Below are positions 1 to 39,896 of a stretch of 39,896 bases of DNA, piece by piece. Origin of the DNA: a virus. The first letter of the stretch is position 1, and each line of letters begins with the position of its first letter. Made by a program: the position numbers and the translations under genes. Under the pieces are notes generated by a model. The model was given only the letters and a program-made list of their open reading frames with translations, was not told where the DNA came from and did no database searches. The stretch spans positions 1 through 39,896 of IMG/VR virus record IMGVR_UViG_3300005832_000027, one strand, 5' to 3'.

Positions 1-2
1 AT

Positions 3-1073
3 ACAACGGATACCGGAGGAGCAAACGACGATAGTGAAGTCACATTCACATTTGAGGGAGCAAATGATTTTCGTCTAGCTTCAGGAGATACTGGGGCGCA
101 GAATAAAGGGACTTCGCTTTCTGGTGATGCTAATTTACCGGTATCCGATGATATTGCAGGAACAGCAAGGGATGGAACCACACCCGAGTGTGGATATTTT
201 GAAATTCCAAGCGGAGGTCCACCGGAGTATAATGGATCTGGTAGTTTATCGACAGCTATTGAAATTGACGGATCTGGATCGTATGATGCTCCCCCGGAAT
301 ACGACGGATCTGGCGATTTAAACATTTACATAAATGCAACCGGAAGCGGTGGGTATATAATTGTCGGTGAGGGCGCTTTGGATGTGCCTTTAACTATATC
401 AGGAGCCGGACAATATATAATATCCTCAACCTCCGCCAATCTTGAAATTCAGATCGGCATGGTCGGTGCAGGAACTTATGAACCTCCCCCGGAATATGAC
501 GGAGACGGTGACTTATCTCTGGACATCGAAATGTCAAGTAGTGGAACCTATTCCGGACCGATAGTTGGCACCGGTGACCTATCGATAGAATTTATCGCAA
601 CGGGTAGCGGATCATATGTAATTTTAGGAAATGGAAATTTATACCTCGAAATAAGTGCTGATGGACACGGTCGCGTGTTCCAGCCAATAAACGGAGTTGG
701 TGAAATGCAACTAATATTAAATGTAAATGGTGATGGAAGCTACAGCGGAGTATTACATACCCTCGTTGTCAGTCCTGATTCAGCACAAATTTCTCCGGAA
801 GCGACTAAACTTTTTACAGTTATAGGATATGATGCCGTAGGAAATATCGTTGACACCGGCCCCATAGTATGGTCTACAACAGCCTCCGGGCCCGAACAAG
901 GGTCTATCGATGAGGATACAGGGTTATTCACGGCCGGAACCGAGATAGGAGGGCCATACACTGTTACAGCCACTGTAGGAGCTATTCATGATGATGCCAT
1001 TATCACAGTCACTGATACAGTTTGTGCTGCAATCAATTCTTCCATTTCGATTGATGTCGCGATCCATGTTTAA
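3..1073 (+). CDS. Repetitive fibre/adhesin-like protein, 5'-truncated
   Basis: The frame is open from the window edge to a TAA, so the N-terminus lies outside. The first ~60 visible residues (a short Asp-Ile-Ala-Gly segment before a Gly-Tyr-Phe-Glu-Ile ending) look like the exit of a right-handed parallel beta-helix. Then come at least seven degenerate repeats of about 30 residues, alternating a G-x-G-x-L strand with a G-S-G-x-Y strand and a recurring PPEYDG linker. A C-terminal block (about the last 110 residues, starting LVVSPDSAQISPEA) matches a bacterial Ig-like Big2 domain. This build is typical of a surface-exposed fibre or adhesin. It converges on the leftward genes that follow. Whether it belongs to the phage or to flanking DNA is unclear (see the repeat at 39804). 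Confidence 0.7.
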   Translation, partial: TTDTGGANDDSEVTFTFEGANDFRLASGDTGAQNKGTSLSGDANLPVSDDIAGTARDGTTPECGYFEIPSGGPPEYNGSGSLSTAIEIDGSGSYDAPPEYDGSGDLNIYINATGSGGYIIVGEGALDVPLTISGAGQYIISSTSANLEIQIGMVGAGTYEPPPEYDGDGDLSLDIEMSSSGTYSGPIVGTGDLSIEFIATGSGSYVILGNGNLYLEISADGHGRVFQPINGVGEMQLILNVNGDGSYSGVLHTLVVSPDSAQISPEATKLFTVIGYDAVGNIVDTGPIVWSTTASGPEQGSIDEDTGLFTAGTEIGGPYTVTATVGAIHDDAIITVTDTVCAAINSSISIDVAIHV

Positions 1074-1122
1074 ATATATTCGGGAAAAAATATGCCGCGA
1101 CGAAACATAGGATTGCGAAGGA

Positions 1123-1165
1123 GATAATGTCCTCAGGCACCCGCAGATTTTATGCCCTGTTGTGT
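1123..1165 (-). repeat. Short attC-like element ending the nuclease cassette
   Basis: Read on the minus strand it opens with ACACAAC, has a GGGCAT / GTGCCTGAG half-stem and ends at GACATTAT, where the usual GTT is ATT. The nuclease stop codon lies inside. It is shorter and weaker than the other elements, so the assignment rests on its place at the end of the series and on the shared ACACAAC box and GGGTGCCTGAG arm (also in the 2868 and 3362 elements). Confidence 0.4.
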
Positions 1166-1669
1166 GCTGTTGTCAACGGCCGTTTCGATACTGACTGTAG
1201 CACGGTTTTTAGTTTCGTAGACATAACAGCGGATGCTAACTCCCGGCGGAGGATTCTGGCCGATCCTCCGAAGTACCGAAAGTAAAATTGATATCTCGGG
1301 GCATTTAAAAGATCTCGGCTCAAAAATCGGCGGCTCACACTTGCGATAAATACTTCTGCCAGAAACTTCTAACAATCCCCACTTTTCAGGGAGATCAGAT
1401 ACAGAAATAAGGTCTCGCGGACAACAATAGTATCGATAATCCCCTAACGCATTTTCAGGATGCCGACGCCATTCTTTTTTTTGATCGGCAATAAAATCGC
1501 TACGAGAAACCTTGCACTCAATTAAAGTCGAAATGTTGCCATTAAAACCGATAGCATCCGCTTCTTCCCCAATGGAAGCAAGCTCCGTAATTACCACAGA
1601 ATTACCTTTTCGAAGCCATCGAGCGGCTCTATCTACGAGATCGGAATGATTTAAATGTTTTTCGGCCAC
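1133..1669 (-). CDS. PD-(D/E)XK nuclease-like protein
   Basis: 178 aa. It starts with a helical segment (HSDLVDRAARWLRKG), followed by Glu, an ADAIGF strand and TLIECKVSRSDF. This is the E...D...ExK arrangement of PD-(D/E)XK enzymes seen in a small phage protein family that also carries the WGLLEV strand found here near residue 97. The catalytic D and ExK are intact. The predicted role is DNA cleavage or recombination; the substrate is unknown. The C-terminal residues (QQGIKSAGA) are encoded by the attC-like element at 1123. The last third is almost identical in DNA to the truncated gene at 39726, where the C-terminus is different. Confidence 0.75.
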   Translation of the reverse strand: MAEKHLNHSDLVDRAARWLRKGNSVVITELASIGEEADAIGFNGNISTLIECKVSRSDFIADQKKEWRRHPENALGDYRYYCCPRDLISVSDLPEKWGLLEVSGRSIYRKCEPPIFEPRSFKCPEISILLSVLRRIGQNPPPGVSIRCYVYETKNRATVSIETAVDNSTQQGIKSAGA

Positions 1670-1713
1670 AGACTATAACTCCAATTTGACGACTATATTA
1701 TTCCTTCGGCGCT

Positions 1714-1995
1714 TCACCAATCGCCGCCATCGTTTGGAATATTAACAAAGCCTACTATATAATCCGGATCAATACCGCCATTACTATTTGCAATGTGTTC
1801 ACTGTTTGGACCTGAACGCATTACGCATAGTGTACCACTTGCGGAAAATAGCCACAGTGATTTAGGCCAGGTGGCGGCAACTCTTTTTAATGCACTAATT
1901 GCACGTTCTTCATCTTTTGTTAATTCGACCACATCTGTTCCTTCCGATGCTGCTATGCATAGCCGCTGTTGTGTACAAGTTGAAAGGATCTCCAT
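1714..1995 (-). CDS. Small phage protein of the WPKSLWLFSASG type
   Basis: 93 aa from the ATG at 1995. A helix (LTKDEERAISALKRVAATWP) leads into KSLWLFSASGTLCVMR and the ending VGFVNIPNDGGDW, a pattern I know from small uncharacterised proteins of many phages; the function is unknown. The frame stays open upstream to about 2217, but family resemblance begins only after residue ~18, so the true start could be this ATG or one further in. The first codons overlap one arm of the 22-bp inverted repeat at 1968. Confidence 0.65.
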   Translation of the reverse strand: MEILSTCTQQRLCIAASEGTDVVELTKDEERAISALKRVAATWPKSLWLFSASGTLCVMRSGPNSEHIANSNGGIDPDYIVGFVNIPNDGGDW

Positions 1996-2248
1996 AGTGT
2001 AAAGCAGAGAAGGGTTGTTGTCTCTTGCGAGGTCGGCGCACCCCTGCACCATCAGCGGCACGGCAAGGCCCACAAGATAATTCCTTGTGCATAGACCGTT
2101 TGTTTTCTCTGCAATACAAAATAAAAATCCTTTCAACTTGTACACAACGCCTTGCCGCACTCGCCAGCAGTAGGAAGAGGGGTCCAAACATTGGGAGTAA
2201 CCCCACCACCGACACAATTGGCTCTTTCGAGATGTTAGCTTTTTTCAC
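1910..2248 (-). CDS. Possible small membrane protein, extent uncertain
   Basis: A GTG at 2248 follows GGAAGAGGGCGACC, a fair ribosome site. The first ~35 residues hold one hydrophobic stretch (IVSVVGLLPMFGPLFLLL). Beyond that the frame runs through the attC-like element at 2142 and into the next gene in another frame, with arginine-rich, uncharacteristic sequence. I think only the N-terminal part, if any, is a real product. No family recognised. Confidence 0.25.
   Translation of the reverse strand: MKKANISKEPIVSVVGLLPMFGPLFLLLASAARRCVQVERIFILYCRENKRSMHKELSCGPCRAADGAGVRRPRKRQQPFSALHYGDPFNLYTTAAMHSSIGRNRCGRINKR
1968..2148. repeat. Perfect 22-bp inverted repeat, arms 1968-1989 and 2127-2148
   Basis: The two arms are exact reverse complements (GTTGTGTACAAGTTGAAAGG plus AT) separated by 137 bp. 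Each outer end is a GTTGTGT/ACACAAC box as in the attC-like elements. The enclosed segment encodes no convincing gene. It could be a very small cassette bounded by two sites in opposite sense, or a hairpin formed after cassette rearrangement. Confidence 0.6.
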
Positions 2249-2286
2249 GGTCGCCCTCTTCCTATTGATGGCTGCGGTTGTTGTAC
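2142..2286 (-). repeat. attC-like element
   Basis: On the minus strand it runs from GTACAAC (2286) to GTTGTGT (2142). The paired arms share CCGCA next to the boxes but otherwise match poorly, so this is one of the weaker members of the series. It overlaps the poorly defined gene at 1910-2248. Confidence 0.35.
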
Positions 2287-2309
2287 GATGTAAAGACAGC
2301 CTCCGCATA

Positions 2310-2459
2310 CTACTTTCGGAGGGCCATCGCGATTGATAGTAACGTTACACCAATCCCGGAAACAATAGTTTGCCAAAAAGGAACATGAACAGCTTGAAAA
2401 ATAGACGAAAGAATAACAACCAAACCACCTGCCGTTAAACAAAATACTTTTATTGACAT
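2310..2459 (-). CDS. 49-aa membrane protein
   Basis: ATG at 2459, placed 8 nt after AAGGAG. The product has two hydrophobic segments (residues ~5-17 and ~31-46) joined by a short polar turn and ends in ALRK, as expected for a small inner-membrane hairpin protein. No family recognised. It is one of the cassette-type genes, and its ribosome site lies in the direct repeat at 2471-2506. Confidence 0.6.
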   Translation of the reverse strand: MSIKVFCLTAGGLVVILSSIFQAVHVPFWQTIVSGIGVTLLSIAMALRK

Positions 2460-2470
2460 TTCAAAAACTC

Positions 2471-2723
2471 CTTGCCACCCGAACTATATTTTAGCATTTG
2501 TTGTATGAAGTGCCCGGCGATTCCTAATTTTAACCGGGCGCTCACTGTTAAAATGACAGTTTTCGATGCTGCACCGCCGCCGATATCGTGAATGCATTTT
2601 GCACTTGTTGAAAGCCTCGTGTGGACATTGTTCCATAAAGTCCCACCAAATAACTTTAATTGTCGGAGGAAAATTACTCACTTAATACCTCCCACCCGGT
2701 TTACAATTTAGCATTTGTTGTGT
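2471..2723 (-). repeat. Direct repeats of ~36 bp bracketing a 65-aa gene
   Basis: Copies at about 2471-2506 and 2689-2723 share, on the minus strand, ACAACAAATGCTAAA, then about 8 variable bases, then CGGGTGG and a purine-rich ribosome site. Each copy carries the end of the upstream gene and the ribosome site of the next. The 65-aa gene between them therefore has the form of a discrete inserted unit. Confidence 0.55.
2484..2681 (-). CDS. 65-aa Cys/His-rich protein
   Basis: Starts at GTG 2681, five nt after GGGAGG, directly after the stop of the upstream gene (TAAGTG). Contains CPHEAFNKCKMH and later CSIENCHF, so two Cys pairs with nearby His that could bind zinc. No homologue recognised. Its last residues (HTTNAKI) are encoded by the repeat it shares with its neighbour. 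Confidence 0.5.
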   Translation of the reverse strand: MSNFPPTIKVIWWDFMEQCPHEAFNKCKMHSRYRRRCSIENCHFNSERPVKIRNRRALHTTNAKI

Positions 2724-2849
2724 ATAGTAAAGGTTGCCTCCATAGCGAACAGCAGTATACTGTCTCGTTACGGGTAAACAGTTTCGTTCTAACCGAGACG
2801 CAGGCCGTACCAAGTGTGGTCTCGAATTTATAACTGCGGATATAACCAT
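2682..2849 (-). CDS. 55-aa hypothetical protein
   Basis: ATG at 2849, 10 nt after AAAGG and just downstream of the GTTGTGT box of the element at 2868, which is where a cassette gene is expected to begin. Basic, with no recognisable domain. Its last residues (YYTQQMLNCKPGGRY) fall in the direct repeat. The reading frame is short, so the call is tentative. Confidence 0.4.
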   Translation of the reverse strand: MVISAVINSRPHLVRPASRLERNCLPVTRQYTAVRYGGNLYYTQQMLNCKPGGRY

Positions 2850-2867
2850 AAAAGCAACCTTTGTTTT

Positions 2868-3008
2868 ACACAACGGACTCAGGCACCCGCCCGAAGTTGC
2901 CACGCTTGACAAACATCACTTCCAAAACAGCAATCACAGTTTGACACTTTGAAACGCTTCGAACACGCAAAGCAGTTGAGTGGCAATTTTGGGCCGCCTG
3001 TGTTGTGT
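2868..3008 (-). repeat. attC-like element, strong
   Basis: On the minus strand it starts with ACACAAC (3008) and ends with GTTGTGT (2868), which are exact complements. Inside, AGGCGGCCCAAAATTGCCAC pairs with GTGGCAACTTCGGGCGGGTGCCT, leaving a few unpaired bases (GGACT) on one strand only. One-sided extrahelical bases and conserved AAC/GTT ends are features of integron attC sites. The stop codon of the 104-aa gene lies within it. Confidence 0.65.
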
Positions 3009-3193
3009 ACAGGCAGTGCGGCGGGTTCCGCTGCTTTGGCGGCACTCCTCGCAACAGTCTCGCAAAAAGCAGTAAACAATGATATCTCGATCAGTTTTAC
3101 AGCAAGGATAGAAACTCTGAAATCAATATATCCATCCGTAAAATACTTATCTATGGTCTCGCGTAAAAGTATTGACAATACTAAATGGTCCAC
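2879..3193 (-). CDS. 104-aa protein with Cys-rich tail
   Basis: The start is GTG 3193, after GAGGAGGCACAA; the frame is open further upstream, but that part lies in the preceding attC-like element. The N-terminal ~60 residues are helical and mixed polar. The last ~45, encoded in the attC-like element, include CFACSKRF and CDCCFG, a possible zinc-binding set, ending AWQLRAGA. That ending resembles ARQIRASA of the gene at 3373. Function unknown. Confidence 0.5.
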   Translation of the reverse strand: MDHLVLSILLRETIDKYFTDGYIDFRVSILAVKLIEISLFTAFCETVARSAAKAAEPAALPVHNTGGPKLPLNCFACSKRFKVSNCDCCFGSDVCQAWQLRAGA

Positions 3194-3231
3194 TTGTGCC
3201 TCCTCTTTAATAAATTTATGAGCCGCATTGC

Positions 3232-3336
3232 TTATAACGGTCCGGCGATATGTACTGTGTGCCCGACCACTACCGCCTCGTGCCATTTCATAACTTTCGA
3301 CAGTCTGTAGCCGCCCCGGTCGGTGAGATAGGGCAC
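3232..3336 (-). CDS. Possible 34-aa peptide in a minimal cassette
   Basis: GTG at 3336 preceded by AGGCGG; the product runs MPYLTDRGGY... to ...HIAGPL and stops at a TAA inside the GTTATAA box. It fills almost the whole space between two adjacent attC-like elements. The sequence looks protein-like, but the frame is too short to be sure. Confidence 0.3.
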   Translation of the reverse strand: MPYLTDRGGYRLSKVMKWHEAVVVGHTVHIAGPL

Positions 3337-3363
3337 ATTGTATATATCCGCCTGCTATTGCGT
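3232..3363 (-). repeat. attC-like element
   Basis: On the minus strand GGCGGATATATACAATGTGCCC (left) pairs with GGGCACACAGTACATATCGCC (right), flanked by an ACGCAAT box and a GTTATAA box with a one-sided GGACC bulge. It abuts the element at 3362, so almost the entire cassette is recombination-site-like DNA. Confidence 0.5.
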
Positions 3364-3527
3364 GTAACGTTCTCAGGCACTCGCCCGAATTTGCCGGGCT
3401 ATAAAATCGTAAGAAGCTCTAGCAAACCACTGGTTGCTTGTTAGCGAATCTTCCACTGTCGGACGGAGAGTAAGCAAGTGAGCATATACCTCATTCCAAT
3501 CCGGCAATTTTGGGCTGCCTGTTGTGC
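3362..3527 (-). repeat. attC-like element
   Basis: Minus strand: GCACAAC at 3527, end box GTTACAC at 3362. AGGCAGCCCAAAATTGCC pairs with GGCAAATTCGGGCGAGTGCCT near the ends, again with extra bases on one strand. The stop codon of the 124-aa gene lies between the arms. Closely related to the element at 2868. Confidence 0.55.
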
Positions 3528-3747
3528 AGGGCTTTGCCCGAACTGTAGCCGGAGACTCCACAGAGAGCCGTATAGCCGCTGTTGTGTGCTGTTCTTCCGC
3601 TTCCATAGACTCCGGCGGCGCGAGCTTAAGATTAGTGACTATCCTACTTTTTTTCCAATCAATAGCCTTTTGAACTTCTGGGTCATCGTTAGATTCTTCC
3701 AGATGATTGAGTCTGCATAAATTTAATAAATCGTCATTAAAACCCAT
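3373..3747 (-). CDS. 124-aa hypothetical protein
   Basis: ATG at 3747, seven nt after GAAGGAG. Acidic, helical N-terminal half (NDDLLNLCRLNHLEES...), then a segment around residue 50 (MEAEEQHTTAAIRLSV) whose DNA carries the ACACAACAGCGGCTAT motif common to several cassette ends. It ends FIARQIRASA inside the element at 3362. No family recognised. The gene may be a fusion of a cassette gene with the remnant of another attC-like arm. Confidence 0.5.
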   Translation of the reverse strand: MGFNDDLLNLCRLNHLEESNDDPEVQKAIDWKKSRIVTNLKLAPPESMEAEEQHTTAAIRLSVESPATVRAKPCTTGSPKLPDWNEVYAHLLTLRPTVEDSLTSNQWFARASYDFIARQIRASA

Positions 3748-3750
3748 ATG

Positions 3751-4038
3751 TTACTCCTTCTTTGGCGCCGCACCCAATTCTCGAAAGGCAGAACTGAGGC
3801 GCAGATTGCACCACAACTTGAAGTCACGTATTTGAAAACCCTCTTGTTCATCGCAAAACTCTCCGAAAACACGCAAAGCCGCCGCATAGTCGCTGTTGTG
3901 TATTGCGGAAGGAAGGGCTGCTAAATCAGAAAATTTAACAAAAAACTCCGTGTTAGGATAAGCTTCCATAAAATCGGCATCCGCCACTTCTAAACTACCA
4001 GAATTCATGTGAATATATTTTGTTAAATTTTTATACAA
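3751..4038 (-). CDS. 95-aa hypothetical protein
   Basis: I chose TTG 4038 because AGTCAGGAG stands just upstream; the ORF could also open at 4068, but that lies in the preceding attC-like end. Contains HNSDYAAALRVFGEF, the same Asn-x-x-Tyr-x-Ala-Ala-Leu pattern as the gene at 6967 (NNDYTAALEDE), encoded by related attC-like left-arm DNA (ACACAACAGCGACTATGC). Ends RELGAAPKKE. Function unknown. Confidence 0.5.
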   Translation of the reverse strand: MYKNLTKYIHMNSGSLEVADADFMEAYPNTEFFVKFSDLAALPSAIHNSDYAAALRVFGEFCDEQEGFQIRDFKLWCNLRLSSAFRELGAAPKKE

Positions 4039-4062
4039 TGTAAAACTCCTGACTGTAGTTTC

Positions 4063-4195
4063 GCACAATGGACCGGCGGCTATGCGCAGTTCTGCAGAGC
4101 AGAATTGAGGCGCTTCGCCAGATCTTCACTTTGAATATCAGATATTTCAATTTTATTATCTACGCGGCTTCAAGCGCCGCCTTATAGCCTTTGAC
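4063..4195 (-). repeat. attC-like element, right half well conserved
   Basis: The right arm (minus strand GCGCATAGCCGCCGGTCC followed by ATTGTGC) is almost identical to that of the element at 6950, and the two share about 55 bp including GCGCCTCAAT. The left arm near 4185 (GGCTATAAGGCGGCGC) is weaker and lacks a clear AAC box. Confidence 0.45.
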
Positions 4196-4417
4196 CGCCT
4201 TAATTTTATTTTTTCGGCCTATACCACGCCACCCGATAGACAAATCTGATTTTATTAAATACCCCCACCTTGAAAAACAATGATTGCACCAAAACAAGCC
4301 ACGCGAAACAGTTGATTCAAAGCCACAAACCGATCCGCAGCACCAACATACTCGCCCGTGTTTAATGTAGCATAGTCGCATTAACATCCGAAATATATTA
4401 CCTAATTTTCTTAACAT
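4160..4417 (-). CDS. 85-aa zinc-ribbon protein
   Basis: ATG at 4417, seven nt after GGGAGG. After a basic helix it has CWCCGSVCGFE and then FWCNHCFSRWG, two Cys pairs 20-odd residues apart as in a zinc ribbon. C-terminus VKGYKAALEAA. Probably a nucleic-acid-binding or structural zinc protein; no specific family recognised. The TAG lies at the edge of the element at 4063. Confidence 0.55.
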   Translation of the reverse strand: MLRKLGNIFRMLMRLCYIKHGRVCWCCGSVCGFESTVSRGLFWCNHCFSRWGYLIKSDLSIGWRGIGRKNKIKAVKGYKAALEAA

Positions 4418-4502
4418 TAACAACCTCCCTTGCCGAAAAACTACAGTATAAAAGTCAAATTTATTGCCACCAACGTCCGATGCTACCAGACGTTTTACGG
4501 TA

Positions 4503-4646
4503 TTACTTATTGAGACTGCCGGGACGATGAAAGCCCCCCGTTACAATTCTCGTTTGTGTTTGTATGTGATTGGACGGGGACTGCTTCATTTTATCGTAAT
4601 CATTAACCCTTACTTCAAGACGCTTTCTTCTCGCTGACGTTTTCAC
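4503..4646 (-). CDS. 47-aa basic protein
   Basis: GTG at 4646 after GGAGGTTTTCC. Very basic start (KTSARRKRLEVRVND) and ending GGFHRPGSLNK. It lies just downstream of the GTTGTGT box of the element at 4701. The longer frame back to 4718 is part of that element, so I do not use it. Function unknown. Confidence 0.5.
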   Translation of the reverse strand: MKTSARRKRLEVRVNDYDKMKQSPSNHIQTQTRIVTGGFHRPGSLNK

Positions 4647-4700
4647 GGAAAACCTCCAATTTAGTGAGCCAAACTCCAATGCCCGAGAGGACTTTGTTTT

Positions 4701-4787
4701 ACACAACGTACCGGGCATAAGAGAAGTAGCCGCAGGCTATTTGGCTTGACCCGAAGGCGAAGCCGTAGCTTTTATGCCCTGTTGTAT
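4701..4787 (-). repeat. attC-like element, strong and short
   Basis: 87 bp. On the minus strand ATACAAC (4787) then AGGGCATAAAAG pairs with CTCTTATGCCC and GTTGTGT (4701), with GTACC unpaired on one side. This is the clearest attC geometry in the window: paired AAC/GTT boxes, a short stem, and a one-strand bulge next to the box. Confidence 0.65.
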
Positions 4788-5009
4788 GATGTGTTGATTT
4801 TTTTCCGCATTCAGGGAGGTGCATTCGGCACTAATCGAGAAACCGAACGCAAATACCAGAAGTACCCCACACCAAAAGGTGATAACGTGCACCCATCCAA
4901 AAGGCTTACGTTCATCATCTATTTTTCCAATATTGGATATTAGTTGCCCACTTAGAAAAGATATTATTCCAACGAAGAGCACTATTAAAATGTATCCATT
5001 ACTTGACAT
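4737..5009 (-). CDS. 90-aa two-helix membrane protein
   Basis: ATG at 5009, six nt after GGAGG; the upstream frame to 5030 has no ribosome site. Two transmembrane helices (about residues 6-23 and 41-60) are separated by a charged loop. The tail QHIIQQGIKATASPSG is encoded by the attC-like element, and QQGIK recurs at the end of the nuclease at 1133. Function unknown; membrane proteins of this size are common cassette cargo. Confidence 0.6.
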   Translation of the reverse strand: MSSNGYILIVLFVGIISFLSGQLISNIGKIDDERKPFGWVHVITFWCGVLLVFAFGFSISAECTSLNAEKNQHIIQQGIKATASPSGQAK

Positions 5010-5047
5010 AATGCACCTCCTATAATTCAAAGAAAAATCAACAATTT

Positions 5048-5180
5048 ACACAATGGACCGCTAAACGGCTGAAGTTGCGTCGTTACTTAAAAAGTGATAC
5101 GTATCTGACATAATATTCTTATCGGAAACAACAGAAACCCACCGGTTGAGCAAAGCAATTGCAGCCTTTAGCTGTTGGTG
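5048..5180 (-). repeat. attC-like element
   Basis: Minus strand: CACCAAC (5180), then GCTAAAGGCTG pairs with CAGCCGTTTAGC and ATTGTGT (5048), with GGTCC unpaired. 133 bp. The TAG of the 96-aa gene lies in the right arm. Confidence 0.55.
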
Positions 5181-5351
5181 GGCAACAGCGGACTGTTGCT
5201 CGGCGCTCCCCTTGCTCTGCCGGACTTCACTAAACTTTGGAACCAACATATCGTATATTTTATGACGCCACTTGGTAGAATCTAAACCGAATGTTTCAAC
5301 TATATCGGAAACAGTTTCGCTAACAAGTATCGAAAACTGGGCATCGTTCAT
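5061..5351 (-). CDS. 96-aa helical protein
   Basis: ATG at 5351, 10 nt after GAAAGG. Mostly amphipathic helix: ETVSDIVETFGLD, then a Gln-rich middle (SAEQQSAVAHQQLKAAIALL) and a Trp-Val segment. No signal peptide or cysteines. No family recognised. It ends in the element at 5048. Confidence 0.5.
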   Translation of the reverse strand: MNDAQFSILVSETVSDIVETFGLDSTKWRHKIYDMLVPKFSEVRQSKGSAEQQSAVAHQQLKAAIALLNRWVSVVSDKNIMSDTYHFLSNDATSAV

Positions 5352-5403
5352 AAATAAATAACCTTTCTTCGTCCGGCCTTTAACATGGCCGCCGAGCTAT
5401 TGC

Positions 5404-5479
5404 CTGCAACGTTTGACAATGGCCGAAGCCGCACAGCGGTTTGGGAGAGGCTTTGCGAACTGGCCATTGTTTGTTGGCA
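5404..5479 (-). repeat. attC-like element, strong and compact
   Basis: 76 bp. Minus strand TGCCAAC (5479), ACAATGGCC and GCAAAGCC pair with GGCTTCGGCCATTGT and GTTGCAG (5404), with AAACG offset on one side. Wholly non-coding here, so the stem is not a by-product of a protein motif. Confidence 0.65.
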
Positions 5480-5506
5480 GATGTAAACCGCCGCTCCTTA
5501 TTCAAC

Positions 5507-5707
5507 TTAAATTTTGATACAAGCGCCATATTCGGTACCGACCCAAACCTGCTTGCCGTTGCGATCTTCCTCGAAGTGCTCAAATCTCACACATCTGCCA
5601 CCAATGCAGTGAACGTTGAATTCATGAGGTACGGCATGCTGGCACGGTTTTTTAAACCTATCGGTGACAACGAAACAACGTTCCGATTTATTGCTACATT
5701 GAACCAC
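5507..5707 (-). CDS. 66-aa Cys-rich protein
   Basis: GTG at 5707 after AAAGGAGCTTTT. Six cysteines, including CQHAVPHEF, HCIGGRC and a C near the end (YGACIKI), suggest a small metal-binding or disulphide-stabilised protein. It has the GKQVWVGTEY strand of a beta-sheet mini-domain. No family recognised. It lies between two compact attC-like elements, which makes it a clean single-gene cassette. Confidence 0.55.
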   Translation of the reverse strand: MVQCSNKSERCFVVTDRFKKPCQHAVPHEFNVHCIGGRCVRFEHFEEDRNGKQVWVGTEYGACIKI

Positions 5708-5754
5708 AAAAGCTCCTTTCAAAATTTAATACAATATGGTCGGCAGTTTATTTC

Positions 5755-5829
5755 TGCCAACGGTCCGCGGCTATGTAACGTGGCTTCAGCCATGTGCCGC
5801 AGGCCGTAAGTATATAGCCGCTGTTGTAA
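5755..5829 (-). repeat. attC-like element, strong and compact
   Basis: 75 bp. Minus strand TTACAAC (5829), AGCGGCTATAT pairs with CATAGCCGC, then GGACC bulge and GTTGGCA (5755). A small hairpin (TGGCTGAAGCCA) occupies the centre. It is preceded by a short ATG-led frame starting at the ATG just upstream, which I regard as incidental. Confidence 0.6.
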
Positions 5830-5867
5830 ATTGTTTTTGCGGTTTCCATAGTGCAACTGGCCGCTCG

Positions 5868-6098
5868 CTATTCTACCACAATTTTGTTAAAGGAATCTAA
5901 CTTTAAACCCAACGATTTTGATATACTACCATGTAAGCTTAAAGTTCCGCTGGTAGTAAACGAACATATACTTCCTCCCGTGATACGGTTACCACTGTCG
6001 TCTACTGCAATTACACTTACTTCTCCATCGCCCTCATCGTGTAACCGCAACGTGATGCTCGATGACTCTTTGTCTGCAAACACTTTGAAATTTGGCAT
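5868..6098 (-). CDS. 76-aa beta-rich phage-type protein
   Basis: ATG at 6098 following GGTGGTGTC. Short beta strands (FKVFADKESSSITLRLHDEG, SVIAVDDSGNRI) and the ending SLGLKLDS resemble small uncharacterised proteins found in phages and prophages. Cytoplasmic, no motifs. With the proteins at 1133 and 1714, it suggests that the array carries phage-derived cargo. Confidence 0.55.
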   Translation of the reverse strand: MPNFKVFADKESSSITLRLHDEGDGEVSVIAVDDSGNRITGGSICSFTTSGTLSLHGSISKSLGLKLDSFNKIVVE

Positions 6099-6143
6099 GA
6101 CACCACCGTTTGTTAAATGTTCGTCAAAAACATAATGACAAAA

Positions 6144-6326
6144 TCACCATAATGAAAGGTCTAATGGCCAATCGGAAGAACGATAAGAACTCCCGCCACC
6201 AGTTAGCAATGACCATAAATATGATCGATGTCGTGTTTCATGAGGATAAAGATGTGTTGAATTCATATCATTTATACCGTGATGCATTGTTATCTGGTCA
6301 GAACTCTGCTTTCTTAATTCTTTCAT
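6144..6326 (-). CDS. Doubtful 60-aa frame
   Basis: Its ATG overlaps the stop of the gene above in an ATGA, which favours coupling. The composition (His, Ser, Trp-rich with LTGGGSSYRSS) is not protein-like, and another frame holds a hydrophobic 30-residue peptide (VIANWWREFLSFFRL...). This 220-bp stretch may instead be a decayed cassette end; TGCTAACTGG and CCATTAGACC at about 6170-6220 could be its boxes. Confidence 0.2.
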   Translation of the reverse strand: MKELRKQSSDQITMHHGINDMNSTHLYPHETRHRSYLWSLLTGGGSSYRSSDWPLDLSLW

Positions 6327-6898
6327 TTTGACTTTGGTAAAAGTGAATTTAAATAATCAAACATTTCTTCAACAATCTCTTTATTACAGCTTACAACCAG
6401 CTCCATATCTTGAATCGTTGAAATCATAAAGCATATCTCATCTTTATGAATTGTCTTTTTTGCAGCTTTTTTGCTTAATAGTCCTGACCTACACATCACC
6501 ACTAATTCATTATAAATATGTGAAACCACCCTCCTGTAATTATCTAATTTTTTCCCCAAGTCGGTATCTCCATAATATTCTTTTCGAAAATTATCTATCC
6601 AGCAATTACCATTTTCATCTTTCCATTTTCTTATAAAATTCATCGCTTCAAGTATTTCATTGGAAGCGAATCTTTCTTTGTATCTCATTATAATTAAAGC
6701 TTGGGTGTTTTTTTTCGAAGACTCAGCGGAAAACCATGAAAATATGGCCGCTGCACAAGCAGCAACCACTGTAATAGAATTAATAAATCTATCAAATATG
6801 TTTTCATTAAAATTACCACCCTGCGCCCATGTCGCAAGCAAAAAAAAAGTTATTAACGTTAATATTATTATTGATCTGTTTAGTCTTATGTTATTCAT
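6323..6898 (-). CDS. DUF4760-like membrane protein
   Basis: 191 aa. N-terminal pair of membrane helices (about residues 9-24 and 39-58, IIILTLITFFLLATW and VVAACAAAIFSWFSAE), followed by a helical cytosolic domain (FASNEILEAMNFIRKW, YRRVVSHIYNELVVMCRSGLLSKK). This arrangement matches DUF4760-type proteins, which occur in integrons and mobile elements and have no settled function. The gene is far more AT-rich than its neighbours, suggesting separate acquisition. It is the largest cargo gene of the array. Confidence 0.6.
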   Translation of the reverse strand: MNNIRLNRSIIILTLITFFLLATWAQGGNFNENIFDRFINSITVVAACAAAIFSWFSAESSKKNTQALIIMRYKERFASNEILEAMNFIRKWKDENGNCWIDNFRKEYYGDTDLGKKLDNYRRVVSHIYNELVVMCRSGLLSKKAAKKTIHKDEICFMISTIQDMELVVSCNKEIVEEMFDYLNSLLPKSK

Positions 6899-6949
6899 TG
6901 TATTTTTATTCCTTTCCTCCCGCGCTCTTATCCGTGGTTTACAAATTGA

Positions 6950-7108
6950 TTACAACGGACCGGCGGCTATGCGCAGTGCTGCTTTTGCAAAGCGGCATTG
7001 AGGCGCGCTGCCAGTTCCGCCATACCATTTTTCGATCTATTGATAATTGTTTCTTCACTCATCCACAGATTCAGCTCATCTTCCAGCGCCGCCGTATAAT
7101 CGTTGTTA
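6950..7108 (-). repeat. attC-like element
   Basis: Right arm GCGCATAGCCGCCGGTCCGTTGT on the minus strand; left arm near 7090-7108 with ACAACGATTATACGGCGGC. The right half is nearly the same as at 4063. The gene at 6967 ends inside it with a TAG in GCATAG. The full stem is interrupted, so it is less regular than the short elements. Confidence 0.5.
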
Positions 7109-7266
7109 GAAGCTGTATCCGGCGACTCATTAGTGTTCTGCCGGGACAATTCATCGCGTGCTTCGGTAAGAGCGTCGATACTCAACGAAAGTATCCGCAT
7201 AGTATCGTTCGGTGCGGTAGCGGTAAACTGTTTACCGATTTCTATTAATGTTTGTGAAGACTTCAA
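6967..7266 (-). CDS. 99-aa hypothetical protein
   Basis: Start TTG 7266, preceded by AGGAGTGTCTT. Helical with SIDALTEARDELSRQ, then SNNDYTAALEDELNLWM and ARLNAALQKQHCA. The YxAAL motif recurs in the genes at 3751 and 9446. The C-terminal ~45 residues are encoded by the attC-like element. Function unknown. Confidence 0.55.
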   Translation of the reverse strand: MKSSQTLIEIGKQFTATAPNDTMRILSLSIDALTEARDELSRQNTNESPDTASNNDYTAALEDELNLWMSEETIINRSKNGMAELAARLNAALQKQHCA

Positions 7267-7332
7267 AAGACACTCCTTTATTTATTGTTAAACCCGGCCT
7301 ATAATCGTGATCTCGCCGGATATTGATTCTAA

Positions 7333-7602
7333 CTACATGATATGTGAAATATATTTATATAGTGGTAGATTTTTTCTTTTGCAATATTGTATTGCAGTTT
7401 TCCAGTCTACACGGCTATCGTGTATTAATCCTGGATCATCTATTAACAGTAGAGCTTTTCCAACCAAAGAAAAATACGCCGAGCTTGAACCAGTGGGGTG
7501 TTTAGTCAGTTCTTTGGTTAATAAATCTTTATATTTCAGCGATTCTGTTCTCGCCGCTGTCCATGCTGCGTCTTCGACGTATACATTATGTGCTTTTTTC
7601 AT
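7333..7602 (-). CDS. 89-aa hypothetical protein
   Basis: ATG at 7602 with only a weak upstream purine run. Lys/Tyr-rich (KKAHNVYVEDAAWTAARTESLKYKDLL), with a hydrophobic KALLLIDDPGLI segment and the basic ending CKRKNLPLYKYISHIM. No known domain. Below its stop is a short CCGGC...GCCGG inverted repeat (about 7297-7319), which may be the first, degenerate cassette boundary of the array. Confidence 0.45.
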   Translation of the reverse strand: MKKAHNVYVEDAAWTAARTESLKYKDLLTKELTKHPTGSSSAYFSLVGKALLLIDDPGLIHDSRVDWKTAIQYCKRKNLPLYKYISHIM

Positions 7603-7660
7603 ACTAACAAATATATATCTATTTTAATAGTTATGCAATATTTAATTTTATTTAATTTCA

Positions 7661-7730
7661 GATCCCTCTCGTGCCCGCCATCTGGTCCACCTTTCGGGAT
7701 GTTCCTTATCGAGGCGGGGTGAGAGGGATG
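7661..7730. repeat. Long inverted repeat, probable structured RNA
   Basis: ATCCCTCTCGTGCCCGCC (7662-7679) pairs with GGCGGGGTGAGAGGGAT (7713-7729) over about 15 positions with a 33-nt loop. No T-tract follows on either strand, so it is not a simple terminator. It follows the zinc-finger gene at 7732 and lies in the same frame as that gene, whose reading frame continues 27 codons beyond the stop. Confidence 0.5.
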
Positions 7731-7731
7731 A

Positions 7732-7896
7732 TTATTCTCCGTGGTACGTTTCATCTTGGTTCCTGAATCTATTCAGCTCATGGCAGCTTTCCAGGTGCTC
7801 TTCCATCTCCTCCCGAGGTATTCGTCGGCCACAGTACCCGCAGGCGCAGGAGGGGTGAGAGGCTAAGTGGGCTTCTGTTTCTTTTCCGTAGTTCAT
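7732..7896 (-). CDS. 54-aa C2HC-type zinc-finger protein
   Basis: ATG at 7896, six nt after the stop of the gene above. Residues 17-39 read C-A-C-G-Y-C ... H-L-E-S-C-H, a compact finger with CxCxxC and HxxxCH ligands. Small finger proteins like this are frequent in phage early operons, where they bind nucleic acid or host factors. Past the TAA the same frame continues with HPERWTRWRARE before a second TAA, so the ancestral protein may have been about 82 residues. Confidence 0.65.
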   Translation of the reverse strand: MNYGKETEAHLASHPSCACGYCGRRIPREEMEEHLESCHELNRFRNQDETYHGE

Positions 7897-7900
7897 GGGA

Positions 7901-8389
7901 TTACCTATTCAATATTTCTATTCCCAATTGATAGAATTCCTCTTTGGGGCGTTCGTTTTCCATCATTGAAAATATGTTACTACAAAATATCTGCGTCGCT
8001 TTTTTATCAACAAGTGTTGATGATGTCTGGTAATATTTTGTTTTCATGAGGTATTCGTGAAGTAGGGGATCAATCCATTTATACCGGTATTCGGAATTGG
8101 CTTTGACGAAATTATAAACCTCATCATATTTACCAAAAGGAATTGTGTCCCATGAATAAGAGAAAACGACATTAATTAACTTAAAGATTTCAGATACCGG
8201 AATATTATTATTCGTGCCAATAAAGTGCAGCTTTTTTGTCCATTCGTTGAATTTTTTATGTACTGGATCTTCCTTGATTTTTAAATGAACTCGCGGATCT
8301 TCAGGATCGTTCTCACCAAACAGGCTTTCAATGGTATCATAATCTCTGATATTATCGGGTAATCTTCCGTGTTTAGTGTACGTCGGCAT
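7901..8389 (-). CDS. 162-aa hypothetical protein, replication neighbourhood
   Basis: Overlaps the 3' end of the replication gene by 17 nt, so it is probably translationally coupled. Helical and charged, with many Lys and Tyr (KFNEWTKKLHFIGTNNNIPVSEIFKLINVVF). No Walker motif, so it is not an ATPase helicase loader of the DnaC type. Its place suggests a helper in replication, but no family is recognised. Confidence 0.6.
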   Translation of the reverse strand: MPTYTKHGRLPDNIRDYDTIESLFGENDPEDPRVHLKIKEDPVHKKFNEWTKKLHFIGTNNNIPVSEIFKLINVVFSYSWDTIPFGKYDEVYNFVKANSEYRYKWIDPLLHEYLMKTKYYQTSSTLVDKKATQIFCSNIFSMMENERPKEEFYQLGIEILNR

Positions 8390-9101
8390 TTTTCTTTCTC
8401 TCTTCCTCTTCGGCTATGTAATCTTTCTTCCAGTTCTCAAAGCTGTCATCGCGCTCTTCACCAACCACTTCCGGGGGCTCGTCCATCCACCGACACTGAT
8501 TGAGGTATGTGGAAGGGTGGGGGATGTACTGCCCTCCGTCTTTGATCCATTGCTCGGAGTATTTCTGCCATGACAGGGCTTTGAGGATGAGCTCTATCGT
8601 TTCTTCAGGTGCCTCTATTTTGTTCCATATCTTTTCAGCAGCACCTTTTCCAACCTTCTTTGGGTATGCGCTCCAGAAGGTGTCAAATACCTTCTCCCCC
8701 TGTACCCCCTCTTCTTTTATATCTTTAATATCATTTCTAGTTTCATCTTCAGTATGATTTGCTGATGATTTGCGTATGATTTGCGTATGATTACCGTATG
8801 ATTTCTTTTTTCTACCTGAAATACCTGGGTGACTCTTTGATTCACAATAACTTACACGCCTTTCTATCTCTTCCATCATTCTCTCGTTGTAATAAAGACC
8901 ATTTGAATCCTGTTTAAATTTCTTCCAAACAGGGGAATCATATGATTTCAATATTTGAAATAACTCTTCCTTAGTGAATATTCCTTCCTGGTGTTGTGAA
9001 CAGAGGGCTCGTATATATTGACCTACCTGTTCATCGGATAATCTAGATGTTCCAGTTAAAAAATCTGAGGTATAAAATAGAACTGCTGGATCTCGTGCCA
9101 T
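8373..9101 (-). CDS. Phage replication protein, DUF1376 N-terminal domain
   Basis: 242 aa. Residues 1-60 (DPAVLFYTSDFLTGTSRLSDEQVGQYIRAL...) match DUF1376, a winged-helix-like domain of phage replication initiators. A variable linker rich in Asn/His follows. Residues ~135-215 (FDTFWSAYPKKVGKGAAEKIWNKI... YIPHPSTYLNQCRW) match the C-terminal part found in lambda O/DnaD-like proteins. It would recognise the origin and recruit the host helicase. The linker DNA holds four near-copies of TATGATTTGC (8752-8803), a possible origin-type iteron set inside the gene, as in lambda O. Starts directly after the stop of the gene above. Confidence 0.8.
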   Translation of the reverse strand: MARDPAVLFYTSDFLTGTSRLSDEQVGQYIRALCSQHQEGIFTKEELFQILKSYDSPVWKKFKQDSNGLYYNERMMEEIERRVSYCESKSHPGISGRKKKSYGNHTQIIRKSSANHTEDETRNDIKDIKEEGVQGEKVFDTFWSAYPKKVGKGAAEKIWNKIEAPEETIELILKALSWQKYSEQWIKDGGQYIPHPSTYLNQCRWMDEPPEVVGEERDDSFENWKKDYIAEEEERKKNADVH

Positions 9102-9278
9102 TTATTTATCGACCTGAAATAAATAATCTTCATCTTTAATTTCAACTTCTTCTTCCATAAATTCTATCATAAGTGGACGATCTTCAAAAACATCAATTTG
9201 TTCCAATGGCACTTTATGGATTTTTGAAAGGAGGGTTTTAACGTCGAGGAGAGTATACAGAAGTCTAGTCCGCGGCAT
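9102..9278 (-). CDS. 58-aa acidic protein
   Basis: ATG at 9278 after AAGGAGGCGCC, an excellent ribosome site; its TAA is immediately followed by the ATG of the replication gene. Basic N-terminus (MPRTRLLYTLLDVKTLLSK), then an acidic tail (FMEEEVEIKDEDY). No family recognised; the position suggests a translational partner of the replication protein. Confidence 0.6.
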   Translation of the reverse strand: MPRTRLLYTLLDVKTLLSKIHKVPLEQIDVFEDRPLMIEFMEEEVEIKDEDYLFQVDK

Positions 9279-9445
9279 GGCGCCTCCTTATATAAAAAGC
9301 CCCCCGGCTGTCTTGGTGATGACCCGCGAAGATATACACCTAAACGCCGCTCCGTGGAGGATCGGTTGCCGAGGGAGTTATTTTCTTAAACTGGTTTCGC
9401 GAGCCATACCCCTAATATACGATATTTCGGGAAGAAGAGGGGGGA
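9279..9445 (-). promoter_or_regulatory. Leader with promoter-like and attenuator-like sequences
   Basis: This 167-bp gap holds, on the minus strand, CGTATATTAGGGGTATG (9406-9422), which closely resembles the -10 region of the early promoter at 10889. Nearer the gene at 9278 lies AGCCGGGGGGCTTTTT, a short hairpin with a T-run. There is no good -35, so promoter activity is tentative. Confidence 0.35.
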
Positions 9446-9694
9446 TTATTTTCCGTATTTCTTATTCAGGCGCACGATGCGCTTAACCAGGACATCGATA
9501 TCTTCTTTAAACAGGAGCCCGTGCGGCTGGCGATTCAGCTTTTCACGTAGCGCAGCGGTGTAGGTGGGTTGTGGTTTTCCTCCATCAGACCAAAACGAAC
9601 ACTCAGATGCCATGCCAAAATTTCCCCGTGCTTTATAACCTGGACAATCCCTATCTTTCCTCTCGTGTATACACTCGAAATGAAATCTACTCAT
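9446..9694 (-). CDS. 82-aa Cys/His protein
   Basis: ATG at 9694, preceded by AGGAGGTAAAT. N-terminal FECIHERKDRDCPGY and later ECSFWSDGG give a CxxH...C...C arrangement that could bind a metal. C-terminal half helical with YTAALREKLNRQ, the same YxAAL motif seen in two cassette genes, and a basic end (RLNKKYGK). Function unknown. Confidence 0.6.
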   Translation of the reverse strand: MSRFHFECIHERKDRDCPGYKARGNFGMASECSFWSDGGKPQPTYTAALREKLNRQPHGLLFKEDIDVLVKRIVRLNKKYGK

Positions 9695-9703
9695 ATTTAC
9701 CTC

Positions 9704-9877
9704 CTATTTATATTTCAGCCAATCACTCATTTCCGGGCAGTGGTGGTTCTCATCATCTCTGACGTTTTCCAAGCAAAACGGGCATGTGTATTGATGTTTT
9801 CCTAAATTGATGAGAATAAGCATTACGACGCACCCTACCACACAAAGCCCGAAATATACTATCAGAACCTCAATCAA
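9704..9877 (-). CDS. 57-aa membrane protein with zinc ribbon tail
   Basis: Start TTG 9877, six nt after GAGGAGG, overlapping the stop of the gene above. One transmembrane helix (residues 2-24, VLIVYFGLCVVGCVVMLILI), then YTCPFC and HHC, a CxxC...HxC metal site on the cytosolic side. No named family. It is too short for ordinary gene finders, but the ribosome site and composition support it. Confidence 0.6.
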   Translation of the reverse strand: MIEVLIVYFGLCVVGCVVMLILINLGKHQYTCPFCLENVRDDENHHCPEMSDWLKYK

Positions 9878-10187
9878 CGAATACCTCCTCGAAAGAAATT
9901 ATATTCGTTCCATCGAGCACGCAGGGCTTAAGTGTGTGCCGGATAGTAAGAGGCGTCTTCGAAGTAACTTCTGAAACGATAAAGACAGACCCGATTCCAT
10001 GCTCGATTTTGAAGCACCCCTTAGCCGCGGCTACCACATATTTGCGGAGCGTAAAATTGTAACTGTTTTGATGCCTCCCGCTGCAACCCTCAATCAGAAG
10101 ACCTACGCGGTAAAAGTGGGACATGATGCTCGGCTCTATGTGCTCCTCCAAGCTAACAGAATTTGTACTGACGATATGATCTATCAC
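9870..10187 (-). CDS. 105-aa hypothetical protein
   Basis: ATG at 10187 overlaps the stop of the gene above (ATGA). Mixed alpha/beta, with repeated hydrophobic strands (VGLLIEGCSG, YVVAAAKGCFKIEHGIGSVFIVSEV, TPLTIRHTLKPCVLDG). No known motif. The end of the gene supplies the ribosome site of the TTG-started membrane protein below. Confidence 0.55.
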   Translation of the reverse strand: MIDHIVSTNSVSLEEHIEPSIMSHFYRVGLLIEGCSGRHQNSYNFTLRKYVVAAAKGCFKIEHGIGSVFIVSEVTSKTPLTIRHTLKPCVLDGTNIISFEEVFVD

Positions 10188-10333
10188 TTTTCCTCCTCGG
10201 TTGGTTGTTTTTGAAGCATTTTCCGTATTTCCCGTATTTTAACCATCTGCCGGGCGGTATCCGGGTCCAGATTTCGACGGGACTTCCGGCCCCCCTTGCG
10301 CCCCATTTCTGAAGGTGTCCATTTATCTGCCAT
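10184..10333 (-). CDS. 49-aa basic KGGRKS protein
   Basis: I start it at ATG 10333 (MADKWTPSEMGRKGGRKSRRN) after GGAAGAAAGAAAATT; the frame to 10378 adds a less convincing N-terminus. The GRKGGRKS motif followed by a charged helix resembles small DNA-binding-like proteins with a KGG repeat. ATGA overlap with the gene below. Possibly an early regulator; not proven. Confidence 0.5.
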   Translation of the reverse strand: MADKWTPSEMGRKGGRKSRRNLDPDTARQMVKIREIRKMLQKQPTEEEK

Positions 10334-10403
10334 AATTTTCTTTCTTCCTATCCTCATAGCCGGTGTTTCCGGCGCCATCGTGGAGGCTGCTGATAGGGGA
10401 CAT

Positions 10404-10426
10404 CCCCGGATCGCCGGGGCTCGGTG
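10404..10426. repeat. Hairpin repeat, copy 1
   Basis: CCCCGG-ATCG-CCGGGG followed by CTCGGTG. It is identical over 23 bp to 10666-10688. It lies just after the stop of the 72-aa gene on the minus strand. A GC-rich tetraloop hairpin without a T-tract: more likely an mRNA-stabilising or processing element than a terminator. Confidence 0.6.
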
Positions 10427-10432
10427 TAAAGA

Positions 10433-10651
10433 TTATTTCGCTTGCGCGATGATATAATTTTCATCCCCACGTGCAATACGCAAATTATTGACTGCCTGAT
10501 CTAATGGATCAATGGAGCTATTTAACAGGGGTTCTCCCCGTATTTTCCCATCATATTCTATATCCCCATTTGTTCCGATGGTTGTACAATACCAACCATC
10601 CGTCCTTACTGTTCGCTCCACAATGATGGCTAAAATTTCATCCTGTTTCAT
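10433..10651 (-). CDS. 72-aa hypothetical protein
   Basis: ATG at 10651, five nt after AGGAGGAAACC. An N-terminal helix (QDEILAIIVERTV), then a WYCTTIGTNGDIEYDG beta segment, and a helix LDQAVNNLRIARGDEN. No family recognised. It is bracketed by the two identical 23-bp hairpins. Confidence 0.55.
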   Translation of the reverse strand: MKQDEILAIIVERTVRTDGWYCTTIGTNGDIEYDGKIRGEPLLNSSIDPLDQAVNNLRIARGDENYIIAQAK

Positions 10652-10665
10652 GGTTTCCTCCTATG

Positions 10666-10688
10666 CCCCGGATCGCCGGGGCTCGGTG
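10666..10688. repeat. Hairpin repeat, copy 2
   Basis: Exact second copy of the 23-bp hairpin at 10404, here between the stop of the 52-aa gene and the ribosome site of the 72-aa gene. Confidence 0.6.
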
Positions 10689-10847
10689 CTATGCTATCTG
10701 TACAATTTTGTCAGTGTAGTGCTCTGCCGAGCATGTTCTTTTGTTTTTGCTCCATGCAAGATTTTTTTGCATACGCATTTCCGCAGCCTCTCTCGTGTGG
10801 TGGCGCGATAGGACTTTTCCGCTATTAGATCTTATTTCGTATCTCAT
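10689..10847 (-). CDS. 52-aa basic protein, first gene of the leftward operon
   Basis: I take ATG 10847 (MRYEIRSNSGKVLSRHHTREAAEMRM), which follows GAGGAGGAAAA; the longer frame to 10937 would start upstream of the promoter at 10889. Two beta strands then an Ala/Glu/Met helix and a basic segment (WSKNKRT). Possibly DNA-binding; no named family. Confidence 0.55.
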   Translation of the reverse strand: MRYEIRSNSGKVLSRHHTREAAEMRMQKNLAWSKNKRTCSAEHYTDKIVQIA

Positions 10848-10888
10848 TTTTCCTCCTCGGTTGATTGTTGGTTCGTCTTCATACCTAT

Positions 10889-10917
10889 AATATACAACGT
10901 AAGCGGTTACGATGCAA
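10889..10917 (-). promoter_or_regulatory. Leftward early promoter
   Basis: On the minus strand TTGCAT, 17 bp, TATATT, a good sigma70 arrangement. The transcript would begin about 10880 and cover the leftward genes starting with 10847. The spacer is filled by a palindrome (10898-10911). Confidence 0.6.
10898..10911. promoter_or_regulatory. Operator-like palindrome in the early promoter spacer
   Basis: CGTAA-GCGG-TTACG: two perfect 5-bp arms lying between the -35 and -10 boxes, where a bound dimer would block RNA polymerase. Confidence 0.4.
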
Positions 10918-10945
10918 GACATAGTTAACAACCCCAAAACAAAGC

Positions 10946-10964
10946 GTATTCTATCCCAGAATAC
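10946..10964. promoter_or_regulatory. Palindrome between the divergent promoters
   Basis: GTATTCT-ATCCC-AGAATAC: perfect 7-bp arms with a 5-bp centre, the size of a helix-turn-helix dimer site. It lies midway between the two promoters. Its sequence differs from the 10898 palindrome, so a second factor may bind. Confidence 0.45.
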
Positions 10965-10979
10965 AGAAAGATCACCCTA

Positions 10980-11074
10980 ATGTTGATAAAATGTTAAATA
11001 TATGTTGATAACTATTGACTTTTGTCGCGGTCACGATTAATATTTACTGATAGAGAGGGGATATATGTTGATAA
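10980..11074 (+). repeat. Three copies of ATGTTGATAA around the late promoter
   Basis: Copies at 10980-10989, 11002-11011 and 11065-11074. Two stand immediately upstream of the -35 box, 22 bp (two helix turns) apart; the third covers the start codon of the first late gene. Suggests binding of an activator or repressor to the late control region. Confidence 0.45.
11015..11043 (+). promoter_or_regulatory. Rightward late promoter
   Basis: TTGACT, 17 bp, TAATAT: near-consensus sigma70 promoter. Start expected about 11050, just ahead of the ribosome site (AGAGGGG) of the 76-aa gene and the terminase genes. The structural operon to 32607 has no other obvious promoter. Confidence 0.7.
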
Positions 11075-11295
11075 TATGTGCATTAATTGTTGGTATCTCT
11101 CTCCTGAACACCGCCGGTATCGCATACCTCATATCCCGGCAGATCAAACCTCGGCAAGCACACACACCAGAAATGCCAAAACCGAAAGACCAGTCCAACA
11201 ACAACGTCATCTACCTCACCCCCGACCATGAGGACAGAGTAGTCGCAAAACTCGCCGACCATAAAGGTGAACAACCCTATCAGGATATCTGGTAA
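11065..11295 (+). CDS. 76-aa single-span membrane protein
   Basis: ATG at 11065 after GAGGGGATAT. An N-terminal hydrophobic helix (residues 1-24, LIICALIVGISLLNTAGIAYLI) is followed by a polar Pro/Gln/Asn tail ending HKGEQPYQDIW. The topology fits a type of small phage membrane protein found near terminase genes; a lysis role (i-spanin-like) is possible but the tail lacks a clear coiled coil. Stop overlaps the start of the small terminase gene. Confidence 0.55.
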   Translation: MLIICALIVGISLLNTAGIAYLISRQIKPRQAHTPEMPKPKDQSNNNVIYLTPDHEDRVVAKLADHKGEQPYQDIW

Positions 11296-11765
11296 TGACT
11301 GCAGGACGACCTACCGGTTATTCTCAAGCATATCATTGTGATAAAGCGTTTAAACTCGCTCTTCTCGGGTGCACCGACAAAGAAATTGCTGAACTCCTGG
11401 AAATAGCAGAATCCACACTTAACAATTGGAAATTAAAACACCCTGAATTCGTGGAGTCCCTAAAAAAGGGGAAGGAAGACGCCGACTCAAATGTTGCCGA
11501 CAGGCTCTATCAGCGCGCCATGGGATATGAGCATGATGATGTTGATATTAGAGTTTGTGGCAAGGCGATCATACAAACAAAGATCCGCAAATATTACCCC
11601 CCTGACCCTGTTGCAGCAATATTCTGGTTAAAAAATCGTCGGCGCAGTGACTGGAAAGACAAGTCGGAGGTTGGCATTTCTGCGATTGAGCCGATAATCC
11701 TGCAGGATGAAGACGGGAACAAAATGGCGGAACTTGGATTCAGGAAGAAGGCCGGCAGTGCCTGA
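11295..11765 (+). CDS. terS: Terminase small subunit
   Basis: 156 aa. Starts MTAGRPTGYS, then an HTH region (AFKLALLGCTDKEIAELLEIAESTLNNWKLKHPEF), the hallmark of small terminases that recognise the packaging site, and a helical oligomerisation part with DRLYQRAMGYEH and KYYPPDPVAAIFWLKNR, a conserved stretch in this family. Followed directly by the large subunit with overlapping ends. It would bind pac/cos DNA and load the motor on the portal. Confidence 0.85.
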   Translation: MTAGRPTGYSQAYHCDKAFKLALLGCTDKEIAELLEIAESTLNNWKLKHPEFVESLKKGKEDADSNVADRLYQRAMGYEHDDVDIRVCGKAIIQTKIRKYYPPDPVAAIFWLKNRRRSDWKDKSEVGISAIEPIILQDEDGNKMAELGFRKKAGSA

Positions 11766-13047
11766 AACTATTAAATTCCACAGGCATCAACGGCTCGCAA
11801 TTTTCAGCGGCAAGCGCATTATTTGTGCTATTGCCGGGCTGCAAAGCGGAAAAACATTGGCAGGCGGGATATGGACCAGGATGCAGGTGAGTAAATTCAC
11901 TGATCCTGAAGATTCGTTTATTGTTACCGCTCCAACATACAAAATTATGAACTCGTCCACACTTCCCCGGTTTATGAAATATCATTCTGGCCTGGGATCG
12001 CTTAATCGCGAACGCATGGAGTTCCGGCTCAACCACGGGCCTATGATATTTCTGCGGTCTATGGACAATCCATGGAGCGCAGAGGGAATTACTCGCTGCC
12101 GGGCGATATGGGGAGATGAGGCGGGACTCAACAGCACTCAGGCGCATATCAATCTCATGGGGCGCGCTGCGCCGATGAAGGCCAATATTTTCTATTCGAC
12201 TACGCCGTATAAGCTCAACAATTTTCTATTTCGTGATCTGTATGAGCCATGGAAACATGGAGAGCGCGACGATGTTGATGTAATCCAGTGGACATCTAAA
12301 GACAACCCTTATTTTCCCCCTGATGAGTACGAGCGGCAGAAACGGCTACTCGATCCCCGCATGTTCGCAATGCGATACGAGGGACTGTTCGAGCGCATGG
12401 CCGGACTCGTTTATCAGGACTTCGACTACACCAACTACAGCGACGCGTTCCCGATCGACCACACCAAATTTACGGTATTTGGTGGCATCGACTGGGGGTA
12501 CACTGACCCGTTTGCAATCACCATCCGGGCGTTATCCAATGACGGGCAGCATGATTACCAGATAGCCGAGTACAGGCGCAGCGGACACACACCGGACGAG
12601 CAGATCAGCGTCACCAGGCAGTACATGCGGGAGCACGGCGTCACGATGTTTTACGCAGACAACGCCGAGCCTGGGCTGATTGCTCTGTTCGGCAAATCTG
12701 GGATTCCGATCGTCGGGGTGAAGAACAAGAACATCGAATACGGGATCTCCGTTCATCAGGCGATCATCAGAGCAAGGGTTCATCAGGTATTCCGCGGCCG
12801 CTGCCCGGAGACGGAAGGGGAGTACGAGAGCTATCAGTACAAGGACTTCAACATCGACACGCAGGCGGCGGCGGTCCCCCTTGATCTCAACAATCATCTG
12901 ATGGACGCCAATAGATACGTTACTGTTGAGACCATGCACATCCGGGACAGGGCTTTCAAGCCGTTCGTCCCCGCAAAGACGCATTTGCAGCAATTACTTG
13001 CCGGGGAGTTCGCCGTGAAAAAGGCGGACGACTGGTATGAACAATAG
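11758..13047 (+). CDS. terL: Terminase large subunit
   Basis: 429 aa from GTG 11758, chosen because GGAAGAAGG stands before it and it overlaps the small-subunit stop by 8 nt; the ATG at 11707 lacks a site. Walker A is AGLQSGKT (about residue 25), Walker B CRAIWGDEAG (about 115). The C-terminal nuclease has GGIDWGYTDP (about 240) and TMFYADNAEP, the acidic residues of the RNase H-like fold. It is the ATP-driven DNA packaging motor and genome-cutting enzyme, acting at the portal vertex. Confidence 0.93.
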   Translation: MPETIKFHRHQRLAIFSGKRIICAIAGLQSGKTLAGGIWTRMQVSKFTDPEDSFIVTAPTYKIMNSSTLPRFMKYHSGLGSLNRERMEFRLNHGPMIFLRSMDNPWSAEGITRCRAIWGDEAGLNSTQAHINLMGRAAPMKANIFYSTTPYKLNNFLFRDLYEPWKHGERDDVDVIQWTSKDNPYFPPDEYERQKRLLDPRMFAMRYEGLFERMAGLVYQDFDYTNYSDAFPIDHTKFTVFGGIDWGYTDPFAITIRALSNDGQHDYQIAEYRRSGHTPDEQISVTRQYMREHGVTMFYADNAEPGLIALFGKSGIPIVGVKNKNIEYGISVHQAIIRARVHQVFRGRCPETEGEYESYQYKDFNIDTQAAAVPLDLNNHLMDANRYVTVETMHIRDRAFKPFVPAKTHLQQLLAGEFAVKKADDWYEQ

Positions 13048-13058
13048 AGGAGGAGCGT

Positions 13059-13241
13059 ATGAATGTTCTAATCGGGTACATCAAATCGAAAACGTTCTGG
13101 TTGAACGTGCTCGGTGTAGCTGTGCAGGTGATCAACTCTAATACCGGGCAATGGTTTCCGGTTGAGACGGGGATTGTAATTCAGGGCTTTCTCAATCTGA
13201 TCGTCCGTGCGCTCACGACAAAACCGCTGGAGAGAAAATGA
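13059..13241 (+). CDS. 60-aa holin-like small membrane protein
   Basis: ATG at 13059, six nt after GAGGAGC. A Lys-rich start (YIKSKTFWLNVLGVAVQVI), a central Pro-containing loop and a second hydrophobic helix ending VRALTTKPLERK. This K-TFWLN ... TTKPL pattern occurs in a family of small phage proteins often annotated as holin-like. Lysis activity is an inference; no endolysin was found nearby. Confidence 0.55.
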   Translation: MNVLIGYIKSKTFWLNVLGVAVQVINSNTGQWFPVETGIVIQGFLNLIVRALTTKPLERK

Positions 13242-13279
13242 GCATCTTTCATGTTGAATACGATCCGAAGGGATAGGTT

Positions 13280-13594
13280 ATGCCTCTCTATGAATTCCGC
13301 TGCTGCCGGTGTGATCGCAATATCGAGCTCTATTTTGGTATGGACGAACGGAAAGACCCACGATGCATGGTGTGCAACGATCCGCTGTGCCGGGTATTCT
13401 CCCCTGCGGCGATACGCCCGAACGGAGTAAAGCATACCCCGCCCGGAATGGTGGAGGTAGGTACCGAGAGCATCAAAGCTGCCCCGAAGCCGGACCGGTT
13501 TGCAGACGTAGAGCGGGAGATGCACCAAGTTATTGAACAGTGCCCGGACCTCGACGGCTCGGGCGATTGTGAATTGAGTAAATTGCATGCCTGA
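13280..13594 (+). CDS. FmdB-type zinc ribbon protein
   Basis: 104 aa. Begins MPLYEFRCCRCDRNIEL and continues with DPRCMVCNDPLCRVFSP, the two Cys pairs of the FmdB/CxxC zinc ribbon family. The C-terminal ~50 residues are acidic and helical. Such proteins occur in phage head operons between terminase and portal genes; the role is unknown. Its stop overlaps the portal start. Confidence 0.75.
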   Translation: MPLYEFRCCRCDRNIELYFGMDERKDPRCMVCNDPLCRVFSPAAIRPNGVKHTPPGMVEVGTESIKAAPKPDRFADVEREMHQVIEQCPDLDGSGDCELSKLHA

Positions 13595-15443
13595 AGCAGT
13601 CAAAGCGGTAGACGCTAATCAAGTAGTGTCCGGTGGGCCGGACAGTGGGACGCGGACGCCTCACCGGCAGGGATCGGACGAGGAGCGGGAGGTCAGGCTA
13701 GTACTCGATCTCATCCAGCAGGGGAAGGCATACCGATCTAAGTTTGACGAGGACTGGGATACGCGCCGTGATTTCTACGAGGGCAAACAGTGGAAAACCG
13801 GAAGCAATGCAAATTCCAAGCCAGTGATGAATATCATCCGGCAGACGATACAGGCTATCATCCCTCTGCTCACCGACCAGCGTCCCGGTTTCAACCCGGA
13901 GCCGAAAGACCCTACCGATTACGAGTTCGCAAAGTGCGTGGCGACCCTGATTGAGACATGGTGGGACAACACCGCAATGGACCACACGCTCATCGAAGCG
14001 ATTTTCATGAGTATGCTTTACGACTGCGGGATTTTGAAAGTTACATGGGACCCGGATCTTGAGGATGGGATTGGTGATGTGAACGTCGAGAGCATAGACC
14101 CGAGAGATATCTATATCCCCCGCGGTGCTCAGGATTTCACGAAAAACTGCGGCTGGGTGATCCAGATGTCGAAAAAGACGGTCGGGGAAGTACGGCGCAT
14201 GTTCCCTAAAATGGCAGACATGATCAAGGCGGATTCAGCCAAGGACAGCATGGAAAAGATGTCAAAGTCCATGGAGTTGAAGTTCGTATCACCCACCGAC
14301 CAGCACAGCCCGAAAGGGATGTCAGTTGTAGGGGAATCGGCGGACGAGCGGAACTTGTGTGACATAGCCGAGTGCTGGATTGACGACGAGACGCTCATCG
14401 AGGAAGAGCGTGAAGTAGAAGGTGGGAACATCGAGAAGATAGTGAAGAAAAAGTTCCCGAAGGGAAAACTGATCACTATTCTCCCGAACCAGAACATACG
14501 GCTGCAGTCGGTGGAAGCTCCGTATGCTCATGGGAAAAAGCCGTTCGTTCGGATCGTTGACATGATTCTTCCGGGAGAGTTTTACGGCGAGGGCGAGGCC
14601 AAGTCACTCATGCCTACCCAGAAGATCATCAACAAAACCCTGGCACATATTTTCGATGTCATGCAGCTCATGGCAAATCCGGTCTGGATCGTTGAGGAAG
14701 ATTCCGGGGTGGCGGCGGAGACTATCACCAACAGGATATCGTCGGTCGTTACCTGCGCACCAGGGAAAAGTGGTTCAATCATACGCGACTTCCCCCCTGC
14801 ATTGCAGACTGGTATGATCGATATCTATAAGACTCTCATCCGCATGGCAGAGCAGGAGTCAGGGGTAAATGAGATATCGCAGGGCAGGCAGCCCACCGGT
14901 GTGACCGCGGCGTCGGCGATCGATACCCTCAAAGAATCCTCACAGACCAGAATCAGGATGAAGGAGCGTGTGCTGCAGCCCTCCCTTCAACAACTCGCTA
15001 TGCAGGTTGTGGCCCTAATGATGCAGTTTTACCGGGAGCCACGAGTGGCCAGGATCACGAACACGGAGAACGTCTGGCCCGACTATTTCGAGTTTTTCAT
15101 CGAAGAGCAGGGGGACGGACAGTATCTATTCAACAAGAAAAACTATGTCTTCGATCCGAACACGCAGCGATACACCTTGGAGCTGAATCACACCACGATA
15201 GGCCCGACGAAAGGGCTCATGGATATCAAGATAATGAGCGGTACGGCGATGCCGTGGTCAAAGACGGTGAAAACGAATATAGCGTTTAAGCTATTCGAGG
15301 GTGGGGTGATTGACGACAAGAATCTGCTTGAGACTCTGGAATGGCCGGACGCGGAGCAGATAATTAACAGAAAACGAGAACTGGCGGCAGCGATGCCCCC
15401 GCCTGAAGGTCCGGGAGCTCCTCCGCCACAACCACAAGGATAG
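13587..15443 (+). CDS. Portal protein
   Basis: 618 aa, the usual size for podovirus portals. Starts at ATG 13587, overlapping the previous stop. Portal-type features: RDFYEGKQW near residue 65, NIIRQTIQAIIPLLTDQRPGF, an acidic-basic wing, then MANPVWIVEEDSGV and ISQGRQPTGVTAASAIDTLKESSQTRI, the conserved stem/clip helix of the P22/T7-type portal family. The C-terminus is Pro/Gln-rich. Twelve copies form the DNA channel at one capsid vertex and dock the terminase. Confidence 0.88.
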   Translation: MPEAVKAVDANQVVSGGPDSGTRTPHRQGSDEEREVRLVLDLIQQGKAYRSKFDEDWDTRRDFYEGKQWKTGSNANSKPVMNIIRQTIQAIIPLLTDQRPGFNPEPKDPTDYEFAKCVATLIETWWDNTAMDHTLIEAIFMSMLYDCGILKVTWDPDLEDGIGDVNVESIDPRDIYIPRGAQDFTKNCGWVIQMSKKTVGEVRRMFPKMADMIKADSAKDSMEKMSKSMELKFVSPTDQHSPKGMSVVGESADERNLCDIAECWIDDETLIEEEREVEGGNIEKIVKKKFPKGKLITILPNQNIRLQSVEAPYAHGKKPFVRIVDMILPGEFYGEGEAKSLMPTQKIINKTLAHIFDVMQLMANPVWIVEEDSGVAAETITNRISSVVTCAPGKSGSIIRDFPPALQTGMIDIYKTLIRMAEQESGVNEISQGRQPTGVTAASAIDTLKESSQTRIRMKERVLQPSLQQLAMQVVALMMQFYREPRVARITNTENVWPDYFEFFIEEQGDGQYLFNKKNYVFDPNTQRYTLELNHTTIGPTKGLMDIKIMSGTAMPWSKTVKTNIAFKLFEGGVIDDKNLLETLEWPDAEQIINRKRELAAAMPPPEGPGAPPPQPQG

Positions 15444-15447
15444 AATT

Positions 15448-15849
15448 ATGCAAATGTCACCGGGTGAAATGATGGCGTCACAGCAACCGCAAGCCGGAGG
15501 ACTGCCGCAGGGTGGACCGGCCCCGGAACAAGCCGGGGCTACCCCTGAGGAGAGTCCGGTGCTCGACGCATTCCGAACGATAGCCGAGTATGTCGCGGCA
15601 CTATCTGAAATGGGAGATCCGTCGGCACCTGAGCTGCAGAATTTAATGAGCCAGTTTGTGAGTGTCTTGCAGAAAAAGGTCGGTCAGGAGTCCGGCATGG
15701 CCCCACCGCAACAACAGCAGCAGCCCCCTACAGCCCCCAGCCCATTAAATCGGGCGCAGGCTCCGGGTGGAGGCGGCGGGGTAAATCCAATGCTCGGGGG
15801 TATGACCTCCGGGACCAAGGCAATGAGAGGACAGGTAGCGGTAATTTAA
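15448..15849 (+). CDS. 133-aa Gln/Pro/Gly-rich protein
   Basis: Low-complexity ends (QQPQAGGLPQGG; PPQQQQQPPTAPSP) flank one helical segment (DAFRTIAEYVAALSEMG...LQNLMSQFVSVLQKKVG). Lies between portal and scaffold, where phages keep small assembly factors. Its sequence style continues the disordered end of the portal gene just upstream. No family recognised. Confidence 0.6.
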   Translation: MQMSPGEMMASQQPQAGGLPQGGPAPEQAGATPEESPVLDAFRTIAEYVAALSEMGDPSAPELQNLMSQFVSVLQKKVGQESGMAPPQQQQQPPTAPSPLNRAQAPGGGGGVNPMLGGMTSGTKAMRGQVAVI

Positions 15850-15866
15850 CCACGAAAGGGGTTTTT

Positions 15867-16085
15867 ATGAGTGATCGAGGAGTAACGTTTGCCGGTAACG
15901 GCAGTCATGATGTTGGAGACGGCGGCATGAAAAGCGAAAGCGCCGGTGGATTGCAAAGCGGTGGCCCTCTCAAATCTCCTGAAGGTTCGGAGCAGGGAAT
16001 GAGCGCATCGGGTGAAATCGTCAACAACGAGGGCAGTGTCCCGAGTGGCGGCGGTGTGAAATTCGCAGGCGCAGGAAATGACTAA
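15867..16085 (+). CDS. 72-aa Gly/Ser-rich protein
   Basis: ATG at 15867 after AAAGGGG. Composition almost entirely Gly, Ser, Asn and Asp with a duplicated VTFAGNGSHD / VKFAGAGND at its two ends. Probably intrinsically disordered. Unknown function; a minor head component or scaffold partner is the natural guess. Confidence 0.5.
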   Translation: MSDRGVTFAGNGSHDVGDGGMKSESAGGLQSGGPLKSPEGSEQGMSASGEIVNNEGSVPSGGGVKFAGAGND

Positions 16086-16122
16086 CCAGTGACGGCAATC
16101 ACTTTAAACGGAGGAGACAACA

Positions 16123-17010
16123 ATGCCAGGATATGACGGGATCGAGATGGAAGGTGAACTGACAGACGTAGCCGGGCAGCAGCCCGGGGAAGGTGGCACT
16201 GCAGATCCGCAACAGCCTGTCGAAGGACAGCCGCCCGGAGCGCAACCACAAGTCGGAGACCAGCAGACCGTAGAGGGTCAGCAGCAGGTATGGAACGGGC
16301 AGGAATGGGCCTTGAAGTATAGAGGGCAACCATATATTCCAAAAAGCCGCGACGACCTCAAGAATCTCGCCCAGAAAGGTTTTGCATACGAGCAGGGCAT
16401 GTCCCAATTCAACAAGGACCGCACGGCGCTTCAGCAGCAACTTCAGGATCTGCAGAAGCGGACGAAGCACTACGACGAATTCGACAGCCTGCTCAAAACG
16501 AACCCGGCGCTTGCCGATAAAATCGCTACAACCATCCAGGAAATGCAACAACAGCCCGGAGGACAACCGCAAGGAGCGAACATACAGATTTACCAGGATT
16601 TGATGAACAGAATCAACTCTCTGGAACAGACCCACACCGAAAGCCTGAACATGGCAGCGGACCAGAAGGTCGCCGGAAGCATTCAAAAGCTCCGGGCAGA
16701 TCATCCTGATCACGACTGGGAGTTCGACGACGGCGTGTCTGGGCCTCTGGAAAAACAAGTTGTGGCCTTTGCTGTTGAACATGGGATTACCAACCTGGAA
16801 TATGCATACAGGTCAATGATGTGGGACCATGCGGGAACGAACGCTAAGGCGGCGGCGATGAAGGCGGCGGCTGCGAAAAAGCAGCAGGAAACGCGGGCCG
16901 GGGTGGTGAAATCGGGCGCTCCTTCGGGAGGTGCCCCTCAAGGCGGCTATAAATACGGCGATTCTTACAAGGATCTCGCCAGTAAAATGGCCGCGGAACT
17001 CAAAACTTAA
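16123..17010 (+). CDS. Scaffold-like protein
   Basis: 295 aa directly before the capsid gene. An acidic, Gln/Pro/Gly-rich N-terminus is followed by helices (KNLAQKGFAYEQGMSQFNKDRTALQQQLQDLQKRTKHYDEF), likely coiled coil from about residue 90 to 190. The C-terminal tail is Ala/Lys-rich (AKAAAMKAAAAKKQQ), like the basic capsid-binding ends of podovirus scaffolds. Position and composition point to the procapsid scaffold. Confidence 0.75.
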   Translation: MPGYDGIEMEGELTDVAGQQPGEGGTADPQQPVEGQPPGAQPQVGDQQTVEGQQQVWNGQEWALKYRGQPYIPKSRDDLKNLAQKGFAYEQGMSQFNKDRTALQQQLQDLQKRTKHYDEFDSLLKTNPALADKIATTIQEMQQQPGGQPQGANIQIYQDLMNRINSLEQTHTESLNMAADQKVAGSIQKLRADHPDHDWEFDDGVSGPLEKQVVAFAVEHGITNLEYAYRSMMWDHAGTNAKAAAMKAAAAKKQQETRAGVVKSGAPSGGAPQGGYKYGDSYKDLASKMAAELKT

Positions 17011-17020
17011 GGAGAACACT

Positions 17021-17938
17021 ATGGCACTTACTGCCGAACTCTCCGCATTGACGCACAAGTACCTTATTCCAAAGCTCGTCGATAATATCTTCGACAGCAA
17101 CGCGGCACTGCAGAGAGCAAAGAAAAAAGGATGGTATGACACCATCGACAGCGGGACGAGCATCACTCAACCCCTCGCCTACGCGACTACGACCTCGGCG
17201 GGTCGATACAGCGGGTCAGCAACCCTGCTCACCGCCGATAACCAGCAGATCACCGATGCAAGCTGGACCTGGAAACAGTATTATGCGTCAATCCTGATCA
17301 CACGCATCGATGAGCTGAAAAATGCCGGAAAAAGTGGGATCATCAACCACCTGAAGGCAAAAGTTCAGCTCGCGGAGAAAACGCTCAAGGACCTGCTCGG
17401 GACCGATATTTTCTCCGACGGCACGACAGCAAACTCTTTCGAGGGTTTCAAGATGATGTGCGCGGCAACCGGAACGCATGGGACAATCGCAAAGGGCACA
17501 TATTCATGGTGGCAGGCAAACGTCGATTCAACGACCACTGCCCTGACTCCGGTTGCGGTTCAGGCACTCCTCGGGGACTGCACGGTCGACAACGACCGTC
17601 CGACGGTGATCTTCTGCCTACAGGACCAGTTCGACGACCTCTGGGCGGCTCTGCAGCCCCAGCAGCGGTTTGCCGACGAGGAAACCCTGAAAGCAGGGTT
17701 CGTGAACCTGATTATCAACGGTGTTCCGGTGATCGTCGATTCACACGTGGCCAGCGGCTATCTTCACATGATCAACGAGAACTATGTGCAGCTTATTGCG
17801 CATAAGGATGAAAATTTCCGGTTCTCCGGGTTCAGGCAGCCGACAAACCAGAACGTCAAAGTCGCCCAGATCTACTGGACCGGCGCAATGACCAGTTCCA
17901 ACAACCGCATGCACGGAATGATGACCGCGCTAACCTAA
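17021..17938 (+). CDS. Major capsid protein
   Basis: 305 aa from ATG 17021, nine nt after AAGGAG. Begins MALTAELSALTHKYLIPKLVDNIF, typical of HK97-fold coat proteins of this size. Further: SGTSITQPLAYATTT, then SWTWKQYYASILITRIDELKNAG, and near the end NENYVQLIAHKDENFRFSGFRQP and KVAQIYWTGAMTSSNNRMHG. No prohead protease or cleavage-type N-terminal domain is seen. Followed at once by a decoration-type gene. Confidence 0.85.
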   Translation: MALTAELSALTHKYLIPKLVDNIFDSNAALQRAKKKGWYDTIDSGTSITQPLAYATTTSAGRYSGSATLLTADNQQITDASWTWKQYYASILITRIDELKNAGKSGIINHLKAKVQLAEKTLKDLLGTDIFSDGTTANSFEGFKMMCAATGTHGTIAKGTYSWWQANVDSTTTALTPVAVQALLGDCTVDNDRPTVIFCLQDQFDDLWAALQPQQRFADEETLKAGFVNLIINGVPVIVDSHVASGYLHMINENYVQLIAHKDENFRFSGFRQPTNQNVKVAQIYWTGAMTSSNNRMHGMMTALT

Positions 17939-17956
17939 AAGAAGGAGGTGATTACT

Positions 17957-18442
17957 ATGGCAAACGATGGACTTCAACAGCTTTTTGAGGAATCGGTAAG
18001 CGCCATCACGGCAACCAACTCCGTGCAGCTTGGCTCGGAGCGATGGAAAGACGGGAATAAATACCGGTACATCTACAACAAATCGTCCTCGACGGCAGCC
18101 GTCGGGAAGGCGATGGTGTACATAGGTGCGAATGCCTCGGCCAGTTCAGGTTTTTCCCTTACGGTCAGCTCGACCGCGGGGGACTACGACCTTGGGGGAG
18201 TAGTGTACCATACTGATATCGAGCCCCGCAACTACGGCTGGGTTGTAGTCAATGGTGTGATTCCTGGATGTGAAACAAGTTCGGGAACTACCGCCGGGCA
18301 ATATGTTACACTTGCCGCTGATGGACGTTTCAGATCCGGTTCCGCGACGACCGGGGATTTGTATCAACCGCTTGGCGTGGCTCTGACAGTGACGGCAGCT
18401 TCGTCTTATGGAACATTTACTGTTCGAATCAACTGCGCATAA
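17957..18442 (+). CDS. Head decoration-like protein
   Basis: 161 aa. ATG 17957 lies eight nt after GGAGG; a GTG nine nt upstream is inside that site. Almost all beta and Ser/Thr/Gly-rich (TVSSTAGDYDLGG, VVVNGVIPGCETSSG, TLAADGRFRSGSATTGD, PLGVALTVTA). Directly after the coat gene, this is where phages encode decoration proteins that coat the shell. A Ser/Thr-rich exposed protein is also a plausible glycosylation target for the DUF115 enzyme two genes on. Confidence 0.6.
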   Translation: MANDGLQQLFEESVSAITATNSVQLGSERWKDGNKYRYIYNKSSSTAAVGKAMVYIGANASASSGFSLTVSSTAGDYDLGGVVYHTDIEPRNYGWVVVNGVIPGCETSSGTTAGQYVTLAADGRFRSGSATTGDLYQPLGVALTVTAASSYGTFTVRINCA

Positions 18443-18452
18443 GGAGGTTGCT

Positions 18453-18491
18453 ATGGGTTGTGGAAAAAAGAAAAAGGGGAAACCCAAATAA
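18453..18491 (+). CDS. 12-residue peptide MGCGKKKKGKPK
   Basis: ATG seven nt after AAGGAGG, an excellent ribosome site, followed by a stop after 12 codons. Very basic, with one Cys. Short Cys-Lys peptides of this kind are sometimes encoded in podovirus structural operons. It may be a real peptide or a device for translation of the next gene. Function unknown. Confidence 0.45.
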   Translation: MGCGKKKKGKPK

Positions 18492-18495
18492 TAAG

Positions 18496-18517
18496 GCGGC
18501 GGGAGCAATCCCGCTGC
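18496..18517 (+). terminator. Hairpin between head genes and DUF115 gene
   Basis: GCGGCGGGA-GCAA-TCCCGCTGC, 8 of 9 paired, followed only by TTTAT. A weak terminator or attenuator that would lower expression of the downstream glycosyltransferase and tail genes relative to the capsid. Confidence 0.5.
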
Positions 18518-18538
18518 TTTATCAACTGAGGAGAAAAA

Positions 18539-19588
18539 ATGTTAATTGAAATGAACCTTAGACTGAGTCCATACATCGATGGAATACCTCTCGGCAAAGA
18601 GGTGGCGTGGAAAAACGCGACAAGAAACGATGAAGTCACTATTAAATCGTGGGATAAGCAGTGGATCGAGCAGACAAAGCTGAATTCGACTGACTACGAC
18701 TTCACGGCCAACAGCGCCATGCAGGAACATGGAAAATGCGCGCTTCAGCCGGTAATCCTCATGGGTGCCGGGCCGTCACTCGAAAGAAATTGGAAAGACC
18801 TGATCGGTGACGGAAAAAACTGCTTCGGACGCCGGAATATAAAAATTGTCACCAATGTTCATAATTTCCCGTTCTGCGAAGACCGGGGGCTGATGACGAG
18901 TGACGATTATTACATGGTCCTCGACGCCGGAGACGTGTGCATCAAGGAGATGCATGAAGGCGGCGCGCAGAACCCTGAATGGTACTGGAAACATACCGAA
19001 GGCCGGACTCTGGTAGCTTATCATGGGACGCACCCGGATTTCATCAGAAAATGGCGCGGTAAGATCTTATGGTTTACCACGCCGTGCGCTTCTATTGAAC
19101 TGGCACAAGAAATGATGAAGCTGGTCGATATCTCGAAAGTCCCCGGGTTCAACGTCGGCGGGAACGTCATGGGGGCCGCCCTTTACTTCTCAAGAGCAGT
19201 TCTCGGGTGTTCGATACCTATTTTCATGGGAATGGATCTCTGCTTTTCATATGATCAGAAGTTCCACCCGTGGGATTGCTGGTATAATAAAAGCTTCAGC
19301 GGAGTAATGCCGTGGACTGATATATGGGGTAACCGCGTATGGACATGGCAGTCGTATTTCGGGTTCAAAAACTGGTTTGATTACATGGTATGCGGAGGGA
19401 CCGGAAACAACGCTCAATTATGGATCAACGCCACGGAAGGCGGGATCATGGGGGCATACCCGGAGGGTAATCTGCGTCAGATCATTCAGATCGATCTAAA
19501 AACAGTTTTACACATGTTTAATATGAGCAGCTTGTTGCCGTCAATGCTGGAAAAATCGGCGGGCGGACAACTGAATCTACTTTTCTGA
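18539..19588 (+). CDS. DUF115 / Maf-type glycosyltransferase
   Basis: 349 aa, ATG after GAGGAGAAAAA. Residues ~71-82 are VILMGAGPSLERN, the nucleotide-sugar-binding signature of DUF115 (MptE-like) proteins. Residues ~205-240 are FNVGGNVMGAALYFSRAVLGCSIPIFMGMDLCF with a following His-Pro, the second conserved block. The end holds NATEGGIMGAYPEG. In flagellated bacteria Maf/DUF115 enzymes transfer CMP-activated nonulosonic acids to Ser/Thr of flagellin. Here it lies between the head and fibre genes, and the window also carries a NeuB/CMP-sugar operon. The substrate is probably a virion protein; this is inference. Confidence 0.8.
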   Translation: MLIEMNLRLSPYIDGIPLGKEVAWKNATRNDEVTIKSWDKQWIEQTKLNSTDYDFTANSAMQEHGKCALQPVILMGAGPSLERNWKDLIGDGKNCFGRRNIKIVTNVHNFPFCEDRGLMTSDDYYMVLDAGDVCIKEMHEGGAQNPEWYWKHTEGRTLVAYHGTHPDFIRKWRGKILWFTTPCASIELAQEMMKLVDISKVPGFNVGGNVMGAALYFSRAVLGCSIPIFMGMDLCFSYDQKFHPWDCWYNKSFSGVMPWTDIWGNRVWTWQSYFGFKNWFDYMVCGGTGNNAQLWINATEGGIMGAYPEGNLRQIIQIDLKTVLHMFNMSSLLPSMLEKSAGGQLNLLF

Positions 19589-19600
19589 AAGGAAAACATT

Positions 19601-19840
19601 ATGGCGAATACTTTTACCGTTAATCATCAAACCGTATGCGGTTCATGGCGTGCGGTGGTCGGAACGCTTACTATGGACGACGGGTCAGCAGGAGATGCGG
19701 CAAATACCGGATTTCACAATATCTTTACAGCCATCGACAATTCCGCGGTTCAGGCGAAAATCAGCCATACTGCCGGAGCCATTATCGCATGCACGGCAGC
19801 CTCTGCGGCGGTGTATGAGGTTACTATTTTCGGGGTGTAA
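19601..19840 (+). CDS. 79-aa small structural protein
   Basis: ATG after AAAGGAAAACATT. Short beta protein: FTVNHQTVCGSWRAVVGTLTMDDGS, and Ala/Ile-rich strands to the end. Its TAA touches the ATG of the large fibre gene. Similar to small head or tail-attachment proteins in phages by position, with no certain family. Confidence 0.55.
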   Translation: MANTFTVNHQTVCGSWRAVVGTLTMDDGSAGDAANTGFHNIFTAIDNSAVQAKISHTAGAIIACTAASAAVYEVTIFGV

Positions 19841-22426
19841 ATGCTGCAGCCTGATGTACAACGTCGAACGGATCTGAAGTATAACGACAACCGGTATCTA
19901 CGGAAAGGTTTCGGTGATGGGTTGACAAGTGGGTATTTGCCGTATTATAACGGAACAATACTTGCCGACAGCGCCATATCATATTCAGGCGTAAACATTT
20001 TAATCGATGCCAACTGCCGGGTAACGGGAGCGATTACCGTTGAGACCTGCATCAATGCCGGAACAGACACTGATAAGTTTCTTGTGTGGGATGCCGAAAA
20101 TAACATCGATTTCAGAACCGGGACGGAACTACTGGCCGACATCGGGGGGGCTCCCGCCTTTTCCCTGACTCCTGATTACCTTCCAAAGGCTGCTACGGCG
20201 ACGACGCTCGCTGATTCATCGATATCAGATGACGGGTCGGAGGTTACTATTGATTCCGATCTGTATGTAACCAATGGGATAGGAATAGGTGACCATCCGA
20301 TCGCAGGAGCAGGATTATTCTGTAATTTAAATAAGACGAATAACGAAAATGTTTACGGAGCATATTACAATACTGCATGGACGCCGACCGTCGGCGGCTC
20401 TTATAACGGATACGGCTTTATTCAAACGCTGACGGCTGATGGAACAGTAAACATAGCAAACCTGTACACAAGCTGGAGCAGGCTTTTAATACAGGGTTCC
20501 GGGACGATAACGGGGAGCGTATATCTTAACTATGGAGAATTGAAGCCGAATTCAACGACTAAAACAATAACCGGAAACGTAGCTTTGGCATGGGCGGCGA
20601 CGGCCCTATCAGGTTCAAAAGTGGCAGTTGGCGGCTATTCTTATCAAATGTATTTGGGCGATCCGAATACCTCGTTTACAATAGCCGCTGCTAAAAGATT
20701 CGGTATAGTTCAAGCCGGGTCGACCAATGTAAATTATTTTCAGGGAAAAATACAGATAGTGTCAGATTCCCTCGGTCTTGAACTAGGGGCTGGTCAGGAC
20801 GCGAAAATCTATTACGACGGCAGCGATCTTGTTTTTGATTCCCGGCTTGTCGGTTCCGGGGATTTTTATTTTAAAAACGGCGATGTCGGGGCAGGAACCA
20901 GTTCTCCCGCTCAACGATTACACTCGAATGTCGAGGACACCAATGATCAGTCGGTGATTTACCCGTTACGGATATCACACGAAGTTTCCATTACCGCCGG
21001 GAACGGGATCGGCGTAGGAATGGAGTTTGTCGCCGAGGACATGTATGCGACGAACGTGGTTCTCGCTGTTATCGAGGCAATAAACAGCCGTGCGACCGGC
21101 GCGGCGGAGGGAAAGCTTTATTTCAAAACCTATGACGAAGCAGGTACCGGACTCGTCGAACGAATGGCTGTTGATTATGACGGCACGATAAGCATTCAAA
21201 CTTGTGCCGACGCCGGTACGGATACCGACAAATTTCTGGTTTGGGATTCCAATAAAAATATTGACTATAGAACAGGAGCGGAGGTATTGTCAGATATAGG
21301 GGCTGCATCCGCATTGTCGTTAACAACCAACTACATTCCAAAAGCTGCATCGGCAACAACACTTGGTAACTCAAAGCTATATGAATTGAGTAATAATATT
21401 GGATTTGGCACTACCACACCTAATGCTAAATTAAGCCTTGGAAATGATGTTACAGCAATCAAATTATTGCTTTATGATAACAACGCTCTCGTCAATTATA
21501 AATACGGTTTTGGTGTTCAAGCAGATGAATTAAGAGCTTTTTGCCCCAGTGACGCACACGTATCTTTGGGAACTATCAGCACCGGTGATGGAAGTACATG
21601 GTCGGAAAAAATGAGAATAACTTATGAGGGCAATGTAGGTATTGGTGAAACTGTTCCGGTCAGACGGCTCCACGCCAATGAGGAGAATGCGGTTAACAAT
21701 GCCATAACACACGTTATTCGCTTATCCCACGAGACTACCGGCAGCGCGGCGAACGGAATTGGCGTAGGTATGGAATTCGTCGCCGAGGACTTATACGGAA
21801 CGATGAGCGTACTGGCAACTATCAGTGCGGAGGACATAAGTGCTGAGGATAACAGCAATAAGGGGGAATTGGTCATAGCCACGTATGATCGTTCCGGCAC
21901 TGGTCTTATCGAGCGATTTCGGATACTTTACGATGGTACGGTCAGGATACAGACCTGCGTTGATGCCGGGGTAGATACTGACAGCTTTCTCGTGTGGGAC
22001 GCAGCCGGGAATATCGACTACCGGACTGGAGCTGAAGTTCTGTCTGATATAGGAGCGTCACCGGTAACCACACTTTCATCTGGAACTATGACGCTTAAAG
22101 ACGGAGCGACAACAAGGGCGACTGCAACCTCATATTTCAACGCCGGAGCACAGTATTTTTCGATAACGATTCCAGAGATTTCCGGGACAGTCACATCGGG
22201 ACAGCAAACGACGATATCGTTTGCAACTGGTGTGATGACGAATCCAAGAATTGTAACTCCGATGTGGCCGATTTGGGTAATTATGAATGGCGACACTCCG
22301 ATAGTTGCCTGTATTGTGTATAGCTCTTCAAGTGTTTTTAATGTGTGGCTGGATGCATCGGGAGCAGATTTCGGTAGCGGGACATTGACTATAATGGCAA
22401 CAACTTTGACTTGGCCGACTAATTGA
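19841..22426 (+). CDS. Tail fibre-like protein with triplicated module
   Basis: 861 aa. Three near-copies of a ~37-residue unit (T-C-x-[ND]-A-G-x-D-T-D-x-F-L-V-W-D ... R-T-G-x-E-x-L-x-D-I-G) at about residues 67, 451 and 703. A second pair of ~55-residue repeats (RLH-N-E ... GIGVGMEFVAED) starts near 358 and 607. This is the style of phage fibres and bacterial collar-type repeats. The last ~130 residues are beta-rich (FYTIPEISGTV-like strands) and may be the receptor-binding tip. No intramolecular chaperone motif seen. Confidence 0.7.
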   Translation: MLQPDVQRRTDLKYNDNRYLRKGFGDGLTSGYLPYYNGTILADSAISYSGVNILIDANCRVTGAITVETCINAGTDTDKFLVWDAENNIDFRTGTELLADIGGAPAFSLTPDYLPKAATATTLADSSISDDGSEVTIDSDLYVTNGIGIGDHPIAGAGLFCNLNKTNNENVYGAYYNTAWTPTVGGSYNGYGFIQTLTADGTVNIANLYTSWSRLLIQGSGTITGSVYLNYGELKPNSTTKTITGNVALAWAATALSGSKVAVGGYSYQMYLGDPNTSFTIAAAKRFGIVQAGSTNVNYFQGKIQIVSDSLGLELGAGQDAKIYYDGSDLVFDSRLVGSGDFYFKNGDVGAGTSSPAQRLHSNVEDTNDQSVIYPLRISHEVSITAGNGIGVGMEFVAEDMYATNVVLAVIEAINSRATGAAEGKLYFKTYDEAGTGLVERMAVDYDGTISIQTCADAGTDTDKFLVWDSNKNIDYRTGAEVLSDIGAASALSLTTNYIPKAASATTLGNSKLYELSNNIGFGTTTPNAKLSLGNDVTAIKLLLYDNNALVNYKYGFGVQADELRAFCPSDAHVSLGTISTGDGSTWSEKMRITYEGNVGIGETVPVRRLHANEENAVNNAITHVIRLSHETTGSAANGIGVGMEFVAEDLYGTMSVLATISAEDISAEDNSNKGELVIATYDRSGTGLIERFRILYDGTVRIQTCVDAGVDTDSFLVWDAAGNIDYRTGAEVLSDIGASPVTTLSSGTMTLKDGATTRATATSYFNAGAQYFSITIPEISGTVTSGQQTTISFATGVMTNPRIVTPMWPIWVIMNGDTPIVACIVYSSSSVFNVWLDASGADFGSGTLTIMATTLTWPTN

Positions 22427-22441
22427 ATGATGGGTGCTTAA

Positions 22442-22900
22442 ATGAAAGTTTTTCAAGTAGTTTACAATAATGTACCTGATAAAGTTCAACTCTGCATGGA
22501 GAGTGTAAAAATCTACTATCCGCAGGTTGAGGTATTCAAGTTTGATTTGGTTGAAAATCCGGTTCATGACAGCGATATTTTAAGAATGAAAATGCTGGAA
22601 GAAACCGATGATACCCTTTTCATCGATTGGGATATTCTTATTAAAAAAGAATTGACTCTTGTTAAAAATGACATGCCATGTTGTGCATTCTATAAAGACC
22701 AGCCGGACCATTGCCTGATATACTCCCCTTCAAAAAACTTTTTTGAGGAACTTGAGAAGGAGCGTGTGCTGCGGGGAATTTCGAAAGATGTCTATGGCTG
22801 GCCTCGAAAGCTGTTACGCGGGAAAAAAGTCAACCGTATAGATGATAACGAATTCATTCATTTAAGAGGAGAAGAAAAATGGAAAACGAAAAACGAATAA
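22442..22900 (+). CDS. Short GT-A glycosyltransferase-like protein
   Basis: 152 aa. MKVFQVVYNNVPDKVQLCMESVKIYYPQVEVFKF is the start of a Rossmann-like GT-A domain; SDILRMKMLEETDDTLFIDWDILI carries the DxD metal/nucleotide motif (DWD) in the setting used by polysaccharide glycosyltransferases. Ends early compared with full-length members, so it may be a domain-only form. It adds to the sugar genes of this phage. Acceptor unknown. Confidence 0.6.
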   Translation: MKVFQVVYNNVPDKVQLCMESVKIYYPQVEVFKFDLVENPVHDSDILRMKMLEETDDTLFIDWDILIKKELTLVKNDMPCCAFYKDQPDHCLIYSPSKNFFEELEKERVLRGISKDVYGWPRKLLRGKKVNRIDDNEFIHLRGEEKWKTKNE

Positions 22901-23100
22901 AAGTATCCGGCACGGCGGCGTTTACAATAAAAGTAATTGAATTCGATAAGAAAATTGCGGAAGCGGAGTGTGTTGTTTCTGATCTGAAACGCCAGAAAAT
23001 AGATTTTATCTATAACACCAACGTCCAGGCTGTAATTAACGGACAGGAAAAAGATGAAAGCGAAAAAGATGAAAGCGAAAAAGAGAATAATAACGATTAG
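22879..23100 (+). CDS. 73-aa charged protein
   Basis: Overlaps the previous gene by 22 nt. Begins MENEKRIKVSGTAAFTIKVIEFDKKIAEAEC (helix) and ends with an acidic KDESE repeat encoded by a 15-bp tandem repeat shared with the next gene in another frame. Function unknown. Confidence 0.55.
   Translation: MENEKRIKVSGTAAFTIKVIEFDKKIAEAECVVSDLKRQKIDFIYNTNVQAVINGQEKDESEKDESEKENNND
23048..23084 (+). repeat. 15-bp tandem repeat read in two frames
   Basis: AAAAAGATGAAAGCG occurs twice plus seven bases. In the upstream gene it codes KDESE units; in the downstream gene it supplies the start codons and MKAKK units. Confidence 0.8.
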
Positions 23101-23341
23101 TACCATGGCGGGGATTGCGGTAATATGTACCGCCGTTGTCGGGCTTTCAGGAAAGGCGAATGATTGCCTGAATAAAAAAATAGAGGTGGTGGCGAACAAA
23201 CAAATCGACAAAGACCCCCGCCTTGCGGTCATCCCTAAAATAAAGAAAGACACGGAAGACATTAAATTGCTTATCGCAATCATGAATAAAAACAACCCGA
23301 ACTATGACGAAGCGATGAAAATACTAAAATCAAGAAAGTGA
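23054..23341 (+). CDS. 95-aa membrane-anchored protein
   Basis: Two in-frame starts in the repeat (23054, 23069). After a Lys-rich head comes a single hydrophobic segment (IITISTMAGIAVICTAVVGL), a signal-anchor, then a charged helical domain (EVVANKQIDKDPRLAVIPKIKKDTEDIKLLIAIM). The topology is like phage i-spanins, so a lysis role is possible; no partner o-spanin is seen. Confidence 0.5.
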   Translation: MKAKKMKAKKRIITISTMAGIAVICTAVVGLSGKANDCLNKKIEVVANKQIDKDPRLAVIPKIKKDTEDIKLLIAIMNKNNPNYDEAMKILKSRK

Positions 23342-23347
23342 GGAAAT

Positions 23348-23710
23348 ATGTCAAATGTTTTTAAAACGATTCCAGCGACAATTGCGAGCGGATTGTCAAT
23401 AAGTACGGCGATAAACGTTAAAGGGTTTGAAAGTATCTCCCTTGAACTTCCGACTTTTACCGTACAGCTCGCGGCGGCCACGGCCGTGGTCTCTCTTATC
23501 GGTGCGGAAACTGAAACGGGAACATTCAGAGATATTCATTGCTATTCTGCCGCGTCCGGCTACAATCTTCTCGCGACACCGGCGGGGACTGGAGGCTTTA
23601 CAGTTTCTCTGGGACCTAATGCAAAGTATCTCCCGCAGTTTATCAAGGTGCGTTCTAACACTCTGGCTACTGCGGCAGGATATGAGGCGGTAGTGCATGT
23701 GTATTATTGA
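23348..23710 (+). CDS. 120-aa beta-rich structural protein
   Basis: ATG six nt after GAGG. Beta-rich and Ala/Ser/Thr-rich (TIPATIASGLSISTAINV, FTVSLGPNAKYLPQFIKVR), ending AVVHVYY. Resembles small tail or baseplate-type proteins by composition and place only. Confidence 0.55.
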   Translation: MSNVFKTIPATIASGLSISTAINVKGFESISLELPTFTVQLAAATAVVSLIGAETETGTFRDIHCYSAASGYNLLATPAGTGGFTVSLGPNAKYLPQFIKVRSNTLATAAGYEAVVHVYY

Positions 23711-23781
23711 AATCAGCCGACCGGCATTGGCACGCCGACAATCGGAAGCTAATAAAAACTTTTTCCTTGGAGGAGGAAAGT

Positions 23782-24126
23782 ATGGCACAGCATGTTTACG
23801 TAGTGAATGAAGGCAAGGAAACGTATGAGGATACGTTCAGGGAACAGCCGGTCAAGATCAAACCGGGTGGCAGGATTGAAATGCAGCGGCGGGATGCGAT
23901 TGCGTTTCTCGGGCGCATGAGTCCGGCAGGTAAGGACGGGATGCCGGTCCCGAAAATGTTGAAGATGGTTCCGAAGGGCGGACCTGTGAAAGAGGTGCAG
24001 AAATTCACTTGTATGCTGGACGGGGAAGAATTCGACAATCAGGAAGATCTTGACAAGCACCTGAAGACACTTGTCGGTAAAACCGTAACCCGCGAGATGA
24101 TCGACGGGGTACCAAAAAAGGAATGA
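23782..24126 (+). CDS. 114-aa structural operon protein
   Basis: Start at ATG 23782, with GGAGGAGGAAAG just upstream; the open frame to 23707 has no site. MAQHVYVVNEGKETYEDTFREQPVKIKPGGRIEMQRRDAIAFLGRM matches a type of protein seen next to phage adaptor genes. The C-terminal FTCMLDGEEFDNQEDLDKHLKTL looks like a C2H2 finger lacking its second Cys. Confidence 0.6.
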   Translation: MAQHVYVVNEGKETYEDTFREQPVKIKPGGRIEMQRRDAIAFLGRMSPAGKDGMPVPKMLKMVPKGGPVKEVQKFTCMLDGEEFDNQEDLDKHLKTLVGKTVTREMIDGVPKKE

Positions 24127-24129
24127 CAA

Positions 24130-24765
24130 ATGACACCGAGTGAGGTATATACTCTTGTTCGCAGGCAATGTGATGAATCGGATACTACTTTCTGGGGAGA
24201 AGATGAAACCTACCAGCTGATGAGCGTCGGAGAGGGGATAATCGCCCAGAAAATAGGTCTTATTCAATCGACGTATACCGTAACTACCGTCACCGGAACC
24301 AGAGGATATACCGCCCCGGTGGGCACCGTTGTCCGTATGACTTGGGACGAGGTAAAACTCAACAAAATCGATATCAATAAAATCGACGAATACGAGGGTG
24401 AAGCATACGGGGGGATAACTTCTCAGGGATACCCGGTACGGTATTACCAGTTCGGGAACAGTGTTTACCTCTCCCCGATCCCCGACAGCGATAAAACGCT
24501 TAAATCGTATTATTACGGGTATCCAGCCACCCTTACCTCTGCATCTTCGGCGTTTTCAATCCCCGAGGAGTACGGACAACTTACCGCTGATTATGCGCTA
24601 TGGCGCATGTTCATAAAAGATCAGCAGATGACCCACGAGGCGCTGGCGTTCAAGGAAGCATGGGAGAGCGGCCTTAAAACCGTTCTTATGGATTGGAGCC
24701 GCAGGAAGTATTACAACATGGGTGCGGTTGTGAATGAAGCCGACCCGATCGAGACTTGTGAATGA
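24130..24765 (+). CDS. Head-tail adaptor-like protein
   Basis: 211 aa. MTPSEVYTLVRRQCDESDTTFWGEDETYQLMSVGEGIIAQKIG is the helical start of the gp6/T7 gp11-type adaptor family, and LYYYGYP-like and EEYGQLTADYALWRMFIKDQQ segments complete the fold. Twelve copies would sit under the portal. Its end overlaps the next tail gene in an ATGA. Confidence 0.7.
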   Translation: MTPSEVYTLVRRQCDESDTTFWGEDETYQLMSVGEGIIAQKIGLIQSTYTVTTVTGTRGYTAPVGTVVRMTWDEVKLNKIDINKIDEYEGEAYGGITSQGYPVRYYQFGNSVYLSPIPDSDKTLKSYYYGYPATLTSASSAFSIPEEYGQLTADYALWRMFIKDQQMTHEALAFKEAWESGLKTVLMDWSRRKYYNMGAVVNEADPIETCE

Positions 24766-26582
24766 AACATGTAATTAAAATAAACCGCTTTGACGCCGGA
24801 CTGAATACCAAGATTTCCCCTCTGCAGGGTGAGCTTAATGAATCTCCTGACCTTTTCAACGTCGAGTTTGACGATTTCGGAGCGGTATCGACACGAAACG
24901 GGTACATCTCGGTAAATTCAAACACCGCAGCCGGTAATTTCGATTTGCTTCACTCTTACCGTTCGAATTCAGGGGCGGAACTCGTTGCGGTTTATTCGAC
25001 GGTATACGAGCTATCAGGGACCGCCCTTGCTTCAGTTTCCGGGTCTACTGACATGTTTTCCGCCGGGGTGCGGGTGCATGCGGAGAACTGCCGGAATTAC
25101 GCGTTTTTCAGCAATAAAACCGCAAAGTACAAATACAACGGCACCGATTTTACACTATGGGGCGTGGCCACGCCTTCAACTGCCGTGGTGACATCGATAG
25201 CATCGGGGAATAGTACACTTGCCGGGTCTGCGGGCGTGGTAGACTATGCATATCGCATGGCCCTTATAAATTCAACAAATGTTGAATCAGAGGCGTCGGC
25301 GATAAAAACGTTCACCATCACGAACACCTGCTCACCGGTGAACATTTCTTTCGATGCTATTCCGGCCTCTCATGGGGTCAATTACGTTTCGGTATACCGT
25401 GACGACTACCTGCTCGACACCGTTACCGCGGGGGTAAATGTAATGGATAACCACGCAACGCTCACTGAAGCCAGGGACACGGCGATCGTCTCACGGGTGC
25501 CGCCTGCAATCGACGTTTTTCTCTACCATGACGGGTACATGTTCGGAGCGGAGACGGAATCGACAAATCTGTACTATTCTGAAATCAATGCCCCTGAAGC
25601 GTGGGACCCGTCCGATTATATCCGGGTGGGGGATGGAGACGGGTTCACGATCCGTGCGCTGGCGATTTACAACAACGGGCTGATAATCGCAAAAGAAGAC
25701 GGGTACGGATGCGGCAAGGTATTCGTACTATACATGCCGGATACCGACCCCGATAACTGGTCGCTCAATGAACTCGATCTGGCCTTCGGTTCGATCAGCC
25801 CGCGGGCAATCTGCCGGTTTTCAACGTTTCTCATGCTGCTGAATAAAAACGGGATCTTCGATATCTCACAGGCGCAAATGGGGGTCATGGACTCAACGGC
25901 GCTTTCCTGGAAAGTAGAGCCTGATGTTCAGGACTTCGTATCGGCATATCTGAAAAACAGTGTCGCGGTAATGTATAAAAATAAAATCTGGATTTCCTTG
26001 CCTTGCTCTTCCGGCACTACGAACAACAGAATTTACCAGTATGATTTCGTGCGAGGTAAAGATCAGGTTGGGATCGGGGCTGGTGCATGGTCGAGGTTCT
26101 CCGGGATGTCGATGAAAGATATCTGCGTACATGCCGGAATTTTATACGGTGCCGGATACGACGGGCACATTTACCAACTGGATTATGAGAAAAACGACGA
26201 TGGATCCGCCATTGACTCGTATTTTAAAACCATGCATATTCACGGCCTTGAGGAACACCACGACAACACGAAGGTATGGCGGTATGCCCTGGCAACGCTC
26301 GACACTTCCGGGGACTGGGATGTCACCGTATCATGGAATACCGATTACCAGGAGGAAGCTATCGGAAGCTACGCTATGAGCGTGGACAATGACGCTACGC
26401 TTTGGGGTAATCTTATCTGGGGTATTTCCCTCTGGGGTTCAACCCTGAAGAGAAAGCTTTTCAAAATTCCGATAAATCAGGTCAGTAAATCAATTCAATT
26501 AAAATTTTCCACCAATACGGCGGATCAACATTTTAAACTATACGATCTTTCTCTGCACTATTCCTTGAGAGGGGTGAGATAA
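24762..26582 (+). CDS. Tail hub/nozzle-like protein
   Basis: 606 aa, beginning IKINRFDAGLNTKISPLQGELNESPDLFNVEFDDFGAVSTRNGY, a start shared by large tail proteins of many podoviruses that form a beta-propeller nozzle below the adaptor. Contains several short blades (NCRNYAFFSNKTAKYKY, TNLYYSEINAPEAWDPSDYI, GSISPRAICRF). Position right after the adaptor supports the role in closing the portal channel and contacting fibres. Confidence 0.7.
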   Translation: MKHVIKINRFDAGLNTKISPLQGELNESPDLFNVEFDDFGAVSTRNGYISVNSNTAAGNFDLLHSYRSNSGAELVAVYSTVYELSGTALASVSGSTDMFSAGVRVHAENCRNYAFFSNKTAKYKYNGTDFTLWGVATPSTAVVTSIASGNSTLAGSAGVVDYAYRMALINSTNVESEASAIKTFTITNTCSPVNISFDAIPASHGVNYVSVYRDDYLLDTVTAGVNVMDNHATLTEARDTAIVSRVPPAIDVFLYHDGYMFGAETESTNLYYSEINAPEAWDPSDYIRVGDGDGFTIRALAIYNNGLIIAKEDGYGCGKVFVLYMPDTDPDNWSLNELDLAFGSISPRAICRFSTFLMLLNKNGIFDISQAQMGVMDSTALSWKVEPDVQDFVSAYLKNSVAVMYKNKIWISLPCSSGTTNNRIYQYDFVRGKDQVGIGAGAWSRFSGMSMKDICVHAGILYGAGYDGHIYQLDYEKNDDGSAIDSYFKTMHIHGLEEHHDNTKVWRYALATLDTSGDWDVTVSWNTDYQEEAIGSYAMSVDNDATLWGNLIWGISLWGSTLKRKLFKIPINQVSKSIQLKFSTNTADQHFKLYDLSLHYSLRGVR

Positions 26583-26992
26583 TGCCGCGAAATTATAGAA
26601 CTAAAGAAGTACCCGCACCCGGAACAGCTATAAGTATAGAAGAGTCTAAAAAAACGGAGCCGGTACGGTATGCTTTCGGATATGAAACACCGGTTTCCCC
26701 CCCCCCTGTTTACGATGTGGGACCATTCCAGAGTTACGGAGGGATTCAAACAGGCCCGAACGTGTCTGATGAACGGAACAGAATACTACGTTCCATGAAT
26801 CGGAACTTGGAAAAGGTTCCCGAGTATGATTACAACCTGACGATGCCGACAAAGCCGGAATCAAGCAACATTCCCTTTGAGCAGAATATTGAAGGGCGCA
26901 ATGCCGCCGGGGCCGGGGTCCAGAGGGATGTCTCTCCCAATAATTATTTACAGGAAGCTCTACGCCGGTTCATGACAAGGAAGGGGCGATAA
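26582..26992 (+). CDS. 136-aa Pro-rich protein
   Basis: Start shares its A with the stop of the tail gene (TAATG). Pro, Tyr and Asn-rich (PAPGTAISIEESKKTEPVRY, PPPVYDVGPF, TMPTKPESSNI), with a basic end (EALRRFMTRKGR). Likely extended or disordered; possibly a virion linker or ejection factor. No family recognised. Confidence 0.55.
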   Translation: MPRNYRTKEVPAPGTAISIEESKKTEPVRYAFGYETPVSPPPVYDVGPFQSYGGIQTGPNVSDERNRILRSMNRNLEKVPEYDYNLTMPTKPESSNIPFEQNIEGRNAAGAGVQRDVSPNNYLQEALRRFMTRKGR

Positions 26993-28090
26993 ATGGCACT
27001 CACGACAATTACTCCCCCGCAGGCGCAGGCGCAGGCAGACCCCTACGATCTGCAGAAGCAGAAGGTCCGGGACGAGGAACAGAAGCGGAGGAAGACGGAA
27101 CAGGAAGCACTGCAGCGCCGCCTTGCCGGGAGAGGGTTCACCGGTGGGACCGGTTTTGCCGAAGCGCAGCAGACGAAGGCAGACATCGGAGCGCGGGAGG
27201 GTGAACGTAGTAGGCTGCGTGATGTAGATATTGCTCAAGCTGGCGCCGCTGAACAACGGGCGGAAAACGAACGTCAAAGAGGCTGGGCGACCGGGGAGCG
27301 GGTCGGTTCTCAGGAATGGCAGACGAGCGAAGGAGAAGCAGGCCGTACCTGGCAAACCGCCGAACGTACCGGGGCACAGGATTGGCAAACCAAAATGAGA
27401 GTAGGCGATCAGGAATGGCAGGCCGGACAGAATGCGGAGATGCGCCGACTTGAGGAACGCCGACTAACTAATGAGGAAAAAATGCAGGCCCGCAGCATGG
27501 GACTTGCAGAGGACCAATTCGCCGAACAGAAGCTTGAGAATATACGGAAATACGGTCTTTCCGTCGAAGACATGAACCAGCGACAGCAGCAGCTCGACAA
27601 CGCCGCGGCGACGGCACAATCTCAACTCGATTTCAATTATTGGTCGACAGCCGTCGGGTATACCGATAATGAGCGTGATCGTGCATGGCAGGAGCGGCAG
27701 GGGGTACTTGGTCGCAACTGGCAGGCCGGAGAAAATTGGTTCAACGAAAATTTCCAGCTCAACCTTACCGCTTTTCAGGACGTGCTCACTCAGGGGACAA
27801 TGCAACTTCAGGATGTCATAGCCCAAAATAATACGAACATAAAAACCAGAGCGGACGCCCGCTACAATCAGGGACTAGCCGGGGGTGAGCAGCCGGATAT
27901 GGCAAACTGGACGCAGTGGGAAATCGACTCGTACAATATGGGAAGATCCGGGAGATCCAAAGAAGAACAGGATCGCCTTGTCGCCGACAATCAGAAAAAG
28001 AGGGATTTGCTGATTGTTACGGCTGCACAAGACCCTGAATTTAAAGGCCAATTGCTTAAAATCTACGACACTTTCGGGTTCGGAGGATAG
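26993..28090 (+). CDS. Gln/Glu/Arg-rich coiled-coil protein, probable ejection protein
   Basis: 365 aa. The first ~190 residues are one long charged helix. It includes about five copies of a WQ(T/A)-centred ~11-residue unit (GSQEWQT, GRTWQT, GAQDWQT, GDQEWQA). A further mixed region with Trp and Asn follows (RNWQAGENWFNENFQLN). Lying between tail hub and the membrane-active genes below, this is the expected place of internal virion (ejection) proteins, which span the cell envelope during DNA entry. Confidence 0.55.
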   Translation: MALTTITPPQAQAQADPYDLQKQKVRDEEQKRRKTEQEALQRRLAGRGFTGGTGFAEAQQTKADIGAREGERSRLRDVDIAQAGAAEQRAENERQRGWATGERVGSQEWQTSEGEAGRTWQTAERTGAQDWQTKMRVGDQEWQAGQNAEMRRLEERRLTNEEKMQARSMGLAEDQFAEQKLENIRKYGLSVEDMNQRQQQLDNAAATAQSQLDFNYWSTAVGYTDNERDRAWQERQGVLGRNWQAGENWFNENFQLNLTAFQDVLTQGTMQLQDVIAQNNTNIKTRADARYNQGLAGGEQPDMANWTQWEIDSYNMGRSGRSKEEQDRLVADNQKKRDLLIVTAAQDPEFKGQLLKIYDTFGFGG

Positions 28091-28091
28091 T

Positions 28092-28469
28092 ATGGGAATA
28101 GATATTTTAATGGCTCTGTCACTGCTCGCCTCTTTAGCCGGGCAAGGGATATCGTCGTACAAAAAGAACAAGTACCAAAAAGATGTCGAGAAAACGCGGG
28201 AGAAACAGGAAGATCAGGCCGACGCCGAAGGATTGAAAAATGCCATGTCTCGCGTTCTCGATGTCGAGGCCACCCCGTACGTTGCCCCTATCAGGACACC
28301 GAAAGCGCCGGATACGACCTGGAGCGATGTTCTTTCCGGGATTGGGCAGGCGGGTGCGCAGGGCGCGGCGATGTATCAGGCTCCCCGCAGGTACCCTATG
28401 GGAACGTCAACTGGTTACGAAGATATCAACAAGGCGTATGAGGATGCGATGAGACGGTACAGCCGGTAA
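28092..28469 (+). CDS. 125-aa membrane/virion protein
   Basis: Start ATG 28092 just after CGGAGGATAGT. Hydrophobic N-terminal helix (IDILMALSLLASLAGQGI), then a basic coiled coil (KKNKYQKDVEKTREKQEDQADAEGLKNA) and a Pro/Tyr-rich tail. A membrane-inserting ejection protein of the internal virion type is plausible; no sure homologue. Confidence 0.5.
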   Translation: MGIDILMALSLLASLAGQGISSYKKNKYQKDVEKTREKQEDQADAEGLKNAMSRVLDVEATPYVAPIRTPKAPDTTWSDVLSGIGQAGAQGAAMYQAPRRYPMGTSTGYEDINKAYEDAMRRYSR

Positions 28470-28504
28470 ACGATATGGAAACGATACTCATTATGTGTAA
28501 CAAT

Positions 28505-28584
28505 TTATCGGGATTATCGGGATTATCGGGATTATCGGGATTATCGGGTTTATCGGGATTATCGGGATTATCGGGATTATCGGA
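28505..28584 (+). repeat. 9-bp tandem repeat (TTATCGGGA), ~8.9 copies
   Basis: Eight full units (one TTATCGGGT variant) and one incomplete, lying in the gap before the gene at 28606. The length is a multiple of 3, so slippage would not frameshift, but it would change the spacing of the leader. A short AAAAAGGCTTTTT hairpin follows. Confidence 0.85.
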
Positions 28585-28605
28585 CGATTAAAAAAGGCTT
28601 TTTCT

Positions 28606-29754
28606 ATGAATGAAATGGACAACGAACAGAAACGACGATTCGACGCCTTCCGCCGATTCGTAATTCCCCTGGCTGGTGTGGCGGAGGCGATCGCCACGCA
28701 GGGGAAGTCTCCCGGTACCACGGCCATGAACGTGGAGAATATCTACCAGGGTCAGGAGGACCGTTCCAGGCAGTTTCAGCGGCAGGCCGAACAGGACGCG
28801 CTGCAGCGTAAGCTTGCGGGCGCTACGCTCAAGGGGGCAGAACGGGAAGAGGAGAAGTATGGCAGGGAAAAGGGTTCACAGGATGAGTGGCGTTCTGTAA
28901 TAGAAGGTCTGCCGGGACTGTCCGAAATTGAGAAAATTACCCTCAAGGGGGTAGGAGCCGAAAAAGGTATTCCGTATATCATGGAAACCAAGGCAGGAAA
29001 TCGGAGCGGGTTCACTGGATGGAGAGAGCGATCTAAAGATTGGGATGAAATAAGTGCAATTCCTGAAGGCCCGGAAAAACAGGCTGCTATAGAATCTTAT
29101 TTGTATAAATGGGCCCCGTCTGTGGGATATAGTTCTTCTCCTGCGGCAATAAATCAGAGTGTAAAAAAAGCAGTTGCAGTCGGAGAAGGCACTTTGCCAA
29201 TAAAAGTAGAAACAGCGAAAGCGACTGCTAAAGCGCGTGTAACCGGAGAGGCAGCAGGAACAAAAAGAGTACCTGACAAAACAAGAGAGTCTCTTACCGA
29301 AGATTATAACAATATTCAAAACCTTAAAAGAGTTTCAGAAAAATTTGATCCTAAATTTGTTGGCCCGGTCAAGGGAAGAGCTGGAGATATGTCTGAGTGG
29401 TTAGGCACTATGGGTGTTGATGAAAAAGTCTTCAGGGCAGAGGTTCAAAATTATGTTGATCGATTGATTAAAAGCACAACAGGGGCGCAGATGTCTGAGC
29501 CGGAAGCAAAACGAATCATGCGTGAAACGGTTAATTTCAACACCAACCCCAAAGCATATTTTGCGACGCTTGATAGTAATATCGAAACCATAGAAATGAG
29601 AATGAAAGGGGTAGTAAAAGGTCTTAAAGCCACCAACTTTGACATTGGAGGGCTTGAAGATTTAGAAAGCGGCAGAAGCGGTCTAACGGAAGAAAAACGG
29701 CTACGCCTCGAAAAGCTGAGAGCAAAAAAGGCAGCAGGAACACTCGGGAGATAA
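28606..29754 (+). CDS. 382-aa virion-type protein
   Basis: ATG 28606 has only AAGG upstream; ATG 28615 is an alternative. An N-terminal hydrophobic/amphipathic stretch (RRFVIPLAGVAEAIATQG), a Gln-rich helix (SRQFQRQAEQDALQRKLAG), and an Ala/Lys helical C-terminus (ATAKARVTGEAAGTKRVPDKTRESLTEDYNNIQNLKR, LEKLRAKKAAG). The repeat QDALQRKLAG recalls QEALQRRLAGRG in the gene at 26993, suggesting a shared module. Probable internal virion protein. Confidence 0.55.
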   Translation: MNEMDNEQKRRFDAFRRFVIPLAGVAEAIATQGKSPGTTAMNVENIYQGQEDRSRQFQRQAEQDALQRKLAGATLKGAEREEEKYGREKGSQDEWRSVIEGLPGLSEIEKITLKGVGAEKGIPYIMETKAGNRSGFTGWRERSKDWDEISAIPEGPEKQAAIESYLYKWAPSVGYSSSPAAINQSVKKAVAVGEGTLPIKVETAKATAKARVTGEAAGTKRVPDKTRESLTEDYNNIQNLKRVSEKFDPKFVGPVKGRAGDMSEWLGTMGVDEKVFRAEVQNYVDRLIKSTTGAQMSEPEAKRIMRETVNFNTNPKAYFATLDSNIETIEMRMKGVVKGLKATNFDIGGLEDLESGRSGLTEEKRLRLEKLRAKKAAGTLGR

Positions 29755-29755
29755 T

Positions 29756-31732
29756 ATGCCACTTACTGAAGCAGAAGAACTCGAACTTCTTGAACTGGAA
29801 GAAGAGGAGGCGCGTGGTGGGTTAACAAAGCGCGGCGGAGCCACTAGGAGCTTTGAAAAACCTTCTTACCTTGAAATGGTTCAAGAGGATGCCGACAGGC
29901 TGGCGCGAGAATCGCTTGAAAGCCAGCAAAAAGACCCTTCTGCAATAAACAAGCTTCTCGCCCCTACACGCCAGCTTGCCGGAACGATGGATTCTCAGAT
30001 GACCCGCTCTTTACCATTTCGTGCTGCGGCAAAGGGACTCGGGTGGTTAATGGAAAAACTTCCACGTACCCCCCTTGATCCGCTGCTTACAAAGGGTGTC
30101 GCTGCCGGAGCGCAGGCAGTTGAAAAGCTACCTGAACCGGTTAAAAACATATCAGGAATAGTTCTCGACGTTCTGGGCATGATCCCCGCGAGTGGGGCGG
30201 TGGCGAAGGCGACAGGAAAGCCGATGCTGAAGGCTGCGGGGGCGACAGGACGCGGGTTGGAAAGCGCAGGGGTTGAAGCACTTGGTGGGCAGATGAAGAT
30301 AAAGGCCAGTCTTGCCAAGAGAGGGTATGGTCCGACCATCGATATAAAAAAGAAGAGTATACTCAAAAACATTTCGAACTACGACCTTGAATCTGTAAAA
30401 GGCAACTTTGGAACTATGGCAAGAAAGGCGCTTAAAGATGGAAGCAGTTATACAGATCAAGCCGACGACATCTTAATGTCGATAGCAAATTCTCCTACAG
30501 CTCCACGTGGTCAATTTGTTGATGATATTATCACCGAGGCGCTTGCAGACCCGAAAAAGTTTGCCGATATTGGAGACTCAAAAACGGTGAGAGCAGCCTT
30601 CGATGACATTATTGTGGACGCACACTCCGAGGGGCTTATGGGTACGGCAGATAAGGGTATCCCGGAACTTGTTGCCTTTAAGCGTGGCCTCAATAGAAGG
30701 GGAAGGCTGTTTGTGGAGGGGCCATCGGAAGTTGACGCGGATAATGTTAAAAGGGCGATCAAAAAGCGGCTGTATCTTTCTGCTGTTGACAAAATAGAAG
30801 AGTTCTCTCCGGACGCGGCGGCGTTAAACCGTCGTGGGAAAGATATGTTCGATATCGCCGCAGTTGCAGAGGACGCAGCATCTAGGACAACGAACTGGAA
30901 CAAGGTTTTTAATATGAGCAATATGCTTGCTGGCCTTGGAGGTACTGGCGTTTATCTGCAAAAGCCTGAAGCTTTACCTTGGATAATTGGAGGAATGGCG
31001 GCAAAACAGGCAGGAGGTGCAGGAAGAGGCCCTGCCGCCCTTATGAAAACCGGCAAAGCCCTTCAATCCGCTGAAAAGGTCGGTGGTAAAAAAATAGGAG
31101 TGCCAGACCTTGGAATTAAAAAACTGTTAAAATCTCAAAAAGGAGCAGTCGGCGGACAAGCGCCATCGCCATCGGCAGAAACAATCCAGGCCATTGTAGA
31201 TGCGGCAGAGCGTCACGGAGGAATTCAAAACATTGACATGGTAAGCACCCGCCGCTCTTTCGGAACCAGCCTGCAGGATGGTTTTCTATGGTATAATTCA
31301 AAAGACGGAAGTACCCACGTTGTACCAATAAGTAAAACACCGCTAAGCCAGAAAGGGAGCATCGGAGGAATGGCTGAAAAAATAGTGGGAACCCCGGCGA
31401 TTCGTGACCCTCAAACCGGTAAAATTTATCCCGGTGGATGGAGAGGGCACAAGGATGCGATACTTAAAGGGGAGGCCCCGGACATTCAGGAACGCCTGAA
31501 GTGGGAGCATTTTCTTGATAACACGAACAAGCCGACAGAAAACGTCGGATTCGTTGACGCTTCAGGTAATTTTCTTTCCAGAACGGAAGCGGAAAAAATG
31601 GTTTCGCAAAAGACTACGGGATCTCTTGCGCAGCAATTTCACAACATTGGAATAATGACCGGAGCCGGAGCGGCAGCTGGCGGCGGACTAGGGGTAGCGG
31701 AAATCATGAAAAGAAGAAGCGAAAGGAAATAA
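29756..31732 (+). CDS. 658-aa internal virion / ejection-type protein
   Basis: Starts with an acidic helix (LTEAEELELLELEEEEARGG), an amphipathic part (TRQLAGTMDSQMTRSLPFRAAAKGLGWLMEKL) and hydrophobic Ala/Gly segments (VLDVLGMIPASGAVAKA; MTGAGAAAGGGLGVAEIM at the end). Such large, helical, membrane-prone proteins near the end of podovirus tail operons form the ejectosome. Residues 530-600 (GFLWYNSKDGSTHVVPIS, GKIYPGGWRGHKDAI) differ and may be a separate domain. No lytic transglycosylase motif seen. Confidence 0.55.
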   Translation: MPLTEAEELELLELEEEEARGGLTKRGGATRSFEKPSYLEMVQEDADRLARESLESQQKDPSAINKLLAPTRQLAGTMDSQMTRSLPFRAAAKGLGWLMEKLPRTPLDPLLTKGVAAGAQAVEKLPEPVKNISGIVLDVLGMIPASGAVAKATGKPMLKAAGATGRGLESAGVEALGGQMKIKASLAKRGYGPTIDIKKKSILKNISNYDLESVKGNFGTMARKALKDGSSYTDQADDILMSIANSPTAPRGQFVDDIITEALADPKKFADIGDSKTVRAAFDDIIVDAHSEGLMGTADKGIPELVAFKRGLNRRGRLFVEGPSEVDADNVKRAIKKRLYLSAVDKIEEFSPDAAALNRRGKDMFDIAAVAEDAASRTTNWNKVFNMSNMLAGLGGTGVYLQKPEALPWIIGGMAAKQAGGAGRGPAALMKTGKALQSAEKVGGKKIGVPDLGIKKLLKSQKGAVGGQAPSPSAETIQAIVDAAERHGGIQNIDMVSTRRSFGTSLQDGFLWYNSKDGSTHVVPISKTPLSQKGSIGGMAEKIVGTPAIRDPQTGKIYPGGWRGHKDAILKGEAPDIQERLKWEHFLDNTNKPTENVGFVDASGNFLSRTEAEKMVSQKTTGSLAQQFHNIGIMTGAGAAAGGGLGVAEIMKRRSERK

Positions 31733-31734
31733 TT

Positions 31735-32607
31735 ATGGCAGACCCAGCAGTAGCCTACACGTTTGTTAGTATGACCACGGCGTACGCCTATCAGGTGAAC
31801 CAGAATTTTACCGACATCCTGGCCGGGATAAAGAGCAACAGCACGGCAGACCTTGGCTGCGGGACGTTCAAGGTGAATACCGTTCCTTTCGCCTCAGCAG
31901 TTGTCTCTTCCGTGGCAGGGGTAGCGATCGCACCGGCGAATATTACAGCTACTTCTAATATAAACGCTGCGAACGTGACAGCCGCTTCAAACATTAACGC
32001 CGCAAATGTTACAGCCGTATCGGATATCTACGCAGCAAGGGGAGCGATTACGAACACGTTCTCAGCCGGATCGGTTCAAGCTACCTCATGTATTACAGCC
32101 GCGACGATTACCGCTGACGATGGAATTTTCACATCGGCAACAATAGCAGGCGTCACCCCGACGAGCGCCGCAATAAGCGCACTAGGGTATTCAACGGGTA
32201 GCTTTACTATTGAGGTAAGCGGAATAACTGACGGAGCTGGAAACAACCGAACATTTACCGCTGATTATATAAAAATGGGTGGGATTGTAAACGTGTTCAT
32301 TCCTGCGCACCAAGGAGAAAGCGATTCTGGATTTGACTCGGTTGAGATGTTTATCACTTATGTGATGAAGGGTTTCCCGGCAGATATTACCCCGGCAGCA
32401 ACCACCACAGCCGATCTTCCTTTCGGTGCGGTTGCAAACGATGTGATGTTCAACAGCGCCATCATTGGGATTTTTGGTGATCAGAATTGGCAACAGTCGG
32501 CTCTGTCGTGTATGGTCCTTCAGTCGGTAGCTCATCAGTATTGGCCGGGAGCCTCTGCAACAAGCAAGGGATATAACAGGCCGGTAGTATTTACGTATAA
32601 GATTTGA
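31735..32607 (+). CDS. Tail fibre-like protein
   Basis: 290 aa, last rightward gene. N-terminal MADPAVAYTFVSMTTAYAYQVNQNFTDILAGI is a typical phage-fibre attachment start. Then come repeats of the NITATSNINAANVT type (residues ~63-105) characteristic of beta-helical fibres. A globular end (YIKMGGIVNVFIPAHQGES, WPGASATSKGYNRPVVFTYKI) is probably receptor-binding. It is followed by the bidirectional terminator. Confidence 0.65.
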   Translation: MADPAVAYTFVSMTTAYAYQVNQNFTDILAGIKSNSTADLGCGTFKVNTVPFASAVVSSVAGVAIAPANITATSNINAANVTAASNINAANVTAVSDIYAARGAITNTFSAGSVQATSCITAATITADDGIFTSATIAGVTPTSAAISALGYSTGSFTIEVSGITDGAGNNRTFTADYIKMGGIVNVFIPAHQGESDSGFDSVEMFITYVMKGFPADITPAATTTADLPFGAVANDVMFNSAIIGIFGDQNWQQSALSCMVLQSVAHQYWPGASATSKGYNRPVVFTYKI

Positions 32608-32612
32608 TAAAA

Positions 32613-32638
32613 TCCCGGTTGCCGCCGGGGTGTTTTTC
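32613..32638. terminator. Bidirectional terminator between convergent operons
   Basis: CCCGG-TTGCCG-CCGGG followed by GTGTTTTT on the plus strand; on the minus strand the stem is followed by ATTTTAT. It stands six bases after the fibre stop and below the leftward sugar operon. Confidence 0.6.
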
Positions 32639-32683
32639 TCCTCCTAACGTGGCGGACGGGCAACCAGGAGCCCCGGGCGTCAC

Positions 32684-33070
32684 TTATCCTCCCGAAGAAA
32701 GTTTAAATCCTATCGACAGTCTGTGCGATTAAAGTATGCCTCAAATTTTTTATCTTTGGCCTCACGATATTTTTTTACTTCTTCTTTAGTAGCCTCTAGT
32801 TCAAGCGGACACCATTGCGGTATTTTTGATGGAAATTTATTTATCGGCCAATTCTTTTTTGAACAAAAGCAGGCCAATTTTATAGAAAACAAAAAAACCA
32901 TATTTTTTTTTGAATAGTACGGACAATCGAAACAAGTATTTACGCAAAAGCCCGCATCGTCATCATGATATACTACCCACCTAAAACAGTCTCCACATAA
33001 TTCCCACACGAGATTCTTGTACAGTATCTTTTTCATGCCGTTCCTCATCCTGAAGAAAGTTTAAACCCTG
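32684..33070 (-). repeat. Direct repeats flanking the 112-aa gene
   Basis: Copies at about 32687-32710 and 33046-33069, 21 of 24 identical (GAAGAAAGTTTAAA core). On the minus strand the upstream copy encodes the end of the PseB-like gene (GFKLSSG then stop). The downstream copy still encodes GFKLSSGG and a stop. The 112-aa gene thus appears inserted into the 3' end of the dehydratase gene with duplication of that end. Confidence 0.65.
32710..33048 (-). CDS. 112-aa Cys-rich protein
   Basis: ATG overlaps the stop of the PseB-like gene (GATGA). At least seven Cys in the first 65 residues (WELCGDCFRW, GFCVNTCFDCPYYS, LACFCSKKNW), then a basic helical tail (EATKEEVKKYREAKDKKFE). Could be a zinc or Fe-S protein, but the Cys spacing fits no family I know. 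It is bracketed by direct repeats, hence probably a late addition to the operon. Confidence 0.6.
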   Translation of the reverse strand: MRNGMKKILYKNLVWELCGDCFRWVVYHDDDAGFCVNTCFDCPYYSKKNMVFLFSIKLACFCSKKNWPINKFPSKIPQWCPLELEATKEEVKKYREAKDKKFEAYFNRTDCR

Positions 33071-33959
33071 CCGGAACACCTTTCCCCCTGCCGATAATTT
33101 CCGCCGCCCAGTCATGCTGCAACGGGTAAATAATGTAGTGGTCGGGCATTTCATTTGTGTACGCACCTTCAACGCTGCTGATTAAATCCTCGTCGACCTT
33201 CTCCGGGCAGCGCAGGCCGATGATTTCGATGTTGTGGCTGGTCGACAGGGCGAGTTCGATCATTTTAAAAGACCGCATTTTCGGAACATAGGTGAGGCCG
33301 CGGTCAAACTGCTCTACCCCGTCGAGAACCCTCTTGCGTATGAACGCCGCGGCCTCGTCGATATTCCAGAAGAAACGGGACATTTCAGAGGATGTAACCT
33401 TAATCGCTTCCCCGGCCTCCGCAGCCTCATGCCATTTCTGGATTACCGAACCACGGGAGCCGTACACGTTTCCGTAACGAACGCAGTTGAAAAGAGTCTT
33501 TGAAGTCATGTTATTCATGCCTATCCACATGCGTTCGACAGCAGCTTTTTGAGCGCCGTACGCCGAACATGGATTACACGCCTTGTCAGTTGAAAGGAAC
33601 ATGGCAAGCTCAACACCGTTCTGTATGCATGCCCGGGCGACGTTCAGAGATCCAAGGACGTTTACCCGGACACTTTCAACGGGGTTGTACTCGCATGTGT
33701 CAATCCTCTTCATCGCCGCTGCATGGATGACTACGCAGGCGTTCTTCATGGCGTACACAAGCCGGTCGTAATCACAGATATCACCGATGATGTACCTCAG
33801 GCCAGCCCTCCCGCCTTCCGGGAATTCCTCAGCCATTGCCGCCTGCTTTGCCTCGTCGCGGGAGTAGATTACTATTTTTCCGCTTTCACCGTTTGACAGC
33901 AGTTGCGCGACAAGCTCCTTGCCGATCGAACCGGTTCCGCCGGTAATGAGGTAGTTCAT
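33045..33959 (-). CDS. PseB-like NDP-sugar 4,6-dehydratase/epimerase (extended SDR)
   Basis: 304 aa. NAD-binding ITGGTGSIGKELV at residue 4; then IYSRDEAKQ, IGDICDYDRL, HAAAMKRID, ESVRVNVLGSLNV, STDKACNPCSAYGAQK (catalytic Y-x-x-x-K) and VRYGNVYGSRGSVI. The last motif and the SRDE-KQ motif are those of PseB/CapD-type dehydratases, which begin pseudaminic acid and related sugar synthesis from UDP-GlcNAc. Start overlaps the acetyltransferase stop by 4 nt. Cytoplasmic. The exact substrate is not provable here. Confidence 0.8.
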   Translation of the reverse strand: MNYLITGGTGSIGKELVAQLLSNGESGKIVIYSRDEAKQAAMAEEFPEGGRAGLRYIIGDICDYDRLVYAMKNACVVIHAAAMKRIDTCEYNPVESVRVNVLGSLNVARACIQNGVELAMFLSTDKACNPCSAYGAQKAAVERMWIGMNNMTSKTLFNCVRYGNVYGSRGSVIQKWHEAAEAGEAIKVTSSEMSRFFWNIDEAAAFIRKRVLDGVEQFDRGLTYVPKMRSFKMIELALSTSHNIEIIGLRCPEKVDEDLISSVEGAYTNEMPDHYIIYPLQHDWAAEIIGRGKGVPAGFKLSSG

Positions 33960-34396
33960 TTCCCCCTCCTATAGGTATCCTGAACGTGAACGAATCCCAG
34001 TTTTTTGAACAGCCGTTTCGACGGGTAATTGCGTGGGGCGATGTTGGCGAGGTAGTTGTCTCTGAAAGATGGATTTAATTTTATCAGACGCTTGATTGCC
34101 TCTTCGGCTATTCCCTGCCGCTGGAACATTTTTAATACAAATATTCCTATTTCATCTTTATGTGTGAGGTAGATGTTTCCGCATAAATACCAACAGTCTT
34201 TTGATTCTATCTCAATTGTATACCATTTCCGGTAAGGATTGCTGGCTATAAATCTGACATGGTCGTTCCATTTCGGCAATTTACCATCGTGTGATATGTT
34301 CGCCTTTTTCGGCCTTTCCTTCAGGCAGGAGTACAACATTAGACAATCACGATAGCCCGACGGCTCAACTGCGCGCAGTCTTATTTTCGGTCTCAT
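33956..34396 (-). CDS. GNAT acetyltransferase
   Basis: 146 aa. The acetyl-CoA loop is QRQGIAEEAI near residue 95 (Q/R-x-x-G-x-A), preceded by a GIFVLKMF beta strand and followed by NYPSKRLFKKLGFVHVQDTY, the usual GNAT end. Within the operon the likely step is N-acetylation of an amino-sugar made by the aminotransferase, as PseH does. Four-base overlaps on both sides. A different acyl donor cannot be excluded. Confidence 0.75.
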   Translation of the reverse strand: MRPKIRLRAVEPSGYRDCLMLYSCLKERPKKANISHDGKLPKWNDHVRFIASNPYRKWYTIEIESKDCWYLCGNIYLTHKDEIGIFVLKMFQRQGIAEEAIKRLIKLNPSFRDNYLANIAPRNYPSKRLFKKLGFVHVQDTYRRGK

Positions 34397-35535
34397 CTGG
34401 AATTCCTTTTGAAGATCGGTTCCGGCGTTCTGCCGCAGAGTTTTACGTTGTTCTTCTCAATGTCGTCAAGTGTTTCCAGAGATATTTTTAGGAGCAGATC
34501 GTAATCTTCCTTGCTCCATCCTATTTTCGGAAAAAAGGCAACCCCGACAAGGATTCCCCGCCTCAACATTTCCTGCCAGAAAATGTACTTCAGCTCATCC
34601 GGGCCAGTCCATACCCCACGAGTGGCGTATCCGTCGAGCTTTATTGTATTAGACCTTGAATTAAAAGTTTCCATGAATTCCCCCGCCAGGCACCAGAACA
34701 GGTCAAACGCAGCCCCCGGTAATCCGCAGATATGAAGGGCATTACGCAGCGCCTCGGGGAGGGCAGCGAAAGTATAGGAATGAAATACGGGAACGTTCAT
34801 GATAGCCGCCGGGCCGCCGATGATTGAAAGCGGGTATCCCCCTCCCATAGCCTTCCCGAGCAGGATTAAATCGGGGGTGATATCGAACCACGCTGAAATC
34901 GACCGCTTCGGCACCCGGAATCCGGTGATTATCTCATCGAAAATGAGGACAATCCCGTTTTCTGTTGTGAGGCGCCGGATCTCCTTGAGCTGGTCTTTGA
35001 CATCGAGGTCGAGCATTACCGGCTCTATGATAACCGCGGCGACGGTATGGTCCTCATCAAGCAGTGTGAGAGATTTTATGAGCGATTCAAAGGAGTTAAA
35101 CGGTTGAATCAGCCCGTTGATGCACCCGAGCGCAGGCTGCGTGTTGAAGGTAAAAGCCGACTGGCAGGAGTGATACCCTACACTGTAGACCAGGGGATGC
35201 CCGGTAAACGCTCTGGCGTACCGTAGCGCCCCCTCCGTGGCGTCTGCCCCGTTACACCCGTACCGGACCATTTCAATGAAGGGAAGGTATTTCTGAAGCA
35301 TTCTGGCGAGAATATCCTCATCGACGTGCGGGAGGGACAGTATGCCACCATTGCCGTAATTATCGATAAGCCGGGCACCGAGAGCGGAGACGGTATCGAA
35401 ATAGTGATTACCGGAAATACCAACCACATCATTATCCTCAGAACCACGAACCACCGAAGGGTAATTTTCCGGGTAGTTGCAATGCATTTTTGAGAACGTG
35501 GACGCGCCGCCGAAAATTAGATCATTCATGTTCAT
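34393..35535 (-). CDS. Class III PLP aminotransferase (GSA-aminomutase-like)
   Basis: 380 aa. The fold-type I class III signature is complete: VRYGCNGADATEGALRYAR for phosphate binding, IFDEIITGFR (Asp for the PLP ring) and LLGKAMGGGYPLS (the Schiff-base Lys). The sequence is closest to glutamate-1-semialdehyde aminomutase-type enzymes that occur in surface-sugar clusters beside NeuB and SpsF genes. Its substrate is probably a keto-sugar rather than GSA, since no haem genes are near. Overlaps the cytidylyltransferase by 14 nt. Confidence 0.8.
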   Translation of the reverse strand: MNMNDLIFGGASTFSKMHCNYPENYPSVVRGSEDNDVVGISGNHYFDTVSALGARLIDNYGNGGILSLPHVDEDILARMLQKYLPFIEMVRYGCNGADATEGALRYARAFTGHPLVYSVGYHSCQSAFTFNTQPALGCINGLIQPFNSFESLIKSLTLLDEDHTVAAVIIEPVMLDLDVKDQLKEIRRLTTENGIVLIFDEIITGFRVPKRSISAWFDITPDLILLGKAMGGGYPLSIIGGPAAIMNVPVFHSYTFAALPEALRNALHICGLPGAAFDLFWCLAGEFMETFNSRSNTIKLDGYATRGVWTGPDELKYIFWQEMLRRGILVGVAFFPKIGWSKEDYDLLLKISLETLDDIEKNNVKLCGRTPEPIFKRNSR

Positions 35536-36112
35536 CCCCCGCTAGAAATTTGATGTGGTCGTACTGCTCTTGAGTGTCTACGGAAAGATGCATTTCATAC
35601 TTGGTGTATAAGTCATTGTCTTTTATTTTTTTCATATTAAAAACATGCTCGACATCTAGATATTTTAGACAATTGAAAAGCGACAGACTTGCTACTTGAA
35701 TGTCCATGCCGTCAAGTTCATTGTACATAAAAACAAGCTCATCATTATAACATTGATACGCCATGTCGAGAATCATCCGGGAAGGAATGAACGGGCAATC
35801 TGCGGTGAGGCGGATGATCCACTTCGCTTCCGGCACTCGCTCAATGAGCTTTTGAAACCGATCGAGCGGGAATTTTTCGCTGCCTTGAATTATGAATTTT
35901 TCTTCGATACCGCACCCTTTAAAGCTTTCCAGCATATCAGTATCATTTTCTGGGACGAGCAGATAAGTTGATATACCAGTCGATCGTGCTGCCCTGTATG
36001 CCAAAAACCAAAGAGGCCACTCTAGTATTTTATTCAGACACTTCCCCGGCAGCCGGGTGGAGCCTGACCGGGCCTGAATTCCGATGACAAACTTATTTTT
36101 GTCCATTCTCAA
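35522..36112 (-). CDS. CMP-sugar cytidylyltransferase (SpsF/NeuA-like)
   Basis: 196 aa. Begins VIGIQARSGSTRLPGKCLNKI, the CTP-binding motif of SpsF-type cytidylyltransferases, with GIQARxGSxRLPGK exact; then IRLTADCPFIPSRMI (the LTADCP metal motif) and VDTQEQYDHI near the end. It would activate the acid sugar made by the NeuB-like enzyme with CTP to give the CMP-sugar used by Maf-type transferases. Slightly shorter than the usual 230-240 aa. Confidence 0.8.
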   Translation of the reverse strand: MRMDKNKFVIGIQARSGSTRLPGKCLNKILEWPLWFLAYRAARSTGISTYLLVPENDTDMLESFKGCGIEEKFIIQGSEKFPLDRFQKLIERVPEAKWIIRLTADCPFIPSRMILDMAYQCYNDELVFMYNELDGMDIQVASLSLFNCLKYLDVEHVFNMKKIKDNDLYTKYEMHLSVDTQEQYDHIKFLAGDEHE

Positions 36113-36695
36113 TCTCCTGTTTTCTGATGATATACGACAGTTCCGGGATGAGGTCTTGCACGTTCCATATTTTATCAGGCCGGGATAGCCAGTTGTCGAG
36201 CATGCGGTAGTAAGAGGCTTCGATGTCGTTTTGTTTTATAACAACCCCATCTATTCTTGAAAAGAAGAGTTCTCCACTATTAATAATATGTCCTCTTCCG
36301 TCGGAAATAATATGAAGTTGGCAAGTGTCAAACCAAAAGCCCTCTTTACCGGTGTTTATAAATTCATAATAAACCTGATGTTTCCCCGGCTCAAGAATCC
36401 TGTCCGGGAACACGAAGGCCCAGTTGCAGACCATTTTACAGTTCATCATTTCTACGTCTTTAATAATGTTTGATGCTGGCTTTTCAACAAGGATATGTGG
36501 GTTTGTTGATTCATACAGATAATAATAATATGCATGCGTCGCCGTCGGGCTGGCAATAATCACCTTATCACATTCAGGCAACGATTTACCTGCGTCCTCG
36601 ATATCGTATCCGACCACCTCAATCCCCAGGCCTTCCAGTATCTTTTGATACCGCCGTCCGGTGCTTCCCTTGTTCCCGATGATCAAGATTTTCAT
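36093..36695 (-). CDS. Gfo/Idh/MocA-type oxidoreductase, shortened
   Basis: 200 aa. N-terminal Rossmann fold ILIIGNKGSTGRRYQKILEGLGIEVVGYD, then KVIIASPTATHAYYYYLYES and HILVEKPASN (the conserved EKP). The C-terminal domain is only ~100 residues, about half the normal length, so catalysis is uncertain although the NAD site is intact. Such proteins accompany NeuB/SpsF in surface-sugar clusters. Overlaps NeuB by 4 nt and the cytidylyltransferase by 20 nt. Confidence 0.7.
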   Translation of the reverse strand: MKILIIGNKGSTGRRYQKILEGLGIEVVGYDIEDAGKSLPECDKVIIASPTATHAYYYYLYESTNPHILVEKPASNIIKDVEMMNCKMVCNWAFVFPDRILEPGKHQVYYEFINTGKEGFWFDTCQLHIISDGRGHIINSGELFFSRIDGVVIKQNDIEASYYRMLDNWLSRPDKIWNVQDLIPELSYIIRKQEIENGQK

Positions 36696-37339
36696 AAGAC
36701 GAGTTCCTTATCAAGCTTCTTGTGCAATTTTTCCATTTCTTTCCACGAAATTGCGAATCTCCTGTCTGGTGTTCTTGAATTTTCGTTTTGAAAGACGTGC
36801 TTTTCTATGATCTTCGCTCCTGCCAATGCGGCAATGGTTGATTGCCTGATCCCTAATGTATGATCTGAAAAGCCCGCAAACATCGGAAATAATCCATCGA
36901 CGAAAGAAACCTCATACGGCACCGGATAAAGAGGGATACAGTATAGCTCTATGCAGTTCACCGTTGCCCGATGCATGATATCCCCGGATACGATCACCTC
37001 GGGGAACATTTTTACCGCCTCTTTGATAAGCCAGTGCTGCAGATTCATGGAATAGGCAATCTTGACGGTATTGGCCCCGGCGTTGTGTAGTAATGCCATG
37101 GCGGTGTCCGACCACACTGATGCGAAAACATTGACACCGTTTCCATTCCCACACCTGATCAAGTCCGGCAACCATGACGGCTTTATCGATATGTTACCGG
37201 TTTCTTTTATTTGTTCAGGTTCTAACAATTGGAACTTGACATCTTTGATCCCTGTTTCCGCAGCATTCTCGATTGCCGCAATACACGCCGCCTTTTCTCC
37301 GTCGTGAGTGGAGCCGATTTCAGCTATCAGTCGCACCAT
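36692..37339 (-). CDS. NeuB-family sugar acid synthase, compact
   Basis: 215 aa. LIAEIGSTHDGEKAACIAAIENAAETGIKDVKFQ is the first strand-helix of the NeuB barrel; EVIVSGD..., YPVPYEV and FAGFSDHTLGIRQSTIAALAGAKIIEKH are further signatures including the SDHT...G and EKH active-site motifs. The enzyme condenses a hexose derivative with phosphoenolpyruvate. Full-length members have ~340 residues with a C-terminal SAF domain; here the protein ends after the barrel and some internal loops are missing. Overlaps the VRR-NUC gene by 13 nt. Confidence 0.8.
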   Translation of the reverse strand: MVRLIAEIGSTHDGEKAACIAAIENAAETGIKDVKFQLLEPEQIKETGNISIKPSWLPDLIRCGNGNGVNVFASVWSDTAMALLHNAGANTVKIAYSMNLQHWLIKEAVKMFPEVIVSGDIMHRATVNCIELYCIPLYPVPYEVSFVDGLFPMFAGFSDHTLGIRQSTIAALAGAKIIEKHVFQNENSRTPDRRFAISWKEMEKLHKKLDKELVL

Positions 37340-37767
37340 AAGTCCCTCGTTCTTTCCGCTTCCTTTTCAAAAGCATCGATCGTTTTTATTGCCTCGTCTA
37401 CCGACCGGCAGATTACCCAGTGATCGGCCTCAACCTTCTGTTTTCCATGTGTGCGGCCTACCGCCCGGCCTTTGGAGTCCTGAGTTTTAATCTCAAGCAG
37501 GAGAGCCAGCGCAAGGCCGTTTCCTATAGGGATGATGCAGATATTGTCTGGTTGCCCCCCGAACATACCAAAAAACCATTTTTGTACACCGATTGGAGCC
37601 TTCATTTTTATCCACCGGAAAAAGCCGTCTGGTATGCGATAGAATTTAATTCGTTTCAGAGCAAGATAATCATCTACCGCTCCTTGAATTAAATTCTCAG
37701 GAACTTCTGCCACCATGGTTTTACTTCGCTCAGGCTGTGACCATTTCTTTTTCGGGTGTGCCATCAT
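37327..37767 (-). CDS. VRR-NUC domain nuclease
   Basis: 146 aa from ATG 37767 (MMAHPKKKWSQ) after GAGGAAATCAA; the upstream frame to 37839 has no ribosome site. Catalytic set of the VRR-NUC (PD-(D/E)XK) family: GGQPDNICI (Asp), LLLEIKTQDSKGR (ExK) and KQKVEADHWVICRSVDEAI. This family resolves or cuts branched and single-strand-containing DNA during phage recombination or packaging. Confidence 0.75.
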   Translation of the reverse strand: MMAHPKKKWSQPERSKTMVAEVPENLIQGAVDDYLALKRIKFYRIPDGFFRWIKMKAPIGVQKWFFGMFGGQPDNICIIPIGNGLALALLLEIKTQDSKGRAVGRTHGKQKVEADHWVICRSVDEAIKTIDAFEKEAERTRDLWCD

Positions 37768-37790
37768 TTGATTTCCTCGAATTCTATAAG

Positions 37791-37806
37791 TACCCCTATA
37801 TATAAC
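37791..37806 (-). promoter_or_regulatory. Promoter-like motif upstream of the VRR-NUC and sugar genes
   Basis: On the minus strand GTTATATATAGGGGTA resembles the sequences at 10881-10898 and 9406-9423 (TATAT-A--GGTA). A leftward internal promoter is possible, though the genes also continue an upstream operon. Confidence 0.35.
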
Positions 37807-37848
37807 AGCTCCTGCTCCTGTCGTTAAGTGATCCGGCATATCTAATAA

Positions 37849-38628
37849 TCATTTTTGATCCTTTGGTTTTTCACCGGTGGCGAAATCGTACTGGTTATCT
37901 TCAATTGCTTTGAACACCATATTGACTTCATTTCTTGTACTCATCATTTTTTTATGAATGACGTTCTGGCATACCTTGATCACGAAATTGTTGTCTGTTA
38001 ACTCCGAAGGTATTCCAGACCGTTTTTTCATTACCATTTCCACAAGGCTCTTTTTAAGACTATTAACGTTTTGTATTTCGATATTGTCCTGAGTGAACCT
38101 CTCGGAAAGGCAGAATGTCCATAGTGCAGCGTCAACAATAGAGCACTTCTCCGCGTTTTTAATTGCTTTGTTTGTATCCCGCTGTTTATTCCCTACCGTT
38201 TCAGATCCCCGACCGGTTCCTATGATACGGCCCGATTCATTGTCTGTTATCTCGCAGATATAGCAAACGGTATTTTCAGGACGCCCGAGCATTTCCCACG
38301 TATCTTTGTCTACCCTCCAGTTGGGATGAGTATTGAACCAGACGCATACCTTTTCAGCGCCAGGTTTTAAAAGGGTGTCTTTGGGGTTTCTATTATCAGC
38401 AGGACCATAGTCTACACCTTTGATGAAATACTTCTCGATAAGCTCATAGATCATCTCGCGCCGCTTGATGTTTTCTTCGAGCTTTTGACGCATCTGATCT
38501 ATATCGCCGAGACCCTGCAGCCCGACGACGTTCACCTTCTGCAGTATGGTATCAAGCGGTTCTGTTTTAATAGCCAGTTCTGTAGGTTTCGGTTCTGATT
38601 CATGTTTTTTTAACGTGCCTGCTGTCAT
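37849..38628 (-). CDS. Single-strand-annealing-like recombination protein
   Basis: 259 aa. The middle has a small beta domain (KVCVWFNTHPNWRVDKDTWEML, TVCYICEITDNESGRIIGTGRGSE) followed by NKQRDTNKAIKNAEKCSIVDAALWTFCLSERFTQDN. This GRG-SE ... N-A-K-A--VDA----FTQD pattern occurs in phage Rad52/Redbeta-type annealing proteins and related DNA-repair factors. Sits between a RecE-like nuclease and other nucleases, the usual recombination pair. The exact family is unproven. Confidence 0.6.
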   Translation of the reverse strand: MTAGTLKKHESEPKPTELAIKTEPLDTILQKVNVVGLQGLGDIDQMRQKLEENIKRREMIYELIEKYFIKGVDYGPADNRNPKDTLLKPGAEKVCVWFNTHPNWRVDKDTWEMLGRPENTVCYICEITDNESGRIIGTGRGSETVGNKQRDTNKAIKNAEKCSIVDAALWTFCLSERFTQDNIEIQNVNSLKKSLVEMVMKKRSGIPSELTDNNFVIKVCQNVIHKKMMSTRNEVNMVFKAIEDNQYDFATGEKPKDQK

Positions 38629-38867
38629 ACTATCACCCCTTCATCTGTTGATGAATACTTTTCGAACACCTCATGCAATGGGCCATTTGGTAAAAGTTTA
38701 TAATCTTGTTTTTTGAAAGCCTGCTCCACCAACTTACGACAGGCATTATCACAGTGCAAAGCGTTTTTAATTCCTACAACTGCAAAATTGTTCACCTTTT
38801 CGTCTGGGTCAACAGGAAGAATGTATTTTCCGCATACATCACAAATTACTCCCGAACTTGTTATCAT
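38625..38867 (-). CDS. 80-aa zinc-binding-like protein
   Basis: ATG overlaps the DUF3799 stop (ATGA). CDVCGKYILPVD, then HCDNACRKLV, a CxxC...HCxxxC site. The last codons (DEGVIV, then ATGA) repeat the end of the gene before it. It therefore sits between duplicate copies of a stop/start junction. Confidence 0.6.
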   Translation of the reverse strand: MITSSGVICDVCGKYILPVDPDEKVNNFAVVGIKNALHCDNACRKLVEQAFKKQDYKLLPNGPLHEVFEKYSSTDEGVIV

Positions 38868-38881
38868 ACTATCACCCCTTC
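38625..38881 (-). repeat. 18-bp direct repeats flanking the 80-aa gene
   Basis: TCATACTATCACCCCTTC at 38625-38642 and 38864-38881, identical. Each copy holds the last codons of a gene (GVIV), its stop, and the overlapping ATG of the next. The pattern resembles 32684-33070. Confidence 0.75.
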
Positions 38882-39745
38882 CAACTGAACACGGTTGAGC
38901 GCATACCCGGGGATTTCGATCTCCTCCGCAACATTAGAGTACCCGCTAAAATCCTGCGTATCCATGTATTCCTTGTATCGCTGCAAGGCTTCCCGGTAGA
39001 TTATACGCCCTACTTCGAACGACTGCGGACCCATATTGTAGCACACTACATCATAAGGCTCTGACTCCTCCGCGGCGATAAACGATACCGGGAGGGACGG
39101 CAACGGCTCTGGTGTTATCCCCATACAGTGCAAGAGGCCGTCATGGTAAAACGCCCCCCCGGCATGATATTTGAAATCGTTCACTATTTTCGAGAATGCG
39201 ACCGGGTGCGGATTGTTGGTGACTTTAAGGTCCGCTACCCTTGTTCCATCGTATACGTCCATACGGGCCTTACAGGGCAGCTCCGTCTCTGGGTCTATCC
39301 ACCATAGGCTCACCTGATAGTCGGCCCTTGACAGCCACTTCTGGGCCTCTGGGTGGCTTAAGATGCGCTGGACTATTGTTGATGCCCTCTCGCGCTCTCG
39401 GAATGAGATTAAGGAAGTGTCGGGTTTTTCTGACAATACGTCTTCCCGCCACTGTTTACAGAAATTTGCTGTCCAGATCCAGGGCTTTTCAATGGTTTCT
39501 TTTTTTACTTCTGCCGGGTACGTCTCCGGGATCATGGTATACCTTCCGGGGAACTCGTCCGGCTCCAGCAGCAGACAGTCGACCAGATTGCCGAACCGCA
39601 TGATTGCACTCTCCTCTTCTCCGTGATCCAAGTGGTGCTTGAGGTGCAGTCCTGATTTAAGTATGTGCCGGAACATCGACTTATGAACTCCAGGCCATTC
39701 TTTGTACTGAAGAAAAGGTACGTTTTTATAAATCCCGGTTTCCAT
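38864..39745 (-). CDS. DUF3799 / RecE-like exonuclease
   Basis: 293 aa. SMFRHILKSGLHLKHHLDHG and MRFGNLVDCLLLEPDEFPGRY form the conserved N-terminal part; CKARMDVYDGTRVADLKVTNNP is the D...D-K PD-(D/E)XK site, with FSKIVNDFKYHAGGAFYHDGL after it. This is the PDDEXK-like DUF3799 domain found in phage RecE-type exonucleases, which work with an annealing protein. The start overlaps the end of the partial gene at 39726 by 20 nt, so the operon continues upstream. Confidence 0.8.
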   Translation of the reverse strand: METGIYKNVPFLQYKEWPGVHKSMFRHILKSGLHLKHHLDHGEEESAIMRFGNLVDCLLLEPDEFPGRYTMIPETYPAEVKKETIEKPWIWTANFCKQWREDVLSEKPDTSLISFRERERASTIVQRILSHPEAQKWLSRADYQVSLWWIDPETELPCKARMDVYDGTRVADLKVTNNPHPVAFSKIVNDFKYHAGGAFYHDGLLHCMGITPEPLPSLPVSFIAAEESEPYDVVCYNMGPQSFEVGRIIYREALQRYKEYMDTQDFSGYSNVAEEIEIPGYALNRVQLEGVIV

Positions 39746-39896
39746 TTTTTATCCTTTCTGACCGTTGTGTGCTGTTGTCAACATCTCCGCAACCACCTTC
39801 TGTGGCCGTTTCGATACTGACTGTAGCACGGTTTTTAGTTTCGTAGCCATAACAGCGGATGCTAACTCCCGGCGGAGGATTCTGGCCGATCCTCCG
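39726..39896 (-). CDS. PD-(D/E)XK nuclease-like protein, C-terminal fragment
   Basis: Open from the window edge, 56 residues to a TAA inside the next gene. The first 31 residues are the same as residues ~134-164 of the protein at 1133 except Gly for Val; then it has a 7-codon insertion (TEGGCGD) and a different end (STQRSERIKNG...) after VDNSTQ. It is the same gene in a non-cassette setting, coupled to the DUF3799 gene. N-terminus beyond the window. Confidence 0.8.
   Translation of the reverse strand, partial: RRIGQNPPPGVSIRCYGYETKNRATVSIETATEGGCGDVDNSTQRSERIKNGNRDL
39804..39896 (-). repeat. 93-bp near-identical copy of 1178-1270
   Basis: 92 of 93 positions match (C at 39847 against A at 1221). 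A further 18-19 bp (GTTGTGTGCTGTTGTCAAC) match beyond a 21-bp gap. The copy runs up to the last base of the window, as when a contig ends in, or circularises through, a repeated region. Confidence 0.9.

What the first reader, a model, noticed from the sequence alone, without database searches (positions are those of the whole stretch)
1123..7111. Integron-like gene-cassette array carried in a phage-type genome
Seen: about twenty co-oriented small genes, each with its own ribosome site and most without a visible promoter. Many end in or beside imperfect inverted repeats (best at 2868-3008, 4701-4787, 5404-5479, 5755-5829). Each repeat opens with an AAC box and closes with GTT on the minus strand and has extra bases (often GGACC) on one arm. 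Known: integron attC sites have exactly these traits, and cassette arrays are promoterless. Inference: this is a cassette array in a phage or prophage. At least three cargo genes look phage-derived. I know of no well-described phage with such an array. No intI is in the window.
Basis: partly seen in the sequence, partly recalled or inferred. Interest (0 to 1): 0.88.

Follow-up and report, generated by a model that had tools for sequence, protein, structure and literature searches.

The report
Phage gene array with integron-like palindromes
A small, probably complete phage genome carries about a dozen little genes laid out like integron gene cassettes, several of them bounded by their own long split palindrome; the sites do not match the known integron sites, so this looks like a new variant of cassette array rather than an ordinary one.

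Summary
About 17 co-oriented minus-strand ORFs lie at 1133-7266. Two covariance models built here from real bacterial attC sites found dozens of attCs in control integrons but nothing in the window. Boxes are not GTTRRRY, spacers are asymmetric (1 versus 5 nt), and the extra bases are on the arm opposite to that in attC. So these are not canonical attC sites.

The array still shows cassette logic. In five units the sequence after the GTT box at a gene's 3' end is complementary, over about 24-45 nt, to that gene's own leader beside the next AAC box, and to no other leader (random-partner p<1e-5). Joining the ends as in an excised circle deepens the hairpin clearly in four of six testable units. 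True integrons show this signature over about 5-11 nt.

The genome is a circularly permuted phage (~38.6 kb) with no recognisable recombinase. Phage-borne CALINs are already published (Qi et al. 2023); new are the non-canonical sites and the extended palindromes. Mobility and recombinase are inferred.

The parts
1129..7333 (-). cassette-like array as a whole, between a phage gene (7333-7602) and, across the circular junction, the RecE-like gene (38864-39745)
2868..3008 (-). hairpin element, AAC box 2868-2874, GTT box 3002-3008
   Evidence: stem 10.8, spacers 1/5; fold z -2.6 on +
3362..3527 (-). hairpin element, AAC box 3362-3368, GTT box 3521-3527; shares CAGGC..GGGC..TTGCC stem with 2868-3008
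   Evidence: D8; z -3.0
4701..4787 (-). hairpin element, AAC box 4701-4707, GTT box 4781-4787
   Evidence: fold z -6.0; model R2
5048..5180 (-). hairpin element with AAT instead of AAC, box 5048-5054, GTT box 5174-5180
   Evidence: (5/1 spacers, exact stem)
5404..5479 (-). hairpin element, AAC box 5404-5410, GTT box 5473-5479
   Evidence: stem 11.5; fold z -2.9
5755..5829 (-). hairpin element, AAC box 5755-5761, GTT box 5823-5829
   Evidence: model R2
6950..7111 (-). hairpin element, AAC box 6950-6956, GTT box 7105-7111
2142..2283 (-). hairpin element, AAC box 2142-2148, GTT box 2277-2283
   Evidence: I8; z -4.5
3232..3356 (-). hairpin element with clear AAC box (3232-3238) and degenerate GTT box
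   Evidence: z -2.6
4063..4196 (-). degenerate hairpin element (AAT box 4063-4069; interior shared with 6950-7111)
   Evidence: (D2, D10)
1122..1165 (-). short hairpin element behind the MmcB-like gene, present in the window's left arm, absent at 39764 and in G001
1968..2148 (-). gene-unit arms: 1968-2011 pairs with 2105-2148 (own score 54, others at most 18)
2717..2874 (-). gene-unit arms pairing across ORF 2682-2849 (own score 29)
4781..5054 (-). gene-unit arms: about 44 nt, includes the ribosome-binding site of the unit's gene (own score 40)
5473..5761 (-). gene-unit arms around ORF 5507-5713 (own score 46)
7105..7333 (-). gene-unit arms of the first unit; the AAC box overlaps the stop codon of the upstream phage gene 7333-7602 (own score 28)
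1133..1669 (-). cargo: MmcB-like protein (PHROG 631), conserved mainly over residues 1-136 of 178
1714..1995 (-). cargo: phage protein, homologues cover only residues 21-93; the N-terminus is encoded by arm and half hairpin
6967..7266 (-). cargo ORF whose C-terminal part is encoded by the hairpin; no database match
6323..6898 (-). cargo: 191-aa ORF, no confident match
39764..39896 (-). second version of the array's downstream end: GTT box joined directly to the RecE leader; 39804-39896 repeats 1178-1270 (92/93)

Best explanation
A phage-borne array of integron-type gene cassettes without its recombinase (CALIN-like), whose attC-like sites are non-canonical. Each cassette is a gene with its own leader and ribosome-binding site, followed by a hairpin bounded by a GTT box on the gene side (R''-like) and an AAC box on the far side (R'-like). 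Proposed mechanism: a recombinase supplied from elsewhere (host or co-resident element; a tyrosine recombinase of IntI type most likely) acts on the folded + (bottom) strand, cuts at the AAC box and inserts or excises the cassette as a circle. The cut splits one long palindrome: one arm becomes the leader of the gene, the other stays at its 3' end. Shown: the hairpins, their common orientation, the boxes, the unit-specific arms, the deeper hairpin re-formed in silico in four of six testable units, the phage context, the absence of a recognised recombinase. Inferred: mobility, crossover point, enzyme, use of a folded single strand.
For: Oriented hairpins beyond chance. Own-unit arms pair and others do not: own up to 54, 156 other pairings mean 4.8 and maximum 18, p<1e-5 (also 69). 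Excised-circle junctions fold deeper with the own arm than with other arms, + strand: -73.8 vs -54.6+-3.4, -61.8 vs -39.2+-5.2, -71.6 vs -57.4+-3.7, -82.0 vs -69.3+-4.3. The same own-cassette rule exists in canonical integrons over 5.3 vs 1.5 contiguous nt and 9-11 nt in the literature (PMC2727003). AAC boxes intergenic, GTT boxes in ORFs. A G follows the AAC in all nine aligned elements, as in most attC sites (PMC2727003). Long box-anchored arm pairs are roughly 60 times denser in the array than in 1.5 Mb of other loci.
Against: attC models negative. No GTTRRRY box; bulge on the wrong arm; asymmetric spacers. Two of six testable units (5823, 3002) show no gain in folding, and seven of 12 adjacent pairs show little arm pairing. 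The one natural breakpoint is at the gene-side box, not the predicted crossover box; the only other indel is not at a box. Boxes were picked by hand with the repeats in view, so p-values are optimistic. No recombinase and no second example known.
Confidence: 0.58

Rival explanations
1. Palindromic selfish DNA (MITE-like or RPE-like) spread through the early genes: units with terminal inverted repeats, or the hairpins themselves, were inserted by a transposase acting on GTTG...CAAC tips.
For: Five units have terminal inverted repeats with common tips; elements are translated in frame as ends of ORFs, as described for Rickettsia palindromic elements (papers, recalled knowledge); homologues of two cargo genes lack the element-encoded ends.
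Against: Arms differ from unit to unit although a transposon family should share them (others at most 18). No target duplication was seen, but this was not tested formally. It does not explain why hairpins and arms alternate and become continuous in the circle.
Confidence: 0.18
2. An ordinary CALIN in decay: canonical attC cassettes captured from a bacterial integron whose sites have drifted beyond the models.
For: Phage CALINs exist (PMC9892861). Relaxed box and spacer rules recover the elements at 4-5 times the rate of the rest of the window. Some elements are clearly incomplete.
Against: The best elements have intact stems and arms, which decay would erase; boxes share a different consensus (GTTGTG) rather than random changes; long arms are not a canonical trait.
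Confidence: 0.14
3. Regulatory repeats: hairpins and arms act in the mRNA, for example by covering ribosome-binding sites or protecting ends, and no DNA mobility is involved.
For: Cluster K mycobacteriophages carry start-associated sequences, some with 17-bp inverted repeats (PMC3203893). In unit 4781-5054 the arm covers the ribosome-binding site. Arms fold on the mRNA strand too.
Against: SAS/ESAS share one consensus; here arms differ between units. Hairpins fold as well or better on the + strand. It gives no reason for the AAC/GTT geometry.
Confidence: 0.1

Closest known systems
CALINs (clusters of attC lacking integron integrase) in phages, e.g. Tetrasphaera phage TJE1, Pseudoalteromonas phage PH101, Polaribacter phage P12002L (Qi et al. 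2023, PMC9892861)
   Same: Co-oriented small genes with hairpin sites, in a phage, without an integrase
   Different: Their attC sites are detected by IntegronFinder/HattCI and five of six tested were recombined by IntI1; TJE1 has 3 attC. Here attC models score nothing, boxes and spacers differ, arms are much longer, and more elements are present
Canonical integron attC sites (GTTRRRY/RYYYAAC, extrahelical bases on L'', central spacer)
   Same: AAC and GTT cores, G after the AAC, imperfect hairpin at the gene's 3' end, own-cassette R'/R'' complementarity
   Different: No GTTRRRY; spacers 1 and 5 nt; extra bases on the R'-L' side; complementarity extends to about 24-45 nt instead of 9-11
Integron of phage Virus Rctr41k (KX853513.1)
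   Same: Phage genome of about 41 kb with co-oriented cassettes; spacer before GTT also ends in ACC
   Different: Has its own IntI-like gene and attC sites that model R3 recognises
MITEs and Rickettsia palindromic elements
   Same: Short palindromic elements, terminal inverted repeats, in-frame translation
   Different: Here the inverted repeats are specific to each unit and alternate with hairpins
Start-associated sequences (SAS/ESAS) of Cluster K mycobacteriophages (PMC3203893)
   Same: Repeated inverted repeats beside gene starts in a phage
   Different: Conserved 13- and 17-bp consensus upstream of genes; no partner at the gene's 3' end

Membership tests
Integron cassette array / CALIN | At least two attC sites recognised by a covariance model of known attC | tested here: not met
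   R1 and R3: no match in the window at E<=10; with filters off at most 10.5 bits and not at the elements' full extent. Published IntegronFinder/HattCI models were not available
Integron cassette array / CALIN | R' box GTTRRRY and R'' box RYYYAAC | tested here: not met
   0 of 11 AAC-side boxes read GTTRRRY; the GTT/AAC core is kept in most, AAT in two
Integron cassette array / CALIN | Extrahelical base(s) on the R''-L'' arm and an unpaired central spacer | tested here: not met
   Best elements have fully paired inner stems and a 5-nt bulge on the R'-L' arm versus 1 nt (definition PMC2727003)
[quoted passage not shown]
   Invariant in the nine aligned elements (column 8)
Integron cassette array / CALIN | Co-oriented genes, one per cassette, site at the 3' end | tested here: met
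   one unit (5823-6956) holds more than one ORF
Integron cassette array / CALIN | Own-cassette complementarity between the two boxes' outer sides | tested here: met
   Strong in five units and longer than in canonical arrays; weak or absent in the others
Integron cassette array / CALIN | Cassettes gained or lost with crossover at the R' box | tested here: inconclusive
   One near-identical relative; one split at the gene-side box, one indel not at a box
Integron cassette array / CALIN | Recombination by an integron integrase | not testable with these tools
   No IntI in the record; host unknown
Complete integron | intI gene with attI | tested here: not met
   TIGR02249 and PF00589 absent from the record
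MITE / palindromic insertion element | One shared terminal inverted repeat among copies | tested here: not met
   Only the tips are shared; non-own pairings at most 18
MITE / palindromic insertion element | Target-site duplication | not tested
   No empty site from a relative to compare
Start-associated sequences (SAS/ESAS) | One conserved consensus at gene starts | tested here: not met
   Leaders share only the box and a few bases

The most novel reading that the evidence does not exclude
A cassette-mobilising system distinct from known integrons: a recombinase, not necessarily IntI, that works on long split palindromes (hairpin plus arms of up to about 45 nt), so that each phage gene travels as a circle whose integration turns one arm into its leader.
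Probability: 0.22. Interest if true: 0.85.

Novelty: new variant of a known kind. Interest (0 to 1): 0.62.

Why it matters
If right, phages host cassette arrays that present attC models cannot see, so surveys of phage-borne integrons undercount them. The split-palindrome signature (a gene's 3' arm pairs with its own leader) does not depend on attC sequence and can be scanned for in any genome, which gives a way to find divergent integron-like systems. It also suggests a route by which small phage genes are shuffled and their ends replaced by element-encoded sequence.

Tried and rejected
Rfam scan of the window: nothing. First generic hairpin finder: too unspecific, both strands alike. DNA and protein searches for relatives of the array in phages, plasmids and viral contigs: for array proteins and elements only the same phage, G001, apart from homologues of two cargo genes. 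Model R2 of the window's own hairpins found three window elements significantly and nothing in 1.29 Mb and 0.12 Mb of other loci; it is a weak model, so this is weak evidence of absence. Defence-gene reading of the cargo: no PADLOC match. Strand preference from wobble pairs: not significant. Reversed polarity (AAC box as R''): considered because of the bulge side and the one breakpoint; rejected because own-unit arms and gene positions fit AAC as R'. Origin of window 1-1128: no relative found. Model R1 alone missed the canonical array of Rctr41k, so a second, broader model R3 was built before calling the window negative.
Full report
What the window is. The record is a 39,896-base virus record. 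A second contig of the same phage (IMGVR_UViG_3300001371_000068, 99.7-99.96% identical) runs from window 34972-39896 straight into window 1271 and on. The genome is therefore circularly permuted, about 38.6 kb, and probably complete; window 1-1177 is an alternative arm. The genome carries small and large terminase, a P22/SU10-like portal and a RecE-like exonuclease. No tyrosine recombinase, serine recombinase or Y1 transposase was recognised. A relative with 77% identical terminase (L002) has early genes without such an array.

The observation. About 17 minus-strand ORFs lie at 1133-7266. Other elements are weaker or incomplete, and some show no excess folding. The AAC-plus-spacer motif occurs on one strand only, and seven of its eight copies are in the array. 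Covariation in the stem is above controls.

Is it attC? I collected 80 bacterial loci with integron integrases and class 1 plasmid integrons, extracted attC sites and built two covariance models, R1 and R3. Both ring in control arrays, including a Vibrio phage and sites not used for training. R1 missed the array of phage Rctr41k; R3, broadened with three of its sites, finds it, two or more untrained sites included. Neither model finds anything in the window with default filters, and with filters off the best scores are about 10 bits at short unrelated palindromes. No AAC-side box reads GTTRRRY. The extra bases are on the arm beside the AAC box, whereas integron extrahelical bases are on the R''-L'' arm (PMC2727003). 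The elements are not canonical attC sites.

What is there instead. The gene units between hairpins are themselves framed by inverted repeats starting at the same boxes. In five units the sequence right of a GTT box pairs with the sequence left of the next AAC box and not with any other (own scores 28-54; 156 other pairings mean 4.8, maximum 18; p<1e-5). Seven other adjacent pairs show little. Boxes were chosen by hand with the repeats in view, so the p-value is optimistic; but the three longest inverted repeats of the whole 39.9-kb window all start at such boxes. A gene's 3' end is thus complementary to its own leader. If the cassette is gene plus hairpin, cut at the AAC box, the two arms meet around the hairpin in the circle. 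In silico this gives clearly deeper folds for four of six testable units and no gain for two. Integron cassettes obey the same rule over about 5 nt here and 9-11 nt in the literature (PMC2727003). Box positions fit: AAC boxes are intergenic, GTT boxes mostly inside ORFs. Box-anchored arm pairs of this length are about 60 times rarer in other loci.

Mechanism. The best reading is an integron-type cassette array with non-canonical sites, moved by a recombinase supplied in trans. Excision, crossover point and enzyme are inferred. The only natural variation seen is ambiguous: two assembly variants split exactly at the GTT box behind the MmcB-like gene (1159 versus 39764), the gene-side box and not the predicted crossover, and a 42-nt indel at 2416-2457 is not at a box. 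Both contigs come from metagenome assembly, so a chimera at 1-1177 is possible.

Cargo. Two genes have phage homologues: the MmcB-like 1133-1669, matched mainly over residues 1-136 of 178, and 1714-1995, matched over residues 21-93 of 93. The unmatched ends are the parts encoded by arm and hairpin, which suggests that gene ends were replaced by or fused to these elements. Other cargo tested has no confident match in Pfam, PHROGs or PADLOC.

Known ground. Phage-borne integrons and CALINs were published in 2023 (PMC9892861), so the general idea is not new. The site type and the long split palindromes were not found in the papers searched, a search limited to open-access text.

Noticed in passing
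L031 (KX853513.1, Virus Rctr41k) 4680-10100: This phage record carries an integron-type integrase gene (annotated xerD-like, 45% identical to IntI1) and at least five co-oriented attC sites by model R3 (6641, 7921, 8415, 8686, 9305; a sixth at about 9973 by eye): a complete phage-borne integron that is not named in the main text of Qi et al. 2023.
   Followed up: partly
window 33045-37339: A set of sugar genes of nonulosonic-acid type on the minus strand: Polysacc_synt_2 dehydratase, GNAT, class-III aminotransferase, CTP transferase, Gfo/Idh-like, NeuB, in the phage core.
   Followed up: no
window 18539-19588: MptE-like domain protein among the structural genes.
   Followed up: no
window 1-1177: Alternative arm with an open-ended ORF (3-1073, +), weakly similar to a virion structural family, joined to the array at the box at 1159; no relative found in viral contigs.
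   Followed up: partly
window 2416-2457: 42-nt in-frame stretch absent from the sister contig G001.
   Followed up: no
window 8752-8806: Short tandem repeat of about 11 nt (GTATGATTTGC) inside the DUF1376-like gene 8373-9101; L002 has a different short repeat in its counterpart.
   Followed up: no
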